Assembly: GCA_963971405.1 (NCBI GenBank)
Contig: OZ020485.1
Location: 48,791,469-48,855,468 of the forward strand
Direction: 5' to 3'
Source of the DNA: Psococerastis gibbosa
Taxonomy: Eukaryota; Arthropoda; Insecta; Psocodea; Psocidae
DNA length: 64,000 nucleotides
Part shown: piece by piece, positions 1-64,000 of the stretch
Layout of the letters: each line of letters opens with the position of its first letter
Numbering within the stretch: the stretch's first letter is position 1
Made by a program: the position numbers and the translations under genes
The notes under the pieces: model-generated
Told to the model about the DNA's origin: nothing
The model's database searches: none
What the model saw: only the letters and a program-made list of their open reading frames with translations

Positions 1-498
1 GTGCTTATGTTATTAGCAGAAATTCTGTCACCTTGAAAGTTACTCAAGTTACTTACAACCATTGTTAGTAAAATTTTCTTGTACAATAGTTCAAATGACA
101 AAATTCCTAACTCATTAAAAATTATCCTCGTACTAACATTGTACCCTGTTTTATTGAGCATCCTCATGGCAAATTTTTGGCAAGTAACAATTTTTGATGT
201 TGTTAACGATTAGAATACTTGGGCAGAAACAATTTGTCATTACATTGGTGCATTGGTCATGTTTGAATGATAACAATTAAAGAAATGGCATTTAATTTCA
301 TTCGTATTCGAAATACTAGACACTTTATAAGGTGAATAATTTTAAGAATATTCGATAATGTTAGTTTTTTTTCCAATTTATTATAAGCTGGTGTTCTGTA
401 ATCCACTTCATGACTCTTTTTTATAGAATCAAGCAAGTAGCACTGTAGCAATGATGCATTTGAAACAGAACAAATTATTGCACAATCAACCGCAAAAC
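1..498. other. No gene recognised
   Basis: AT-rich sequence with stops in all frames. I see no motif, no repeat shared with the rest of the window and no RNA gene. It may be decayed flank of the reverse transcriptase fragment that begins just after it. Confidence 0.5.
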
Positions 499-905
499 TT
501 AAAAATGACTATTATTTTTTAATTTCAAGTTGCTTAACCCATTAATAAATATAAGGAAAAATAATGGAGCCATCCCAGAACCCTGCAAAATTCCATATTT
601 TAGGGGTCTTTTATCACTTAAATACTGATGATGAACTTTTGTAATCTGTACTCTATTTAATAAATAGGATTTAATCCACATTAATGGTTTGCCTCTTATG
701 CCTGCAGTCGCAATTTTTTTTTTATCAGTAGATCTCTACTAATAACATCGAAACACTTGCTTAAATCAATGTGGCAAGCAGCAACTTTTTCGCCTTTATC
801 AAGTCCCAAAATCACAGGAGTCAAGTAATTGTAAATAGCTTTATCGGTACCTGATTTTGGGCGGTATGCATACTGATTGGGTGTCAAAAAATTTACTGTT
901 GCTAA
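499..905 (-). pseudogene. LINE reverse transcriptase core fragment
   Basis: Two minus-strand frames together give a broken reverse transcriptase core. The first (905-696) has the LTPNQYAYRPKSGTDKAI block followed by the motif A region HIDLSKCFDVISRDLL. The second (681-499) has KYGILQGSGMAPLFFLIFINGL, the motif B region that precedes the catalytic YADD/FADD motif in jockey/CR1-type LINEs. The frame breaks near 690, and neither the endonuclease nor the catalytic Asp pair is present, so this is a dead fragment. A plus-strand C-terminal RT segment follows at 1390, so the two may be parts of one 5'-inverted insertion. Confidence 0.8.
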
Positions 906-1389
906 ATAGCCTAATGCAATAATGCATAAATGATGCAATAATACAAGAAATAGGTACGCGTCAGGTGTATAGATAAATAAATAAATGTACAGTAGGTATG
1001 TATGTAAGTTTTCGTCACATAAAAAGGTTGCGGATTTAGGTTTCACTTAAATAATAAATTCTTTTTCTATGGCGGATAGGGTTAAGTGTTGGGGATGACT
1101 GGCGTGCTTTAATTTCTGTCTGTCGGCAAAAGGTGGCCTTGCAACGAAGGCTACCTAATTTCATGACGGATATATTATACGGTGGTTTAGTCGTGCCTGT
1201 GTCCTTGGCCATGACCTTCGTTTGGCCTGAACCCACTTGGGACTGAAGAGAACATGCAGAGTCAGCTAAAATAAATTAGGTTCTCGTCAGGTTTCATTGA
1301 ATTAATACATAGTTGCAGCTTCTCTAAACCCCACATATACACCTTTCCGGTGAACTTCAATTAACTGGAACATAGACCGGTCTTACTTG
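906..1389. other. Unresolved spacer between LINE pieces
   Basis: Short tetranucleotide-like stretches (aaataaataaatg near 974) and AT-rich sequence. No convincing protein similarity on either strand. It separates two LINE fragments of opposite orientation. Confidence 0.4.
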
Positions 1390-2177
1390 ACATGATCATA
1401 CCAAAAGAGTGTGTAAAAAGGTTTTGTACTCCTTACACGCCCTGCAGCGCCTAAAATTTTTACTGCCTGTTGCTATAAAGCGAAATCTGATCCAATCATT
1501 AATATTTCCTATATTCGACTATGTTGATTTGATTTACAGTACTTGTAATGAAGTTGATGCTAGGCACCTCCAATATGCTCAGAACTCATGCATGCGGTTC
1601 ACTTACAATGTGAAACGGCGGGATCACATATATCCCCATTCTACCACAGGGCTCAGTGGCTAAAATTAGGTGAAAGAAGAACTTTGCACTCACTATTATT
1701 ACTACCTATATAAGGTATTGAATAGTGCAGCTCCTTCATGTCTCTATGATTGCCAAAAGCCATTGAATTCCCATAGAAATGGACTTGTAATGCGAATACC
1801 CCGACGTAACACAGCTTTATATGGTAGTTCTTGTTTTGTAAATGTCTGCCGCCAGCGGAACTCCCTAGATAAGGAAATTAGACCGCAGCCAAAGATTCGT
1901 GGGTTCAAAAGCCAGTTACTGAAAAAATTGCTAGGAACAAAATAGCTTTAGAATACGATTACTGTCTAGGCTTATAGGTATTTACTGTATGTCTTCTTAC
2001 AACCACGTTTACAATAAGTTCTTTTTATGCATTGTTAGAATAAGATTGTTTAAGTTAAGCGTATGTATTTTGGATATTGTATTGTTTTTGGACGTGGGTT
2101 AGGCAGAAAAAGACTTTCTAGTCTTAAGTCTCGCCCCGTAAATATAAGACGATTATTATTATTATTATTATTATTAT
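1390..2177 (+). pseudogene. LINE RT C-terminal segment with (TTA)n tail
   Basis: Plus-strand frames read VCKKVLYSLHALQRLKFLLP, then IKRNLIQSLIFPIFDYVDLIY, the typical region after the RT fingers/palm in jockey-like LINEs. A second frame (1670-1945) gives YKVLNSAAPSCL and a basic tail ending FKSQLLKKLLGTK. A frame change separates the two near 1665. The copy ends in a non-coding 3' region and a (TTA)n run at about 2153-2177, the sort of short simple tail that LINEs use for priming. Dead copy: frame broken and no catalytic core. Confidence 0.8.
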
Positions 2178-2224
2178 AAAATTAAGGTATGAGACTCAAC
2201 ACAAAAGAGCATTTTCCCGCTGGT

Positions 2225-2680
2225 CCTGGGTTCACCTCAGGGACGGATTCAGCCAATTAGGGGGGGGGGGGGTAAAGAAGTGCACAGCGTTCGCAGGGGG
2301 ACATGGTGGGACATGATCAAGGGCGGATTTGCCTCCAATTTAGGAGGGGAGGGGGTGTCAGCGGGCAGATTCAGTGGATTATAACATTAAAAAACATTAT
2401 TATTTTTAATTCCCACTATAAACCCATTTTTATCTAGTGTAAGCTCATTTTATTTGGGGTTAATAAATATACTCAATCCCCCGTCAGACTGGCAGGGTTT
2501 CCTATAGCTTGAAATGCTGAAAAACAGGCGTTGGAAAAACGAAACAACCCTCTTTCTAACACAGATTGGCCACAATTTTAGCATTTGAATTTCACAAAAC
2601 AGGAGTTGAAAAACTGTGGCCAATGAAGTATAGGCTACATGTCAATGTAGAGGAGCATTTCTGTTAATTTGACGGGTATT
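2225..2680. repeat. Poly-G element and repeat fragments
   Basis: A G12 run at about 2262 lies just inside an 'aggGACGGATTCAG'-like edge, as in the poly-G/C TIR elements. A matching far end is not clear. At 2481-2547 the block 'CAGGGTTTCCTATAGCTTG ... AGGCGTTGGAAAAAC' matches the outer end of repeat R-B (compare 38050-38110 and the inverse at 62040-62100). At 2556-2680 'TCTAACACAGATTGGCCACA' also occurs near 11090 and 52200. Nothing coding is seen from here to 3095. Confidence 0.5.
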
Positions 2681-3099
2681 TTAAGATTTTAAGATTGATA
2701 TTTCGATATTTATTATAGCCTAGTGTGGTACTCTTATTTGCTGTTAACTGCTGTTTCTGGAAGCCCATTTTGTATTTTGGCCAGCCATTGCCAGCAGTAA
2801 GACCCCCAGTGATAACCCCTGAAGGATAACAGCTTGGTCTTGACCAGTACAATTCCGACGAGACGTAATATACTATTATAAGAAATTAAATTATGATTAT
2901 TATGTGAACATAATTCTTTGTCATTAAAGTATATACTGTATAGCCCATTAGCTTGCCATGCTTACTGACTTACATCGAATACCCACTAACCACGTACCCT
3001 CTGAACGGTAGGTAAAGGTAGTAATATTCTTATAGGCAAAAAGATACATTATAAGTTGACCTCTCACTAATTGGTTTTGCTCCCCTTAAAAGACAGGTG

Positions 3100-3395
3100 A
3101 GAAAATGAAGAGCAAGCAGCCACGTCCAAAGGATGGATGATGAGAATAGGACCACCCGGAGGTTGGTAGAAGCAAGGCCACAAGGTAGAAGACCCATCGG
3201 CAGCGCAAGGACAACGGACAAATGAAAGAATTGAACAACTTGCGGGAGCAAGAGGGAAAACAATGGTCGAGCTCAAGACGCTAGCGTCGGACCGGGGCGA
3301 GTTCAACAAATGGGTATGGGGCAACCTCCTCATGCTGCGCACTAAGAGCACAGAGAAAGAAGAGGAAGAAGAAGAAGAACAGATGAAACATTGAG
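3100..3395 (+). pseudogene. LINE RT C-terminal tail remnant
   Basis: The plus strand reads RMDDENRTTRRLVEARPQGR followed by RPIGSARTTD. After one frameshift (near 3220) it continues NERIEQLAGARGKTMVELKT then LASDRGEFNKWVW. This is the 'GRP.GR...W...LA.DR..W' tail that many non-LTR retrotransposons carry after RT. The opposite-strand frames here (serine-rich) are shadows of an acidic GAAGAA run at 3355-3380. 3396-3635 holds nothing I recognise apart from AT-rich 3600-3635. Confidence 0.6.
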
Positions 3396-3635
3396 GGTCA
3401 GGGTGGAACTTCTTGCAACATTTCAAAAAAGGTTATTATCCTCTACTCTCCATGTGCTTGCAGCACGGGCAATTTCATGTGTAGAAGTGACAGTTCACGC
3501 TTACGCCGTAGCTCTACAACCCTGAAGGGTTCGAGCTGGGTCGACAAGACGGCAACATTTCCCCGTGCTGCCCAGGCCTAGGCTTGGCATTCCATCCTCT
3601 TTTTTTATATATATTTTTTTATATTTTTTATAAAA

Positions 3636-3800
3636 GATTAATCGCATACAAACAATTTAATGAATGTATCCGATTGACCTCTTCAGTCGCCTCTGTAGGT
3701 TAGTACCTGTGTTGAGTTACGACACGTCTCCTATCGCATGGCGTGTAAAGAAAGTGCATGCACGTTACCACCTGGCCATCGAAGTCGATATTCCCAGCTG
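3636..3800 (+). repeat. Interspersed repeat R-C
   Basis: Starts with 'GCATACAAACAATTTAATGA', continues 'TTGACCTCTTCAGTCGCCTC' and ends with 'GGCCATCGAAGTCGATA'. Related copies lie at 9130-9215 (-), 10600-10745 (+), 22268-22390 (+), 42205-42300 (-) and 45361-45425 (-). The reverse strand has 'GATGGCGAGATGGTAGCGTG', which looks like a Pol III A box, so a tRNA-derived origin is possible. The B box is degenerate. 3801-4030 holds nothing further. Confidence 0.6.
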
Positions 3801-4042
3801 CCTGAGATCTACGCCCACTCCATCCACCTAACGCTGTCTCGGCCTTCCCACTCAGCGGCGTCCTTCTGGCTTCTGTGACCTGACCTTCTTTGCCACTCTC
3901 CTGTTGGGCATCCTCATCCTCCTCTGCTCACCGAGCCTGCATCTTTTCTAATCAGCTATTTGTGCCTACGTTTAAACGCTATCGGCATAAATGGTTATCG
4001 GCTTATGGTTATCGGCGTACAGTTAGACTTGACTTACTTGAC

Positions 4043-4599
4043 TTAGGGTGGCGCTAACAGCCCATGGGGACTTTTGGCCGCACGTACTATGCCTCTCCAT
4101 TCCGCTCGATCACAAGCCACCGTCCGCCACGTTTCTGGGTGCAAGCCCATTTTTTGGACGTCATCCGCCATCTGGTCCTGGTACCTCTTCCTTGGCCTTC
4201 CCAGGGGTCTGGGTTCGGTCAAGTGAGCCTCCCATAGGAGGGGTCCATTCTCCCTACATGACCTATCCATTGGAGTCGCTGCCCCCTGAGACGGTCCAAG
4301 ACACTAGCTGATTTGTATAGAGCGTGAATTTCTGCGTTGGTTCTAGCTCTGTAGTTGCCGTCCTCAATGATCCCACCAAAAATCCGCCTGAGCATCTTGT
4401 TCTGGAACACTCGCAGTGCGTCGCATTCCCTGGATGTTAGCGTCCAAGCTTCCGCGCCATACAGCAGAACCGGTAGTACGAGGGTTTTATACAGCCGAGT
4501 TTTGGTGGTCCATGATAGAAGCCTGGAGTTGAAAAGGGGTCTCGTTTGAAAGTAAGCCACAGTTACAGTTAGGCGCCATCTAATATATGCTGTGGTCAT
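4043..4599 (-). pseudogene. LINE RT C-terminal region, frameshifted
   Basis: A minus-strand frame (4599-4219) reads TRLYKTLVLPVLLYGAEAWT, then LRVFQNKMLRRIFGG and RLRGQRLQWIGHVGRMD, the well-known end of LINE reverse transcriptases. A second frame (4270-4043) carries on with RPLGRPRKRYQDQMADDVQ, then EWRGIVRAAKSPHGL. The frame changes around 4245. The catalytic core is absent, so this is a 5'-truncated dead copy. The short repeat 'GACTTGACTTACTTGACTTA' just beyond (4027-4047) looks like its 3' simple tail. Confidence 0.85.
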
Positions 4600-4905
4600 G
4601 AGACGAATGGAAACTAAATTCGAGCTGCTACTGACGGTTAAGAATCATAAAATAACATACTTTGGCCATGTGATGAGAAACGAAATGCATCATCTACTGA
4701 ATGTAATAATCCATGGGAACAAAGAAGGACTAAGGGCTCCCAGCAGATGAAGAACGTCCTGGGTTAAAAACCGTGGTCCGTGGTTCGGCAAGAGCTCGAC
4801 TTCACTTTTGAGAGCAGCAGTCTCCAAGGTACAAATTGCAATGATGATAGATGAGGCATGTAAAGAAGACGGTCTCAACTTGTCCGTTATGACTTATAGC
4901 CGTTA
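4596..4905 (+). pseudogene. Second LINE RT tail, opposite orientation
   Basis: The plus strand reads KITYFGHVMRNEMHHLLNVI, IHGNKEGLRAP, an in-frame stop, then SWVKNRGPWFGKSSTSL and RAAVSKVQIAMMI. This matches the 'GHVMR.E...LL..I..GK..G.R..GR...SW..N...W' tail of a different LINE lineage. It abuts the minus-strand fragment head to head, so one LINE probably inserted into the other. Broken by an in-frame stop. Confidence 0.7.
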
Positions 4906-5035
4906 TGGGTTGACATTGAAGAGGTGTAGGCCTACCTGTTTGCTAATGGTCTAAATTTACACAAGAACAATATTCATAACGTCCAACAAATTTGAGGAGG
5001 TCGTTGGCAGGGCAAAGTTCAATGGGGCTCTGTAA

Positions 5036-5242
5036 GGACCCGTTTATAGCAGGTGGTTGCGGGAGCGGGTCAGGCGTAAAATAAACATAGGATACCTTGA
5101 GCAAAGTGTTTCCTTCTTATAAATCTAGTAATACTTTTCTTAAAAAGAGACTACGTATTATGTAAATAAACAAACTGCCAGCTTTTCTTCCGTTTATTTT
5201 ACGCCAGACCCGCTCACGCAATCACCTGCTATAAACGGGCCC
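5036..5242. mobile_element. MITE, PIF/Harbinger (Tourist)-like
   Basis: A 207-bp element whose ends form about 50-bp inverted repeats (5036-5086 and 5193-5242). The left end reads GGACCCGTTTATAGCAGGTG and the reverse complement of the right end reads GGGCCCGTTTATAGCAGGTG. It is flanked by TAA on both sides (5033-5035, 5243-5245). GGGCC-type ends with a 3-bp TWA target duplication are typical of PIF/Harbinger MITEs. No coding capacity. The core is AT-rich. Confidence 0.75.
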
Positions 5243-5245
5243 TAA

Positions 5246-5758
5246 GAAAGCCTATATTTATAAAAATCCATTCAAAATGATAAGTGTGTCGGAAATTTAA
5301 TCAATATTCAGTTTCCAAGGCGGCAAATCTAAACTGTAGCGTCCACGGTTTTCTGATGCCTTTATTACTAAGTTCACACTTAAATATTATTAGGTTAGTG
5401 GGTAAAGCTGTGACCTCTGGCAATTTACTCGCACGGCCACCTCTGTCAGTCACAATAATTCCAATTATTTAGTATGCTGATTAAGTGACACCTACGTAAG
5501 CTGTGCATAATTTAATGCAGTAGAATTGGTCTATAATTTATGGGGCACTACGACAGTTTGAACAAGCCCGTACCCAGGGAGTGTAGGAGATGAATCCCCC
5601 CCCCTTTCCAAACCAATTTACACTAGATTGAATTGAATTGGAATAAATGAATACCGGGTGTGGGCAGCAGCAGCCATTGATTTAGGGGAGATCCTGTGAT
5701 CACCAGTTAAACACAATATTGTACGATACGGTATTGTATATATTGTATTGTATATCAT
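5246..5758. other. No gene recognised
   Basis: AT-rich with scattered short open frames that match nothing I know. A short C run is present at about 5597. No inverted repeat or tandem structure seen. Confidence 0.4.
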
Positions 5759-6050
5759 AGGCGTAAAGTTTTAGAATTATGGCGGGGGCAAAACTAAGTA
5801 GACCTTATGACGTCACCAGGCAGGATTTAAGGAAAAATTGAAAATATAGCAGCAAAATAGTAGGTTTTTACGCATTTAAATAGTTGTAAAGTATAGCTGT
5901 AGATTTTACAAAGCTAAAAGAGGTATGCTTATATTCATATTGCTGTAAATGGGGACCATGAAGTATGAACCACGCCTTACAATGCTGGGGGGGGGGGCAA
6001 GTTGGACCGTGCAAGTTGGACCGTGCCCCCCCCCCCAACTTTACGCCCCT
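5759..6050. mobile_element. Poly-G/C element with TIRs
   Basis: Left end AGGCGTAAAGTT (5759-5770) and right end AACTTTACGCCCCT (6037-6050) are inverted copies. The element carries G9 and C12 runs inside (about 5985 and 6026) and a tandem 'GCAAGTTGGACCGT' pair between them. It is non-coding and belongs with the other TIR-plus-homopolymer elements in this window. Confidence 0.65.
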
Positions 6051-6155
6051 GTTGTCACCCTGTCAGTCAACTCCTCTTCTCCCTGAGGCAAAGGAGTCTG
6101 TCGTTAGGGTACCTTTCGTTAAGAAACTGACTCAGGTTGCTAAAAACCCAGAAAT

Positions 6156-6375
6156 GCTTTAAGAGGACATGCTAGGTAGAAAATTGGCACCCCAAAATGA
6201 AATACTTTTCATTCTTTATTTCATTAACTTAGCAAGGTATTAAACAATTGGCTAATTTAACTTTGAAAGGCTACTTCGTGCATCATGTAATTGGGTATTT
6301 TAACTATTCGGTTTGCAGTTTTTCCAAAAATCCCGCTGGTTTATATGAAAGAACAAAGGTGTAACATTTCTTCAA
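6156..6375. repeat. Repeat R-D, half copy
   Basis: Begins 'AGAGGACATGCTAGGTAGAA' and continues 'TTTCATTAACTTAGCAAGG' to 'CCAAAAATCCCGCTGG'. The same family forms a near-complete palindrome at 32197-32580 and a partial copy at 13590-13908. Only one arm is kept here. Further right is a (GAAT)n run at 6512-6558. Confidence 0.65.
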
Positions 6376-6676
6376 TCGAATAAATATTAGGTCGAAGAAA
6401 TATTTGAGTGTGTAATAAGAGCCATTGTGCAATATCAACAGAAGTATTTGAGTATTTATTTATTAATCAGAAAACACAATACAATTAATAAATATCAAAG
6501 GGCCACACTAAGTGAATGAATGAATGAATGAAATGAAAAAATGAATGAATGAATGAAGTGCACCCTGTGAAGGGGACTTGCGTCGTGGCCCTAAGTTGTC
6601 AAGTATTGGGTCAACCGAGAGTGTTATCAAAGTAATATGCAGTAAAAATTGCATAGCCTTTTCTAACATGCAGTTC

Positions 6677-7340
6677 CAGTGGCGTAGCCAAGGGGGGGGG
6701 GGGGTCAGCTGGATCCGGACCCCCCCCCCAAATTTATGTTCCATATATTTATGTAAGCAAATTACCCCGTTTTGTTAATAAAGTTATCGTCTGAAAAATT
6801 AAAAATTTTTTTGCCGGCAAACTATTTCAGGCCTAAATCTTAGAAAACATTTCCCGCGGTAGCCCCCGGGCCCCCCTTGTTAGTTATAATATTCATCACA
6901 TATGTAAAATATGAACATAACTGCTTTCAAAATTCCACTATTTTGGGCCTATTCTTTTTCAACAAAATAATTCGCCCCCCCCCCTTTCATGCAGTTGGTC
7001 TACAATTCTTCGGCTGTAAAACCTAATTTTTTTTTAAATAGGTTACAAGACGTATATTCATCCAAAATGTGTAAAACTCCCCAATATCAGGTCTATCTTT
7101 TTCAAAGCCCTTCCCCGGGGGAGACCCCCGTGCCCACCTTCGGCCCCCCGAAATTAAGATCATGCCCCTAATTAGAAAATGCGTACGGCCATGAGAACCT
7201 CTTCCCTCTTTTTCTACTATTTTACGGGGGGGGGGGGGAGCAAATGAAACACCACCCCATTCGAAAACCTATCGTATCGTGTTGCATGAAAACCGGACAC
7301 CCCCCCCCCCCCCCAAAAAAAAATTCTGGCTACGCCGCTG
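6677..7340. mobile_element. Poly-G/C TIR element, 664 bp
   Basis: Left end CAGTGGCGTAGCCA (6677-6690) and right end TGGCTACGCCGCTG (7327-7340) are a 14-bp inverted pair with one mismatch. Long G and C runs sit just inside both ends (G12 near 6691, C16 near 7300), with more at 6720, 6973 and 7228. The internal block 'TTTTGTTAATAAAGTTATCG' is shared with the shorter copy at 11991-12256. No transposase is seen, so it is non-autonomous. Confidence 0.75.
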
Positions 7341-7742
7341 TCTAGGGCTAGGCCAATAATATAATCTCAAAGGGAAGTGAGGGAAGGCCATACTGCAATT
7401 TTTAAATTATGCAATTATACTGTACAATATCAACAGCAGTTGTCAAGTATTGTGTCAATCGAGAGCGTCTGTCTAACAATTATTGTTAGTAAGACAGCCA
7501 TTTCATGACGTATCTAAGCTAATAATATAATTCACGAAACGGGAGACAATACTGCAATTTTAAAATTATGCAATTGTGCAACATCAACAGAAGTTGTCCA
7601 CATCAACACATAAGTTTAGTACCTACTAAGTAGTGTAGGTTATTCCAAATTATTGTGTCAATCGAAACTTTTGTGTACGTAATAAGTAATAAACAGTGTG
7701 TTTCTTCTGATGTGTATCTAAGCTAATAATTCAATTCAGTCA
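7341..7742. repeat. Degenerate direct repeats of about 185 bp
   Basis: The blocks 'CTAATAATATAATTCACGAA', 'CTGCAATTTTAAAATTATGC' and 'TTGTGTCAATCGA' recur across 7350-7742, giving about two units. A third unit seems to resume after the SINE (TTCACGAAAGGGAAGTGTGG at about 7962), so SINE-1 interrupted a pre-existing tandem array. Confidence 0.5.
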
Positions 7743-7960
7743 GGACATGTAGATTAGTGGTGCAGACTCCGACTTTCACCCGAAAGGTTGTTGGTTCGAG
7801 TCCCGCACTTGCTACATTTTCTGGCCATGCTTCGGAAGGCATGTAAAGCAGATGGTTCCGAGCTTTCCTAGTTGAGTGTAAGAGAGAGCTCTATAGCCCT
7901 AACTCCACTAGGTTGGCTTAGTAATAGAACAAAAAAAGTTAATATTCAATTATTTATTTA
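7743..7960 (+). mobile_element. SINE-1, full-length copy
   Basis: tRNA-derived SINE. The head has an A-box-like 'GTAGATTAGTGGTGCAGACT' and a clear B box GGTTCGAGTCC at 7793-7803. The central block 'CCATGCTTCGGAAGGCATGT' is followed by AAAGCAGATGGTTCC. The 3' domain has 'CCTAACTCCACTAGGTTGGC' and an AT-rich tail. Other copies: 15385-15540, 32660-32872 (-), 37115-37330, 54100-54255 (-), and fragments at 33848, 46825 (-) and 63376. Confidence 0.85.
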
Positions 7961-8188
7961 ATTCACGAAAGGGAAGTGTGGGAAGGTACATAACATTACA
8001 TTAAAAATTATATTACAGTCTAGTACAGTAAATCACAAAACACGACAGCTACATCGAATGAGATTTCAAAATATCCTGTGAACTAAGTAATTAATTAATT
8101 GGTAATTAATTCCTCGTCCTCATACAACACAGATATAAAAACGGTCCGATAAAAATTAGTAAAAAAATCGTACCTACATTCTGCAAGT

Positions 8189-8435
8189 GAGGAGGCTGTT
8201 TACAAACATGGCCAACTCCAAGTTGTAGAATTTTTCAGGAGAGTGGATTTTCTGTTGAAAATTGCATTAAGTTTATAGCTAACCCTAGACTTCTCAGCAC
8301 TTCTGTGCGCAATCTGGCTGCTTTTGTCACTTTATTTTACAACGTGCAGGTGGACATTAAAATTTTCTGCAAGGTCGGATCAAAACCCCATTTTGTAAAA
8401 AAATGGAGTTGGCCACGTTTGTAACCAAGCTCCTC
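8189..8435. mobile_element. MITE with 30-bp TIRs, copy 1
   Basis: A 247-bp element. One end begins GAGGAGGCTGTTTACAAACA and the reverse complement of the other begins GAGGAGCTTGGTTACAAACG. Both then run into TGGCCAACTCCA. The flanking 4-bp direct repeat AAGT (8185-8188, 8436-8439) looks like a target duplication. A second copy lies in the opposite orientation at 16993-17240, in gene A intron 2. Non-coding. Confidence 0.75.
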
Positions 8436-8531
8436 AAGTATAAATTTACATTCTCTCACCTCAAAATATTAGTAGTTTTTTAATTATTATATTATACATT
8501 TGGCTAAGCCAATACCAGGCCAAAATACAGT

Positions 8532-8812
8532 CAGTGGCGGCGCTATGGGGGTGCCCGGTGGGGCCTGTACCCCCCCCCCCCCCCCGAACGTTTTTCCGGC
8601 CCCCCCCCCCATTTTTTAGATATTTTACATGTTAAGTACATAGCTGAATTTTTGTGATTCAAAAACGTCAGAATTAAAACTGGTTACAAGTTCCTTACTT
8701 TCATTATACCTACACATAATGAAAAATGTCTTGTTTTTTCATTGGCCCCGAAGAAAGAAGTCATGCCCCTCTATGGTCCCCCCGCATTAAAATTTATGGC
8801 ACCGCCACTGGG
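8532..8812. mobile_element. Poly-C TIR element
   Basis: Left CAGTGGCGGCGCTAT and right ATGGCACCGCCACTG are imperfect inverted ends. C16 and C11 runs lie inside (8571-8610). TACAGT occurs on both sides (8526-8531, 8813-8818), possibly a 6-bp target duplication. Non-coding. 8813-9129 contains further C/G-rich sequence ('GGTCTCCCCCGGGGGAAGAT') without a clear boundary. Confidence 0.6.
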
Positions 8813-9129
8813 TACAGTACAAGCTTAGTCCCGCCTCTTGACTAGGTACATCATCCAACTACCTAGCTAGGCGTCAAGGCTCACCACTCACCACCATAAT
8901 GTACCGAGTCCCCCCCTCTTTCACAAATGATAAATGTGAGTCCGTCCCAAAAGATCCCAAGATTCCAATTTGCTATACACTGGTCGCAAGGGGTCTCCCC
9001 CGGGGGAAGATTTTTGAAAAAATAGGTCCGAAATAGTGAGGTTGTATGATTTTAACAGCAGTAAATTTTATAATTTACTGAGGAAGACATATTCATATTA
9101 CCGAACTAGATTTATTTAATTCAACTTTT

Positions 9130-9215
9130 CACGACGTGTCGTAGCTCAACACGGGTAATAACCAGGCGACTGAAGAGGTCAATCGTATACATTTATTAAA
9201 TTGTTTGTATGCAAT
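9130..9215 (-). repeat. Repeat R-C fragment
   Basis: The reverse complement of the R-C core: 'GCGACTGAAGAGGTCAATCG' and 'TTAAATTGTTTGTATGC'. Truncated on both sides. Confidence 0.6.
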
Positions 9216-9246
9216 TAACACTTAAGAAAAGAAGAAAAAAAAACCT

Positions 9247-9840
9247 TGTCTGTTGCCATTGCCATTAAAAGTTTTAATCTACGGACCAGCTATTTCCTAT
9301 ACATACTGCTCTAGGGTTGGTACATCCAAGCGGAGTAAATGCACCTTCGTATAGGCAAAAAAAAAACGGGAAAAGATACAAGTTACCTTGGCTGTTGCGG
9401 GACGTTGCCATTGAAAGCCATAATCTACGGACCAGTTATTTCCTATACATACTGCTCTAGGTTTAATACATCCAAGCGGGGAAAAAAGTTTGTACATTCG
9501 TAAAGGCTGGAATGCAGGGAAGAAGTAAAAGTAACCTCATCTGTTGAGGGATGTCATTGAAAGTTACAGGCTAGGCCCAGCAAGGGAAACCTTTTGGGCC
9601 CCCGTAGGCAAATTTTCTCGTCCGTTGTGATCTGGACTGATTTAATTTTGACTGATTTGTTTCTAAATTACATTAATGTCGCTCAATACAATATAATAAG
9701 ATATATCCTACCATACGTACGGTACTGCTCTATGTTCGGTACATCCAAGCGGCGTAAATGTACCTTCGTAAGGGCTAGAAAGCGGGGAAAAGGTAACAGT
9801 TACCTCGGCTGTTGTGAGACATTGTCGTTGCAAATCATAT
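9247..9840 (+). repeat. About 146-bp tandem repeat, interrupted
   Basis: The unit contains 'AATCTACGGACCAG', 'CATACTGCTCTAGG' and 'ACATCCAAGCGG', followed by a purine-rich block and 'TACCTTGGCTGTTG'. Units begin at about 9261 and 9407. A further unit at 9715-9840 is separated by about 130 bp of other sequence. The units are diverged, so this is an old array. Confidence 0.65.
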
Positions 9841-10599
9841 GGACGTGCTGTTTGCTGTGAGACTGCCGGACGACTGCGCTATACATGATTGACCTGCCTT
9901 ACATAACCCGGTAAAGCTTAACCTACAGTCAGCTATTAAACTCATCGGTCCCCAGTTATTGTACATTATTATTTTATACGGAGGAGAGGGGGCTGTATCT
10001 ATTAACAAATTGATTTGTAGTCTCAGCCTCTTTTTCTTTAGAATTAAGTATTCATTAGAACGTTCCAATAACGGAATGAATGCATGAGTGAATGAATGAG
10101 TTAAATTATGTTCTATCTTTTCTTCTGCTATTTCTTTCTTCTCTTCTTCTTTCTTTCCTTTATTTTCAGGAAAATGTTATGTTACGTATGATAATAACGT
10201 GAAAAATAAAATAAATTGTAAATAGGTTACCTGCTGGTAGAGTATCCGTGGCTTCGGGGCCTAAGGTCACCTAATATAAAGACGTTTCATTTCATTTCAT
10301 TTCAACAAGGCGGAAACTGTAAAGTTGTTATGAGGAACAGTAGAAAGGTAGGCGAGCGGATTTGCACTAATTAGATATGGGCGGTGTTTTCGTATTTTGC
10401 TTGATGGAAATCGACCGCAGATGTAGGCTACTGCAGCTACAGTTGGTACCTACTTCTAGCTGTTTTAACATCTCTATAACAGTCTCCATTATAGGGTCTA
10501 TACATTTATATAACACTGCAAGTTCTTGTTACATTGTTTAAATGAGAATTTTGATATACTGTTTTTTTTTAATTTAAATTTATTAAAAAGGATAATCGC
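9841..10599. other. No gene recognised
   Basis: AT-rich, with a pyrimidine run (TTCTTCTCTTCTTCTTTC near 10137) and a (ATTTC)n run near 10288. No coding signal that I trust. Confidence 0.4.
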
Positions 10600-10980
10600 A
10601 TACAAACAATTTAATGAATGTATCCGATTGACCTCTTCAGTCGCCTCTGTAGATTAGTACCGTTACGACACGTCTCTGATCGCATGGCTTGTAGAGACTC
10701 GCACAAGTACAAGCACGCTACCATCTCGCCATCGAAGTCGATGACTTGTGGAGAGCCAGTAGAATCCGGGCTGATAGGCTGTGGTCGATATGAAAGTGAA
10801 CTTACAAACGTTCCGTCAACAGCTGCGGTTGACATATTCAGCGGCGCTGCGTAAACCTTCGAAGGTTGTACCTCGGTGGCTCCGTAGCGAGTCTACACAG
10901 TGGCAGTTGTTGACGGAAAGTTTGGAAATTCACATTCATATCAACCACGGTCCATTAGCCCGGATTCTATTGGCTCTTCA
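10600..10980. repeat. R-C copy joined to a foldback repeat
   Basis: 10600-10745 is R-C ('GCATACAAACAATTTAATGA ... GCCATCGAAGTCGAT'). It runs into an imperfect inverted repeat: 'GAGCCAGTAGAATCCGGGCT' (about 10752) pairs with 'AGCCCGGATTCTATTGGCTC' (about 10957), and 'TTCCGTCAACAGCTGC' pairs with 'GCAGTTGTTGACGGAA'. The arms are about 75 bp, roughly 80% complementary, around a 75-bp centre. The short frames on either strand are by-products of the palindrome. Confidence 0.6.
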
Positions 10981-11084
10981 TATGGCTCCGGCCGTGAAAG
11001 TATTTGCAGTTACATAGCATTATTGCTGTTAAATATTTCACATCCCTATGAAGACATTTTCCTGAGAATTTTGATGTAATAATG

Positions 11085-11990
11085 TGTGCCTCTTTCTAAC
11101 AGCGATTCGCCACAAATTATCGATATTACTGCTAAAAACGGTTACTGAGGGAGTCCCGAGCAAGCACTTCGAAAACTGTGGCCAATCGGTGAAATAGTGA
11201 CGGCCACATACCATACAGCAGGCCCGTAACCAGGGGGGTTGGGGGGTTGCAGGTCCCCCCCTCCCGTCCGAAATTTATTGACTTTACACTAGATAGAATC
11301 GAACTTCCCAGACGTGCTGCATTTCGCTAACATTATATTGTGCTATAGGATCGCTGCCCTCCCTGAAATATTATCCCATAGGGGAGTATTTCCCCCGGGG
11401 ATCCGCAGGCTGATGGAAGTTTAAGTTAAAATCTTATTCCTGCATTAACGATGACAATATACGTTCAAAAAAAGTCTCAAATTCTGGCGGGAATTTGAAA
11501 TGGAACCCAACAATTCAAAAATAATTGAAGGAAAAGATCATCAGAGTCATTTGTCTCATTAAAGATTATTAAACATGTTATTACAGTCTTTTAGAGTTAG
11601 GTTAGCGTTAGACACCTAACTGTCTCTTTTTACCTTCGGTTCTTGGCCTTTAGAGCTTATAGGGTTCCACCCGATCATTTTAAACATTTTGCGGGCCCGC
11701 GAAAGAAAAAGTTTGAGAACCACTGATGTAGGCCTAAGCAGGACTTCACCAAATACATTTGAAAATAAGTAAAAGGTAACCTTATAATGTGATTTATAAA
11801 TTGAAAGTGGCGATAAAGAAGCGACGCAGTAGCTAAGCTGATTATCTCACTTTCACTGATGAAATTTCAAACGGAGTTTCACGTAGAAGCCTTGTAAGAG
11901 CCCGATATATTGTATTATGCGGGAGTACAATAAAATTATGGCCATTTGGTAGGGTAGGTTGCGTACAGTTGCCCTGGACAGGGTTCGAGC
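11085..11990. other. Repeat fragments, no gene
   Basis: 'CTCTTTCTAACAGCGATTCG' at 11091 resembles the repeat at 2556. A G/C-rich patch 'CCAGGGGGGTTGGGGGGTTG' lies at 11230. The rest is AT-rich with no coding signal. Confidence 0.4.
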
Positions 11991-12256
11991 CAGTGGCGTA
12001 GCCAGGGGGGGGGGGGTCAGCGGGGTCCGGACCCCCCTCAAATTTCATTTTTTTTAGATATTTATATAAAAAAAATCGACGGGGAGACTCCGGTCCCCCT
12101 TTTTCCAGTTTTGTTAATAAAGTTATCGTCTGCAAAATCAAAATTTTTTGCCGTCAAATTATTTCAGGCCACCATCTTTAAAAAAAAAAAAACAATTGTA
12201 AGCGGGCAAACATTATAAAAACTGGACCTCCCAAAAAAAATCTGACTACACCACTG
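11991..12256. mobile_element. Poly-G TIR element, 266-bp copy
   Basis: Left CAGTGGCGTAGCCA then G12. The right end CTGACTACACCACTG is its diverged inverse. The inside shares 'TTTTGTTAATAAAGTTATCG' and 'CAGGTCCGGACCCCCC'-like sequence with the 664-bp element at 6677. It is an internally deleted relative without coding capacity. Confidence 0.7.
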
Positions 12257-12727
12257 GTTTGACCCTCTCTCACTTTTTCTTTTTCTTTTTCTTTATTATT
12301 TCTTTTTTAATTAAATCACTCCGGGTGTCTATAGTATTACGACTAGGCCTAAGTTTCAAGGGCATGCGAACTACACACATGAAACATTTATTTAAAAAAA
12401 AAACACCCAGTGTTTCATTTCTTCCATTTCGTCTTGAGACTTATCTTTCTTCTTCTTTGAATGCCTCCTCTATCGAACATTGGGGACCATAATGGTAATT
12501 GTAAACACGTAGATACCATACATGAGACTCCCCAAAAGAAAGGCAAGGGTTTGTAGAGTATCGAATGACTGTATTGTATTACAGTGGTTTCCCGTTGCCT
12601 TCTGCATCCTTATGCCGTTGAATCTTCATTGAGTTCCGCCGCCTTCGTGGCCCAACCCCAGGACAAAACGTTCCATAAAAGTGATTGCTTATTTAGTAGC
12701 AGCAACAATAGGCCCCGTCACATAACT

Positions 12728-12825
12728 CAAAACGTGTAAATCCGTTGAAATCTCGGAATCGAAAATTTCGACCATCACAAAGCTTTCCTTATACTACGTA
12801 TAAATTGGAAAGCAATAATGAGGTA
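12728..12825 (-). repeat. Repeat R-A terminal fragment
   Basis: 'AAAACGTGTAAATCCGTTGA', 'AATCGAAAATTTCGACCATC' and 'CAAAGCTTTCCTTATACTAC' match the terminal part of R-A (60900-61490). It lies just downstream of gene A's stop codon, so it could fall in that gene's 3' untranslated region. No unambiguous AATAAA signal was found for gene A. Confidence 0.6.
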
Positions 12826-12988
12826 CCGTAACATCGTAGGCTATAAAGCCTGAGTCATAAAGTTAACAAATTCATTGACCGAATAAAAAGCGTTTTCCGT
12901 TAAGAGTGTTTTTTATAGGTATGCAACGAGGTAATAAAAATAATTAAAACTACTACTACATAAGCATTATATTATATTGTAGTATTAT

Positions 12989-13297
12989 TTAGATAATAAT
13001 GTTAATTAATCGGAGTTCCTCTGCTTTCCTTGCAGCAGAGCTCTTTTGATGTCCAATAATGATTAAAATCGTAAGAAGCAACGTCAATATGAACAACATT
13101 ATGATTGGCAAGCAGCGAAAAGTCATCAGCAATAAGACTTGAATCACCAGATCTTGCGAAATTTCGGCGCGCTGCTCCATCCAAAACATTGGCACCAGAG
13201 TTCGGGGTACGTTTTTGTAAAAGTCGAAATTGTTGTGAGGCTCCAAAAGAAGGTTGACTTGGATTCCTCCGCGGACACGGAGTGGGGCACCAGTTTC
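12989..13297 (-). CDS. Gene A exon 5
   Basis: 103 codons including the TAA stop. Acceptor ATTTCTAG. Reads ETGAPLRVRGGIQVNLLLEP, then YKNVPRTLVPMFWMEQRAEI, a hydrophobic anchor (about 25 residues) and a short cytoplasmic tail ending EELRLINIII. The acidic dileucine-type signal is absent from the paralogue's tail. Confidence 0.9.
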   Translation of the reverse strand, partial: ETGAPLRVRGGIQVNLLLEPHNNFDFYKNVPRTLVPMFWMEQRAEISQDLVIQVLLLMTFRCLPIIMLFILTLLLTILIIIGHQKSSAARKAEELRLINIII

Positions 13298-16200
13298 CTA
13301 GAAATATAATTGGTTAGTTTGGAGGGAGATTTGGAACAACATCTGTGAAGAGTAATAAACAAACAAAAACTTGGTGTTTCATTAAAACCTGTTTTATATG
13401 TTTAGAATTAGTGCCTAGAATCATGGCCTATTAGGGTACCTGCAGAAGAAAGCTCCAAAATGCATGCCCACGCGTTCCCTATCATCTAGGGCCCAGTAGG
13501 CTACACACGAACGAATTTTGTAATTTTTGAAGGACTTTTTATGGACACAGGCCTACTTATAGTGGCCCACAGGTCCCTTGACCAATGCGAACGTTGGCTC
13601 GTGCAAGTTGTAGAAAACTACTTCATGCATCATATAATAGGAAATATAAGGTTTTTGGTACCTGTACCTTGATTCTTTCATAAAAACCAAAAAAAAACAG
13701 AGGGGACTAAAATTTCGGGTAATCTGGGATTTTTGGAAATACTAAAAAGCCGAAAAGTAAAAAAAACCAGTTAGGCTATATGATTCACGAAGTAGCTAGT
13801 CTTCTACAACTTGAATGTGCCAAAATTTTAATAGCTTGATAAGTTAGGGTAATGAAATAAAAAATAAGAAGTATTTAATTTTGCGGTGCCAATTTTCTAG
13901 GCATAAAATCTACTTATAAGTCTTACCGGTTCAAGAGCAAGTCGAAACTCATGCCGAGACTTGTTAGGTGACAGTCCGTCGATATGCTTCAAGTAGCTAG
14001 GATCCGCCAAGTAAAAATGTGGGAATGAGATAAAGACAGGGGCGCCGTCTCGACAGGTGGAAATGTTGCGCGTTCCTGATGGGAGGCAGACATCCTTGTT
14101 TACACAGAAGCACGAGTTTTCGGGGGCAACTGTCCTGTTGCCAAAGGTTGTTGGATCGCCGATGTACTGTCGACCACTAAGGCCTTTAACTGCCACTGTA
14201 TGGCTGAACTTGAAAGTAAGAGTGCTGAAATTAATGAAAAGTCATTTAAATCCTCTATTTTTTAGGGTACCTTTTCCCTAATGCACTTTAAACCTTTGTA
14301 TAGGCCAAGTCCTCCAGGTATTTTCATTTCTACTTTTTTTTTCTAGGTAATTTCATTTCTACAAACCCGGCCACTTTCTGAATCAGTCGTGAAATGTGGC
14401 AAGTGCTGACCAAATAATTTCTAGGATTACGTACCATTTTTAAGTTTTTATTTTATTTCATTTTATTTTATTAGGTAAATATTTCTTTTGTATCAAATCA
14501 AACATTAAATACATAGGCATTAATATGCATAACAATGTCCTGAATGACTTTTTATGAAACTTTTTATGGCCTATACTTGTACTAGTATAGTATATACAGT
14601 ATAGTGACCCATTGGTCCCTTGTCCTATATTTATGTAGGTTACCAATGACGCCATGGATTTCGGACATATTTGTATTATTTTCGTAAGCATTTTTGGCCA
14701 TTGGCAAACTAGTATATGCATATACGTCCTCTGTTGAAATAATGGTCTCTATGATCTGTGGTGTATAATTGTCATGTGTTGTGATTGCCCTGACTCTGTG
14801 GTCATTCCGGTTTTGGCGGTTGACGGTTGGCGGTTTTGTTCTTCCATAATAAAATGGCGTTGCCTAAGCGTTGGCATTTTTACAGACTTTTATTATATTA
14901 CCTGAATTAAATAAATTAAAGTAAATTCGTGTCGGGGTGGTACTACCCGTGGTACAGGAGTTTTCAGGTTGCATCAACAGCCTCCTGTTTAACCTATCGA
15001 CAGTCAAGGAAGACTGCCGGGACCGCCGGCTTTACATGCCTTCCGAAGCATGGTAGTCAGAAGATAAATAATTGTACCACTAGAAAATTTTGGCATTCGG
15101 GTGGGACTCGAACCAGTCACCTTCTGGATGATAGTCCGAGTCGTTACCTCTACGCCATTCTGACTACACCTGAATTAAATACTAGACTTATACGTTCGAA
15201 CATCCTCGAAGTCAACCTACACCGGCTACCAGCGATAATGGACAAGCTGATATTAAGTTTACCGTTGACGCAATTTATATCAGGTGAAATAAATAAGGAA
15301 GGAGGGTGGTACTAGCAAGAGCAAATCCATCGGAAAATGTAAAAGTTTTAAGTACGTTTAAAAGGTAATTTATTTTGATGAAAAGTTTTCACCCCCCGAA
15401 AGGTTGTTGGTTCGAGTCCTACACTTCCTACATTTTCTGGCCATGCTTCAGAGGGCATTTAAAGCAGGTGGTCCATAGTTGAGTATAAGAGAGGGCTTTA
15501 ATTATAGCCATAACTCCGCTAGGTTGGCTTAGAACAAAAAGTCCCCTGACCCCCCCCCCCCCCGTGGTTCCACCATTGGGCACTAGCCTAGTACCTACCT
15601 ACAGTATTACAATGTATTCTCTCAAGGGCCAGTCGCGAAACGCCCGTTGACATAAATGCTTAGAATTGTATAATTCAAAACCACAAAAATACTCTACGCC
15701 TGCAGAAAATCTACTTCATCTAGTAAAACAGTAGCAACCCGAATTGGCTTACCTACAGATATCAGTCAGGAATAAACTGAACTCTTCTCCCTGGGTCGGG
15801 GGGAAAATTTCTCCGGCTGAGCCTTTTACAGTGCCACAGGAACCTTCAAAGAACTTGGCCTGAGTTTGGTTATTCCATCGCACTGCGTTTCCTAAATCGG
15901 AGAGCCTCGTCATACCTGACAACAATAAAGTCATTGAAGTGGTTCAGACTTACGCCGAAAATCGATCAATAATAATATATAATGAACCGGTATAACTCAT
16001 ACCGTATGAGTGAACCCGTTCATGCCTTCCTATTTGTCAATTAGGATAGATACTGTAATAGTTACTTAGTAAATAATTTTCCTACGGTTAAATTTCAGAT
16101 GCCGCGAGTTTTCCTATCACAAAACACTGAATTACTTGTTGGGACGATTCCATAGCCAAGTATCTGCAGACCAATATATAGACTAACGCAACACAGTAAA

Positions 16201-19200
16201 AGTGGCAGGGTATGCTATACGCCATGTATTTGGTAATGAATTATCCATAATTTCTTAGATTTTTATTTATTTATTAAAAACCAACACGTTCGGTTTTGTC
16301 ACTCTGTTTATCACCTAAAACATACTTAAAGTAGTAGTAGTAGTAGTGTTCGTCGGGTTAATAACGACTTAGGCCTCATTTGGGCCCATAGAGCGACCCC
16401 GACTTGACTGTCCTATGCCAGCCCATAGGACAGTGGACCTCCTGATTATATTGGATTCCGAACCACTTGGGAAACACAGTGAAGTCACACGATTAGTTCG
16501 GAGGTGACCAGGACAAGTCCTACCATGTTTCCCTACCGGCACTGTGCACACGACCAAGTTATCTGCATCTTTGAACCTGCTCTGGTCCGCTGGATTCAAC
16601 TTGGTATGGCGGCTGGTTTTACTTAAAGTAACAATGCATCGATTGAAAGGTCCAGCCAGCAGAAAAAAAAATTTTTTTCATGCAAATTAAGTCTTTTTAA
16701 GATTTTTGCCCCCAGCAGAACCAAGCTACCAAGGGGCAAATGACCTAATGGATTTTGTTTACATTAATAACGACTACAATATATTGTATGTGAATTTAAA
16801 AGAAATCGTTGGAACTGTTTTTGAGGAATAATCCTTTTTAGCAATTTTTTGGGGTTTTTGGAGTGTAGCCCACCCAAAATTATAGTAGGCCTACCTACTA
16901 ATATACATAATATATACAGTGGAAGGGAGGATCTAACTCCATTCGTCGGTTGGCTTAGGCCTAGGCCTACCGTATTAATAGAACAAGAATTTGAGGAGCT
17001 TGGTTACAAGCGTGGCCAACTCCTTTTTTTCAAAATGGGGTTTTGATCCGACCTTGCAGAAAATTTTAATGTCCACCTGCACGTTGTAAAATAAAGTGAC
17101 AAAAGCAGCCAGAGTGCGCATCACAGAAGTGCTGAGAAGTCTAGGGTTAGCTATAAACTTAATGCAATATTCAACAGAAAATCCACTCTCCTGAAAAATT
17201 TAACAACTTGGAGTTGGCTATGTTTGTAAACAGCCTCGTCATTTATTATTTATTTATTAGGGCTCTATATTAGACAGGTATTGTCATCCGCCATGTTGTA
17301 TCCATTATAAGTCTTGTGTATAAACCAAGCATTGGGTGTTTACCTATTTATTTTTATAAATTTATATATTATATTGTTTATTTATTTTTAGTAAAAAAAA
17401 AAAAAACGTGCTACCAAGTAGGGAAGTTTGTAATAAAAAATTATTAAAACGTGTAGGCTATTAGTTTTTTTCAATATTTTTCAATCTTTTACTTTACTTA
17501 CAATACTTACCATATAGGAAATATGTGATACAACATGGCGGATGACAATACCCGGGTACATAGTGCCTTATTATTTATAGATGAATAAGGGTAGCTAATA
17601 TTAAAAATATAGGCTATTATCAATTTTATTATTATTAGCCTACCTGTTGAAACTTCCAAGTGACCATCATGCGTTGCAGACATATTTCTCTTGTAGAAAA
17701 ATCCAAATTTATCAGGCAATTTCGGTGAACTCTGAAGGAGCTTATCTAAAATATCTGTCACATTATGTCCAAGTGGCAACAATGAAGAATGCATCGCTGC
17801 CAACGTAGTAGCAGGCATGGCTAACAACGAAGATATATCCGGTGCTAGCAACGAGGCCAGATTATGTTGCCCTGGCAACGAAGAAACCACCATGTTTAGC
17901 AACGAAGACATATCCGGTGCTAGTAACGATGTCATATGTTGCCCTGGCAACGAAGAAACATTCTTCAGCGTGGATAACAACAAGAACATATGTTCTCGAA
18001 GCCATTCCTCCGCGATTCGTACGTCAGTACTGATATCAAGAAGAGTGTTTTGCATTCCTTTGAAAAGCCATTCCTCGGCAGTACTTGTAACAAAAAGGCC
18101 GGATGTTTCTTTCATTATAAAGTTAAGAATCGCTTGTTCCACTCTTTCCTTATGTTGGGATGTGCGAGCTGCCACCTAGAAATATACCTAATTAAATAAG
18201 CTGAAGCTACCAATGTATGGTAAAGCATATAGGGTGTCATCGGGTTAATTACTGTAAGAGTGGGCCGATATGCCCAAAATTCGCCAAATGGAAAATAAAG
18301 ACAATTTTCATTCTTTCTTACATAAGAAATTTCTTATTAGCAAAGCCGACGAATATGAATACAATGCAAGAAGTTCAGGTTTGTGCTGAGTGTTTTGTAA
18401 AGCCTAGAACCAATAAAAATTATTTCTTCTTGCCTAAATTAAAATAACTCTTACCTGCTGTCATATGCTACGTTCATTTTAGTTTAGGCATATATTATAT
18501 TACTGTATATCAAACGTAGTATATGGTATTGATACTGCTTTTGTTGGTCGATGCAATATGGTATATAGGTACTCCCCGTATTTAGACGCCCTATACCGTA
18601 TGCTTTTATGAAAAATCTTGATCGTTGAAATTATTGAAGTTGCCAGCATCGGTACAATTTGGTAGAGAAATAGAATTATGAAACGAAAGGCTGGGGTTAG
18701 AAACAAGGCCGAAGCCAGAGGGGGTGCAGGGGGTCCGGACCAAGCAAGCGCCGACCGGGCAATCGTAACGCCCACCTGTATGAATACTTACTATATTAAC
18801 AACGTCAAAATTAGTAATTTCAGAATCCAAAGGAACCGAACGCTCAGGCACATAAATCCATTTCCTCGTCTGATTATACGACACCGTGCTCCCATCCTGG
18901 CTCCACACGACGTTCACCCGTTCATGTTCTTCACGGAATACGAATGGCCCGACTTCTTCCACAGCCAGCTTCACGTTACAGTTCGTCCGCGCGAATTGTA
19001 CAGCGTTCGTCACGTTGAACATGTACACGTCCATGTAAACAGGCACAGGAGTTTTTTGCCACATTGTGAACGCCTTCGAGCCTGGCCGTAGGGCTAGGAA
19101 GTAGGTTAGGACCTTCGGGAATGTTATAATAGGTACGAGAAGCATCACAAAAAAAAATACGGATCCTGTAAGAAGGCATATTCTGAAGAATATACTGCGG

Positions 19201-19217
19201 GAGATGACTGGTTTCAT
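12989..19217 (-). CDS. CD36/LIMP-2 family scavenger receptor, gene A
   Basis: Five coding exons: 19217-18792, 18175-17644, 15915-15753, 14224-13927, 13297-12989. All have GT/AG borders and phases 0,1,2,0, and they join to 1728 nt (575 residues). The family comprises two-pass membrane glycoproteins that bind or transport lipids and other ligands. Seen here: a hydrophobic anchor at about residues 9-34, the hallmark VEEVGPFVFRE (about 87-97), six ectodomain cysteines in exons 3-4, SFPHFYLADPSYL, a second anchor near the C-terminus and the tail EELRLINIII. EELRLI fits the [DE]xxxL[LI] lysosomal sorting motif known from LIMP-2, so a lysosomal location is inferred. Unusual: exon 2 has 88 codons more than the paralogue. 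Met 19217 is chosen because it aligns with gene B's start; in-frame Met codons at 19241 and 19271 are possible alternatives. Confidence 0.9.
13298..13926 (-). other. Gene A intron 4
   Basis: 629 bp, half of it occupied by a partial R-D repeat (13590-13908) whose edge is only about 18 bp from the exon 4 donor. The rest is featureless. Confidence 0.65.
13590..13908. repeat. R-D partial palindrome
   Basis: 'TTGTAGAAAACTACTTCATG' near 13608 pairs with 'GAAGTAGCTAGTCTTCTACA' near 13789, around a centre that includes 'GGGATTTTTGGAAATAC'. The right end 'GTGCCAATTTTCTAGGC' matches the R-D terminus at 6156 and 32560. The left arm is truncated. Confidence 0.6.
13927..14224 (-). CDS. Gene A exon 4
   Basis: 298 nt. 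Completes the split Ser codon and encodes TLTFKF, GLSGRQYIGDP, the cysteine cluster CFCVNKDVC, CRDGAPVFISFPHFYLADPS and DGLSPN, ending LALEP before donor GTAAGA. These are core family blocks, including the four remaining conserved cysteines. Confidence 0.92.
14914..15167 (-). mobile_element. SINE-2 with 14-bp target duplication
   Basis: Flanked by perfect direct repeats ACCTGAATTAAATA (14900-14913 and 15168-15181). On the minus strand it reads 'GGCGTAGAGGTAACGACTCG', B box GGTTCGAGTCC, the central block 'CATGCTTCGGAAGGCATGTA' then AAGCCGGCGGTCCCGG, then 'AACAGGAGGCTGTTGATGCA' and 'GGGTAGTACCACCCCGACAC'. The tRNA-like head and B box mark it as Pol III-derived. A second copy is at 48503-48743 (+). 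Confidence 0.9.
15385..15540 (+). mobile_element. SINE-1, 5'-truncated
   Basis: Starts in the head just before B box GGTTCGAGTCC, runs through 'GGCCATGCTTCAGAGGGCAT' and ends 'CTCCGCTAGGTTGGCTTAG'. The A-box region is lost. Confidence 0.75.
15753..15915 (-). CDS. Gene A exon 3
   Basis: 163 nt, the same length as gene B exon 3. Encodes MTRLSDLGNAVRWNNQT, then the conserved GSAGEIFPP block and LTDIC. Carries two of the six conserved cysteines. Phases 1 in, 2 out. Donor GTAAGC. Confidence 0.9.
16260..16900 (-). repeat. R-A copy with nested R-B
   Basis: The outer sequence matches R-A: 'TTTATCACCTAAAACATACT' near 16308, then 'GAATTTAAAAGAAATCGTTG' near 16792 and 'GCAATTTTTTGGGGTTTTTG' near 16840. 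A minus-strand R-B copy (16346-16622) interrupts it ('GGACCTCCTGATTATATTGG', 'GGTGACCAGGACAAGTCC'). 'ACTTAAAGTA' flanks the insert on both sides (16324 and 16621), which suggests a target duplication. Confidence 0.65.
16993..17240. mobile_element. MITE with 30-bp TIRs, copy 2
   Basis: 248 bp, inverted relative to the copy at 8189-8435 and roughly 90% identical to it by eye. Flanked by ATTT on both sides (16989-16992, 17241-17244). Non-coding insertion in gene A intron 2. Confidence 0.75.
17644..18175 (-). CDS. Gene A exon 2 with 88-codon repeat insertion
   Basis: 532 nt. Starts after acceptor TTTCTAG with VAARTSQHKE and ends EVSTG, split by donor GTAGGC (phase 1). Between FKGM and PDKFGFFYKRNMSA the paralogue has 24 residues and this gene has 112. 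The extra part contains two units, VSSLPGQHMTSLLAPDMSSL and VSSLPGQHNLASLLAPDISS, 24-25 residues apart, then a fading third unit (AAMHSSLLPLGHNVT). A second AEEWLR follows AEEWLF. At DNA level the period is 75 bp (17826 and 17901). The frame stays open across the insertion, which argues that it is translated. Confidence 0.88.
18176..18791 (-). other. Gene A intron 1
   Basis: 616 bp. Contains a G-rich patch 'GAGGGGGTGCAGGGGGTCCG' at about 18718, probably a degraded poly-G element edge. Otherwise AT-rich and featureless. The open frames on the plus strand here are shadows. Confidence 0.7.
18792..19217 (-). CDS. Gene A exon 1
   Basis: 142 codons ending ...TNFDVVNI, followed by donor GTAAGT (18791-18786). 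Encodes the N-terminal anchor and the start of the ectodomain, with N-glycosylation sequons FNVT and YNQT. Phase 0 at the junction. Confidence 0.88.
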
Positions 19218-20919
19218 GATATCATGACAGTGTGGTGACATAGTGAACTGTTTTGGAACAACCCTCCGCACTTACTGGTTATTGTAATCGGGATTAATTG
19301 TTGTTTAGGCTGTTGTGGTTGTGATAAAAATTGACCTTTGAGGCTCTGACCAGCAGTCATGAATATTTACATGGCAATCTTGCATATAGCCTACCTCAGG
19401 GGCGCCCCGCTAAGCAAGGATCAAGGTCAGTTGCCCCACCCCCTTCACCTACCTAGCGCTGTCCTAGAATAATATACTCAACCGATGATGCTCCATCAAC
19501 GCGGCTATACCGCACAGAATTAATTTTGTTGGCATGCTTCTTTGACTGCTGAAGGTATCAGGATTGACACTCTATATATATATATATATTTTTTAAATAC
19601 CCGTGTAATATAATATTATCGACACAATATTAGCATAATATTGAAATTTTACGTACCGTACTTAAGTATTGATTTGTCTATAGCTTTGCTTTCCTCTTTA
19701 CAAATTAATCATTTATTAGCTGTCAGGTTTATATTGCGGGCAATCCGTAATGGAAGGGACGTAACAACGGATATTTTCCAGGAGGGGCAAGACCAGGGAC
19801 GGATTCACCCCATTTTTGGAGGGAGGGGGTAGTTAGGGGTCAAAATAGAAGAAACATATGTACCTAGGTAGTATATAGTAGTAAGTAGTATATAGTAGTA
19901 ATAAGAGCGTAATAAATTAACTTACAATAGATTTACTAAATTTGGAGGGGCAGTTACCCCCCCCCCCCCGCCCCCCTTGTACATCACATTATTAGTGACG
20001 TAACTAAAACAGGGGGGTTGGTGGACTCCCCCGTGGGAATTTTCTGCAAAAATAGGCCCGAGTGGGAGCATTTTACCAGCAGTAAAATTAGAGAGTTTAC
20101 AGACCAAAACTTATTCAAGTCGCGCCGAAAGGCAGGGCCGGATTTTGTTTTGAAAAAAATTGGTGCAAAGTAGTGGGGGTAAGAAAAAAACAAGGGAAAA
20201 TATGTTGTCTAACAGGAGCAACCAAATTTTTCTTGCAAGTACTGTACTTTAAAGCTTAGTTTAAATTTTATAACAAAGCCACGTTTTATTTACGGTATTT
20301 TATGCTTATCGGGGGGATGGCAATTGGTTTCCAAGGGGGCAATGACATTGACATCACTATTCTACTTTAATATCGTTGGCAAGGTCCAAGATGAAAGGCC
20401 CTTCATTTGGCAGCAAAAGGAGATAAGTCCCATTCTGCCGTGCTAAGCTAAAACACCCTAACCCAGCCTATGTTCCGCTATTCGATCCAATAAATATGCG
20501 TATAAGAAAAATTGGAAAGTACAATGCCTAAATTCAGATTCAAGTCGTATCCTTCAATATAAATATTCCATATATTACATTGATAAAATAAATATTGAAT
20601 CGAATAAATATTAGTAGAAAGTGCAATCTGTGGGCCTACTATGGCGATTATTTTTAAACTTATGGTATTAAAAATGTAAACAAGATAATTTTACAATAGA
20701 AAGTGCTATTCAAAAGATAAGATAAGATACTGTTTATTTCAAAGGTATTCGAAGAATACATAGAAATCGTTGTGTACAATATAAATAATACAAAATAATC
20801 ACTATAGTCTACAAAATAATGAGGCACCGTGAAAATGGTTTTGTTTACATTTTTAACCCCAGGAATAAGTCAATACTAAACGGCATAGTAAAATTCCTGT
20901 TGAGACTTGTGGCCATTGG

Positions 20920-21260
20920 CGTAAATTCCCAAAATTTTTTTTTGGGGGCGGGGGGGGCCTTTAGGACCCCAAGCCTTTGATCCCCCGAAGAAAAATGAGC
21001 CCAAATTAGTGAGGTTTTACGCATATTATACCCTGGAGAAAGGGGGGCCCGGGGGTCTCCCTTGGAGAACAAAAATTGATGAAGAGGCCCAAATTAGGGA
21101 GGTTTTACGCACTTTGCAAGCAGCACAGTTGAGATTTTACCGACGAATAAACCTACCACTGAGGGGGGCCCGGGGGTCTCCCCCAAAGAAAAATTATGAA
21201 AAAAAGGCTAAGCCCCCTCAGGACCCCCCTATTTACGCCAATGCTAGTGGCTTCCCATAG
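20920..21260. repeat. G/C-rich repeat, internally duplicated
   Basis: 'GGGGGGCCCGGGGGTCTCCC' occurs at about 21043 and again at 21163, each followed by a similar stretch ending near 'AGGTTTTACGCA' or 'CCCCCCTATTTACGCC'. The edge motifs 'TTGGCGTAAATTCCC' (20937) and 'ATTTACGCCAATGC' (21230) form an inverted pair, so this is probably another TIR element with an internal duplication. Confidence 0.6.
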
Positions 21261-21879
21261 GCCTACTTCGATTTATTCATCACATGCTACTTACTAGTAC
21301 AATAGTAGGCCAATACCTTCTTTATTCATGTAGTTGAAATGGGCAACTTTCCTATAGAATTACCTGCTCTGATTGTGGGTTAATTCCCAATTATAGTGCT
21401 CATGATTAACTTATGGAGAATCCTCGCTCTGATTGGTTGAGGTAGAGCATTCTATCTCGCCATAAATAATTTTTCAATTTACACTCAGTTGATTATCTAC
21501 ACACAACTGCTAGGCATATTTCGACGTAAAATGAAATAAAATAAAAGTGATACGATATGCATTTGGGCGCTATTTTTGGGAATCGGCGCACAATCAGAGG
21601 AAGACAATTTGCCACACTGTTTTTTTTTTCAAAGTCCATTATTTGGATATAACCACCCATGTACTAATACTAATCTCGTACTAACTTAAATGAAGGGGCT
21701 AGATACAGTATAAAAATATCGTCTTTATTAACCTATATAATGGTAAACCTAGTTAGGTCTAGTTTATTAAAGCAATGCAATGGTTCAGGTTTAACTTAAC
21801 CGGGTGAGATTTCTTTGAAAATAAACCGCGGTACCGGATGTAACAAATAATAAAATAGCTGAAAAATGTGTTGAGGAAC

Positions 21880-22050
21880 CGCTGCGCTGGAGAAGAGGAT
21901 AGTGGGAAGGAGACTGCAACGTTTCGGTCACGCAAAGTACAGAGACCAAGTTAATGACGATTTCAGAAAGGGGGGACTGGAACAGTGGGTAGTGCTGAAT
22001 GATCAGAAGTGGAGGGAGAGGTAGGAGTGGAGGATGACCACATAGCGCAG
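21880..22050 (+). pseudogene. LINE RT tail remnant
   Basis: A plus-strand frame gives IVGRRLQRFGHAKYRDQVND, then DFRKGGLEQWVVLNDQKWRE, resembling the terminal 'RF GH ... D...L ... KW' part of non-LTR reverse transcriptases. Short and without a catalytic core. The long serine/leucine-rich frame on the opposite strand is its shadow. Confidence 0.5.
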
Positions 22051-22267
22051 GGGAGCTCAATAAGTGGTTTGAAAGAGAGATGGAGGATGAAGAAGAAATG
22101 AAGACCAAGGAAGCGAGGATGTTCTGAATGATGAAAAAAGGGGTGAGGCTCATATACGTGGGGCTGAAAAAGTGGATTGAATGAGAGTGAGAACTAAGAA
22201 GGTGCACGCATGAGACGAAGGCCAAGGAAGAGGTACAGAAATCGAATTGAGGATGAACATACAAAAA

Positions 22268-22390
22268 TACATGAGCATACAAACAATTTGAATGACCACT
22301 TCAGTCGCCTCTGTAGGTTAGTACCCGCATAATGTGTTTAGAGACTCGCACAAGTACAAGCACGGTACCACCTTGCCAGCGAATCCGAAC
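22268..22390 (+). repeat. Repeat R-C copy
   Basis: 'GCATACAAACAATTTGAATG' then 'CACTTCAGTCGCCTCTGTAG' and 'TAGAGACTCGCACAAGTACA'. Lies between the intergenic LINE tail and the 3' end of gene B. Confidence 0.65.
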
Positions 22391-22596
22391 TGTGCTGAAT
22401 GATTTGAAGTGGAGGGAGCGAGGAGGCTCATATACCACAACTGGAGTTGATTACTGATGATAACAATAATGAAGTTCCAGTCCAAATTTTAAATTAAATT
22501 GATTGGCGCCAATTGCAAGTACCTCTCCTCTCTACAGTAAACACATAACAACTCATAAACAAGAATATACAAGAAACAAACAAAAACCCCTTATGA

Positions 22597-22920
22597 CTAG
22601 TTGTCAATGTCTTCATCATCAACAAGTACCTCCTTGTCTTCTGCTTCCTTTTTGGTTTTGATGTAGCGATAACTCAGTCTCAATAAAACACAAACAAGCA
22701 ATAGAGCAGCAATCGAGTACAAAATAATATACATAGAGCTTAAAACTAAGAGAAGAGATGCCTGATTCGCGAGCGGTCTAGTTATTTGAGCTCTTTGGTT
22801 GAACCACAGCATTGGTACGAAGGCGGGGGCTACGTTGTTGTAGAATGTATAGTGATGGTTTGGCTCGAGTAGAATGTTTACTTGTAGCTGCGCACGAACG
22901 TCCAATGGGATCCCTGTGGT
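22597..22920 (-). CDS. Gene B exon 5
   Basis: 108 codons including the stop. Acceptor TTGTTACAG. TTGIPLDVRAQLQVNILLEP, YTFYNNVAPAFVPMLWFNQR, anchor LLLVLSSMYIILYSIAALLL and an acidic tail. No clear AATAAA was found below 22597. Confidence 0.93.
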   Translation of the reverse strand, partial: TTGIPLDVRAQLQVNILLEPNHHYTFYNNVAPAFVPMLWFNQRAQITRPLANQASLLLVLSSMYIILYSIAALLLVCVLLRLSYRYIKTKKEAEDKEVLVDDEDIDN

Positions 22921-25900
22921 CTGTAACAAGGAAATTAATATATGTGACGCTGTCTAGATTTTTGAGCTCTCTGAATGAACTACAGCATTGGTACGAAGGG
23001 GGAACATGCGTTACTGTAGAATGTATAATAGTATTTCCGCCCTTTCATTGCACTTACCGGTTCCAGCGTCAGCCTAAACTCATGGAGAGTCTCGTTGGGC
23101 GACAGTCCGTCCACCTTTTCCAGGTAGCTAGGATCAGCCAGGTAGAAGTGGGGGAAGGAGACGAACACTGGGGCGCCATCCCGGCACCGGGACAGGTTGC
23201 GGGCTCCGGTTGGGACGCATTCGCCTTCGCAGAAACAGGCGCGGTCCGTCAGGTTGGCACCGTTGTCGAACATGGACTCGTCGCCAACGTACTGCCGACC
23301 ATTCAGGCCTTGTACTCTGGTGATGTCCTTGAACTTGAGTGTTAGCGTACTGAAACAAAAAGGGCAATAAAACCGGGTCAGAGAGTACAAACTAAGTAGG
23401 CAGCACTGCAATGACTTTTACATAGGACAAACTGGGAGGTATACTAAGGATCGTGTCAAAAAACATAACATGGAAGCTGGAATAAGGGACTGTTAATCTG
23501 ACTTCGTCAAACACCTGTCCTAGAATAATTTCTAAATTCGATATTCTGCAGCCCGAAACGAGGATGAACCCCCTTTCATATAAACAATTGAGACAGGGGA
23601 AACCCATACTGACCGCCAGGAGAAGGACTCCAGAGTTAACACCAGGAATGCGATGAGTAATAGATACAAAAATATATAAATATAGATAATAATTGATAAA
23701 TAAACAACTCACCTGCACACATCAGTAATAAACAATTGGAATTCATCGCCATTGTTTGGGGGGAAAATTTCTCCAGCCGATCCACTGACCATGGCACATT
23801 CATCTTGGAAGAACTTGGTTTGAGATTTATTATTCCACAGCACCATATTTCCAATGTCCGTAAGCTCATTGCTACCTAAAAATCAATGGATAACATGTGT
23901 TAGAAAGAGTTATGTACTTCACACATCATAATCAGCTGCAATTACCCGGGTTATTATTATTATTATTATATTTATTCAGTCCCATAAACATTACATAGTG
24001 ATACATAGGTATTGCCACAGGCCAAGGCCGTGCGTGGCTAGTTAAAGGGATGTTAGTCAAGCTTAAAAATAAAGTTAGTTAAAAAAAAAAAAAAAATTAA
24101 AATTAATTAAAGATTACGTTAGGTTAGTTGCTTATTTTCTAAAAGTTCACAGTGCACTCAATAAAATTGTCCTTGATGCTGATTAGTTTAATATTGAAAA
24201 GAATTGAAATAAGTAAATGAATGAATGGAATCTTATTGGAAGGGGAGGGAGGGGGAGTTGAAAATTACATATTCTTAAAAGAGATTCAAGTGCTGGGAAG
24301 CTTTGGTTATAAATACTCGTAGGCTTTTACCATCCTTCAAGTTTCTGGGCAGATCATTATAGATAGAGAGTGCCTTGTATTGCGCTGTATTTTTAGTTTT
24401 ACTTGTTCTTGGTTTTTCGTGCAGTAGGGGTTTTCTCTCTTTATATCTTGTGCCATGTTCGTGGGAGACTTCGGGATGCAGGCCTAAAAGCTTATTTTTG
24501 TATAACTGTATTAGAGATTGTTTGGTAAATATTTTATTGATGGTTGGGACTTTGGCAATATGAAAAAGCTCTTCAGTGGGGAATAATTTAGGCTTTTTGT
24601 ACATAATTTTAAGGATTTTCTTTTGAATTTTAATTAGCCGTTCAAGTTCATTTTTATATGAAGCCCCCCATGCTATAATCCCATATTGTAAGTGTGACTG
24701 TATTAAAGCAAAGTATATGGCTCTCAGTAAGTGTTCATCAACTATATTCCTAACTTGGACGAATTTGTAAATAGATTTTCTAAGTTTCAATATGAGGGTA
24801 TTAATTTGTTCCTGCCAGTTTAGTTTTTTGTCTATTATCAAACCAAGATATTTTGCGCTATCTACTCTTTGGATTCCCTCAATTCGGTAGTTGTCAGTTT
24901 GTAGAATGGTTTGTGAATTAGTGAACTCTATATAATACGTTTTTTTTTAAGTTTAGAGTAAGTAAATTGTCATTCATCCATGATTTTACAATTTTCAGAT
25001 CATTGTTTGCAGACTCATATAGCTCGGTTCTTGTGGAGCCTCTGCATATTAGTATCGTATCATCCGCAAATGCATTTATTTTGCTACTTAGTTTTAAGGT
25101 TAATAAATAATTTAAGATTAAATTGAAGCAAAATGGTCCAAGTACCGTGCCTTGGGGTATGCCACACGTAACGGTATCTTCATCGCTAAAACAAATGCAT
25201 TTGTCAGAACTAGGTAACGTTTTTGTTTTTTGTTTTCGATTAGTCAGGTAACTGGTTAGCAAAGTGTGGACTTGCCCTCTGAGCCCTAGTTTCTCCATTT
25301 TTTTAAGTAGTATACTGTGGGAAATAGTGTCAAAACCTTTTTTTAAGTCATTTAGGATGCAAAGACTGTATTGTTTCTTGTTAGAAATATCACTTAATTC
25401 ATTTATTAGGTCACATATTGCTTCCGTTGTTCCCTTGTTTTTTTGGAATCCAAATTGCTGGGAAGAAATAAGCTTATGTTTTTCGGCAAAATCGCTTAGT
25501 CTGGTATATAGGACTTTTTCATAGATTTTACTGATAGCAGGTAGTACTGATATTGGCCTATAGTTTGCAGGGTCATCTGGGCTATTGTCCTTGAATATTG
25601 GAGTGACTATTGCTAGCTTTAGGCTATCGGGAAACGTACAGGTCGACAAAGATGCATTGATGGCATGAGTTAACGGTTCCGCTATATGGGGTTTGACGGA
25701 CTTAAGGGTATAGTTTGTAATATTGTCATGACCGGGGGCAGAATAATTTTTTAAGTTCGATATTATTGTACTTATTTCTTGTGGGGTTGTAGGGGTTAGG
25801 AACAGTGTATATGGATTAGATGGGATTGCTGCTAGGCGAATGTTCAGACTTGCTGGGTCATGGGGTATTTCACGGACAAGGTTCGCGCCTACTTTTAAAA

Positions 25901-28900
25901 AGTATTCGTTAAATGCTTTGGAAGAGATGTTAGTTTCTTTAATGTTTTGTTTCTTCGTACCTCCAGTTATTTCATTTACTATTTCCCATTTTTTTCTCAA
26001 ATTATGTCCTGCATCGTGTAATTTGTTTTGGTAATATGTGGACTTTATTATTTTAATTTGCGTTTTAACTTGGGCCGAGAATGATTTAGCATTAGATTTT
26101 AATATGAGGTCATGGGGTCGTTTCTTACTATTTTTATGCAATTTATCACGATGTCGTATTGCTTCAACGATTTCAGTTGTTATCCATGGTTTCAACTTTT
26201 TTGTTTTGTTGTTGGGCCTAACTTCGAACTGCTTAGTATTATTTTGTATTTGTTTCTTGAAGATATGTAAGAAATTGTTGTATGTTGCATTGCCGTCGTT
26301 ATTTAAATATACACTATCCCATGTTTCCTGTTCTAAGGACCGATTTAAGGCATTATAATCAATTTTATTTATTTTTAACTTGCACCCTAACTTATTTTCA
26401 ATTTTTGAATAGTGGGAAGGCATGGGTATAGTGGTCAGTTATTGATGTTTGAATAACAAAGGATTGTATGTCGGTGGTGGAATAGTTTTCAGGGATATAA
26501 AAATGGTCAATGCATGATTGACTTACATCGGTAACTCTGGTGTAGTTATTTATACACTGGACGTAGCCATGGCCGCTAAGCATATTTTGATATTCATCCC
26601 CCTCTTTGTCTAACACGTCGATGTTTATGTCTCCTGCTAAAATAGGGCCTAGTCCTAATTGATTTTTGCGCATATGTAAGCACATGTCAAGATCATTAAT
26701 AAAATTTTCTGTATTTTTAATAGAGGGTGTTCTGTAGATGCCCAGAACTGACAGGGACTTCGCCCCCTTTTGGGGTTTCAATTCAAGTAATAGTGAAGTG
26801 CATTCTGTTATTTTAATATCAACTACTGAGGCTTTGTGGGTGGATTTACAAAATATTACGACCCCCTCATTGCGTGTTAGAGAACCACCCTTAGCGAAGA
26901 AGTCATACCCATCTAGGCTGAAGGCAGGGCTAATTTCATTTATAAAAGCTTCAGTTAACACAATTATATCAATCACGACAGGTAGGCTCTGCAGAAAAAT
27001 AAGAAATTCATCCAAATTGTGACTAATGGATCGTATGTTCATATGGAGTATGTACAGATTTCCATTTTTTATTATATTTCGGGATAGTTGGCGACAATTT
27101 TCAATGACTATTGAGTTTATTTGGTTTATATTTAATATCTCATCGTCCTCATCATGCATCATTTTATGATATAGTTCAAGGTTAAAGGTGTTTATTCATT
27201 TATTTATTTCAATTTTTCCAGATCATCTAGACAATTAATTTTTATTACATTGCAATTTTCTGATTTTCTGACCAATACTGCGTCCTTCCACCACACAAAC
27301 TTATAAGACATGTCCTTAGCTTTTTGTTTCGTTTCCCATAGTAGGTTGCGGTAAAATGGGCAGAGGTTCTCTCCGACGTATATTTTCCCTCCATTGTTGG
27401 CACCGGTGATTTCCTTGTTTGTAATTGTTTGATTTTTTGCGCTTAGTAGCTGGTCCCTTGTCTTTCTGCTCGTCAGTCGGGCGATGATAGGGGGTATTTT
27501 CCCCGGGGCCGCCTTGAGTCGATGGGCTGCTTCGATGCCATTGCTGGTTAGGGGTACATTTAGTTGTTGCGCTACTTTAAGTACGATATTTTCTACATTT
27601 TCTCCTGCGGTATGTTTCACTTCCCTGATTTCTATATTTTGTTTTCTACTATACTGCTCGAGATGGAGAAGCCTGCTATGCATTTGAAATATCTGGTTGT
27701 TGTGTCTCTCTTTCTCAGCTTCTAGTTTTGTTATCTTCGATTCCAAGTTCGTAATCTCGCTTAGTTTCTTATGAAGTTCATCATATTTATCTGAGAGGAA
27801 GGAGTAGCTTTTTTCCAGATCCATTAGTTTTTTACTGGTCTCGTCATGGTTTCTTTGCATGTCTTTTCTTATTAGTTGAAATAACTGGTACACTTTGCCC
27901 GCAGTCACGTTTTCCAAATCTTCTTCGTTATTCTCTCTTCTATCTTTATCGTCATTCTCAGAGTCCCCAACGGTTGTTCCAGAAGCTTCGCGGCACCGTG
28001 CGCACTTCCATTCTGCTTTTCTCTGTTTACGGTACTTTTTCCAAGCTGTCTCCTGGATGGAGCAATCAAAGTGATATATTCCCTTACACGCCACGCAGGT
28101 TGGACAGTCCTCCTCCCTAACCAGTTCCTTGCACCTTGAGCAATTCATTTTGCAAACAAATCACTAAGAATCGTGTTAGAAACAGGTGTACAGGATAGCT
28201 CAAGTGTCAAAACCAGCTGGTCAGAAGGAAAAGCAACTTGTCTAAGTTTATGTGCTGCACTGTGCTAAGTGTAAGAAGAAGGCGACTTACAGTGCGTCCT
28301 AATTGTATTGAAGTGGTCTTCTTATGCTGCGCACGACTTGTTTGAATCTGTCAAACTCAGCTGATTACCGAAATATCTCAATTTTCACAACTGTTTTTTA
28401 CTTTTAACTATAGTTCCAAATTAGTAATCACAAAATCACACCGTATATCGGTAAAGGAAACTACACGGAACACTTTGGAGAAATTTCGAACAGAAACTTT
28501 AACTTTTACTGCTAAAAATAAAATAAAATCGGGAGCTAATAGGTAACACGTCTAGTCTATGTATATACTTCTACTTATATTCATGGTGGTATGCATGAGC
28601 CTCCTCAACTCACTCCTGTCTCTCCACTTCTGAGTATTCAGTCCCACTCTTTTGAGTATTCAGTATCTCTTCCTTGTTCTTCCTCTATTTCTTCCTCATC
28701 ATCATAACTATCATTAATTCTCAGCTCCCATTGCCTCCACCACTCTCACCTGTCTCTCCACTTCCTCTTAGTCAACACTACCTCTGGTACCAGTCCCACT
28801 CTTCTGAGATAGTCCTCAATCTGTTGCTAGTATCTCTTGGTTGGTCTTCCTCTTTTTCATGTTCCCCCTATCTCTTCCTCATCATCATAACTATCATCAA

Positions 28901-31900
28901 TTATCAGCTCCCAGCTCCCATTGCCCCCCCCCCCCCCCGCCTGTGTCTCCACTTTTTCGTAGTTAACACTTCCTCTGGTACCAGTCCCACTCTTTTCAGA
29001 TAGTCCTTAATCTGGTCTTCCTCATCTTTCTGTTCCTCTATTTATTTCTTCCTCCCTCTTTCTTCCTTACATTTCACCGCGCACCTACTGCTGACCAAAC
29101 CATTCTCAACATATCCGTAATTAAATATATGTTCTGTTCATTTTTTCCCACACTTGACCCATGACACGTGACATCTTACAGCATATAACTACACCAAGAC
29201 AACATTGCATGTTACAAGCTTGTTCGAAGCTATTAGAAACGTCGGTATTATGTCAAACTTAATCTCGCAATTACTTGAATAGTCATTAACCTCAAATATA
29301 TTGTACAAGACAGTATGTACACATGAGGTCAGGGTCAGAGGCTATCACACATCAAAACAGATGACTGTTCGACTAACAACAAGTTTATTGTACTCATCAA
29401 ATGTTGAATAAAAGACGGCACCCGTGACTGTTATCGTTATGCTGATATTAACCACTATACTACAGCTCTCACCAGCAACTCAATAACCTCTTCACACAAT
29501 TACCAAATCCCATAAGAACAGCAAGTGTGTCAAGTCTGGGCGGTTACTGGCAATGCCCCTCATGTACATGATCATTGAGGCCGTCTAACATAGCAGTGTA
29601 CATTGTATATACAGTATTATATTTTTGGAATTTATTGGAGTTTACAAACACATTTTTTGGTTTTTGGGCTTGGAACTTCAAAACGTGTAAATCCACTGAA
29701 ATGTCCAACCCGAAAATGTCCACCATTACAAAGCTTTCCTTACACTGAGGAAAGGAGAAAGGTGTAACCGAGAAGTGTCGAATATCCTCACAATCCTAAT
29801 CTGTTTGTAAAGGTTAATGGCAGCCGGTCACCATACCAAGTTGAATCCAGCGGACCAGAGCAGGTTCAAAGCTGCAGATAACTTGGTCGTGTGCACAGTG
29901 CCGGTAGGGAAACATGGTAGGACTTATACGTACAATACTGACCAGGAAGCACAATTGGAATTTGCCAGTAAAGACGTCAGAGCAGAAGTTTTTTAACTAT
30001 TAAAAAATAATAATATTAACAATACCAGTTAGAACGTCAAAGCGGCCATCGTACGCTGCGGACATATTTCTTTGGTAAAAGAAGCCGAATTTGTCGGGGA
30101 AATTGATTAATTTTCCAATTATGGGAATGTTCTTTTTGATAAAATCGGCCAATCTGAGCAACGGTAGGTCCATGCCCTTGAAGAGCCACTCTTCTGCCGG
30201 TTTGTGGACGAAGGGCGAGGAAGTACGTTTCATGAGTTGGTTGAGAAGGTACTGCTCGGCTTGTAAGGAATGTCTCGTCATGTGAGCTGCCCCCTGGTCA
30301 AGAAAAAAACAGCATCATTATCATCATCATGCCAATAAATAAATATTGACATGAATTAAGGCGGATTCAGCCGGCCGCCATACCATGTTGAATCCAGCGG
30401 ACCAGAGCAGGTTCAAAGCTGCAGATAACTTGGTCGTGTGCACAGTGCCGGTAGGGAAACATGGTAGGACTTCTCCTGGTCACCTCCGAACTAATCGTGT
30501 GACTTCACTGTGTTTCCCAAGTGATTCGGAATCCACTATAATCAGGAGGTCCACTGTCCTATGGGCCCACACCGTGGCCTGGGACTGTGTCCAACCATTC
30601 TACTAAGGCGGATTCGAGACTTGGACCGGTAAAGTATTTTTTAAAGAAACAAAAAGAAACAAAAATTACTTGGGGCAGAAATCAGAACAAATTAATAAAT
30701 ATCAATAATTGATAAAACAATTATTGTTTCCTGCATGCTCTTACGTAGTTTTAGAATACCATTTATGTCTGATATCTTTTTATGCCTTTTTATAAATACG
30801 TTTAGAATAAGATTACATATAAGTGAAGCTAGCCGTTGTTATTTGTTTTGTTGACTATGTACTGTAAATATTTACTATAGTCGGACATTCTTAACTTTCT
30901 TTACATTCATAACCCATTGGTAACGTAGGATCACTTTATTATCACCATTTTATAAACAACCTTTGGGGTCCCGCTACCACCAATTAATGTAACATGCCCT
31001 GATACAGTGCTGTAAAATTATTACATTATTATTATAACTTTCTCTGTCTAACAGTCATTAGGGGTAGGAAATCAGGGGCGGATTTGGATTTTGTGCGGAT
31101 ATAGGCATTGCCCTTGTCGCGGACATTAATAATTAATTATTGTATGTATAGTGAGGGGGGGGGGGTGTTCGTTAATAAGACCGCTATTTTTTAAAAGTAA
31201 CCTACTTTCTTTTCTTTAACTAAAATGTTATACAAAATTATTATATTTTTTTTTACATAATATGCCCCAAAAAAATTTAAAGTACGCACGCGCGGATATA
31301 GGCATTTGCCTCAGTTGCCTACTGGAAAATACGCCACTGGGTAGGATGTCGGGTTGGGCAGGTAACATGGTAGCAACCCTCCCTATTACACACTCGAAAA
31401 TTGGTCCAAGAAAAATTCAAGCGTGTAATATACTGTACCTACCTACTCAGATTCATAACGTACTGTATTATAAATTATATTTTAACATAAACATTGCAAA
31501 TATTTCTTCGATCGAATAAATATTGGAGTATGTAAACAGAATCCATGTAAGAGTATCTCCAGTGTCTTTGTGGAAGTGATACATTACTAAGGCGCCCATT
31601 CCACATACGTACAACGTCAATGAAAATTATGAAATTGAAGGTGGTAGCAGAATTTTTAGTATGTCTTTAATGTCTGCTACCACCTTCAATTTCATAATTT
31701 TCATTGACGTTGTACGTATGTGGAATGGGCACCTAAGAAAAGTAATAAAAACAACGTTGAACTAATTCAACTAACTACTGTACCTATATTTTTACGTAAT
31801 GAAAAAGCTGTCACAGTGGAATTAGTGCAAAGTTGTCTTGATTTTGTTTATAAGTTGTGCGTAAACAGGGCCAATGCTTATTTATGATTAGCTGTGTGTT

Positions 31901-34900
31901 TGTCTTGTGCGTGAGAGTATTATTATTAAAAGGGCTTTAGGCGGGTATTCCACATACGTCAATCGTCAATGAAAAATTGAAAAATGACGTAACAATGACG
32001 TAAATTGACGTGTTAGCAGAATTTTTAGTATGTCTTTAATGTCTGCTAAAACGTCATTTTTCAATTTTTCATTGACGATTGACGTATATGGAATACCCGC
32101 TTTACATGAATGTATTGGCCTATTGAACTTAGCGACTTCATCGGTTTTTCTACCATTATTTGTATTCATTACCAACGAGTTGTTCGATTGTCTCCTTAGG
32201 GGACATGATAGGTAGAAAATGAGAACCCCAAAATTTGTTGTTTTTATTGACTTTTTATTTTTTTATTTAATTAACAAAGCAAGTCATTAAAAATTTGGCT
32301 CATGGAAGTTGTAAAAGACTATTATGCATCATATAATAGGAAATATTACATTTTTGGTACCTTAGTTCTTTCATAAATACCAGACAGGACTAAAATTTCG
32401 CGTATTCTGGGATTTTTGGAAGAACTACAAACCCGAAAAGTTAAAATGCCCGATTATATTGTGCACGAAGTAGTATTTTACACCAAATTTTTAATAACTT
32501 GCTGAGTTAATTAAATAAAAAATGAAAAGTATTTAATTTTGGGTTACCAATTTTCTAAGCAGCATATCCTCTTAACTTATTTTAATAAACATTATTAGCT
32601 GTTTGCATACCGATTGGTAGAAGTGTCTAAACATGTGGTGTGGTGGTACGGACTTCAATAAATAAATAAATATTGACTTTTTTTGTCCTATTACTAAGGC
32701 AACCTAGCTGAGTTAGGGCAATAAAGCCCTTTCTTACACTCAACTACGAAGGCCCGGGACCGCCTGCTTTACATGCCCTCCGAAGCATGGCCACAAAATG
32801 TAGCAAGTGTGAGACTCGAACCAACAACATTTCGGGTGAAAGTCGGAGTCTGTACTACTACTCTACATGTCGAATTCAACCGGACGGTTGTTGGTTATAT
32901 TGTAGTATTATATGGTATATATAACACTGACATTAAATTAACTTTGGTTGAAGAGGTAACTTCCTCATTATAACAGAAATTAGAGGATATGGGAAAAACC
33001 GGGCTTAGCGGGATTCGAACCCACGATCTACGCCTAACTGGGGCGTCGTCTTAACCACTGGACCACAAGCACAAGTGGTCCAGCAGTTAAGACGACGCCC
33101 CGGTTAGGCGTAGATCGTGGGTTCGAATCCCGCCAAGCCCGGTTTTTTCATATCCTCTAATTTCTCTTTTACGGCTTGGATGTACATGGTACCATCCAAG
33201 ATCCAAGAGTGGTGTGGGGCTTTCGTCACAAATTTAAATTCACTTGTAGTTACCCAAAAATGCATTATTAGAACAATAGTCAGATAACCTAAGACTTGGC
33301 CATCATTCGCACTCTTTCTGACTCTCAGTTTATTTCCGCTGTGGCACTTGTTCTTATCCAAGACATTGCGAATTTTATACTCCATCAGCGGCGACATGGT
33401 ACAGAAACCCTGACAACCCTGGCCCAATCACTGGAATAATTGAACACCTTGTAGTGCCTAGAGCATACATAAGATCTTTCACCAAATCTTAACAATATAT
33501 AGCACCAAAATTATTTAACGTAGCCTACTAGATATTTGTCCTGGGTCTCTGTCAATAAATACATTTTCCAAATTAATCCGGGAAAGGCTGAAGAGGTGGA
33601 ATCTTTATTTGAAATAGTGGACTAGACTTAGACTGTTGTGTGTGTATATGAGATATGATATTAATATCAAAGTTTAGTTTATAATAGTATACATAATAGG
33701 GCCTAGTATGTGCAATTTTATTTTATTTTTGTTAATTAGGACAGGAAAAATTGTTATAAGTCTACTTAGGGCGGCCTCTCAATTATCGTGTATTAATTGT
33801 TTTATATTTCAATACACGTTTCATTCATTCACTCATTCATGTAACTGCATGAGATCCCAGGCCATCCTAGTTGAGTGTAAGAGAGGACTTCATACATTTA
33901 TCTAACTCCAATAGGGTGGTTCAGCAGCAACACTACCGTGACAAGTTATAAGGCCGAAAATCCACCGTTTTCGAAATTAGTTATTAGTCATTTCCGGGTC
34001 CGGATAACACACCTTTTCATGGCATCAGAAAACCCTAAATTATCCATTAATCATATAAAATATCATGCATTTCATATTGGCCCTAACTACATTAGGGCGT
34101 TCCTCACTAGATAAGTTTTCTTCGTTTCACTTTTTCTTAGGTACAAATGAATGAAACTCCATTTAAAAACATTCATAATTTGGTAAGAAAGCAAAACTAT
34201 GCAATTTACTGCACTGCAAGTAGAAAGTATTTAAGAAACAAGGAAGTGTTGATATCCCTTCCCACTCCAACAGCCGTATCATTAGTCAATGTGATAAACT
34301 CAAGTAGGCTACTCTCTAAGCTTACCACAAATAGATATTACAGCATATACAGGGAGATAAAAACTTTTATTCGGTGATTTCCTGCACTTTTCTGAATATG
34401 CAATTATTGATACAACAATGCAACACTTATGTATGCCATGAAATATTTCATTTAGTAGGGTCTGTGATGTCTACATAGATTTCATCCGAGCTCTCAAGAG
34501 CCGGGAGGGACCTCTGGACTTCCCGTGAACTAAAGTGGCTTATTACTGTATGTAACAAGCTTCCAGACTATAGAAGTTGAAGAAGTGAAGGTGGGAATAT
34601 TATTTGCATGCTTTTGAGTGACCGATCCTAATAAGACCTTATATTTAACAGCAGGGGAAAAAACACTTACCAAAGCTATGACATCAAAGTTTGTAATAGT
34701 GGTATTGAGAGGCACAGAACCGTCAGCAACATAAGTCCAATTTCTTGTTTGATTATAAGACACACTGCCGTCATCATTCCACGTTACATTCACACGGTCA
34801 TGAACTTCACGAAAAATAAATGGCCCCACTTCTTCCACAGAAAGTTTCACGCTGTGATTTTTTGCAAATTCTTGAGCATTCGTTACATTAAATAAATAAA

Positions 34901-35087
34901 TGTCGAGATACATTGGGAGAGGGGTTTCAACCCACATGCCATAGGATTTTGATCCACGCTTTAAGACAAGATTTTCACGCATTATATCAGTGAATATAAA
35001 CGGAAAGGCGATTGCTAGGCTTCCGATTACAATAACGAGAAATAAACTTATTCCGTAGAATATGCGATCCGACTTGTTGAATTCCAT
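22597..35087 (-). CDS. CD36/LIMP-2 family scavenger receptor, gene B
   Basis: Five coding exons: 35087-34671, 30293-30026, 23875-23713, 23349-23058, 22920-22597. All have GT/AG borders and phases 0,1,2,0, and they join to 1464 nt (487 residues), close to the usual family length. Shown by the N-terminal anchor (about residues 9-32), VEEVGPFIFREVHDRV, FPDKFGFFYQRN, GSAGEIFPP, GRQYVGDE, CFCEGEC, CRDGAPVFVSFPHFYLADPS and a C-terminal anchor. The tail KTKKEAEDKEVLVDDEDIDN is acidic and lacks a strict dileucine signal, so surface location is as likely as lysosomal. Introns 1 and 2 are swollen by mobile DNA. Intron 4 (137 bp) contains a decayed copy of part of exon 5. Which branch of the family this belongs to was not determined. 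Confidence 0.93.
22965..23045 (-). pseudogene. Vestigial copy of exon 5 segment in gene B intron 4
   Basis: In the same frame that would read through the exon 4 donor, the intron encodes YYYTFYSNACSPFVPML, a TAG stop (22982-22980), then FIQRAQKSR. Exon 5 has HYTFYNNVAPAFVPMLWFNQ then RAQITR at the matching place. DNA identity is also clear ('CAGCATTGGTACGAAGG' in both). The Trp codon has become TAG and no acceptor precedes it. If intron 4 were retained the protein would end after 25 extra residues (405 in all) without the C-terminal anchor. Confidence 0.8.
23058..23349 (-). CDS. Gene B exon 4
   Basis: 292 nt. Acceptor TTTGTTTCAG. Encodes TLTLKFKDITRVQGLNGRQY, the cluster CFCEGEC, CRDGAPVFVSFPHFYLADPS and KVDGLSPN, ending LTLEP before donor GTAAGT. 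Confidence 0.93.
23402..23650 (+). pseudogene. Penelope-like GIY-YIG remnant in gene B intron 3
   Basis: Plus strand, antisense to gene B, reads HCNDFYIGQTGRYTKDRVKK, HNMEAGIRDC, a stop, then SDFVKHLS. This is the GIY-YIG endonuclease start of a Penelope-like element (compare CNAIYIGQTGRSFKTRVREH at 55.7-57.6 kb). Several stops follow; only this domain remains. It fills most of the 363-bp intron 3 (23350-23712). Confidence 0.8.
23713..23875 (-). CDS. Gene B exon 3
   Basis: 163 nt. Acceptor TTTTTAG, then SNELTDIGNMVLWNNKSQT, DECAMVSGSAGEIFPP and LFITDVC, with donor GTGAGT. Two of the conserved cysteines are here. Confidence 0.92.
24275..24950 (-). CDS. LINE ORF2, C-terminal part after frameshift
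   Basis: Begins in the frame reached after the A9 run (TYYIEFTNSQTILQ ... AKYLGLIIDKKLNWQEQINT). Continues with FALIQSHLQYGIIAWGASYK, IQKKILKIMYKKP, TKQSLIQLYKNKLLGLHPEV and a basic tail. This is the thumb and C-terminal region typical of jockey/CR1-like elements. Stop at 24275. Confidence 0.85.
24918..26423 (-). CDS. LINE ORF2, reverse transcriptase part
   Basis: 501 residues in one frame. RT motifs in order: IVTPIFKDNSPDDPANYRPI, QFGFQKNKGTTEAICDLI, the motif A region (SLCILNDLKKGFDTISHSIL, where the first Asp is displaced to N-D), GIPQGTVLGPFCFNLILN (motif B) and the catalytic FADD (about residues 452-455) in NAFADDTILICRG. The frame ends shortly after LNLKK at an A9 run (about 24940-24948). 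Shifting by one base there restores similarity in the following segment. Confidence 0.88.
   Translation of the reverse strand: MPSHYSKIENKLGCKLKINKIDYNALNRSLEQETWDSVYLNNDGNATYNNFLHIFKKQIQNNTKQFEVRPNNKTKKLKPWITTEIVEAIRHRDKLHKNSKKRPHDLILKSNAKSFSAQVKTQIKIIKSTYYQNKLHDAGHNLRKKWEIVNEITGGTKKQNIKETNISSKAFNEYFLKVGANLVREIPHDPASLNIRLAAIPSNPYTLFLTPTTPQEISTIISNLKNYSAPGHDNITNYTLKSVKPHIAEPLTHAINASLSTCTFPDSLKLAIVTPIFKDNSPDDPANYRPISVLPAISKIYEKVLYTRLSDFAEKHKLISSQQFGFQKNKGTTEAICDLINELSDISNKKQYSLCILNDLKKGFDTISHSILLKKMEKLGLRGQVHTLLTSYLTNRKQKTKTLPSSDKCICFSDEDTVTCGIPQGTVLGPFCFNLILNYLLTLKLSSKINAFADDTILICRGSTRTELYESANNDLKIVKSWMNDNLLTLNLKKNVLYRVH
26398..27162 (-). CDS. LINE ORF2, endonuclease part
   Basis: 254 residues of an apurinic-type (EEP fold) endonuclease. 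Blocks seen: LYILHMNIRSISHN, IVLTEAF, EGVVIFCKS, VLGIYRTPS, LAGDINIDVLD, CIDHFYIP and SITDHYTHAFPLF. The Asn, Glu, Asp-x-Asn and Asp-His catalytic positions of the fold are all represented. It makes the target-site nick that primes reverse transcription. The frame ends at TGA just after FKN, and the RT frame takes over across an overlap of 26 nt. An indel in the A5 run of 'TTCAAAAATTG' explains the break. Confidence 0.88.
   Translation of the reverse strand: MMHDEDDEILNINQINSIVIENCRQLSRNIIKNGNLYILHMNIRSISHNLDEFLIFLQSLPVVIDIIVLTEAFINEISPAFSLDGYDFFAKGGSLTRNEGVVIFCKSTHKASVVDIKITECTSLLLELKPQKGAKSLSVLGIYRTPSIKNTENFINDLDMCLHMRKNQLGLGPILAGDINIDVLDKEGDEYQNMLSGHGYVQCINNYTRVTDVSQSCIDHFYIPENYSTTDIQSFVIQTSITDHYTHAFPLFKN
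27204..28148 (-). CDS. LINE ORF1: PHD-like finger, coiled coil, RNA-binding type domain
   Basis: 314 residues, intact. Residues 3-52 hold a Cys4-His-Cys3 pattern (C3, C6, C18, C21, H26, C29, C49, C52), the spacing of a PHD-like zinc finger. A charged stretch then leads to a heptad-like region (about 75-160: LFQLIRKDMQRNHDETSKKL onward). After that come LEQYSRKQNIEIREV and EAAHRLKAAPGKIPPIIARL, resembling the nucleic-acid-binding C-terminal part of LINE ORF1 proteins. Expected role: binding LINE RNA and forming the ribonucleoprotein. It is not a host chromatin gene, since ORF2 follows 41 bp downstream on the same strand. Confidence 0.88.
   Translation of the reverse strand: MNCSRCKELVREEDCPTCVACKGIYHFDCSIQETAWKKYRKQRKAEWKCARCREASGTTVGDSENDDKDRRENNEEDLENVTAGKVYQLFQLIRKDMQRNHDETSKKLMDLEKSYSFLSDKYDELHKKLSEITNLESKITKLEAEKERHNNQIFQMHSRLLHLEQYSRKQNIEIREVKHTAGENVENIVLKVAQQLNVPLTSNGIEAAHRLKAAPGKIPPIIARLTSRKTRDQLLSAKNQTITNKEITGANNGGKIYVGENLCPFYRNLLWETKQKAKDMSYKFVWWKDAVLVRKSENCNVIKINCLDDLEKLK
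28600..29010 (-). pseudogene. Tandemly duplicated LINE RT tail
   Basis: The minus strand gives DQIKDYLKRVGLVPEEVLTT then KKWRHR (about 29010-28930), and again QIEDYLRRVGLVPEVVLTKR then KWRDR (about 28830-28745). A third, weaker unit may lie near 28650. The units are about 185 bp apart and share 'CATCATCATAACTATCAT' on the plus strand. It is a decayed 3' piece of a LINE that has been duplicated locally, with a C16 run between units (28924-28939). 29011-29639 holds nothing else that I recognise. Confidence 0.6.
29640..29760 (-). repeat. R-A terminal fragment
   Basis: 'AAAACGTGTAAATCCACTGA', 'CCGAAAATGTCCACC' and 'ACAAAGCTTTCCTTACACT' match the terminal block of R-A, diverged. Confidence 0.6.
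29818..29930 (+). repeat. R-B fragment below gene B exon 2
   Basis: 'GTTGAATCCAGCGGACCAGA', 'CAGATAACTTGGTCGTGTGC' and 'GTAGGGAAACATGGTAGGAC' match the start of R-B. The same block recurs at 30383 on the other side of exon 2, in the same orientation. Confidence 0.75.
30026..30293 (-). CDS. Gene B exon 2
   Basis: 268 nt. Acceptor CTTGACCAG, then GAAHMTRHSLQ, KPAEEWLFKGMDLPLLRLAD and FPDKFGFFYQRNMSAAYDGR, ending DVLT plus one base before donor GTATTG. It lacks the 88-codon insertion of gene A. Confidence 0.93.
30360..30620 (+). repeat. R-B copy above gene B exon 2
   Basis: About 260 bp from 'GGCGGATTCAGCCGGCCGCC' through 'CACAGTGCCGGTAGGGAAAC' and 'TCCACTATAATCAGGAGGTC' to 'TACTAAGGCGGATTC'. 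'AAGGCGGATTC' at both edges (30359 and 30605) may be a terminal or target duplication. 30621-31072 is AT-rich without features. Confidence 0.7.
31073..31339. mobile_element. Poly-G TIR element
   Basis: Left CAGGGGCGGATTTGG and right AAAATACGCCACTG are inverted ends. G9 lies at about 31153. 'GCGGATATAGGCATT' occurs near both ends (31098 and 31292), so the subterminal part is directly repeated. Non-coding. Confidence 0.6.
31594..31730. mobile_element. Perfect 58-bp hairpin element, copy 1
   Basis: Arms 31594-31651 and 31673-31730 are perfect inverted copies (58 bp, no mismatch by eye) around a 21-nt loop (31652-31672, ATTTTTAGTATGTCTTTAAT plus G). The outer end is GCCCATTCCACATACGTACA. The loop and the stem next to it (AGCAGA/TCTGCT) are identical in the element 290 bp further on. 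It looks like a palindromic MITE. In gene B pre-mRNA it would fold into a long dsRNA hairpin. Confidence 0.85.
31941..32100. mobile_element. Related hairpin element, copy 2
   Basis: Arms start GCGGGTATTCCACATACGTC on the left and GCGGGTATTCCATATACGTC (reverse complement) on the right. About 50 bp pair with one mismatch. The left arm has about 20 extra bases (AACAATGACGTAAATTGACG) before the common AGCAGA-loop-TCTGCT core. The loop (32021-32041) is identical to copy 1, while most of the stem differs. Confidence 0.82.
32197..32580. mobile_element. R-D palindromic element, complete copy
   Basis: The left end GGGGACATGATAGGTAGAAA and the reverse complement of the right end GAGGATATGCTGCTTAGAAA pair. 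Pairing continues imperfectly over most of the about 380 bp ('AACAAAGCAAGTCATTAAAA' with 'TTTTTAATAACTTGCTGAGT'). The centre is 'GGGATTTTTGGAAGAAC'. Partial relatives lie at 6156 and 13590. Confidence 0.7.
32660..32872 (-). mobile_element. SINE-1 copy
   Basis: Reverse-strand copy: (TAAA)n tail near 32660, 'GCCCGGGACCGCCTGCTTTA', 'CATGCCCTCCGAAGCATGGC', then a degenerate B box and head 'GGGTGAAAGTCGGAGTCTGT'. In gene B intron 1, same orientation as the gene. Confidence 0.8.
32902..33003 (+). repeat. Repeat unit shared with 46276-46388
   Basis: 'TTGTAGTATTATATGGTATA' to 'GATATGGGAAAAACCGGGCT' recurs almost unchanged at 46276-46388, where it stops where the tRNA-like part would begin. The repeat therefore has a tRNA-like head and a conserved body. 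Confidence 0.7.
32975..33165. repeat. Head-to-head inverted tRNA-like sequences
   Basis: About 91-bp arms (32975-33066, 33075-33165) with an 8-nt centre. Each arm contains a tRNA-like unit: GTGGTCCAGTGGTTAAGACG (A-box and D-arm), an anticodon stem ACGCC/GGCGT around a 7-nt loop, and T-arm GTGGGTTCGAATCCCGC. The 3' acceptor strand is CAAGCCC. The matching 5' GGGCTTG is cut short at the junction of the two units. The loop has C where U33 is expected, so these are not functional tRNA genes but probably the heads of an inverted tRNA-derived repeat. Flanks AGAAATTAGAGGATATG are also inverted copies. Confidence 0.7.
33848..33935 (+). repeat. SINE-1 3' fragment
   Basis: 'CATCCTAGTTGAGTGTAAGA' and 'CTAACTCCAATAGGGTGG' match the 3' domain of SINE-1 without head or central block. 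Confidence 0.6.
34671..35087 (-). CDS. Gene B exon 1
   Basis: 139 codons from MEFNKSDRIF to TNFDVIAL, with donor GTAAGT at 34670-34665. Several N-glycosylation sequons (FNVT, VNVT, YNQT, RNWT, LNTT). No upstream in-frame Met competes closely. Confidence 0.93.
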
Positions 35088-36237
35088 GATGAGATGACAA
35101 TGACAATTTTAACACCTATAATCAAATTATATACTGTAGTGAAATGTAAACAGTTCAAAGTCTAATAAACCTCTCTTGCAAAGGAAAATGCTTGCGCCCA
35201 ACCAAACAGATCGATCAAACATTGGGATTTTATATTGTTTCCATATGAATGCGTATGAGGAAGAGGTTCGTTGCATGAAGTGACTCATGACTGTGACACT
35301 ATTACACATGACTTCAATAATCCTAATCGTCGAAAAAATAACCATAACCTAGCAATGCTTAAATTTTTCATTTACTACTAAAACAAAATACATACCACGT
35401 GAAAGTTTAAAATACGGCGCCTCCGTCTACACTGCTCTTGCCAACATCTACATTCAAATTGAAAATGTTATCAGTAAAGTAATTCGACATTATTATCTGC
35501 CACAAAAAGATAAAACACATTTGTTTACATTATTTGAAGACGCCATTTTGTTTGATTTCTTCAGTACGACAGCATAACGAAAGTAAAAAATTAATTAGTC
35601 TAGCCAACATAATTTATATTTGGAGGGAAACATTCAAAAGTTTTTGCTTACAAGATTTTTTTTGTTCATTTAATTGTTGTTGGATATGTAGTTGTATTAT
35701 ATTTTTGGATTGATCAAATTTGAAAATGTTGGTTTTTATAGGAATTAAAGAAATCACATGCGTAGATGAGCAACTTTAAAATTTAACTTTCAAAATTAAA
35801 ATTGTAACTAGGTTGCAACAGCGCACCCCCTAGCGCCCCTACAGTGAACTTTAATTTTTTTGTACGATTTTCAGTGCATTGTTTATCTTTATATTGTATT
35901 TGAGTGTTATTTTAAAAGTTATTTTCTCATAACCTAAAGATTATATTTGGAACTTTTTGATCATCATTGCTCTGCAGTCTGCGTATCGTCTTGCAGTAAG
36001 TTATTGATATAATATTTCTAAAAAATAACATTTCCCCCTGTCTATTTTTTGTTGGAACTTTTAACAAGTGTAGGTTAGAATATGATATCGAATCAGTGGA
36101 AACCTTCCTTTTGGCATGCTATCAATTAGATCTGTATTATAAGTGTAAAATTGTTGTGTATGGGAATCCTCCAGAGCATTCAAATCGTGGGACGGGGTTA
36201 CGGTAAAGGTCTAGTTTAGCTACCCCGCTGTATCAAA
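35088..36237. other. Upstream region of gene B
   Basis: Should contain the 5' untranslated region and promoter of gene B. AT-rich; no TATA-initiator pair or CpG-rich block that I can defend. Short frames here (for example 35345-35127) match nothing known. Confidence 0.4.
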
Positions 36238-36419
36238 AGTCGATTGAAAATGCTTTCAATATGGAAGGAAAACATCCCATTTGCAAGGGAATTCATATTT
36301 TAAGCAAGGGTTGTCTTATTTACATGCAAGTCGAATGAAAATGCTTTTAATATGCAAGGAAAACATCCCATTTGCAAGGGAATTCATATTTTAAGCAAGG
36401 GTTGTCTTACTTACATGAC
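36238..36419 (+). repeat. Two tandem 91-bp units
   Basis: 'TCGATTGAAAATGCTTTCAA' at 36240 and 'TCGAATGAAAATGCTTTTAA' at 36331 start two nearly identical units that include 'AACATCCCATTTGCAAGGGA'. A recent duplication of otherwise unremarkable sequence. 36420-36990 holds nothing further. Confidence 0.8.
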
Positions 36420-37114
36420 TCTGACAATGTTCCTGCCATAAAAAATGTTATGAGCAATTTGTCCCTATACCTACCTGCCCATGCAAAAATTCGAACTAAA
36501 TTGGGCTGTAACTCAAATACTATATTTTTTCGACTTTTAACTCTTTCGGAAATGGGTTTCTTTAAAGTTAAATCAACGATATAGAATGTCGATATGTCGG
36601 GTAGCTGAACTTAACCTTTACCCGGGGTTACACTTACAACCAATTGAAACATTGAATTTTTATGTGTTTTTTTCCTGTACGAAAATGGTCATTTACAAAT
36701 TGTAACGTGGGATGACGGATGAGGGAGGTCCGGGGGTCGCTCTCGGCTCCTGAGAGTCTTGGGTGAAATCTATGTAGAAATTACAGACTAAATTAAATAA
36801 CGAAATACTTCATGGAATGCATGAGTTGCATTATTGCATAATCGGAAAAGTGTAGGAAATCACCAAATTTATCTCATTCCCATCAAAAATCGTTTTTAAA
36901 CTGTCTTTTATGGTTTTTTATTGTCGTGTTTATTGGCTATTATGCATTTATATAAGGCAATACTAGATCGATATAATAACAAAGGCCGGAGTCAGTAGAC
37001 TAAGTAGAATCCGGGCTGATGGGAGGTGGTTTTACAAGCTTCGTTAAGATCTCCGATCGACATCGTCAATGGCACTACGCAGACTTCGTAATTTGTATCT
37101 CGACCGAGATTCAA

Positions 37115-37330
37115 GACGTGTAGCGTAGTGGTACGGACTCTGACTTTCACCCGAGAGGTTGTTGGTTCGAGTCCCAAACTGGCTACATTTTCTGGCCATG
37201 CTTTGGAAGTCATGTAAAGCAGGCGGTCCCGGGCCTTCCTAGTTGAGTTCAAGAGAGGGCTTTATAGCCCTAACTCCGCTTGGTTGGCTTAGTAATAGAA
37301 ACAACAAAGGTCCTTATTTATTTATTTATT
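37115..37330 (+). mobile_element. SINE-1 full-length copy
   Basis: A-box-like GTAGCGTAGTGGTACGGACT, B box GGTTCGAGTCC (37164-37174), central 'GCCATGCTTTGGAAGTCATG' then AAAGCAGGCGGTCCCGGG, 3' domain 'CCTAACTCCGCTTGGTTGGC' and a (TTAT)n tail. It follows a short block (36997-37105) also seen near 10760-10850. Confidence 0.85.
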
Positions 37331-37599
37331 ATTCAATAAGTATCAATTACCGAATACCGAATTCTGTCCCAATCTCCTGAAATCGCTTTTTACTTAGTTT
37401 CTCTTCGTAGCTGCTACCGTATCTATTCTCTTAAGTCCCTGCGCAATACAAATATACCAATATTATTATTATTATTCGGACGATCGTCCGAGGTGGCGTG
37501 GTGTACTGGCAGCGGGTAAAAGTCCCCCCCCCCCTCCCGGGCTGGACGCGCCAACCTAAGTCAAGTAAGTCTTTATTATTATAACAATTATTATTATTA

Positions 37600-38110
37600 T
37601 ATATGTATATTAGCCAGCCAAAGCCGTGTCACAATGGTTCCTCACGAGATACAATCTTAGAAGATTACGCAGTTCCACTGAAGATTCGACGATGCCAACG
37701 GCTTTACCATGTTGAATCCATGAGCAGAGCATATTTCCAACTGCGGCAAACTTGGTAGTGTGCACAGCGTTGGCAGGGGAACATGGTGGGACATGATAAT
37801 GTGCTGAGACTGTACCAGTCTGTCTACGTGAGTGTCGAGTCCTGGTGCAGATAACTTGGTAGTGTGTACAGTGCCCGTAGGGAAACATGGTAGGACTTGT
37901 CCTGGTCACCTCCGATTTAATCGTGTGGCTTTACCATGTTCCCCAAGTGGTTCGGAATCCACTATAATCAGGAGATCAACTCCCCTTCCGCCGAGGTGAG
38001 TCTGCCCTTAGGGTGTCTCAAGTTAACAAACAGACTCACTCCCCCCCGCCAGGCAGACAGGGTTGCTTAAAATAGAAATGCTGAAAGCAGGCATTGGAGA
38101 CAAACAAACT
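37600..38110. repeat. R-B composite copy
   Basis: 'GCAGATAACTTGGTAGTGTG', 'GGTAGGACTTGTCCTGGTCA' and 'GAATCCACTATAATCAGGAG' are followed by 'CAGACTCACTCCCCCCCGCC' and 'GGGTTGCTTAAAATAGAAAT', the same order as in the inverted copy at 62035-62400. The first part (37640-37800) is a second, diverged start of the same unit. The G/C-rich patch 37525-37560 precedes it. Confidence 0.65.
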
Positions 38111-38115
38111 GAAGA

Positions 38116-38440
38116 TTCAAGAGCAAATTTTGACGAAACGTTTGGGAGTACGCTTAAGGCCCATCGTCCCGGATTCGAGTGCTTTGTAATATTTCTGCCG
38201 AATGATGCAGTGGAAAACGTGTAGATCGGCCGTCGTCCATCGGGATGAGTACTTCCAAACGTTTCCTCTGCGGTCGACATCCTCAGTGGCACTACACGGA
38301 GATTGTATCTCGGAGGCCTTGTATAGTAACATGAACGAAACGTTTGTAAGTACTCATTCAGATCGGCCATTACCCATCGGCCCGGCTTCTACTCAAGGTC
38401 CGGTAGTACTCCAGCACACACGCACAATTCAAGGCTTGGA
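38116..38440. repeat. Repeat with internal inversions
   Basis: 'GAAACGTTTGGGAGTAC' (about 38137) is inverted at about 38249 (GTACTTCCAAACGTTTC), and 'AAACGTTTGTAAGTACTCAT' recurs at about 38339. 'CATCCTCAGTGGCACTACAC' resembles 37065-37085. The small frames on both strands follow from this structure. Confidence 0.5.
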
Positions 38441-38769
38441 AATCTTCGAAGTGACCAAAAATTTAAACTTAATTTTAATCATAATAATAGTAATAATAAT
38501 AATAATCTGTGGGGTCTTCTCGTCTTTTTAAAAAAAAAAGAGCACTTTCACTTCAAATTAAAATTTAATTTAATAAAATAAGGAAAATTTAATGACTCTA
38601 ATATAAAGTAATACCTCCCTCAGACAATAGACAATCTGACTTCCGTCAATTTGATGTGGACGCTAACCCTGAACGCATTAACCAAACCAGATTTTTAAGC
38701 GTCTTGTTTTTTTACCGCCGTCTTCTGTTGTTCTCCAAGACAATAAAATGCTAGTGCAATAAACTCTAT

Positions 38770-38935
38770 ATATAAAAATGAATCCCTATTTCCCTTTGTC
38801 ACTGCATCACGCGTGAACGGCTGAACGGCAGTACCGATTTCACTTTTTTTTTGTTTTTTTTTTGTTTTTGTTGTGGTTGTTATTGTCAGGAGAAGGTTCT
38901 TATGAAAGGAAAAATTTAAAAATGACCTTTTTCCC
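38770..38935 (+). repeat. Helitron-like repeat, copy 1
   Basis: 'TATATATAAAAATGAATCCC' then 'GCATCACGCGTGAACGGCTG' and 'GAGAAGGTTCTTATGAAAGG'. The leader 'ATATAAAAATGAA ... CACGCG.GAACGGCTGAACCGATTT' is like that seen at many insect Helitron-related repeats (from memory of the family, not searched). A second copy starts at 39861. Confidence 0.5.
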
Positions 38936-39860
38936 GAAATCAGAGCCTAATTTTCCCATTTTCGACCCTTATACATTGGTTTTCCTATACTGCGGAAAAC
39001 CCGATAAAAAAAAAATCCAGAACCACTACGGTCAAAATGGCTTCGTGGCGGTATCCGGTGAACCTTTGACCAAATTTCCCCCCAAGTCTCCCATCTATGC
39101 CATACCTGACTGTTTCTGGATAACTCAAAAAGTAAAAACTCGAAAAAATTCGACGAAAAAACGCGTTTTTCGGGGGCAATTTTCGCGGGGAAAAAATTGA
39201 TTAGCAAAATTTAAAACCACTTTGCTACTTTCCACTCATCTTACTCTTTACAACTGTATAACCGGTTTTGCTTCTCGACTAGCGGTTTCGCCACAGCTAG
39301 GTACTTAAGGGGGACGTGAAAGTCGCTTACATGCATGGAAAAGGGTACTCTCAGTGGTACATGCATAAAGTTAAAAAATTCCACAGCCTGTAATTTTTAA
39401 CCGACATGATAAGTTAATATATCGTTGAAGGCAGTATGAATGGGGTTTTCAAGCGAGTATACAAAACGTGGTAACATCCTTCCCCCTCCCCCTTTAATAT
39501 CGGGTCAAACAGGAAATTTCACTAGATATTCCCGTAAATATTGCCGTTTTCTATAATTTCGATAAATCTACCAACTTTTTCGGGGCCGCAATGTTTCGTA
39601 AATTTGCAGTTTTGCATGTTGTTTACTAATGTAAACAAATTATCAACAAATCATCCGATTTAGGCCTACCATTTCGGCTACAGTGTGGATATCTTCAACG
39701 TTTCACGTTAAAAATGGCCTATGTTTTGCTTCCGATTTCTATAATATGTATTTTATATGGATAAAAATTATCACACATTATACTGTATCTGTATATATTA
39801 TACTTGTACCGGTTTAATGTAAATATCGTACACTATTAACACATTTCCCCAATTTAAGAA
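38936..39860. other. Sequence between the Helitron-like copies
   Basis: No conserved gene. A frame of about 110 codons on plus (38862-39200) has no motif I know and overlaps similar-sized frames on minus. It may be internal sequence of a single larger element bounded by the two similar ends. Confidence 0.4.
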
Positions 39861-39990
39861 GATATATAAAAATGAATCCTTATGTCACGGCATCACGCGT
39901 GAACGGCAGGACTGATTTCACTATTTAGTTTTTGTTGTGTTTGTTATTGTCAGGAGAAGGTTTTTATGAAAGAAAAAATTTAAAAACTGC
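39861..39990 (+). repeat. Helitron-like repeat, copy 2
   Basis: 'ATATAAAAATGAATCCTTAT', 'GGCATCACGCGTGAACGGCA' and 'GTCAGGAGAAGGTTTTTATG' repeat copy 1 in direct orientation about 1.09 kb away. 39991-40879 holds a C9 run (about 40107) and nothing else I recognise. Confidence 0.5.
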
Positions 39991-40879
39991 GCGGAAAATT
40001 AGAAAATTCTGGAAATTGAAGGTGTGTCATGCGGTCCCAAGCCCCGCTTGTTTAAAATAAAAATACACAGAAATATAGGCCTACTTTACTGTAACTGCGC
40101 CTTGTCCCCCCCCCCCCCACGGGGGTTGGCGGCATGGGTCTTCAACAAAAATATAAAATTATACATAAACTTTTTCCAAGCAAAGTAATGATTATTTCAA
40201 AAAACCTAAAAAGAAACCAAGAAAGGTTCGCCCCAATTAAGCTGGCGTGCCTGGGCAAAAGGATGGGAAAACCCGTACACCTGAGATTATCCAACGACAA
40301 GCTCTCGCCAGCTACAAAAATCTGCTGTAGTACACTGCCGTTTGCCAGATATTGCACCATTTCTAATTTGCTCCAATTATAGATTTATCAGTGGATCACT
40401 GGCTACTCCTTGTGACATACCGGGTCTTTTTATCAATATTAAGTTTGTAAAAATATGGGCTACACATTGCCTAGTTTATCGGTTAATTGAAAGAGTGGAT
40501 TCGCATGGAAAATAAAGTCAATTTTCTTTCTTTCTATTCCACAGGCATGTCTCGTAACTTTAAGATGAGTGAATCATCCTTCTTAATTTTCCTGTTATGA
40601 CTCGCTTACGGTTTTTATTAGATCAGTGGTATCAAGACGACTTCAATACGGGTCACAACTGCAAGCCTTGAAATTGCTATCACTATTCTTTATTATATAC
40701 TCTATGTTATGTATGTATGTAATGGCGATTTTGCAATTGCGGAAAATGATTGAAATGTAATTTCGTAATATTCATTCAGTGAACCTTTTACTTCTCAAAT
40801 TTGTAGTACCGTAGGCTAAAGACTACAACAGCCATACTATGACGATTTGGGATGGACTGTAAATAAACCCCAAGGTGTC

Positions 40880-41395
40880 ACTTTATGGTGTTGAAATAAA
40901 CCCCAAAGTGTCAGCTATTAATTCGTATTGATTCAATTGTTTATACAAAAGAGTGCAAAATGCGCGAGAAATTTAAATTGATAAATTGATCCTCGGCTAT
41001 ACTTTGGTGCGTTTCAATTTTTCCTCCCTTCGATTTAGACACATTAATTAAATTCTTAATATATTCCAAAATTTTATCAGTACATTTGAATGTTTATTAG
41101 TATTTCCTTAAATTATAAAACTATGCAACCATTCTCTCGTATTCCAATAATTTGATGATTTGAATTGCCCTCCCTTCAATGTAGACACATGAATTAAAAT
41201 TCTTAATATATTCCAAAATGTACCTGCTCAATTTAATGTTTATTCGTATTTCCTCAAATTATAAAACAATGGAATATTCCAATAATTTATTGATTTGAAT
41301 TTCCCGCGCATTTTGCACTCTTTTGTTTTAACCAATTAAATCAATATTAATAGCTGGCACCATGTGGTTTATTTTAACACCGTCACGTGACAGAT
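40880..41395. mobile_element. Foldback element with about 100-bp arms
   Basis: Left arm: 'GTGTTGAAATAAACCCCAAA', 'TCAATTGTTTATACAAAAGA' and 'GTGCAAAATGCGCGAGAAAT'. Right arm carries the inverse: 'CCCGCGCATTTTGCACTCTT', 'AATATTAATAGCTGGCACCA' and 'GTGGTTTATTTTAACACC'. The centre is a direct duplication of about 150 bp ('CCTCCCTTCGATTTAGACAC' at 41023, 'CCTCCCTTCAATGTAGACAC' at 41169). Non-coding. Confidence 0.7.
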
Positions 41396-42204
41396 AAGTA
41401 ATAGTTGACAATTTCGGTTTTGAAGTGAAACTCTAAGGAACATTTCCTCTGCTTTGTGGCATCATATTGATGCCTCTGCGGTCGATATCTCATGAGAAAT
41501 TTAATTTTACACCCGTCTAGTCCCCCCTCCCCCCGCCGTTGTCTCTTTAGAATTTTCCTCACTCGTTTCTATTTTACAGTAGTAGTAATTAAGTAGTAGT
41601 AATTAAGAAATTAATCAATTGGTCCTAATCTATTATTCTTACATCAGTTTTCCTCTAGTTTTCATCATCACAGACTTTCCCCTTGTTCACTATTAATGTC
41701 ATTTGTTGCTCATTACCCGAGTGGCCCTCTTTTGCAGTAAATTGCATCGTTGCGTGCGCCATTTCTCAATGGGACAACCGTATGTTATGTGCCTGGCTAA
41801 ACTTTGGACATTGAGTAACGCATTTCCTTTGTTTCCAATTACCTTATTTTAAACTTTCCCCTCATACATATATGTTTTTATGCATTATACAAAGTATTTC
41901 TCTTTTGTTGCTAACTTTTCTCTTTGCATTATTTACCTAGTTGGGCCAATTAATTTGATTATTTCGTTCATGCGAGGTCTAGAGACATTTAATTGAATAA
42001 ACAAATAATTAAGAGTAAATGGGACACTGTGCAATGCGTACAAAGTCGATTTGGACAGGAAAACACCCGTGAATTATCAACCGTTAAATTAGCAGAAATG
42101 CGGTTTACAGTCCTCAAGACTACTACACCAGTCATTATTTTTACAAATCAAATTTAATAATTGTAGCCAATTTGCTGTGTTAGAAAGAGGTACTAATACA
42201 TGTT
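41396..42204. other. No gene recognised
   Basis: AT-rich, with a short C-rich patch at 41521. No coding or structural signal I can support. Confidence 0.4.
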
Positions 42205-42300
42205 ATATCGTCTTTGGTAAGGTGGTAGCGTGCTTGTACCTGTGCGAATCTCTACATAGCTTGCGATCGGAGACTAGTCATAACTCGACACAAACACATT
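42205..42300 (-). repeat. Repeat R-C fragment
   Basis: 'GGTGGTAGCGTGCTTGTACC', 'GAATCTCTACATAGCTTGCG' and 'GTCATAACTCGACAC' match the reverse strand of R-C. Confidence 0.55.
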
Positions 42301-42405
42301 CTAGGTTACTTGCTTACTAGGCAACACCCACTCTTGGCAGGGTAGCCATTTGGTGACGCTCTGACCAGTACTAAGCGAGATGTCCTCACGAAGTCGTTGT
42401 GCTCC

Positions 42406-42661
42406 GTCGGTAGGTCGAGTTTTAGAGCTGGAGAGTTAGGTACTGGTAGGTGGGCAACGTCCATCTTTGGTTCGTCGCATTGGGGGGACGCTTCTGATAA
42501 AACTGATAAAAAGACCCCAATGAGGTGCAGATGGTCGGTAGGTCGAGTTTTAGAGCTGGAGAGTTAGGTACTGGTAGGTGGGCAACGTCCATCTTTGGTT
42601 CGTCGCATTGGGGGGACGCTTCTGATAAAACTGATAAAAAGACCCCAATGAGGTGCAGATG
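42406..42661. repeat. Two tandem 128-bp units
   Basis: 'GTCGGTAGGTCGAGTTTTAG' at 42406 and again at 42534, with nearly identical sequence through 'CCAATGAGGTGCAGATG'. The short frames in this block change frame between units (128 is not a multiple of three), so it is not translated as a repeat protein. Confidence 0.85.
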
Positions 42662-42771
42662 AGTGGTGATGGAGTCGTGACGAATGCTGCGACACCCTTG
42701 GTAGTGTCCTGGCATTGGGTTGTTGATCAATCCTTGTGAGAGTTTCCTTGGTGACTTCGTGGAACTTGGAG

Positions 42772-42869
42772 AACATCATGAGTAGAGGAAGAAGAACGCA
42801 ATGATCCACCATCCATCCAAAGTATTTTACTGTGGATCATTGCGTTCTTCTTCCTCTACTCATGATGTT
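42772..42869. repeat. Perfect 38-bp palindrome
   Basis: Arms 42772-42809 and 42832-42869 are perfect inverted copies (AACATCATGAGTAGAGGAAG ... GATCCAC) around a 22-nt centre. No related copy elsewhere in the window. Confidence 0.85.
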
Positions 42870-42974
42870 GTTGATCAGACTAGCGCAGCATCTCCCTGAG
42901 CTAATTCGTGATAATTACGCTTTTGACCAGGCTGATCGCTGACTTGGCGGATGTCAATGATTGAGCAGACTGGT

Positions 42975-43372
42975 TAAGGGCAAACCGGAGTCGCCAATAT
43001 TCCATTTCTGTGCAAACTTTAATTTCTCATTAAATATGGAACGCAGAACAATGAAAAAATGCTGAATGGAAAGAAGAAGGTTTTCTCCTAATTTCGATAC
43101 ATAGTATGTTGCAATCATCAATACCGATCGGCTATAGTTAGTGAACTTGATACGCAAAAAATAACGGTCACTCAGGAGTTCAAGCTGAAGGAGTTCATCA
43201 ACTGTGGCGTATTGGGGTTAGTTAAGGCCACATACTATGCATCAAAATTAGGAGAAAAATGTTTTTCTTTCCATTCAGCATTTTTTCATTGTTCTGCGTT
43301 CCATATTTCATGAGAAATTGAAGTTTGAACAGAAAATGGAATATCGGTGACTCCGGTTTGCCCTTAATGAAG
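42975..43372. mobile_element. Foldback insertion beside the RNase H remnant
   Basis: 'GGCAAACCGGAGTCGCCAAT' and 'GAACGCAGAACAATGAAAAA' (left, 42979-43110) pair with 'CATTGTTCTGCGTTCCATAT' and 'GACTCCGGTTTGCCC' (right, 43225-43372). The centre (43111-43224) resembles 52230-52310 ('AAGGAGTTCATCAACTG', 'GTTAGTTAAGGCC'). It seems to interrupt the end of the RNase H reading frame, which stops making sense at about 43372. Confidence 0.65.
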
Positions 43373-45340
43373 TCTTGTGCCCAGTTTTGCAAGTTCATCA
43401 GCTTTCTCGTTTCTGTTGATCTCGACGTGGCTTGTGATCCATTGTAATGTGCCACCCGGTCTCAATGAGCATGGATAGTCTTGACCGATAGAGGAGTGTT
43501 TTAGTGCAGCCTGTAGCTTTGTTGGTGGCAAGATCGCATATTACTGACTGGCAATCGACCAGGAAGAGTATATTCGGTTTTGTGGTCTGGTGATATAAGT
43601 TGGCGGCTGCTTCGCATATGGCCGCAATCTCTCCATCGTCAGGAATCCATCGTAATGTGCCACCCGGTCTCTATGAGCATGGATAGTCTTGACCGACAGA
43701 GGAGTGTTTTAGTGCAGCCTGTAGCTTTATTGGTGGCAAGATCGCATATTACTGACTGGCAATCGACCAGGAAGAGTACATTCGGTTTTGTGGTCTGGTG
43801 ATATAAGTTGGCGGCTGCTTCGCATATGGCCGCAATCTCTCTATCGTCAGGAATCCATCATAATGTGCCACCCGGTCTCTATGAGCATGGATAGTCTTGA
43901 CCGACAGAGGAGTGTTTTAGTGCAGCCTGTAGCTTTGTTGGTGGCAAGATCGCATATTACTGACTGGCAATCGACCAGGAAGAGTACCTTCGGTTTTGTG
44001 GTCTGGTAATATAAGTTGGCGGCTGCTTCGCATATGGCCGCAATCTCTCCATCGTCAGGAATCCATCGTAATGTGCCACCCGGTCTCTATGAGCATGGAT
44101 AGTCTTGACCGACAGAGGAGTGTTTTAGTGCAGCCTGTAGCTTTGTTGGTGGCAAGATCGCATATTACTGACTGGCAATCGACCAGGAAGAGTACATTCG
44201 GTTTTGTGGTCTGGTGATATAAGTTGGCGGCTGCTTCGCATATGGCCGCAATCTCTCCATCGTCAGGAATCCATCATAATGTGCCACCCGGTCTCTATGA
44301 GCATGGATAGTCTTGACCGACAGAGGAGTGTTTTAGTGCAGCCTGTAGCTTTATTGGTGGCAAGATCGCATATTACTGACTGGCAATCGACCAGGAAGAG
44401 TACATTCGGTTTTGCGGTCTGGTGATATAAGTTGGCGGCTGCTTCGCATATGGCCGCAATCTCTCCATCGTCAGGAATCCATCGTAATGTGCCACCCGGT
44501 CTCTATGAGCATGGATAGTCTTGACCGACAGAGGAGTGTTTTAGTGCAGCCTGTAGCTTTGTTGGTGGCAAGATCGCATATTACTGACTGGCAATCGACC
44601 AGGAAGAGTACATTCGGTTTTGTGGTCTGGTGATATAAGTTGGCGGCTGCTTCGCATATGGCCGCAATCTCTCCATCGTCAGGAATCCATCGTAATGTGC
44701 CACCCGGTCTCTATGAGCATGGATAGTCTTGACCGACAGAGGAGTGTTTTAGTGCAGCCTGTAGCTTTGTTGGTGGCAAGATCGCATATTACTGACTGGC
44801 AATCGACCAGGAAGAGTACATTCGGTTTTGTGGTCTGGTGATATAAGTTGGCGGCTGCTTCGCATATGGCCGCAATCTCTCCATCGTCAGGAATCCATCG
44901 TAATGTGCCACCCGGTCTCTATGAGCATGGATAGTCTTGACCGACAGAGGAGTGTTTTAGTGCAGCCTGTAGCTTTGTTGGTGGCAAGATCGCATATTAC
45001 TGACTGGCAATCGACCAGGAAGAGTACATTCGGTTTTGTGGTCTGGTGATATAAGTTGGCGGCTGCTTCGCATATGGCCGCAATCTCTCCATCGTCAGGA
45101 ATCCATCGTAGATGCTCAGTTGGATGTCAGTTGAGATGTACGTGGCTCCTATATGTTTCCGAGCCTGGCATTGAGGCTCCGGCGCAGTATATAGGTACTC
45201 AGTTGCCGGATATGTTGTATGGATGGATTGTTTCTAGCGCGGATTTTCTCAAGGCTACATCAGTAGAATGGTTTTTCGGGAGATTATGGCTAATTAGGTA
45301 TAGTTGGGTGGTTAATAGCGAATGTACGACTTCCCATTAG
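43373..45340 (-). pseudogene. LINE RNase H domain remnant hosting a tandem array
   Basis: Read on the minus strand. The N-terminal side (about 45340-45111) gives MPGSETYRSHVHLN and an STDIQLSIYDG-like block. The array units read DDGEIAAICEAAANLYHQTT, KPNVLFLVDCQSVICDLATN and SRLSMLIETG. The C-terminal side (about 43460-43375) gives TLQWITSHVEINRNEKADEL then AKLG. These are the successive blocks of a retrotransposon RNase H: EI.AI with the catalytic Glu, VDCQSVI with a catalytic Asp, and W..SHV...NEKADELAK with the last Asp. Several frame changes make it non-functional. Confidence 0.8.
43444..45110. repeat. 208-bp tandem array, about 8 units
   Basis: Near-identical units repeat every 208 bp (landmark 'TTTGTGGTCTGGTGATATAA' at about 43577, 43785, 43993, 44201, 44409, 44617, 44825, 45033). 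Unit differences are single bases only. Each unit is a slice of the RNase H coding region on the minus strand. 208 is 69 codons plus one base: the extra base is in GACCGGGTGGCAC, where removing one G would give ETGGTLRWIP in frame. The short motif ACGATGG is present at both ends of the unit, which fits a duplication started at microhomology. Confidence 0.95.
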
Positions 45341-45360
45341 GTTAATTAATGAGGCGTTAG

Positions 45361-45425
45361 AAAGAGGTCAATCGGACCCATTCATTCAATTGTTTGTATG
45401 AGATTAACCTTTATTGAAGAAAAAA
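45361..45425 (-). repeat. Repeat R-C fragment
   Basis: 'AGAGGTCAATCGGACCCATT' and 'CAATTGTTTGTATGAGATTA' match the outer end of R-C. 45426-46275 is AT-rich and featureless. Confidence 0.55.
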
Positions 45426-46275
45426 AAAATATCATGAATTAAAATGTTGAGAAAAATATCTTTTGTTTGTACTGATATTTTTGACTGCTCTATGATTCAT
45501 ATTTCATGAGATATTTAATGTTAACAGTTTCCCCTTCCGATTGTCTCGTTAGGGAATGAATGACTCAATGAATATTTATTTGGAAAAAACTACACTAAGT
45601 GTCTTATAAAATACTATGGTTTTTTAAGTTCCACACTAAATCAGCTACTTATTTTTAACAATATTGTCCGCGTTCATATTATTCAGGAATTTTTTCATAA
45701 GACTGGTGCCGTTTGATACTAACTGCAGCCTTCCCCAATTTCGACCCCACGAGCCGCCACTGGGTCTAACTCACAATTTCGATTCTATTTTTATTTGATT
45801 TATTTTATGCATTGATAGATTATATGTTTTTGGTCCAGGAACCTCCGGGAGTGTCTCCAGAACCCTTTATCGCTTATATCACAATCTGATCAGTGGTTTT
45901 GAAACGCATAGGGAACCAAAAATTGGATTGATTTTTTATGCATATTTTTTTATTTAATTGAATACATCAGTTATAAAAATTGGGTCTATCCATATCTTGA
46001 GATTAATTCTGAGGTGGACCCCTTATTTTACTGGTTATAAATGTGGGCTAAAGGTCATTAACCTCTGCTACAACAGTGGATTCTAGGCCGATAATAGGAT
46101 GCTGTGGTCCATTGGTTTTCCTAAAAGTACTTCCGCATGTGTATGCTCAGACTCAATCATTTGAAAAGTTCATTGACTCCGCACGTTTAATCAAAATACA
46201 GTTGAGTTGTTTGCGCAAATTGAAGGCGAACAGTTCGAAAACCATTGTGTACAAATAGTTCCTTTCCTATTTATA

Positions 46276-46388
46276 CAATATATTGTAGTATTATATGGTA
46301 TATATAACACTGACATTAAATTAACTTTGGTTGAAGAGGTAAACTCCTCGTTATAACCGAAATTAGAGGATATGGAAAAAACTGGGCT
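46276..46388 (+). repeat. Second copy of the 32902 repeat body
   Basis: 'TTGTAGTATTATATGGTATA', 'GTTGAAGAGGTAAACTCCTC' and 'GAGGATATGGAAAAAACTGG' match 32902-33003 closely. The tRNA-like part is missing. Confidence 0.75.
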
Positions 46389-46424
46389 CCTATTTATACA
46401 TCAGCACAAGCTTTGTGTTGCTGA

Positions 46425-46712
46425 AAATTTTTGATTTTGATATTTTAACCGATTTACATTATTTTGAGGTATCAGGAACAAAAAAAGAAGTGGTTCTCAC
46501 GAAATATTATGTATAGGTCAGTCAGTGTGTTAATTGATTTGTGGGCAAGCTACTCGGTGAATTTTGGTATGCATGGTAGATTCACAAAAATCATGTCTCC
46601 GGGCTATATTTAGTTTGGACTGACTCATTTGGGGAGGGGGGGGGGGGGTTACTCTCAAAAAACTCTAAACAAAAGACCAAACCAATTTTTGTTCTCAAAA
46701 GTGGCTACAGTT
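46425..46712 (+). repeat. R-A diverged copy
   Basis: Contains 'AGAAGTGGTTCTCACGAAAT', 'GTCAGTCAGTGTGTTAATTG', 'GGGCAAGCTACTCGGTGAAT' and 'CACAAAAATCATGTCTCCGG', the same order as in 63483-63990. G11 run near 46629 and a poly-T run (46711-46733) at the right edge. Confidence 0.65.
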
Positions 46713-46824
46713 TTTTTTTTTTTTTTTTTTTTTAAATTCACATCTTGTATTATCAGCTTGTGTTATCGCTTGTAGCCGGCGTGGGTTGACTTCGACAGCG
46801 CGTAACAGTAATAATAATAATAAC

Positions 46825-46915
46825 AGTAATAATAATAAGTAAATAAATAATTATTGACTTTTTTGTTTTATTACAAAGCCAAGCTAGCGGAGTTAGGGCC
46901 ATAAAGCTTACATAG
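46825..46915 (-). repeat. SINE-1 3' fragment
   Basis: 'TTATTACAAAGCCAAGCTAG' and 'CGGAGTTAGGGCCATAAAG' are the reverse strand of the SINE-1 3' domain. A (TAA)n stretch precedes it (46806-46850). 46916-47799 contains no gene I can support. Confidence 0.6.
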
Positions 46916-47799
46916 TAATAATAATAATGTTCAAAAAATCAATAAAGGCAAGGTTCAATGGGAAACTAAGGTACGCCTAGGTCCATAAGAAGCCCCTTAA
47001 AGAAGTAATTAAAAAAAAATACGATAAGGTTCCACGTCGATTTTTGCTGCTTTTTTCCATGTTTCCTGCAGTTAACTTATGCCTATGTAGGCTAACATGT
47101 TTTGTGATCTAATACCTTAATTAAGTTGCTATTGTGTAATGATGAAATATATCCTAGATGATGCATGAAATCCATGATGCTCTCCTTATCATCTCATCAA
47201 GACGATTCCAATGATATAAAAAAATCATTTTGTGGAAAAGGCCACGTTTCTACTTGGTGAGGATGAGTAAATGAGTAGTTAGTATTTGTGACGGCTGAAA
47301 TAGAAAAGCTCGTCACTCGGAACAGTTCTTTGATAATGTGATAAATTGCAAGGTTAGGCTGCCGACCTGGACGCCCCAGAAAAGAGTATCTGCAGCAAGT
47401 GATGGAGGATGTAGGGGTCAATACATACAAGTATATACATACCTGTACATGGAGCTGAACTCTGAAGAGGACGTACCAGGATCGAGGGGAGTGGAGGCAT
47501 CGATGGCACATGTTGCTACCAACCAGCCAGCCGGCTGTAACTTGAAGAAGATAAAATACGTTTTTGTTTTGCTTTGTTGAACATTTAGCCACGAACTGGG
47601 TTAACTATTATTTATACATCAAACTTGCAGGCGTTGATAAATTCGTCAAGTATGGTGAACATCGATATCAGAGTTGCATGTGTGATAATGGAGCTGTGGT
47701 CTGCGTAATTTTTATATTAAACAGCACCGAAACAGTTCTCGTGGTGTTGAACACTAGATTGTTTGTGTATGTTGTTGTTTTTTGTATACGTAGGATAAT

Positions 47800-47917
47800 T
47801 TAGGTTAGGGCTTTGAGCGTTTCCCCACGCGCCATTAGGCTTGGGGGCGCCCTGATTATGGTAAAAAAATGTACATGTTTGCAAGAATAAAGAATTATTA
47901 TTATTATTATTATTATT
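47800..47917 (+). repeat. Retroelement 3' end with (ATT)n tail
   Basis: 'TTTCCCCACGCGCCATTAGG' and 'GCAAGAATAAAGAATTATTA' lead into (TTA)n. AATAAA just before a simple-repeat tail is typical of a LINE 3' end, but no coding part is attached. Confidence 0.5.
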
Positions 47918-48099
47918 GTTGGGCGCGTTATGTCGCGAAAGGTTTCAATCTATCACCTATTACATACTATTACTTATTCACTGGCGGTGAAGTACCTACT
48001 CAACTCTGAAGCTGTCTGTTGTCATAGCCACAGCCATAGCGTGGTATATTGAAAATCATAGAGATCATGGAAATATGGTCGACGCTGTCTTCTTCCTTC

Positions 48100-48820
48100 T
48101 TCCAACCTACCCTATACTCGTGATACGAGTAAAGTACTCCCGACCTCCTGGGCAACTACCCGAGCGCTCATCTCAGAGTATATTGGGAGGAAATTCCATA
48201 CCCAAAGGTTGGAGGAAACGGCATGCCTTCATACGGAGCGCCTCATTAAGCATCCAGACGCCAAAAGGGCTAAGAGTCCGCTAACACTGGATAGAACGCG
48301 CGTGCGTCGGGTGATATCTCTACTCACCGGACGCGGGAATTTCAGGCATCACCTCGCCCAGATTGGTGTGCAAGTGGAAAATAATATGTGCCGACGTTGT
48401 GCGATGGAGGCCGAAAGTGGATGGCACATTCTTGCAGAGTGCCATGTGATCTGGCCCCAGAGACTTGAACATCTAGTAGGGTGCACTGTCGCTACTGACG
48501 GCGTAGAGGTAACGACTCGGACTATCATCCAGAAGGTGACTGGTTCGAGTCCCACCCGAATGCCAAAATTTTCTAGTGGTACAATTATTTATCTTCTGAC
48601 TACCATGCTTCGGAGGGCATGTAAAGCCGGCGGTCCCGGCAGTCTTCCCTGACTGTCGATAGGTTAAACAGGAGGCTGTTGATGCAACCTGAAAACTCCT
48701 GTACCACGGGTAGTACCACCCCGACACGAATTTACTTTTACTTTACTGACGGCTGGGCTCCAGTAGTCCACCCCGCGGCCATGGCGAGATTCGCAGAAGC
48801 AGTGGGGCTCCACTAGTGCT
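48100..48820 (+). pseudogene. LINE C-terminal (zinc knuckle) remnant split by SINE-2
   Basis: The plus strand gives ETACLHTERLIKHPDAKRAK, TRVRRVISLLTGRGNFRHHL, AQIGVQVENNMCRRCAMEAE and SGWHILAECHVIWPQRLEHL, then GCTVATDG. After the SINE it resumes TDGWAPVVHPAAMARFAEAV. This is the 'LLTGHG.FR.HL...G....CRRC...E...H.L.EC' region that follows RNase H in I/R1/jockey-group LINEs. A minus-strand relative without the SINE is at 53530-53700. Confidence 0.8.
48503..48743 (+). mobile_element. SINE-2 inserted in LINE remnant
   Basis: 241 bp flanked by TACTGACGGC on both sides (48493-48502, 48744-48753). Head 'GTAGAGGTAACGACTCGGAC', B box GGTTCGAGTCC (48542-48552), central 'CATGCTTCGGAGGGCATGTA' then AAGCCGGCGGTCCCGG, and 3' part 'AACAGGAGGCTGTTGATGCA'. 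Matches 14914-15167 closely. Confidence 0.92.
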
Positions 48821-49259
48821 ACATTCATAAAAGTACCTTACTGCGTAGTACCATTTTTGAATAAATGACATACGGCAGTCTAACTGACATTAAATAGCCT
48901 ACCTTGGATTTACATGGGACGTTATGACATGTCATGATTTTTACATGACTTGTATGATTTGAGCATGACAAACGATGACGGCAGTGACCTAGCAGAATGT
49001 CCAGCAAGCTGACAGTATAATGTACCTAATTCTTTTGATATGAATTAGGATACCTGTCACAAACCCTACCTTAACCTTACTTCGTGGTTATTCGGAGCCT
49101 ATTCGCGGTGCGGAGCCTATTCGGAGCACGTAGCCTATACATATTTTCAATGTTCCTTTATAAAAGTTGGTTGCTTGGTTATTTTTTTAATCTTTTTATG
49201 TGCATAGGCCTATTTGTTGTGGGCCATTGAACCTAGACCTGGAGTTATATAGGAAATCG

Positions 49260-49420
49260 CGCCAAAACTATTTTTTAAATTCTGGGGCAATTTGGTACCT
49301 TTTTTCAATGACTTGTCATAGGAGACGTGGCATCAGGTGGACAAAGAATTCAAAAAATAATTTTGGCGCGCTCGGTGTCTCACTGTCTCATCTCCCCTAT
49401 TTGGGCTATATTGCTTTACA
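49260..49420 (+). repeat. R-F fragment
   Basis: 'GGAGACGTGGCATCAGGTGG', 'AAAAAATAATTTTGGCGCGC' and 'TCATCTCCCCTATTTGGGC' match the family at 54805-55085 and 57720-57795. 48821-49259 holds nothing recognised. Confidence 0.55.
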
Positions 49421-49539
49421 TTCATTGCCGACAATGATGTACTGTCGGAAATTTAATTATTTTATCTTAAATGTATTATCTGTCAAATTTCTGGCCAATA
49501 CAATTATTATTATTATATTGTAGAACTCCCTATTTATAC

Positions 49540-49700
49540 GTAGCATAAGGAAAGCTTTGTGATGTTCGAAATTTTCGATTCCGACATTTCAGTGGACTTA
49601 CACGTTTTCAAGAACTAAAAAAACTGAATAGTTTGGTACTGGGGCAAAAATATAAAAAAAACACTCTATTTTCATAAAAAAATGCTAAAAAAATAATTTT
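49540..49700 (+). repeat. R-A terminal fragment
   Basis: 'AAGGAAAGCTTTGTGATG', 'CGAAATTTTCGATTCCGACA' and 'GTGGACTTACACGTTTTC' match the outer end of R-A. 49701-50329 is AT-rich with a short (AAAT)n stretch near 49805. Confidence 0.65.
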
Positions 49701-50329
49701 TTTACGGAAGGTCAATCAAATAAATCAATCAATCAAAAGGTGTATTAGAAAATACAAATACACAATACTGTAGGGCCAGATGGCCCATAACAGACTAAAA
49801 AATAAATAAATAAATAATTTAAAAACAAAATATTAAACCCTCGAAAAAACGACTAACATTAACTTACGTGCTAATAACAGGTCCACAGAAAAAATTCTTT
49901 CTAATCCATAATTTGAAACAAAGATTCCACCTCTTCCCGTCCAATCAGCCATTCCTATGCTTTCCAACTTCAAGTATGTTTTAGGTGTTATCGTTTTAAA
50001 TAGAGTAACAATACCGAACAGGTTGGTTTTGAATAAAAAATTGTTTTCTGTCATTATTACTGTGTTGTAATATATTGGTCTGCCCATTCTAGACCTTGCA
50101 ATCGTCCCATCGACCAATTTGTGATAAGGAAGGTCGAGTCAACAAAACTTTAACCCTATAACAATTATTTACCATAGAACTATTCGTAGCATCTATCTCG
50201 GTACCTACAATTATTGATAAATAAGATAGTATGTGCGGGTTTACTCGTACCTTTTTCCTCTTCGATCGTCTCGTAAAAAAAGGGAAACCAATTAGCCACG
50301 ATTTTGGAAATACTTCCTCAAGACAACCA

Positions 50330-50822
50330 TACCAATCATTTCTTCTACAAATCAAATTCATTAATTGTGACCAATCTGTGCTAAAAGAGGTAAATGAAAA
50401 TTATCAGGAAAATTTCTGCTGTTTTTCTTGATATTTTTGACAGCCCTACGATTGATATTTCATGAGATATTTCATTTTTATACTTATATAACCACACCAA
50501 TGGTTTCTTCTACAATTCAAATTCATTAATTGTGACCAATCTGTGCTACAAAGAGGTAAATGAAAATGCTCAGAAAAATGTCTACTGTTTTTCCTGATAT
50601 TTTTGACAGCCCTACGATTAATAGTTCATGACATATTTCATTTTTATACTAATAACCACACCAATCATTTCTTCTACAAATCAAATTCATTAATTGTGAC
50701 CAATCTGTGCTACAAAGAGGTAAATGTAAATGCTCAGAAAAATGTCTACTGTTTTTCCTGATATTTTTAACAGCCCTACGATTAATAGTTCATGAAATAT
50801 TTCATTTTTATACTTATAACAT
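50330..50822 (+). repeat. Three tandem units of about 164 bp
   Basis: Units start at about 50332, 50497 and 50661 with 'CCAATCATTTCTTCTACAAA' or a close variant. Each contains 'TAATTGTGACCAATCTGTGC' and 'CAGCCCTACGATTAATAG'. High identity. No long frame. Confidence 0.85.
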
Positions 50823-52060
50823 AAGCCTTCTCCTCTCCTCCGATATTCCCTTAAGCCTCCTTTGACTGTCTAGTATCGCTATACTAAGCCTAACAAAATT
50901 AGGGTCTGTTAATATTTCCTGAATGTAAGAATACTGTACAGTGTACAGCAATATCCGCTATGACCGTGAAATTGCAACAGCAAGATGGCGGAGTGCTGCA
51001 TTTAGCTATAGACTGGAAGGGAAGAGCTATCAATAGTAACAGAGTGTAGCTAGTAGGTGATAAGACGCGGTGCGCGCAGCACGACATTCCCTGCAGTTTT
51101 GTTAAACACTCCGATCGACGCAGTTCGCTGTGGCAGCTTGCCTACATTTTTGTGCGAAAGTCTGTGCCTACAAGCCTACTTGGATCAGCGCTGTATAGCT
51201 GTAGCTTGCCCGAAAACTTCTTCATAATTATTTTTTGGCTTGGTGAGTTTTTCTTCAAATTAGTATTTACGAGGATTTGTAGATTTTTTTTTGCTTGAAA
51301 GTATTCATATCCCCAATTTTTTAATTTTTGGCTGTGTGAGTGAAGTTCATTTACGGGGAAATTGGGAGAACTCTCGGCATTGTGTGCTTTCATCTCATTC
51401 AAAAAACGCCATGGGACTACAATCCAACGAGGGGGTCTAGCCCTGATCCTGGAGATCTCCTGGAGATCTCTTGAGTCTCTACCGCTGTGCTATTTAGGAT
51501 CTTGTGGTTGGCAACATGTCCGGCAGTAGCGTTTCCCCCTACCTATTAGGGTTGGGTGGGCCCTTCTCAGATGGATTTATTATTTTATTTTTGGTGTGTC
51601 GAGTCTCGGACCTATGCCTCCCGTTTCATAGTCTAGCTTTCTACCTACTGGAATATTCCCTACTTTACATGCTGTTAGCATATTGTGTTGCCCCCCCCCC
51701 CCCCTTGAAAGTACCTTAGCTATACTATACACTCACGCAACATCGCTTGTAACAGACGAGACTTTTTCCCTCCATTTTACTCAGTTTCTCCTCCTTCCGG
51801 CCGTACTTGAAGAACGCCGTTTGACCGCTTACCGCTTTCATAAGAGACAACTGGGGTGGGTAAAGTCCAATAAGGGTAAAAATAAAAAGTCTCATGAAAT
51901 ATCAATCGGTAAAGCTGTCCAAAATATCAGGAAAAATTGATTAAAGTTTTCGGAGCATTTTGATACATGATAAATGTACCTTGTGTTCTAACACAGATTC
52001 TGCTGTACTAGTGAAAACTGGTGTAACTTGTGTTCTTTACATCATCTTGCTAAGACCTCC
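50823..52060. other. No gene recognised
   Basis: Mixed AT-rich sequence with a palindromic 'CTGGAGATCTCCTGGAGATC' near 51450 and a C13 run near 51691. Frames here are short and unlike known proteins. Confidence 0.4.
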
Positions 52061-52320
52061 TAAGAAAGAATCGGAGGGGGACAAGTAGAAGTGTAAAAAT
52101 CAAATATCTCATGAAATATCTGTTGTAGAGAAGTCGAAATACAAAAATATGAGGATAAACAAAAGGAAATTTTTCGGAGCCTTTTGATACCTTGTTCTAG
52201 CACAGATTGGCCGCAGTCACTGAATTTGATTTGTACCAAAGAGGATTGATGTGGTAGTCCCGAGGAAGGAGCTGATGAACTTTGGTCAACTGGTGTTAGT
52301 GAAGGCCGCACAATATTTCA
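52061..52320. repeat. Repeat related to 43111-43224
   Basis: 'CACAGATTGGCCGCAGTCAC', 'GGAAGGAGCTGATGAACTTT' and 'GTGTTAGTGAAGGCCGCACA' resemble the centre of the foldback insertion near 43.2 kb and the fragments at 2556 and 11091. 52321-53529 shows no further feature apart from AT-rich runs. Confidence 0.5.
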
Positions 52321-53529
52321 TAAATAGAAATGTAGAGGTGCATTTCTGCTAATGTAACGGCTCTACGAGCGATAATTCCTGTGAAAATCGACCATGTTCA
52401 AAGCCAAAGGAAAGCATAGTGGGTACTATGATTTGAACTTAAGCGGGCTTGAGCTATGGCTTTTATGGCCAAAAAATCGCATATGAAGACGTAAGGGGAA
52501 AAACCGGAAAGGTGATCAACAGTTGATTTTTTAGAAAGTTTAAAGTAGCCGTATCTTATACGATTATTTAAGTAAATAATAAATAAAATAAAAAGGAAAT
52601 CTAGTAAATAAAAATCAACAATAATATTGGCCAAAAAAGAAATCTATAAAACTAAATCTTCCACATAAAATAAAGTATATTTATTATTAAAACCCCTAGA
52701 CATACTGGATACTGTTTTTTTCCACGCCATTTGTGCATAACCTTACGTGTTTTTCTCCGGTTTTGTTAGGTCATTTGAAACTACGTCAAAAACTGAACTG
52801 AATAAACAGTACGCTAGATGCCCACTATACTTGTTGTTGTATACTAATTTTGAAAACAATTAACGAACACGGTGATCTAGACCCCTTTTGCATCCTACCT
52901 CTGTTTAAAATTTGTTTACGGGATTTTTATGAATTGACGATTGCTTATTAACGCTTACCTAATTACTTTTAATTTTAATTGTTAAATATTTCTGTGTTGT
53001 AAATTGCTAGTTGCTATGTTGTTATTGTAAATGCCTCCGTTATTGGATCCATTTATTTCTGTTGCTGGCATATAATAAATATTCTATTCTAATTCTACTC
53101 TAAGAATGCCACCATTATGACAATTTCGACCAAAAGTGCACCTTTCCAGTTTTTTACCCTGACGTCTTCATATGTCTGTTAAGCGGAAGCCCCTATTCAC
53201 GGTATCCCCGCGCATGACTATGATTTCCGTTGCTTTATCAATGAATTGATGCGAAAATGACAATAGGATAGTATTATCTATGGGCTCTAATGGATATTAT
53301 AATAGGATAATATTGCTATTGTGACTAACCTGTGATAAGTTGAATCTCTCAAAGATTAAGATGTAGCAATCATGTTTATTAAAAGATAGGCAATTTACGT
53401 ACAGTTGTACTGATCGACGGATGTCATTACGCTGCTCAAAGGGTCTAATGTGACCCATGTATGTATGTATGTACTCTATGTATAATCTTTTGGAGTCGGG
53501 ACCCAGGCACAATTTGGGCCCTTAGGTCC

Positions 53530-53700
53530 CCGAGCCGTACTAGTCGGGTTCTATTGCTTCTGCGAATCTCGATATGCGAGGGGGTTGGATTTCTGAACCC
53601 CAACCGTCATTAGCAAAAGCGCACCCTAGATGCTCAAGTCTGGGGCGCCAGATATCATGGCACTTAGCGAGAATGTGCCATCCACTTTGCGTTATCTTGT
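53530..53700 (-). pseudogene. LINE C-terminal remnant, uninterrupted relative
   Basis: The minus strand reads SGWHILAKCHDIWRPRLEHL, GCAFANDGWGSEIQPPRI and SRFAEAIEPD. It aligns with 48410-48820 but runs straight through the place where SINE-2 sits there. A (GA)n run follows at 53726-53748. Confidence 0.75.
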
Positions 53701-54099
53701 AGAGCACCATTTTTAAAGGCTTATAGAGAGAGAGAGAGCGAGAGAGAAAACGCCGTGGCAATGAATAAAAATTACAATATAAATTTTTAATATACTGTAC
53801 AGTAAACATAGAAATAAGCAACCTTATCTGATTTTATACCTTTTCCTTTAAATTTGTCAGGGGAATAAATCTATTTTAGTTTGATATGGATTCACATACC
53901 GACCGTAATTCCTAGCTATAATAATTTCAAAAAAATATTTATTAATTTTTTTCAAATTTTCAAATACCTAGTCTTTGAAAACAATAAATCATTTGGTAAG
54001 AAGGTAAAGTGGAAGAAGTGACAAGTCGGGCACGTCATTGGAATTAAAATTTATATAAATCATAATAGCCTATTAAAAAAAATATACATTAATGTACCT

Positions 54100-54255
54100 A
54101 AATATTAACTTTTTGTTCTATTACCAAGCCAACTAAGCGGAGTTAGGGACCTCCTGCTTTACATGCCCTCCAAAGCATGCCCAGAAAATGTAAGTGTGGG
54201 ACTCGAACCGACAAGCTTTCGGGTGAAAGTTGGAGTCTGTACACTCTCAATGTCC
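54100..54255 (-). mobile_element. SINE-1 copy
   Basis: Reverse strand: 'AACTAAGCGGAGTTAGGGAC', 'CATGCCCTCCAAAGCATGCC', the B-box complement GGACTCGAACC and head 'GGGTGAAAGTTGGAGTCTGT'. A fragment of the same central block appears near 54628-54660. 53749-54099 and 54256-54769 hold nothing else. Confidence 0.75.
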
Positions 54256-54769
54256 TGGCTGTACCTATTATTGTATAATCAATTCAATTTTATAGATGTT
54301 TGTATTGGATGGGTGCCGAAACCACTGATCAGCAGATTGGGATTAAATTTCGGTAGTGTCTTCTGAGGACTCTCCCGAGAGTTCCTGGACCTTTTTTAAA
54401 TGTATGCATTGAATTAAATGAAAATAGTTTCGTCATTGTAACCAGCTGAAAAATAAAAATAAATATCTGGAACGAGGGAGTAGGTAATACAAAGTTCACC
54501 CCGGACCACATGCGATTTTTGCACATTTACACATTTAAAGTAAACAAAATTTAAAAAAGGTTACTAACATTGTGGCCAGCTGTGACGCTATGATGCTAAC
54601 CGATTTCAAAATCACTCAACTTGAGAGACCCGGGACTGCCTGCTTTGCATCGGCTCCAATGCTAGGACAAGGGTGGATTCAGAGGTTATAGCCTACACTT
54701 CATTGTAATACATACAGTTCTACAATATATAGAAGAGATGATACATTCGAGTGCGCCAAAAATATTTTA

Positions 54770-55100
54770 TTAATTCTGCAGACTTTTTTTAATTGCTGGT
54801 CATAGGAGACGTGGCATCAGATGGCCTCAGGATCAAGGGCGGATCCAGTGGAAAATTTAGGGGGCGGGGGTGTCACAAGATTTTGTAAGTTTAAAAGGCA
54901 ATTTTTTTTGTTGAAAAGTTGAGTTTTATCATTTTTTTTTTTTTACCAGGCATCTTATGAATTTACTCATTTAGAGGGGGGGGGGTCATGACCCCCTGAC
55001 CCACCCCCTGTGGATCCGCCACTGCTCAAGATTCAAAAATTATTTTTGGTGAGCTCGAATGTCGCTTCCCTCCAATATATAACTCTAGTTTACTTAGAAC
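54770..55100 (+). repeat. R-F copy containing a nested MITE
   Basis: 'GGAGACGTGGCATCAGATGG' and 'AAATTATTTTTGGTGAGCTC' match the R-F copies at 49.3 and 57.7 kb, interrupted at 54838-55025. Confidence 0.65.
54838..55025. mobile_element. Poly-G TIR element nested in R-F
   Basis: Left GGCGGATCCAGTGG and right CCTGTGGATCCGCC are inverted ends. TCAAG lies on both sides (54833-54837, 55026-55030). G-rich inside left, G9 at about 54976. The related sequence at 57720-57790 lacks the insert, which marks the insertion site. Confidence 0.7.
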
Positions 55101-55470
55101 ATTATTGATTCGCCGTCGTGAGTTCGTTCTTACCTAGTGTAAATTTAATTTCATTTTGAAGACCTTTTCCCCCTTTTTTAGAGTATGGATGTAGACCCTT
55201 TTATGGTTTTCTTATTCATGGACTTTTCCCGAAGCATAGCCGCGGTAAAGCTGTTTCAGAGCTCCATCCTTATGCTCCGTATACTATCAATTTAGAATAA
55301 ATGTGTATAAGCTAAATTTCTAAAAGAAAAGGCAACTAGGAAGTACTTATAACAGCACACGCTTCATGGGTTGATTGATTAGAGTTATATATAAGAGGGA
55401 CGACACATGAATTTCCCGCCCAAAATATGTATTTTTTCATTTTTGGGGCCTCCCACCACATCTACTATGA
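55101..55470. other. Left flank of the Penelope-like element
   Basis: AT-rich non-coding sequence. The target duplication ATCTACTATGA occupies 55460-55470. No other feature. Confidence 0.5.
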
Positions 55471-57688
55471 TAAACAAAAAATAACAAAAACTTAGAGTTT
55501 TAGAAAAACTTGTTATAACAACCCGAGTAAAACCCAAATAATCGTTAAGAAATTAACTTTGTCTAAGAAACCCACTTGTGTTAGTATAAAACCCTGAGCG
55601 CTTTCGGCAAGAACTGCCATCTACAGAGGGAAACCCACTAGCACAGTTACACCTTATCTGCGATTTGAGACTTGCTCAACTCGAGGAGAAGATGCAAATG
55701 TGACTAGAGAGAGGAAACCTTGGTTTATATAGGACTGGGAGCGGGGGGAGGAGGGGGTGGAAGGGGGCGTGGCTGGTTACCTATTCCTAACCTACTAGCT
55801 AGATCTATTAGAGGGGATGATTGTGTGAATGTTATGTCGTTTGTTAATTTTTCCCTCTTGTGTAAAGCTCTTTTGATTTCAACATTTTCAAAAAAATTTA
55901 AAGTGTAACTTTTCTTCATTTTGTGTAGGGCTGTCCAATTGTTAGGATCGAATGTGTGATTTTCCGAGTTAAGGTGTTTCGCGAATGTGCTGTTGGTGTT
56001 GGTGTCTCCTATACCTGCTATATGTTCTCTGACCCTAGTTTTAAAGCTTCTGCCTGTTTGGCCTATGTAAATTGCGTTACAATCGTTACAATTTAGACGA
56101 TAAACTCCATTGCCTTTTTCCTTTTCTGGTTTGGTTTTGCAGTTCATGAGTTTATTGGCCAAATTGTTGCGGTTGTACGGGGCTGGTGTTTTGTCTGTTG
56201 TAGAAGAAATGAGGTTACTTATTTTTTCTGTGATTTTTTCTATGTATTGTATCCTGAAATATGATTTATTGGTTACCTGGTTTAATCTCTCTGGGGGGTA
56301 AATTAGTTTGAGGTTGTGTTTGATTTTGTGATGTCGTAGGATTCTGTCTATTAGGTTGAGATTGAAATTGTTATTTTGGGCAATTTGTTTTATTGTATTT
56401 AATTCATTATTATAGTTGGTTTCATTCATAGGGATGTTAAGGAGTCGAAAAATCATACTATGGAATGCTGCGTGTTTGTGCTGGAATGGGTGAGAAGAAT
56501 CAACAGGGATTATATTATCGCTATGGGTTTCTTTACGAAATATCTTGAAGTCTAGGGTACTATTATTTTTGGTGATGGTGAGGTCTAAGAAGTTCAGGGA
56601 GTTGTTTTCTTCTACTTCCATGGTAAATTGGATTTTTGGGTGAATTGTGTTGATAAAACTTAAGAAATTCTCTAGTTGTCTGTTACTTCCTGTCCAAATG
56701 CAGAAGATATCATCCACATACCTTGTCCAGAAAGATATACATTTAACTAGGGGATTTTTATTGAGTAGAAGTTTGTGTTCGAAGTTATCCATAAAAATTT
56801 CCGCAAGAAGGGGAGAAAGGGAAGAACCCATAGGTAGGCCTATTTTTTGTTGGTAGTAGTCGGATTCGAAACGGAAATAGTTTTGATGAGTGCATGTGTC
56901 TAACAGAAGGAGGGTCTCAGAAATAAGGCTGTTCGAGGTATTATTGTGATAGAGTGACTGGGCAACTAATTTACGTACTTCGGGTACGGGAATATTAGTA
57001 AACAGATTTTTGACATCGAAAGAGACGAGTTTGGCATTGCTGGATAAGGAAAGGTGCTTAAGGCGGGAAATCAACTCGAATGAGTTTTTGACGCTGTGGC
57101 GGGGTGTGAAGTTTGATAGCTCGCGAATGTGTTTGTTGAGAAAACTAGCTACTTTGCTGGCTGGGGCACTGTTATACGAAACTACTGGGCGGATAGGTTG
57201 ATTGGGTTTATGAAGTTTAACCAGACCAAAAAATGAAGGAGCTACGGGGTTCATGTTGGTAAATTTATAGGCTATATCTTGGGGTATCGTATTAGAGCTT
57301 TGTTTAATGGCTTTTTTGGTTGCTTTTTGGAATTTGTTTGTGGGGTCTACTTTAAGTTTTACGAATGTGGATTCATCAGAAATGAGGTCTAAGACTTTAG
57401 AAACATAATCACGGGTAGGTAAAATGACAATAGAATTTCCTTTATCCGCCTTGGTGAGTGTAAGGTTATCTTGGGCTAGTTTCTTTTTTATAAATTTAGT
57501 GTTATCGTTTTTGTGTGTAAGTTTGACGTTTTTCAGAATATCTGCTGCTATGTGTTTTTCATTATTAACGATTATTTGGGTTTTACTAATTCGGGTTGTT
57601 ATAACAAGTTTTTCTAAAACTCTAAGTTTTTGTTATTTTTTGTTTATTAAAATGAAATACCACGAAGTCACGAGTAATCTCATTATTT
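55471..57688 (-). mobile_element. Penelope-like element (PLE), 5'-truncated
   Basis: 2218 bp flanked by a perfect 11-bp target duplication ATCTACTATGA (55460-55470, 57689-57699). One long minus-strand frame encodes RT plus GIY-YIG. About 80 bp at the two ends are inverted copies of each other (55471-55547 and 57566-57646; TAAACAAAAAATAACAAAAA ... AATAATCGTTA), differing by a 4-base indel. So the 5' end sequence, which is partly coding, has been copied in inverse orientation at the 3' end. PLE copies with inverted or tandem partial ends are known from the Penelope group. Confidence 0.92.
55725..57632 (-). CDS. PLE reverse transcriptase with GIY-YIG endonuclease
   Basis: The frame is open from 57632 to the stop at 55725 (635 codons). 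No start codon survives at its beginning, and the first Met is at 57254. Order: LTKADKGNSIVILPTRDYVS, PSFFGLVKLHKPNQPIRPVV, motif A LVSFDVKNLFTNIPV, motif B GLPMGSSLSPLLAEIFMDNF, motif C FWTRYVDDIFCIW (catalytic Asp pair), then NSLNFLDLTI. After a linker with CNDC comes the GIY-YIG nuclease (NAIYIGQTGRSFKTRVREHI ... AKHLNSENH). The C-terminus is proline-rich. All RT motifs are intact; only the N-terminal portion is missing. The product would copy RNA and cut the target. Confidence 0.93.
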   Translation of the reverse strand, partial: QKLRVLEKLVITTRISKTQIIVNNEKHIAADILKNVKLTHKNDNTKFIKKKLAQDNLTLTKADKGNSIVILPTRDYVSKVLDLISDESTFVKLKVDPTNKFQKATKKAIKQSSNTIPQDIAYKFTNMNPVAPSFFGLVKLHKPNQPIRPVVSYNSAPASKVASFLNKHIRELSNFTPRHSVKNSFELISRLKHLSLSSNAKLVSFDVKNLFTNIPVPEVRKLVAQSLYHNNTSNSLISETLLLLDTCTHQNYFRFESDYYQQKIGLPMGSSLSPLLAEIFMDNFEHKLLLNKNPLVKCISFWTRYVDDIFCIWTGSNRQLENFLSFINTIHPKIQFTMEVEENNSLNFLDLTITKNNSTLDFKIFRKETHSDNIIPVDSSHPFQHKHAAFHSMIFRLLNIPMNETNYNNELNTIKQIAQNNNFNLNLIDRILRHHKIKHNLKLIYPPERLNQVTNKSYFRIQYIEKITEKISNLISSTTDKTPAPYNRNNLANKLMNCKTKPEKEKGNGVYRLNCNDCNAIYIGQTGRSFKTRVREHIAGIGDTNTNSTFAKHLNSENHTFDPNNWTALHKMKKSYTLNFFENVEIKRALHKREKLTNDITFTQSSPLIDLASRLGIGNQPRPLPPPPPPAPSPI

Positions 57689-57699
57689 ATCTACTATGA

Positions 57700-57890
57700 C
57701 ACGCATTTTTAAAAACATAGCAAGTGGCCTCAGGATTTAAACAATATTTTTGCGGGCTCAAATGTCACATCGCTCCTATATATAAAACTCTAGGGTTGAC
57801 CGTCAAAATCCTGTGCAATCATTAAAAATATTTACTAAAATGGCGGTCTCGAACCAATTACCGTTTGGATGTCAGTCCTTGGCACAGCAC
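57700..57890. repeat. R-F fragment and tRNA-like remnant
   Basis: 57720-57795 matches R-F without the nested MITE ('GTGGCCTCAGGATTTAAACA', 'CTATATATAAAACTCTAG'). 57838-57890 has a reverse-strand B-box-like GGTTCGAGACC with part of a tRNA-like head, probably a SINE remnant. Confidence 0.5.
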
Positions 57891-58018
57891 TTATAACTTC
57901 TTATAACTTTTTATTTATCCATCAAAAGTGTTTACAATTGCAATTATAACATGCTGCAGGGCTCAGCCCGTGTGCAGCTTACATTTTTTTTTTTTTTTAA
58001 GAAGTCTTACCTAGCATT

Positions 58019-58725
58019 AAGGCCAAACCGGAGGGGGTCAAGTGACTGGCCTGGAAATGTCTTTGCAGAGGGTTCGTAATATACGATGTATGTATCGTAT
58101 GTTTTAAACCGCAGTGGTATAGTAAAAATCGATAGAAGGGTATAGTATACACGTAGACATGCTTACACTATTGACTAAACCAAAAATTATTAATTACATT
58201 AGGTCTAAAATGTGTACATGAAGCAATTAAAAACATACCTTTTAGAACATTTTTACGTGCCCCACAGGGAAGAAAAACCTCCAACTTTTGTAATGAAATG
58301 CACTTTAGTCAGAAGCTCAACACTTAATTTGACAGTAAAGCGCCAGAAATAGGTAAAACGGCAATTATTTGAAATAATACAAGTCAAATACGGAACAGGT
58401 ACGAGACGCGGGGCTTTGGTTATAAAATGGATATTCAACGATCACGTGGCTGGAGACCGTTATCAATATGGCTGCTAGTGTAGCCTGCACAAGCTAACTA
58501 CTATACTACAGAGTTTTTGACCGGGTCCAGGTATCCGCTTTGCTATGCTGCAAAGTGTAAGACTTTGATATTTTTCCGTTGGTACTTATCTCTGATAGTT
58601 GGTTTATGGTTAACGGGTGCCTCGTAAGGCATGTTATGTTATGACTCCCGCCGCTCCAGTTCTATTATATTTCTATGTATTCAACGCTCAACGGTCAAGG
58701 CTACAACCCTCCGGTTTGGCCTTAA
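58019..58725. repeat. Sequence bounded by 18-bp inverted repeats
   Basis: TAAGGCCAAACCGGAGGG at 58019-58036 is exactly inverted at 58708-58725. The 670 bp between has no coding signal. It could be a TIR element, but no target duplication stands out. Confidence 0.45.
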
Positions 58726-60610
58726 GTAGCCTAAGTAATTCGAAAATAGTGTGTGTAAACGTTATTGTCTAGTCTTCGTTTGTCGGTGTTAATTCATTGA
58801 GATGTGTTTTTAAATGTCTTGGAAATACGTTCAATTGATGAATTGTTTTTACGTCTCTTGGGAGTCTGTTATAATGCGTTATATTAGTCCTACGTAGTTG
58901 GCCTATCGTTGTATGTATGTCAATCTCATAAGGGATATTTGTAGTGGCTGTGTTTCCATGTATCTAATGACGTAATAGTGCTGAACTTGCTGTATTCTGT
59001 GATTAACACTACAACGTATCTGCCATTTGGTTGCATTTTCCGCCAAAAGGATGCAAATTAGGTTAGTGTCCTAAAGCTATCTAAGGTTATTAATTTTCCT
59101 TGTTGGCATGGTTGCTTTTTTATATCCCACCTACTGCTTTTTGTTTTACTGATAACAAGTAATTGATAAGCATTTTTCCTGTTTTGTATGGTAGCATTTG
59201 GCAAGCTTCGTGCGCTTAAGATAAAGTTCATCCAAGTTAGTGTTAATCTGTTTCCAATTTTATTATACCTATTGGCGAAACCAGTCTTATAATAGTATAT
59301 GTATTTTTATTTATTTTGTGGGCTATGTTAAGTCATTACTTATAATTTTATGTCTTAGTATGCCTAAGTTTGACCAAGTCACAGTGGAGAACATCAAACA
59401 TAATGAAGAAAGTTCTTTCCACAGCGCTGACGTTAAGCAAATTCAAGTGTTCACAAAGTCAAAAAAATTTTTGTTCTGTGGAATTGACTTGCATTTTATT
59501 TTACTTTTAGGTCTGTTTGCAAATAAATGATTATTTATTTATTTTGAGCCTCGACTTGTCGTTTTATATTCCAGTTCTTTACTCAGTGGACTTATACTAA
59601 GCAACGAAAAAAAAGAGAACTTGTGCTTCACCTTATGTACTGTTTTCCGGCACTTTCCAATTTTCCTTTGACCCATATATATTGAATCAAATATTGGACC
59701 AATATTCAAGTGTGCAATAGGGGAGATTAGGCTTTATTAATTTTTTCAAACAATAGGGAGTCTAAATCACCCCTTAAAACACTCCAAATGACCTCCCCCC
59801 TCCTTTGTCCGTAATTCGGAGCCCGTTTATTACCTTAATTATTTTATCGAAGATTGACAATCATCATGGCAATTTGGACCTCGGCTGACTATCCAGGCAA
59901 TTTTTCTAGAACCTACCCAATTGTTTGTTATCTTTTTTCAAACAATAGTGGGGAAGGGTTCAATACACCCTCTGAATCACACCAAATGACCCCTAATCTA
60001 TAATCAGCCCCCCCCTTTTTTTCGGCAAGTGGCTAATTTTTCCGGTTGTCATAGGTCCGCGAATATCGTCATGCAGTTTATGCAATATTTTTCGTCTTCC
60101 CTTTTCCTTCCGTAAGGTCAGCAAATGTCAGCGATAAGGCCGTCCACTCACGGGCTGGAAAACGTGCTGCCCTTGCCCCTGGGACTTATGTGTCTCAAGG
60201 GCTCAAAGGTTAGAGATACGACAAAAATAAGTGCATTACCGCGATATTCAATGGCGCAGTGCGAAGCTCGCACTGTTTTGCATTGATTCAGAGTATTCGC
60301 TATATCCAGTAAACTTAATGTAAATAATCCATTTTGAGAAAATTCTATTGACCCGACATTTATTTGGCATTCCCCCCCCCCCCCCCCCGGAACATTGTCA
60401 AAATAGTGAACTTTGTTGGGGAATGAAATGAAATTATAATAGGCCATTTTAACCACATACAGTACAGTGTTGCAATAAGAGCTACTGCATGTGCTCGGCA
60501 CCGTCAAAACTATAAATACCTATATAAATATATAAATTAAAAAAAAAAACTACATATAATCATCAATAATAGATCAATACAATCCTTATCCATTAAAATC
60601 CTTATCCATT
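58726..60610. other. No gene recognised
   Basis: AT-rich, with patches like 'ATATTGGACCAATATTCAAG' (59693) and a C16 run at about 60373. Frames are short and unlike known proteins. Confidence 0.4.
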
Positions 60611-60760
60611 AAAATCCACAACTTAATAATAAGAACCGGTCCGAGTTTACTCGAACATGCTTTCCAATTTATCAAAATTAGTAGATAGAGAAAATGATTA
60701 ATTTCATGGTAAATAATTTTCCTATGGTTAAATTTCGGATGTCACGGAGGGGGGGTCGTT
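60611..60760 (+). repeat. Copy of the inverted-repeat arm end
   Basis: 'AAGAACCGGTCCGAGTTTAC', 'CATGCTTTCCAATTTATCAA' and 'CCTATGGTTAAATTTCGGAT' match 61905-62017 in the same orientation and 62681-62800 in the opposite one. A trace is also at 16060-16100. Confidence 0.75.
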
Positions 60761-60899
60761 CACCTGACGTCACTGGAGGTGACGTTAATTCTAGATAGGA
60801 CAGACCAACACATTGCCACACAGCAATAATGGCAGGGCACGCAATACATTTCAGCGTGAATTTGCTTTCATTTTTTTCACAAAAATTTTTTGCACAAAA

Positions 60900-61490
60900 C
60901 CAAATAGTTTTTTGGGAAAGCAAACTGTCCGGTTTCGTTACTCAATTTAACACCTAAAACATGCCTGAAGGTAGAAATCATCGATAGAAAGGTTTCGCAG
61001 AAAAATTATTTTTTAGTCATTTTTCATTAAAATTAAGTTATTTTTATTTTTTTAACCCCAGAAGCAAACTATCAAGGGGTAAGCGACCCCCCGCATTTTA
61101 TCAACATTAATAATGACTAGAATATATGTGAATTTAAAAGAAATCGTTGGAGCCGTTTTTGAGAAATAATTTTTTTAGACGTTTTTTTGAAGTTTTTTGA
61201 AAATAAAAACCCCCCAAATTGAGTTAGCCCAAAATAAGAAAAATGGTCCCGAGGTATGATTTTTGTGAACCTACATGGCGAATTCCATCAAAATCGACCG
61301 AGTAGTTTGCCCGGAAATCGACGCACAGACAGACAGACTGACAGACAGACAGACATTTCGTAAAAACCACTTTTTTGGGTTCCGGGGCCTCAAAACGTGT
61401 AAATCCGTTGAAATCTCGGAATCGAAAATTTCGACTGTCACAAAGCTTTCCTTATACTACGTATAAATTGGAAAGCAATAAACAATGTAG
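60900..61490 (-). repeat. R-A, full copy
   Basis: Runs from 'ACACCTAAAACATGCCTGAA' through 'GAATTTAAAAGAAATCGTTG', 'GTCCCGAGGTATGATTTTTG', 'GACCGAGTAGTTTGCCCGGA', an (ACAG)n microsatellite (61323-61355) and 'AAACGTGTAAATCCGTTGAA' to 'CTTTCCTTATACTACGTATA'. Family members: 16260-16900, 46425-46712, 62430-62645, 63480-64000, and end fragments at 12728, 29640 and 49540. Non-coding; transposition class unknown. Confidence 0.8.
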
Positions 61491-61547
61491 GCACTTATGA
61501 ATGTGATGGGAATGTCAGGATGGAGGGAGGTTGGTCGCTAGAAATTC

Positions 61548-61683
61548 ATTGACAGAGTAGGAGCAACAACTCACTAGGAGACCCTTTACCTTGCTCTTGA
61601 AAACGTTACGGCTAATATTATCTCTTTTTAGACCATGTGGGAGCTTGTTGAAAAGCCTAGAACCAAGTTGAGAATGAGGTGAA
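61548..61683 (-). pseudogene. LINE RT tail remnant
   Basis: The minus strand reads HSQLGSRLFNKLPHGLKRDN, ISRNVFKSKVKGLLVSCCSY. The pattern 'G.RLFNKLP..L+.....FK.K.K.LL' is the usual end of jockey/CR1-like ORF2. Short fragment. Confidence 0.6.
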
Positions 61684-61690
61684 CAAGAAA

Positions 61691-62017
61691 ATTAGTTGTA
61701 GCATACATAGGGTATTCGTACTGATTTCGAGCATCAGTGTCCTGCTTACTGGTTGGAAATGGAAAGTACGAAAAAATGTACTGATTTTAACACAACCTAG
61801 CAAAGATTACTTAAAATACCGGAGTAGGATATTTTCAGTGTCTAAAAAATATAGACAATTGTGCAAAAAGTGATTAAAATTTGAATCCGACAAGTATAAT
61901 TTGTAAGAACCAGTCCGAGTTTACTCGAACATGCTTTCCAATTTATCAATTAGTAGATCGAGATAATGAGTTATTTTATGTTAAATAATGCCTCTATGGT
62001 TAAATTAGGAACACCCC
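61691..62017 (+). repeat. Large inverted repeat, left arm
   Basis: About 327 bp, roughly 95% complementary to 62681-63012. Key blocks: 'AGTTGTAGCATACATAGGGT', 'AACACAACCTAGCAAAGATT', 'ATAGACAATTGTGCAAAAAG' and 'CCGAGTTTACTCGAACATGC', ending at a C9 run. The arms enclose about 660 bp. Confidence 0.9.
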
Positions 62018-62400
62018 CCCCCCCTCGGGGGGTTTGTTTGCTTGTTTTCCAACGCCTGCTTTCGGCATTTCTGTTTTTGAGCAACCCTGTATGCCTGGTG
62101 GGGGAGTGAGTCTGTTTATTAACTTGAGTCATCCTAACAGCAGACTCCTTCACCTTGGGGAGAAGGGGAGTTGACCGACTGGGTGGACCTCCTGATTATA
62201 GTGGATTCCGAACCACTTGGGGAACATAGTAGAGTCACACGATTAATTCGGAGGTGACCAGGACTCGACACGCACGTAGACTGACTGGTAAAGTCTCAGC
62301 ACGTTATCATGTCCTACCATGTTCCCCTACCAACGCTGTGCACAATACCATGTTTGCCGCAGTTTGGAACAGGCTCTGTTCTGGTGGGTTCAACTAGGTT
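62018..62400 (-). repeat. R-B copy inside the inverted repeat
   Basis: 'CCAACGCCTGCTTTCGGCAT', 'GAGCAACCCTGTATGCCTGG', 'GGACCTCCTGATTATAGTGG', 'GGAGGTGACCAGGACTCGAC' and 'CCTACCATGTTCCCCTACCA' are the reverse strand of R-B in full order. Confidence 0.75.
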
Positions 62401-62429
62401 GGCAATAATAATCTATCATAAGTCGATAT

Positions 62430-62645
62430 TAATGCTAACAAAACGCGGTGGGTCGCTTGCCCCTTGATAGTTTTCTTCTGGGCGTAAAAAATAAATATAC
62501 GTCAATTTTCATAAAAAATGACTAAAAAAATAATTTTGCTGCAGAACCGTTCTATCGATGATTTCTACCTTCAGGCATGTTTTAGGTATTAAATAGAGTA
62601 ACAAAACCGATTAGGTTGCTTTCCAATAAAGTATAAGGATACGAT
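62430..62645 (+). repeat. R-A fragment inside the inverted repeat
   Basis: 'GGGTCGCTTGCCCCTTGATA', 'AAAAATGACTAAAAAAATAA', 'GATGATTTCTACCTTCAGGC' and 'ATGTTTTAGGTATTAAATAG' match the end of R-A, in the same orientation as 63480-64000. Confidence 0.75.
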
Positions 62646-62680
62646 AAGGGATAGGAGCCGTTGCCAGAGGAACCCCCGGG

Positions 62681-63012
62681 GGGGGGGGGGGGTTCCTAAT
62701 TTAACCATAAGGAAATTATTTACCATGAAATAACTCATTATCTCGATCTACTAATTGATAAATTGGTAAGCATGTTCGAGTAAACTCGGACCGGTTCTTA
62801 CAAATTATACTTGTCGGATTCAAATTTTAAACACTTTTTGCACAATTGTCTATATTTTTTAGACACTGAAAATATCGTACTCTGGTATTTTAAGTAATCT
62901 TTGCTAGGTTGTGTTAAAATCAGTACATTTTTTTGTACTTTCCATTTCCAACCAGAAAGCAGGACATTGATGCTCGAAATCAGTACGGATACCCTATGTA
63001 TGCTACAACTAA
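62681..63012 (-). repeat. Large inverted repeat, right arm
   Basis: Complement of 61691-62017. It begins after a G14 run with 'TTCCTAATTTAACCATAAGG' and ends 'CCTATGTATGCTACAACTAA'. 63013-63375 holds a pyrimidine-rich TTCTTC run near 63228 and nothing else. Confidence 0.9.
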
Positions 63013-63375
63013 TGTTCCTGTGGAAAATGGTTTGTTAGTCAAGCCAACTTAACAAATTTATTAAAACACTGTATTAAACACAATAACCCTATAAGCTAAA
63101 ATAATTTAATATCTGGCCACCCACAAAATATAATATGACAAGCAGGCGCCAGTGTCTCTGCTCATTTTCAGTTATATATCGTTGATTTTCCACCACATCC
63201 ATGACTAGGGGAACATTTCTTCTATTTACTTCTTCTTCTTCTACCAGGTCAGTAAGTACTCCCTTCAGGGTGTGAAGGAGCTGTCAATTCATATATGTCA
63301 CAATCTCTGTCGTTCGCATGATTTTTGCCTGGGCGTGGGTTAACTACCGAACATACAATGGGCCGAGCTTCCGGC

Positions 63376-63475
63376 GGGCATGCATGTAAAGCAGGCGGTC
63401 CCGGGCCTTACTAGTTGTGTGTCAGAGAGGGCTTTGTAGCCCTAACTCCGCTAGTTTGGCTTAGTAATGTAACGT
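63376..63475 (+). repeat. SINE-1 fragment
   Basis: 'GCATGTAAAGCAGGCGGTCC', 'CGGGCCTTACTAGTTGTGTG' and 'CCTAACTCCGCTAGTTTGGC' are the central and 3' domains of SINE-1. The head is absent. Confidence 0.75.
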
Positions 63476-63479
63476 AATG

Positions 63480-64000
63480 TAATGGAAAGCTTTGTGACGG
63501 TCGAAATTTTCGATTCCGAGATTTCAATGGATTTACACGTTTTAAGGCCCCAGGAACCAAAAAAGTGGTTTTTACGAAATGTCTGTCAGTCTGTCTGTCT
63601 GTCTGTCTGTTCGTTGATTTCCGGGCTAAGTACTCGGTCGATTTTGATGAAATTCGGCATGTACGTTCACAAAAATCATACCTACCTCGGGACCATTTTT
63701 TTTAATTGGGGCTAACTCAATTTGGGGGGTTTAATTCTCAAAAAAACTCCAAAAAAACGTCTAAAAAAATTATTTCCCGAAAACGGCTCCAACGATTTCT
63801 TCTAAATTCGCATATATTGTAGTTGTTATTAATGTTTATAAAATGCGGGGGTCGCTTGCCCCTTGATAGTTTGCTTCGGGGGGTAAAAAAATAAAAATAA
63901 GTAGATTTTAATGAAAAATGACTAAAAAATAATTTTTCTGCGACACCTTTCTGTCGATGATTTCTACCTTCAGGTATGTTTTAGGTGTTAAATTGAGTAA
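63480..64000 (+). repeat. R-A copy, cut by window end
   Basis: Opposite in orientation to 60900-61490: 'GAAAGCTTTGTGACGGTCGA', 'AATGGATTTACACGTTTTAA', (CTGT)n at about 63586-63612, 'GGGCTAAGTACTCGGTCGAT', 'GAAATTCGGCATGTACGTTC', 'TCGCTTGCCCCTTGATAGTT' and 'ATGTTTTAGGTGTTAAATTG'. Runs to the last base. Confidence 0.8.

Follow-up and report, generated by a model that had tools for sequence, protein, structure and literature searches.

An eight-unit tandem array of 208 bp within the RNase H region of an old LINE fragment in Psococerastis gibbosa

Introduction

A 64,000-nucleotide stretch of the genome of Psococerastis gibbosa (contig OZ020485.1, positions 48,791,469 to 48,855,468; hereafter the window) contains a compact tandem array whose units appear to be slices of a transposon's RNase H domain. 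The locus raises the question of whether such an array is a satellite in the process of being born, as had been proposed from the letters of the sequence without database searches (hereafter the sequence-only reading), or a local duplication within a single dead transposon copy.

Tandem array and unit comparison

TRF reported a repeat of period 208 with 8.0 copies and 98% matches, with a score of 3264 that is the highest of the 20 TRF rows for the window (the next row scores 855), and a 15-base anchor occurs eight times at a spacing of exactly 208 bases. Upon comparison, four of the eight units were found to equal the consensus, and the remaining four differ from it at 5, 2, 3, and 3 places; pairwise divergence has a mean of 1.5% and a maximum of 3.8%, and there are no length differences between units. 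The roughly eight near-identical tandem units described from sequence are thereby confirmed, and, given the length and identity of the array, its chance origin is no serious question. The coordinates of the array and its surroundings are provided in Table 1.

The identity of half of the units, together with a second, also perfect, duplication of 128 bp nearby, is what would be seen if the assembler had multiplied one or two real units or collapsed a longer array. However, the other four units have private or partly common differences, and the array sits in a 52.6-Mb contig. We consider an assembly artefact very improbable, and the unit number given here is that of the assembly.

Table 1. Features in and around the 208-bp array (window coordinates).
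Feature	Position	Strand	Evidence
Old 5′-truncated LINE fragment (RNase H to near 3′ end), holding the array and split by two palindromic insertions	42306..45333	-	blastn pieces at 68-83%, tblastn with the L026 LINE and ORF
Second tandem duplication, 128 bp x 2, 100% identical, 3′ part of ORF	42406..42661	-	TRF, tblastn
Small hairpin with perfect 38-nt arms (I3), inside the LINE fragment, in a stretch without LINE match	42772..42869		Inverted repeat; pieces at 98.7-100% in L037
LINE fragment resumed past the palindromic element	42867..42973	-	blastn with the L026 LINE, 68% over 123 columns, E 6e-8
Palindromic (foldback) element, 394 bp, TTAA at both ends	42974..43367		Inverted arms, genome copies, LINE homology on both sides
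C-terminal-side single-copy flank (ITSHVEINRNEKADELAKLG)	43368..43436	-	Translation, weak Pfam RNase_H match, relatives
Tandem array, 8.0 x 208 bp, RNase H coding slices	43437..45110	-	TRF, unit table, genome search
N-terminal-side single-copy flank, RNase H region	45111..45333	-	Genome search, alignment with relatives

Parent LINE and RNase H homology

To identify the source of the units, we turned to a dispersed relative of the array (locus L026), which contains three neighbouring ORFs with Pfam matches to Exo_endo_phos_2 (E 1e-10), RVT_1 (E 1e-35), and, in the last ORF, RNase_H (E 6e-13). Judging by the domain content of this one scanned copy, the parent element is a LINE with an endonuclease, a reverse transcriptase, and an RNase H. 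A tblastn search with the RNase H ORF of L026 retrieved matches in all eight units and in both flanks, and the unit's own 63-aa open stretch is identical to this ORF at 35 of 50 residues (E 6e-23, from a single comparison). The proposal that the units are minus-strand slices of LINE RNase H coding sequence is thus borne out. Profile searches agreed in part: the parent ORF is recognised as RNase_H, as given above, but the 63-aa open stretch of the unit retrieved no Pfam family, and for the 24 residues of the C flank the match to RNase_H was weak (E 0.011; 16.4 bits, below the gathering cutoff of 25.8). Because the unit alone has no Pfam match and that of the C flank is weak, the RNase H identity of the array rests on the parent LINE. 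A search with positions 45111-45360 retrieved, besides that region, 25 further places at 72-88%; together with the translation and the alignment with relatives, the searches uphold the single-copy flanks of the RNase H region that had been placed on both sides of the array.

L026 is matched at 98.6-99.8% by 12 other loci, all from positions 1468-1491 onward, with longest matching pieces of 634 to 3835 bp and some loci matching in several pieces. The parent LINE thus exists as dispersed copies of various lengths with a common 3′ end, 5′ truncation of each short copy being putative. From the close identity of these twelve loci to L026, we conclude that the family has young copies and that the fragment in the window is old. 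One young copy, at approximately 1546-2179 of locus L034, lies between two tandem-repeat stretches (1008-1541 and 2180-2867, with periods of 187 and 189) and is perhaps an insertion into a tandem array.

Host fragment and palindromic insertions

Homology to the L026 LINE begins in the window at 45333, where the fragment is 5′-truncated, and runs to 42306, where it stops a few bases before the query end, with a divergence of 17-32% depending on the piece. This extension past the two palindromic insertions, together with the second duplication in it, had escaped the sequence-only reading. A search for a target-site duplication around the fragment found none: the stretches at its two edges share no exact 8- to 14-base word, the fragment being old and its edges approximate. 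Since the mean divergence of 1.5% among the array units is far lower than that between the fragment and L026, the amplification or homogenisation of the units is much younger than the insertion of the element, consistent with the recent amplification or ongoing homogenisation that the sequence-only reading had suggested. The 128-bp unit of the second duplication retrieved at least 41 matches (40 of 54 candidates scored); the two at 100% are the two copies at 42406-42661, and the other 39 are at 73-92%.

The 394-bp palindromic element interrupts the LINE fragment at a distance of 69 bp from the 208-bp array. Its arms (42974-43007 and 43334-43367) are 94% complementary, and TTAA adjoins the terminal inverted repeats at both ends, the arrangement of a piggyBac-like palindromic MITE, for which the element is a candidate. 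Its family is abundant: among 1124 candidates, of which the best 40 were scored, 39 besides the window's own element are 94-96% identical. Between the start of the perfect hairpin and the 128-bp duplication lie 110 bp.

The proximity of a palindrome to each of the two duplications raises the possibility that palindromic insertions broke replication forks or DNA ends and so seeded the tandem duplications, an account that could also add to the explanation we favour below. Across 252.5 kb, however, 3 of 16 tandem arrays lie less than 200 bp from a palindrome, versus a random mean of 2.9, and 583 of 1000 random placements reach three arrays near a palindrome; these figures come from a simple purpose-made palindrome finder and a small sample in which two of the 16 arrays, in locus L050, overlap. 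As there is no excess of arrays near palindromes, a causal link is not favoured: palindromes were rejected as the cause of the tandem arrays, and we regard their seeding role here as very improbable. A broader proposal is likewise very doubtful: tandem duplications (208 x 8 and 128 x 2) would arise again and again in this dead LINE copy, a small hotspot perhaps aided by two replication-stalling palindromes, and the locus would display the first steps of satellite formation before any spread.

Genome-wide copy number

If the array were a satellite, further tandem loci of its unit might be expected, and one unit was therefore used as a query against the genome (409 Mb in 68 contigs). The search retrieved at least 47 matches (40 of 42 candidates scored), of which eight are the window array at 97-100% and 39 are dispersed at 72-89%, lying on other contigs or, on the contig designated C2, no closer than about 200 kb. 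No second tandem locus of the 208-bp unit is among the 47 matches listed for this 409-Mb genome. A further search with another unit, 209 bases long and with E values of up to 10 allowed, likewise retrieved at least 47 matches, eight of them in the window array (40 of 43 candidates scored). Dispersed relatives of the unit therefore exist, but further tandem loci do not appear among the matches; within the reach of the search, the 208-bp array is a single tandem locus, blocks missing from the assembly being conceivable.

These results bear on whether a genuine satellite family has been born, with this array as its founder or as one member among many or long arrays. The unit size near 200 bp and the high unit identity fit such a family, as does the head-to-tail arrangement of near-identical units (8.0 copies, 98%), and satellites derived from LINE ORFs have already been published, as listed in a 2022 review (PMC9659126). 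Neither long arrays nor many loci, however, are found among the 47 matches listed: with either query the window array, 1.7 kb and eight units long, is the sole tandem locus, these counts being lower bounds and long satellite blocks being possibly absent from the assembly. The term satellite, as applied in the sequence-only reading, is accordingly not sustained, and we think it very unlikely that the array belongs to such a family.

Reading frame

Each unit had been said to shift frame because of an extra G at GACCGGGTGGCAC. At this position, GGGT is found in 10 of the 10 relatives with letters there (13 were aligned, L041, L042, and L048 having none), although the ten are not independent, L026, L055, and L024 being near-identical young copies. 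The G is therefore no insertion, and this account of the frame shift was rejected. Instead, the array is without five bases after GGCACAT that are retained in 9 of the same 10 relatives; the exception, L037, is also without them. The five-base loss breaks the reading frame of the array; as L037 shares it, it may be a mark not of the window locus but of a subfamily. It is present in both of the edge units that were aligned, and for this reason, and because the units have no length differences, it predates the amplification. The claim that the frame damage is older than the amplification therefore holds, though for a reason other than the one first given.

The spacing of the array's edge motifs was also measured in the relatives. 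Both motifs were found in five of the six relatives tested, at distances of 202, 202, 202, 196, and 193 bp, each of which is 1 mod 3, so a duplication at these breakpoints shifts the frame even in an undamaged element.

Array edges and origin of the duplication

Read in LINE sense, the N edge of the array is ...CATCTACGATGGATTCCTGACGATGGAGAG, an inner junction ...CACATTACGATGGATTCCTGACGATGGAGAG, and the C edge ...CACATTACAATGGATCACAAGCC. A near-repeat, TAC(G/A)ATGGAT, is present at both array edges, and would fit seeding by short homology. ACGATGG had been reported at both junction ends; short near-homology is indeed found at both edges, but the C-side copy is ACAATGG.

We conclude that the array very probably began as a recent tandem duplication, local to one old, dead, 5′-truncated LINE copy, of approximately 208 bp in the RNase H region, and that this duplication expanded to eight units. 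For the seeding step and the subsequent growth we infer the following course. A switch of template during replication, or an error of end joining, would probably have connected the ends at the short near-repeat, which reads TACGATGG at the N side and TACAATGG at the C side; the resulting two tandem copies would then have grown to eight through unequal crossing-over or slippage, by which the inner units would also have been kept alike. In support of this, the copies of the edge near-repeat are 193-202 bp apart in five of the six relatives tested. The unit adjoining the C flank differs most from the consensus (5 places), and four of the other seven are identical to it, as unequal exchange predicts. 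Two variants are common to non-neighbouring units, and either exchange or repeated mutation could produce them. No function of the 208-bp array is evident.

The junction itself is less simple, in that 14 additional bp (ACGATGG-ATTCCTG-ACGATGG) lie there. Joining two sites does not by itself account for this insert, which calls for either a templated insertion or a subsequent exchange at the N edge. The ATTCC within the insert is similar to what relatives have on their C side, where TACGATGGATTCC scores 11 of 13 in 6 of 8 relatives and 9 in L046, the score of L026 being left out of account because its stretch was one base short. Owing to this resemblance, a templated insertion is likely. Matches of the N-edge 17-mer to relatives are uneven, at 14 of 17 in L032, 13 in L026 and L055, 12 in L041, and 9 in L031 and L042. 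In controls, for which the random windows were taken from loci that hold the LINE itself, TACGATGGATTCC reached 11 in 12 of 5000 windows, and the N-edge 17-mer reached 13 in 5 of 2000 and 14 in none. We would like to note that several observations count against a local duplication followed by expansion, namely the 14-bp junction insert, the unevenness of the N-edge 17-mer matches, the sharing of the five-base loss by L037, the non-independence of the relatives, and the recurrent variants among units.

Comparison with other tandem repeats

To place the array among other repeats of this genome, TRF was applied to 38 loci outside the window (188,508 bases), 33 of them around matches to the array or its flanks and five around copies of the palindromic element; this sample leans to transposon loci, and L001-L017, L053, and L054 were left out of it. 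It contains 11 arrays of period 40 or more, with 1.9-3.7 copies. When these are joined with the five of the window, the 208-bp array has the most copies of the 16, the other 15 having 1.9-3.7. Eight copies at 98% therefore stand at the top of a small, transposon-leaning sample, in which small tandem duplications are common.

Tandem repeats derived from transposable elements (TEs) are known from other organisms. The 2022 review tabulates the LINE-derived satellites PROsat of Phodopus and Pvc 20 of Phoca, both from LINE-1 ORF2, and the chicken HinfI/SCR1 satellite from CR1, which consists of 3′ UTR and part of ORF2; among the routes to satellites it also considers microhomology-mediated end joining and non-allelic homologous recombination (PMC9659126). 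The same two processes are cited in a 2025 review that speaks of the tandemisation of transposon segments (PMC12628747). Like PROsat, Pvc 20, and HinfI/SCR1 as they are tabulated, the present array has a slice of LINE coding sequence as the monomer of a head-to-tail array; unlike these listed satellite DNAs, it is a single 1.7-kb array of eight units (PMC9659126). The term "RNase H" occurs 0 times in the main text of that review, which accordingly lists no monomer from RNase H (PMC9659126), and a literature search covering titles and the openings of abstracts found no report of an RNase H-derived LINE satellite among the records listed. In Lathyrus, the short arrays within Ogre LTR retrotransposons are regarded as a source from which satellites arise (PMC7004042). 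The present array is similar in being a short tandem array within a retroelement, possibly at a pre-satellite stage; the Ogre arrays, however, are described from many LTR-element copies (PMC7004042), whereas here one dead LINE copy is involved among the 47 matches listed.

The 208-bp array is thus an early and local instance of already published TE-derived tandem repeats, with no spread into a satellite found, and the published picture of satellites growing from TE pieces is left unchanged by it. If confirmed in reads, it would offer a clear snapshot of tandem amplification in a dead retrotransposon for which both flanks and the parent family are available, as well as a locus at which the duplication breakpoints and unit numbers of different individuals could be compared.

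Other features of the window

Several further features of the window were noted. TRF reported a 164-bp x 3 array at 92% (50325-50818), whose unit is a member of an abundant family dispersed in the genome (1873 candidates, of which the best 40 were scored, with matches elsewhere at 76-84%). CD36-family coding stretches lie on the minus strand at 17507-19271 and 34530-35087 and perhaps belong to two neighbouring gene copies, the 208-bp array being located approximately 8 kb upstream of the second. Also on the minus strand, an RVT_1 ORF adjoins a Baculo_FP_2nd ORF at 24918-28148, which is probably another LINE, and an ORF at 55725-57254 has both RVT_1 and GIY-YIG matches and is presumably Penelope-like.
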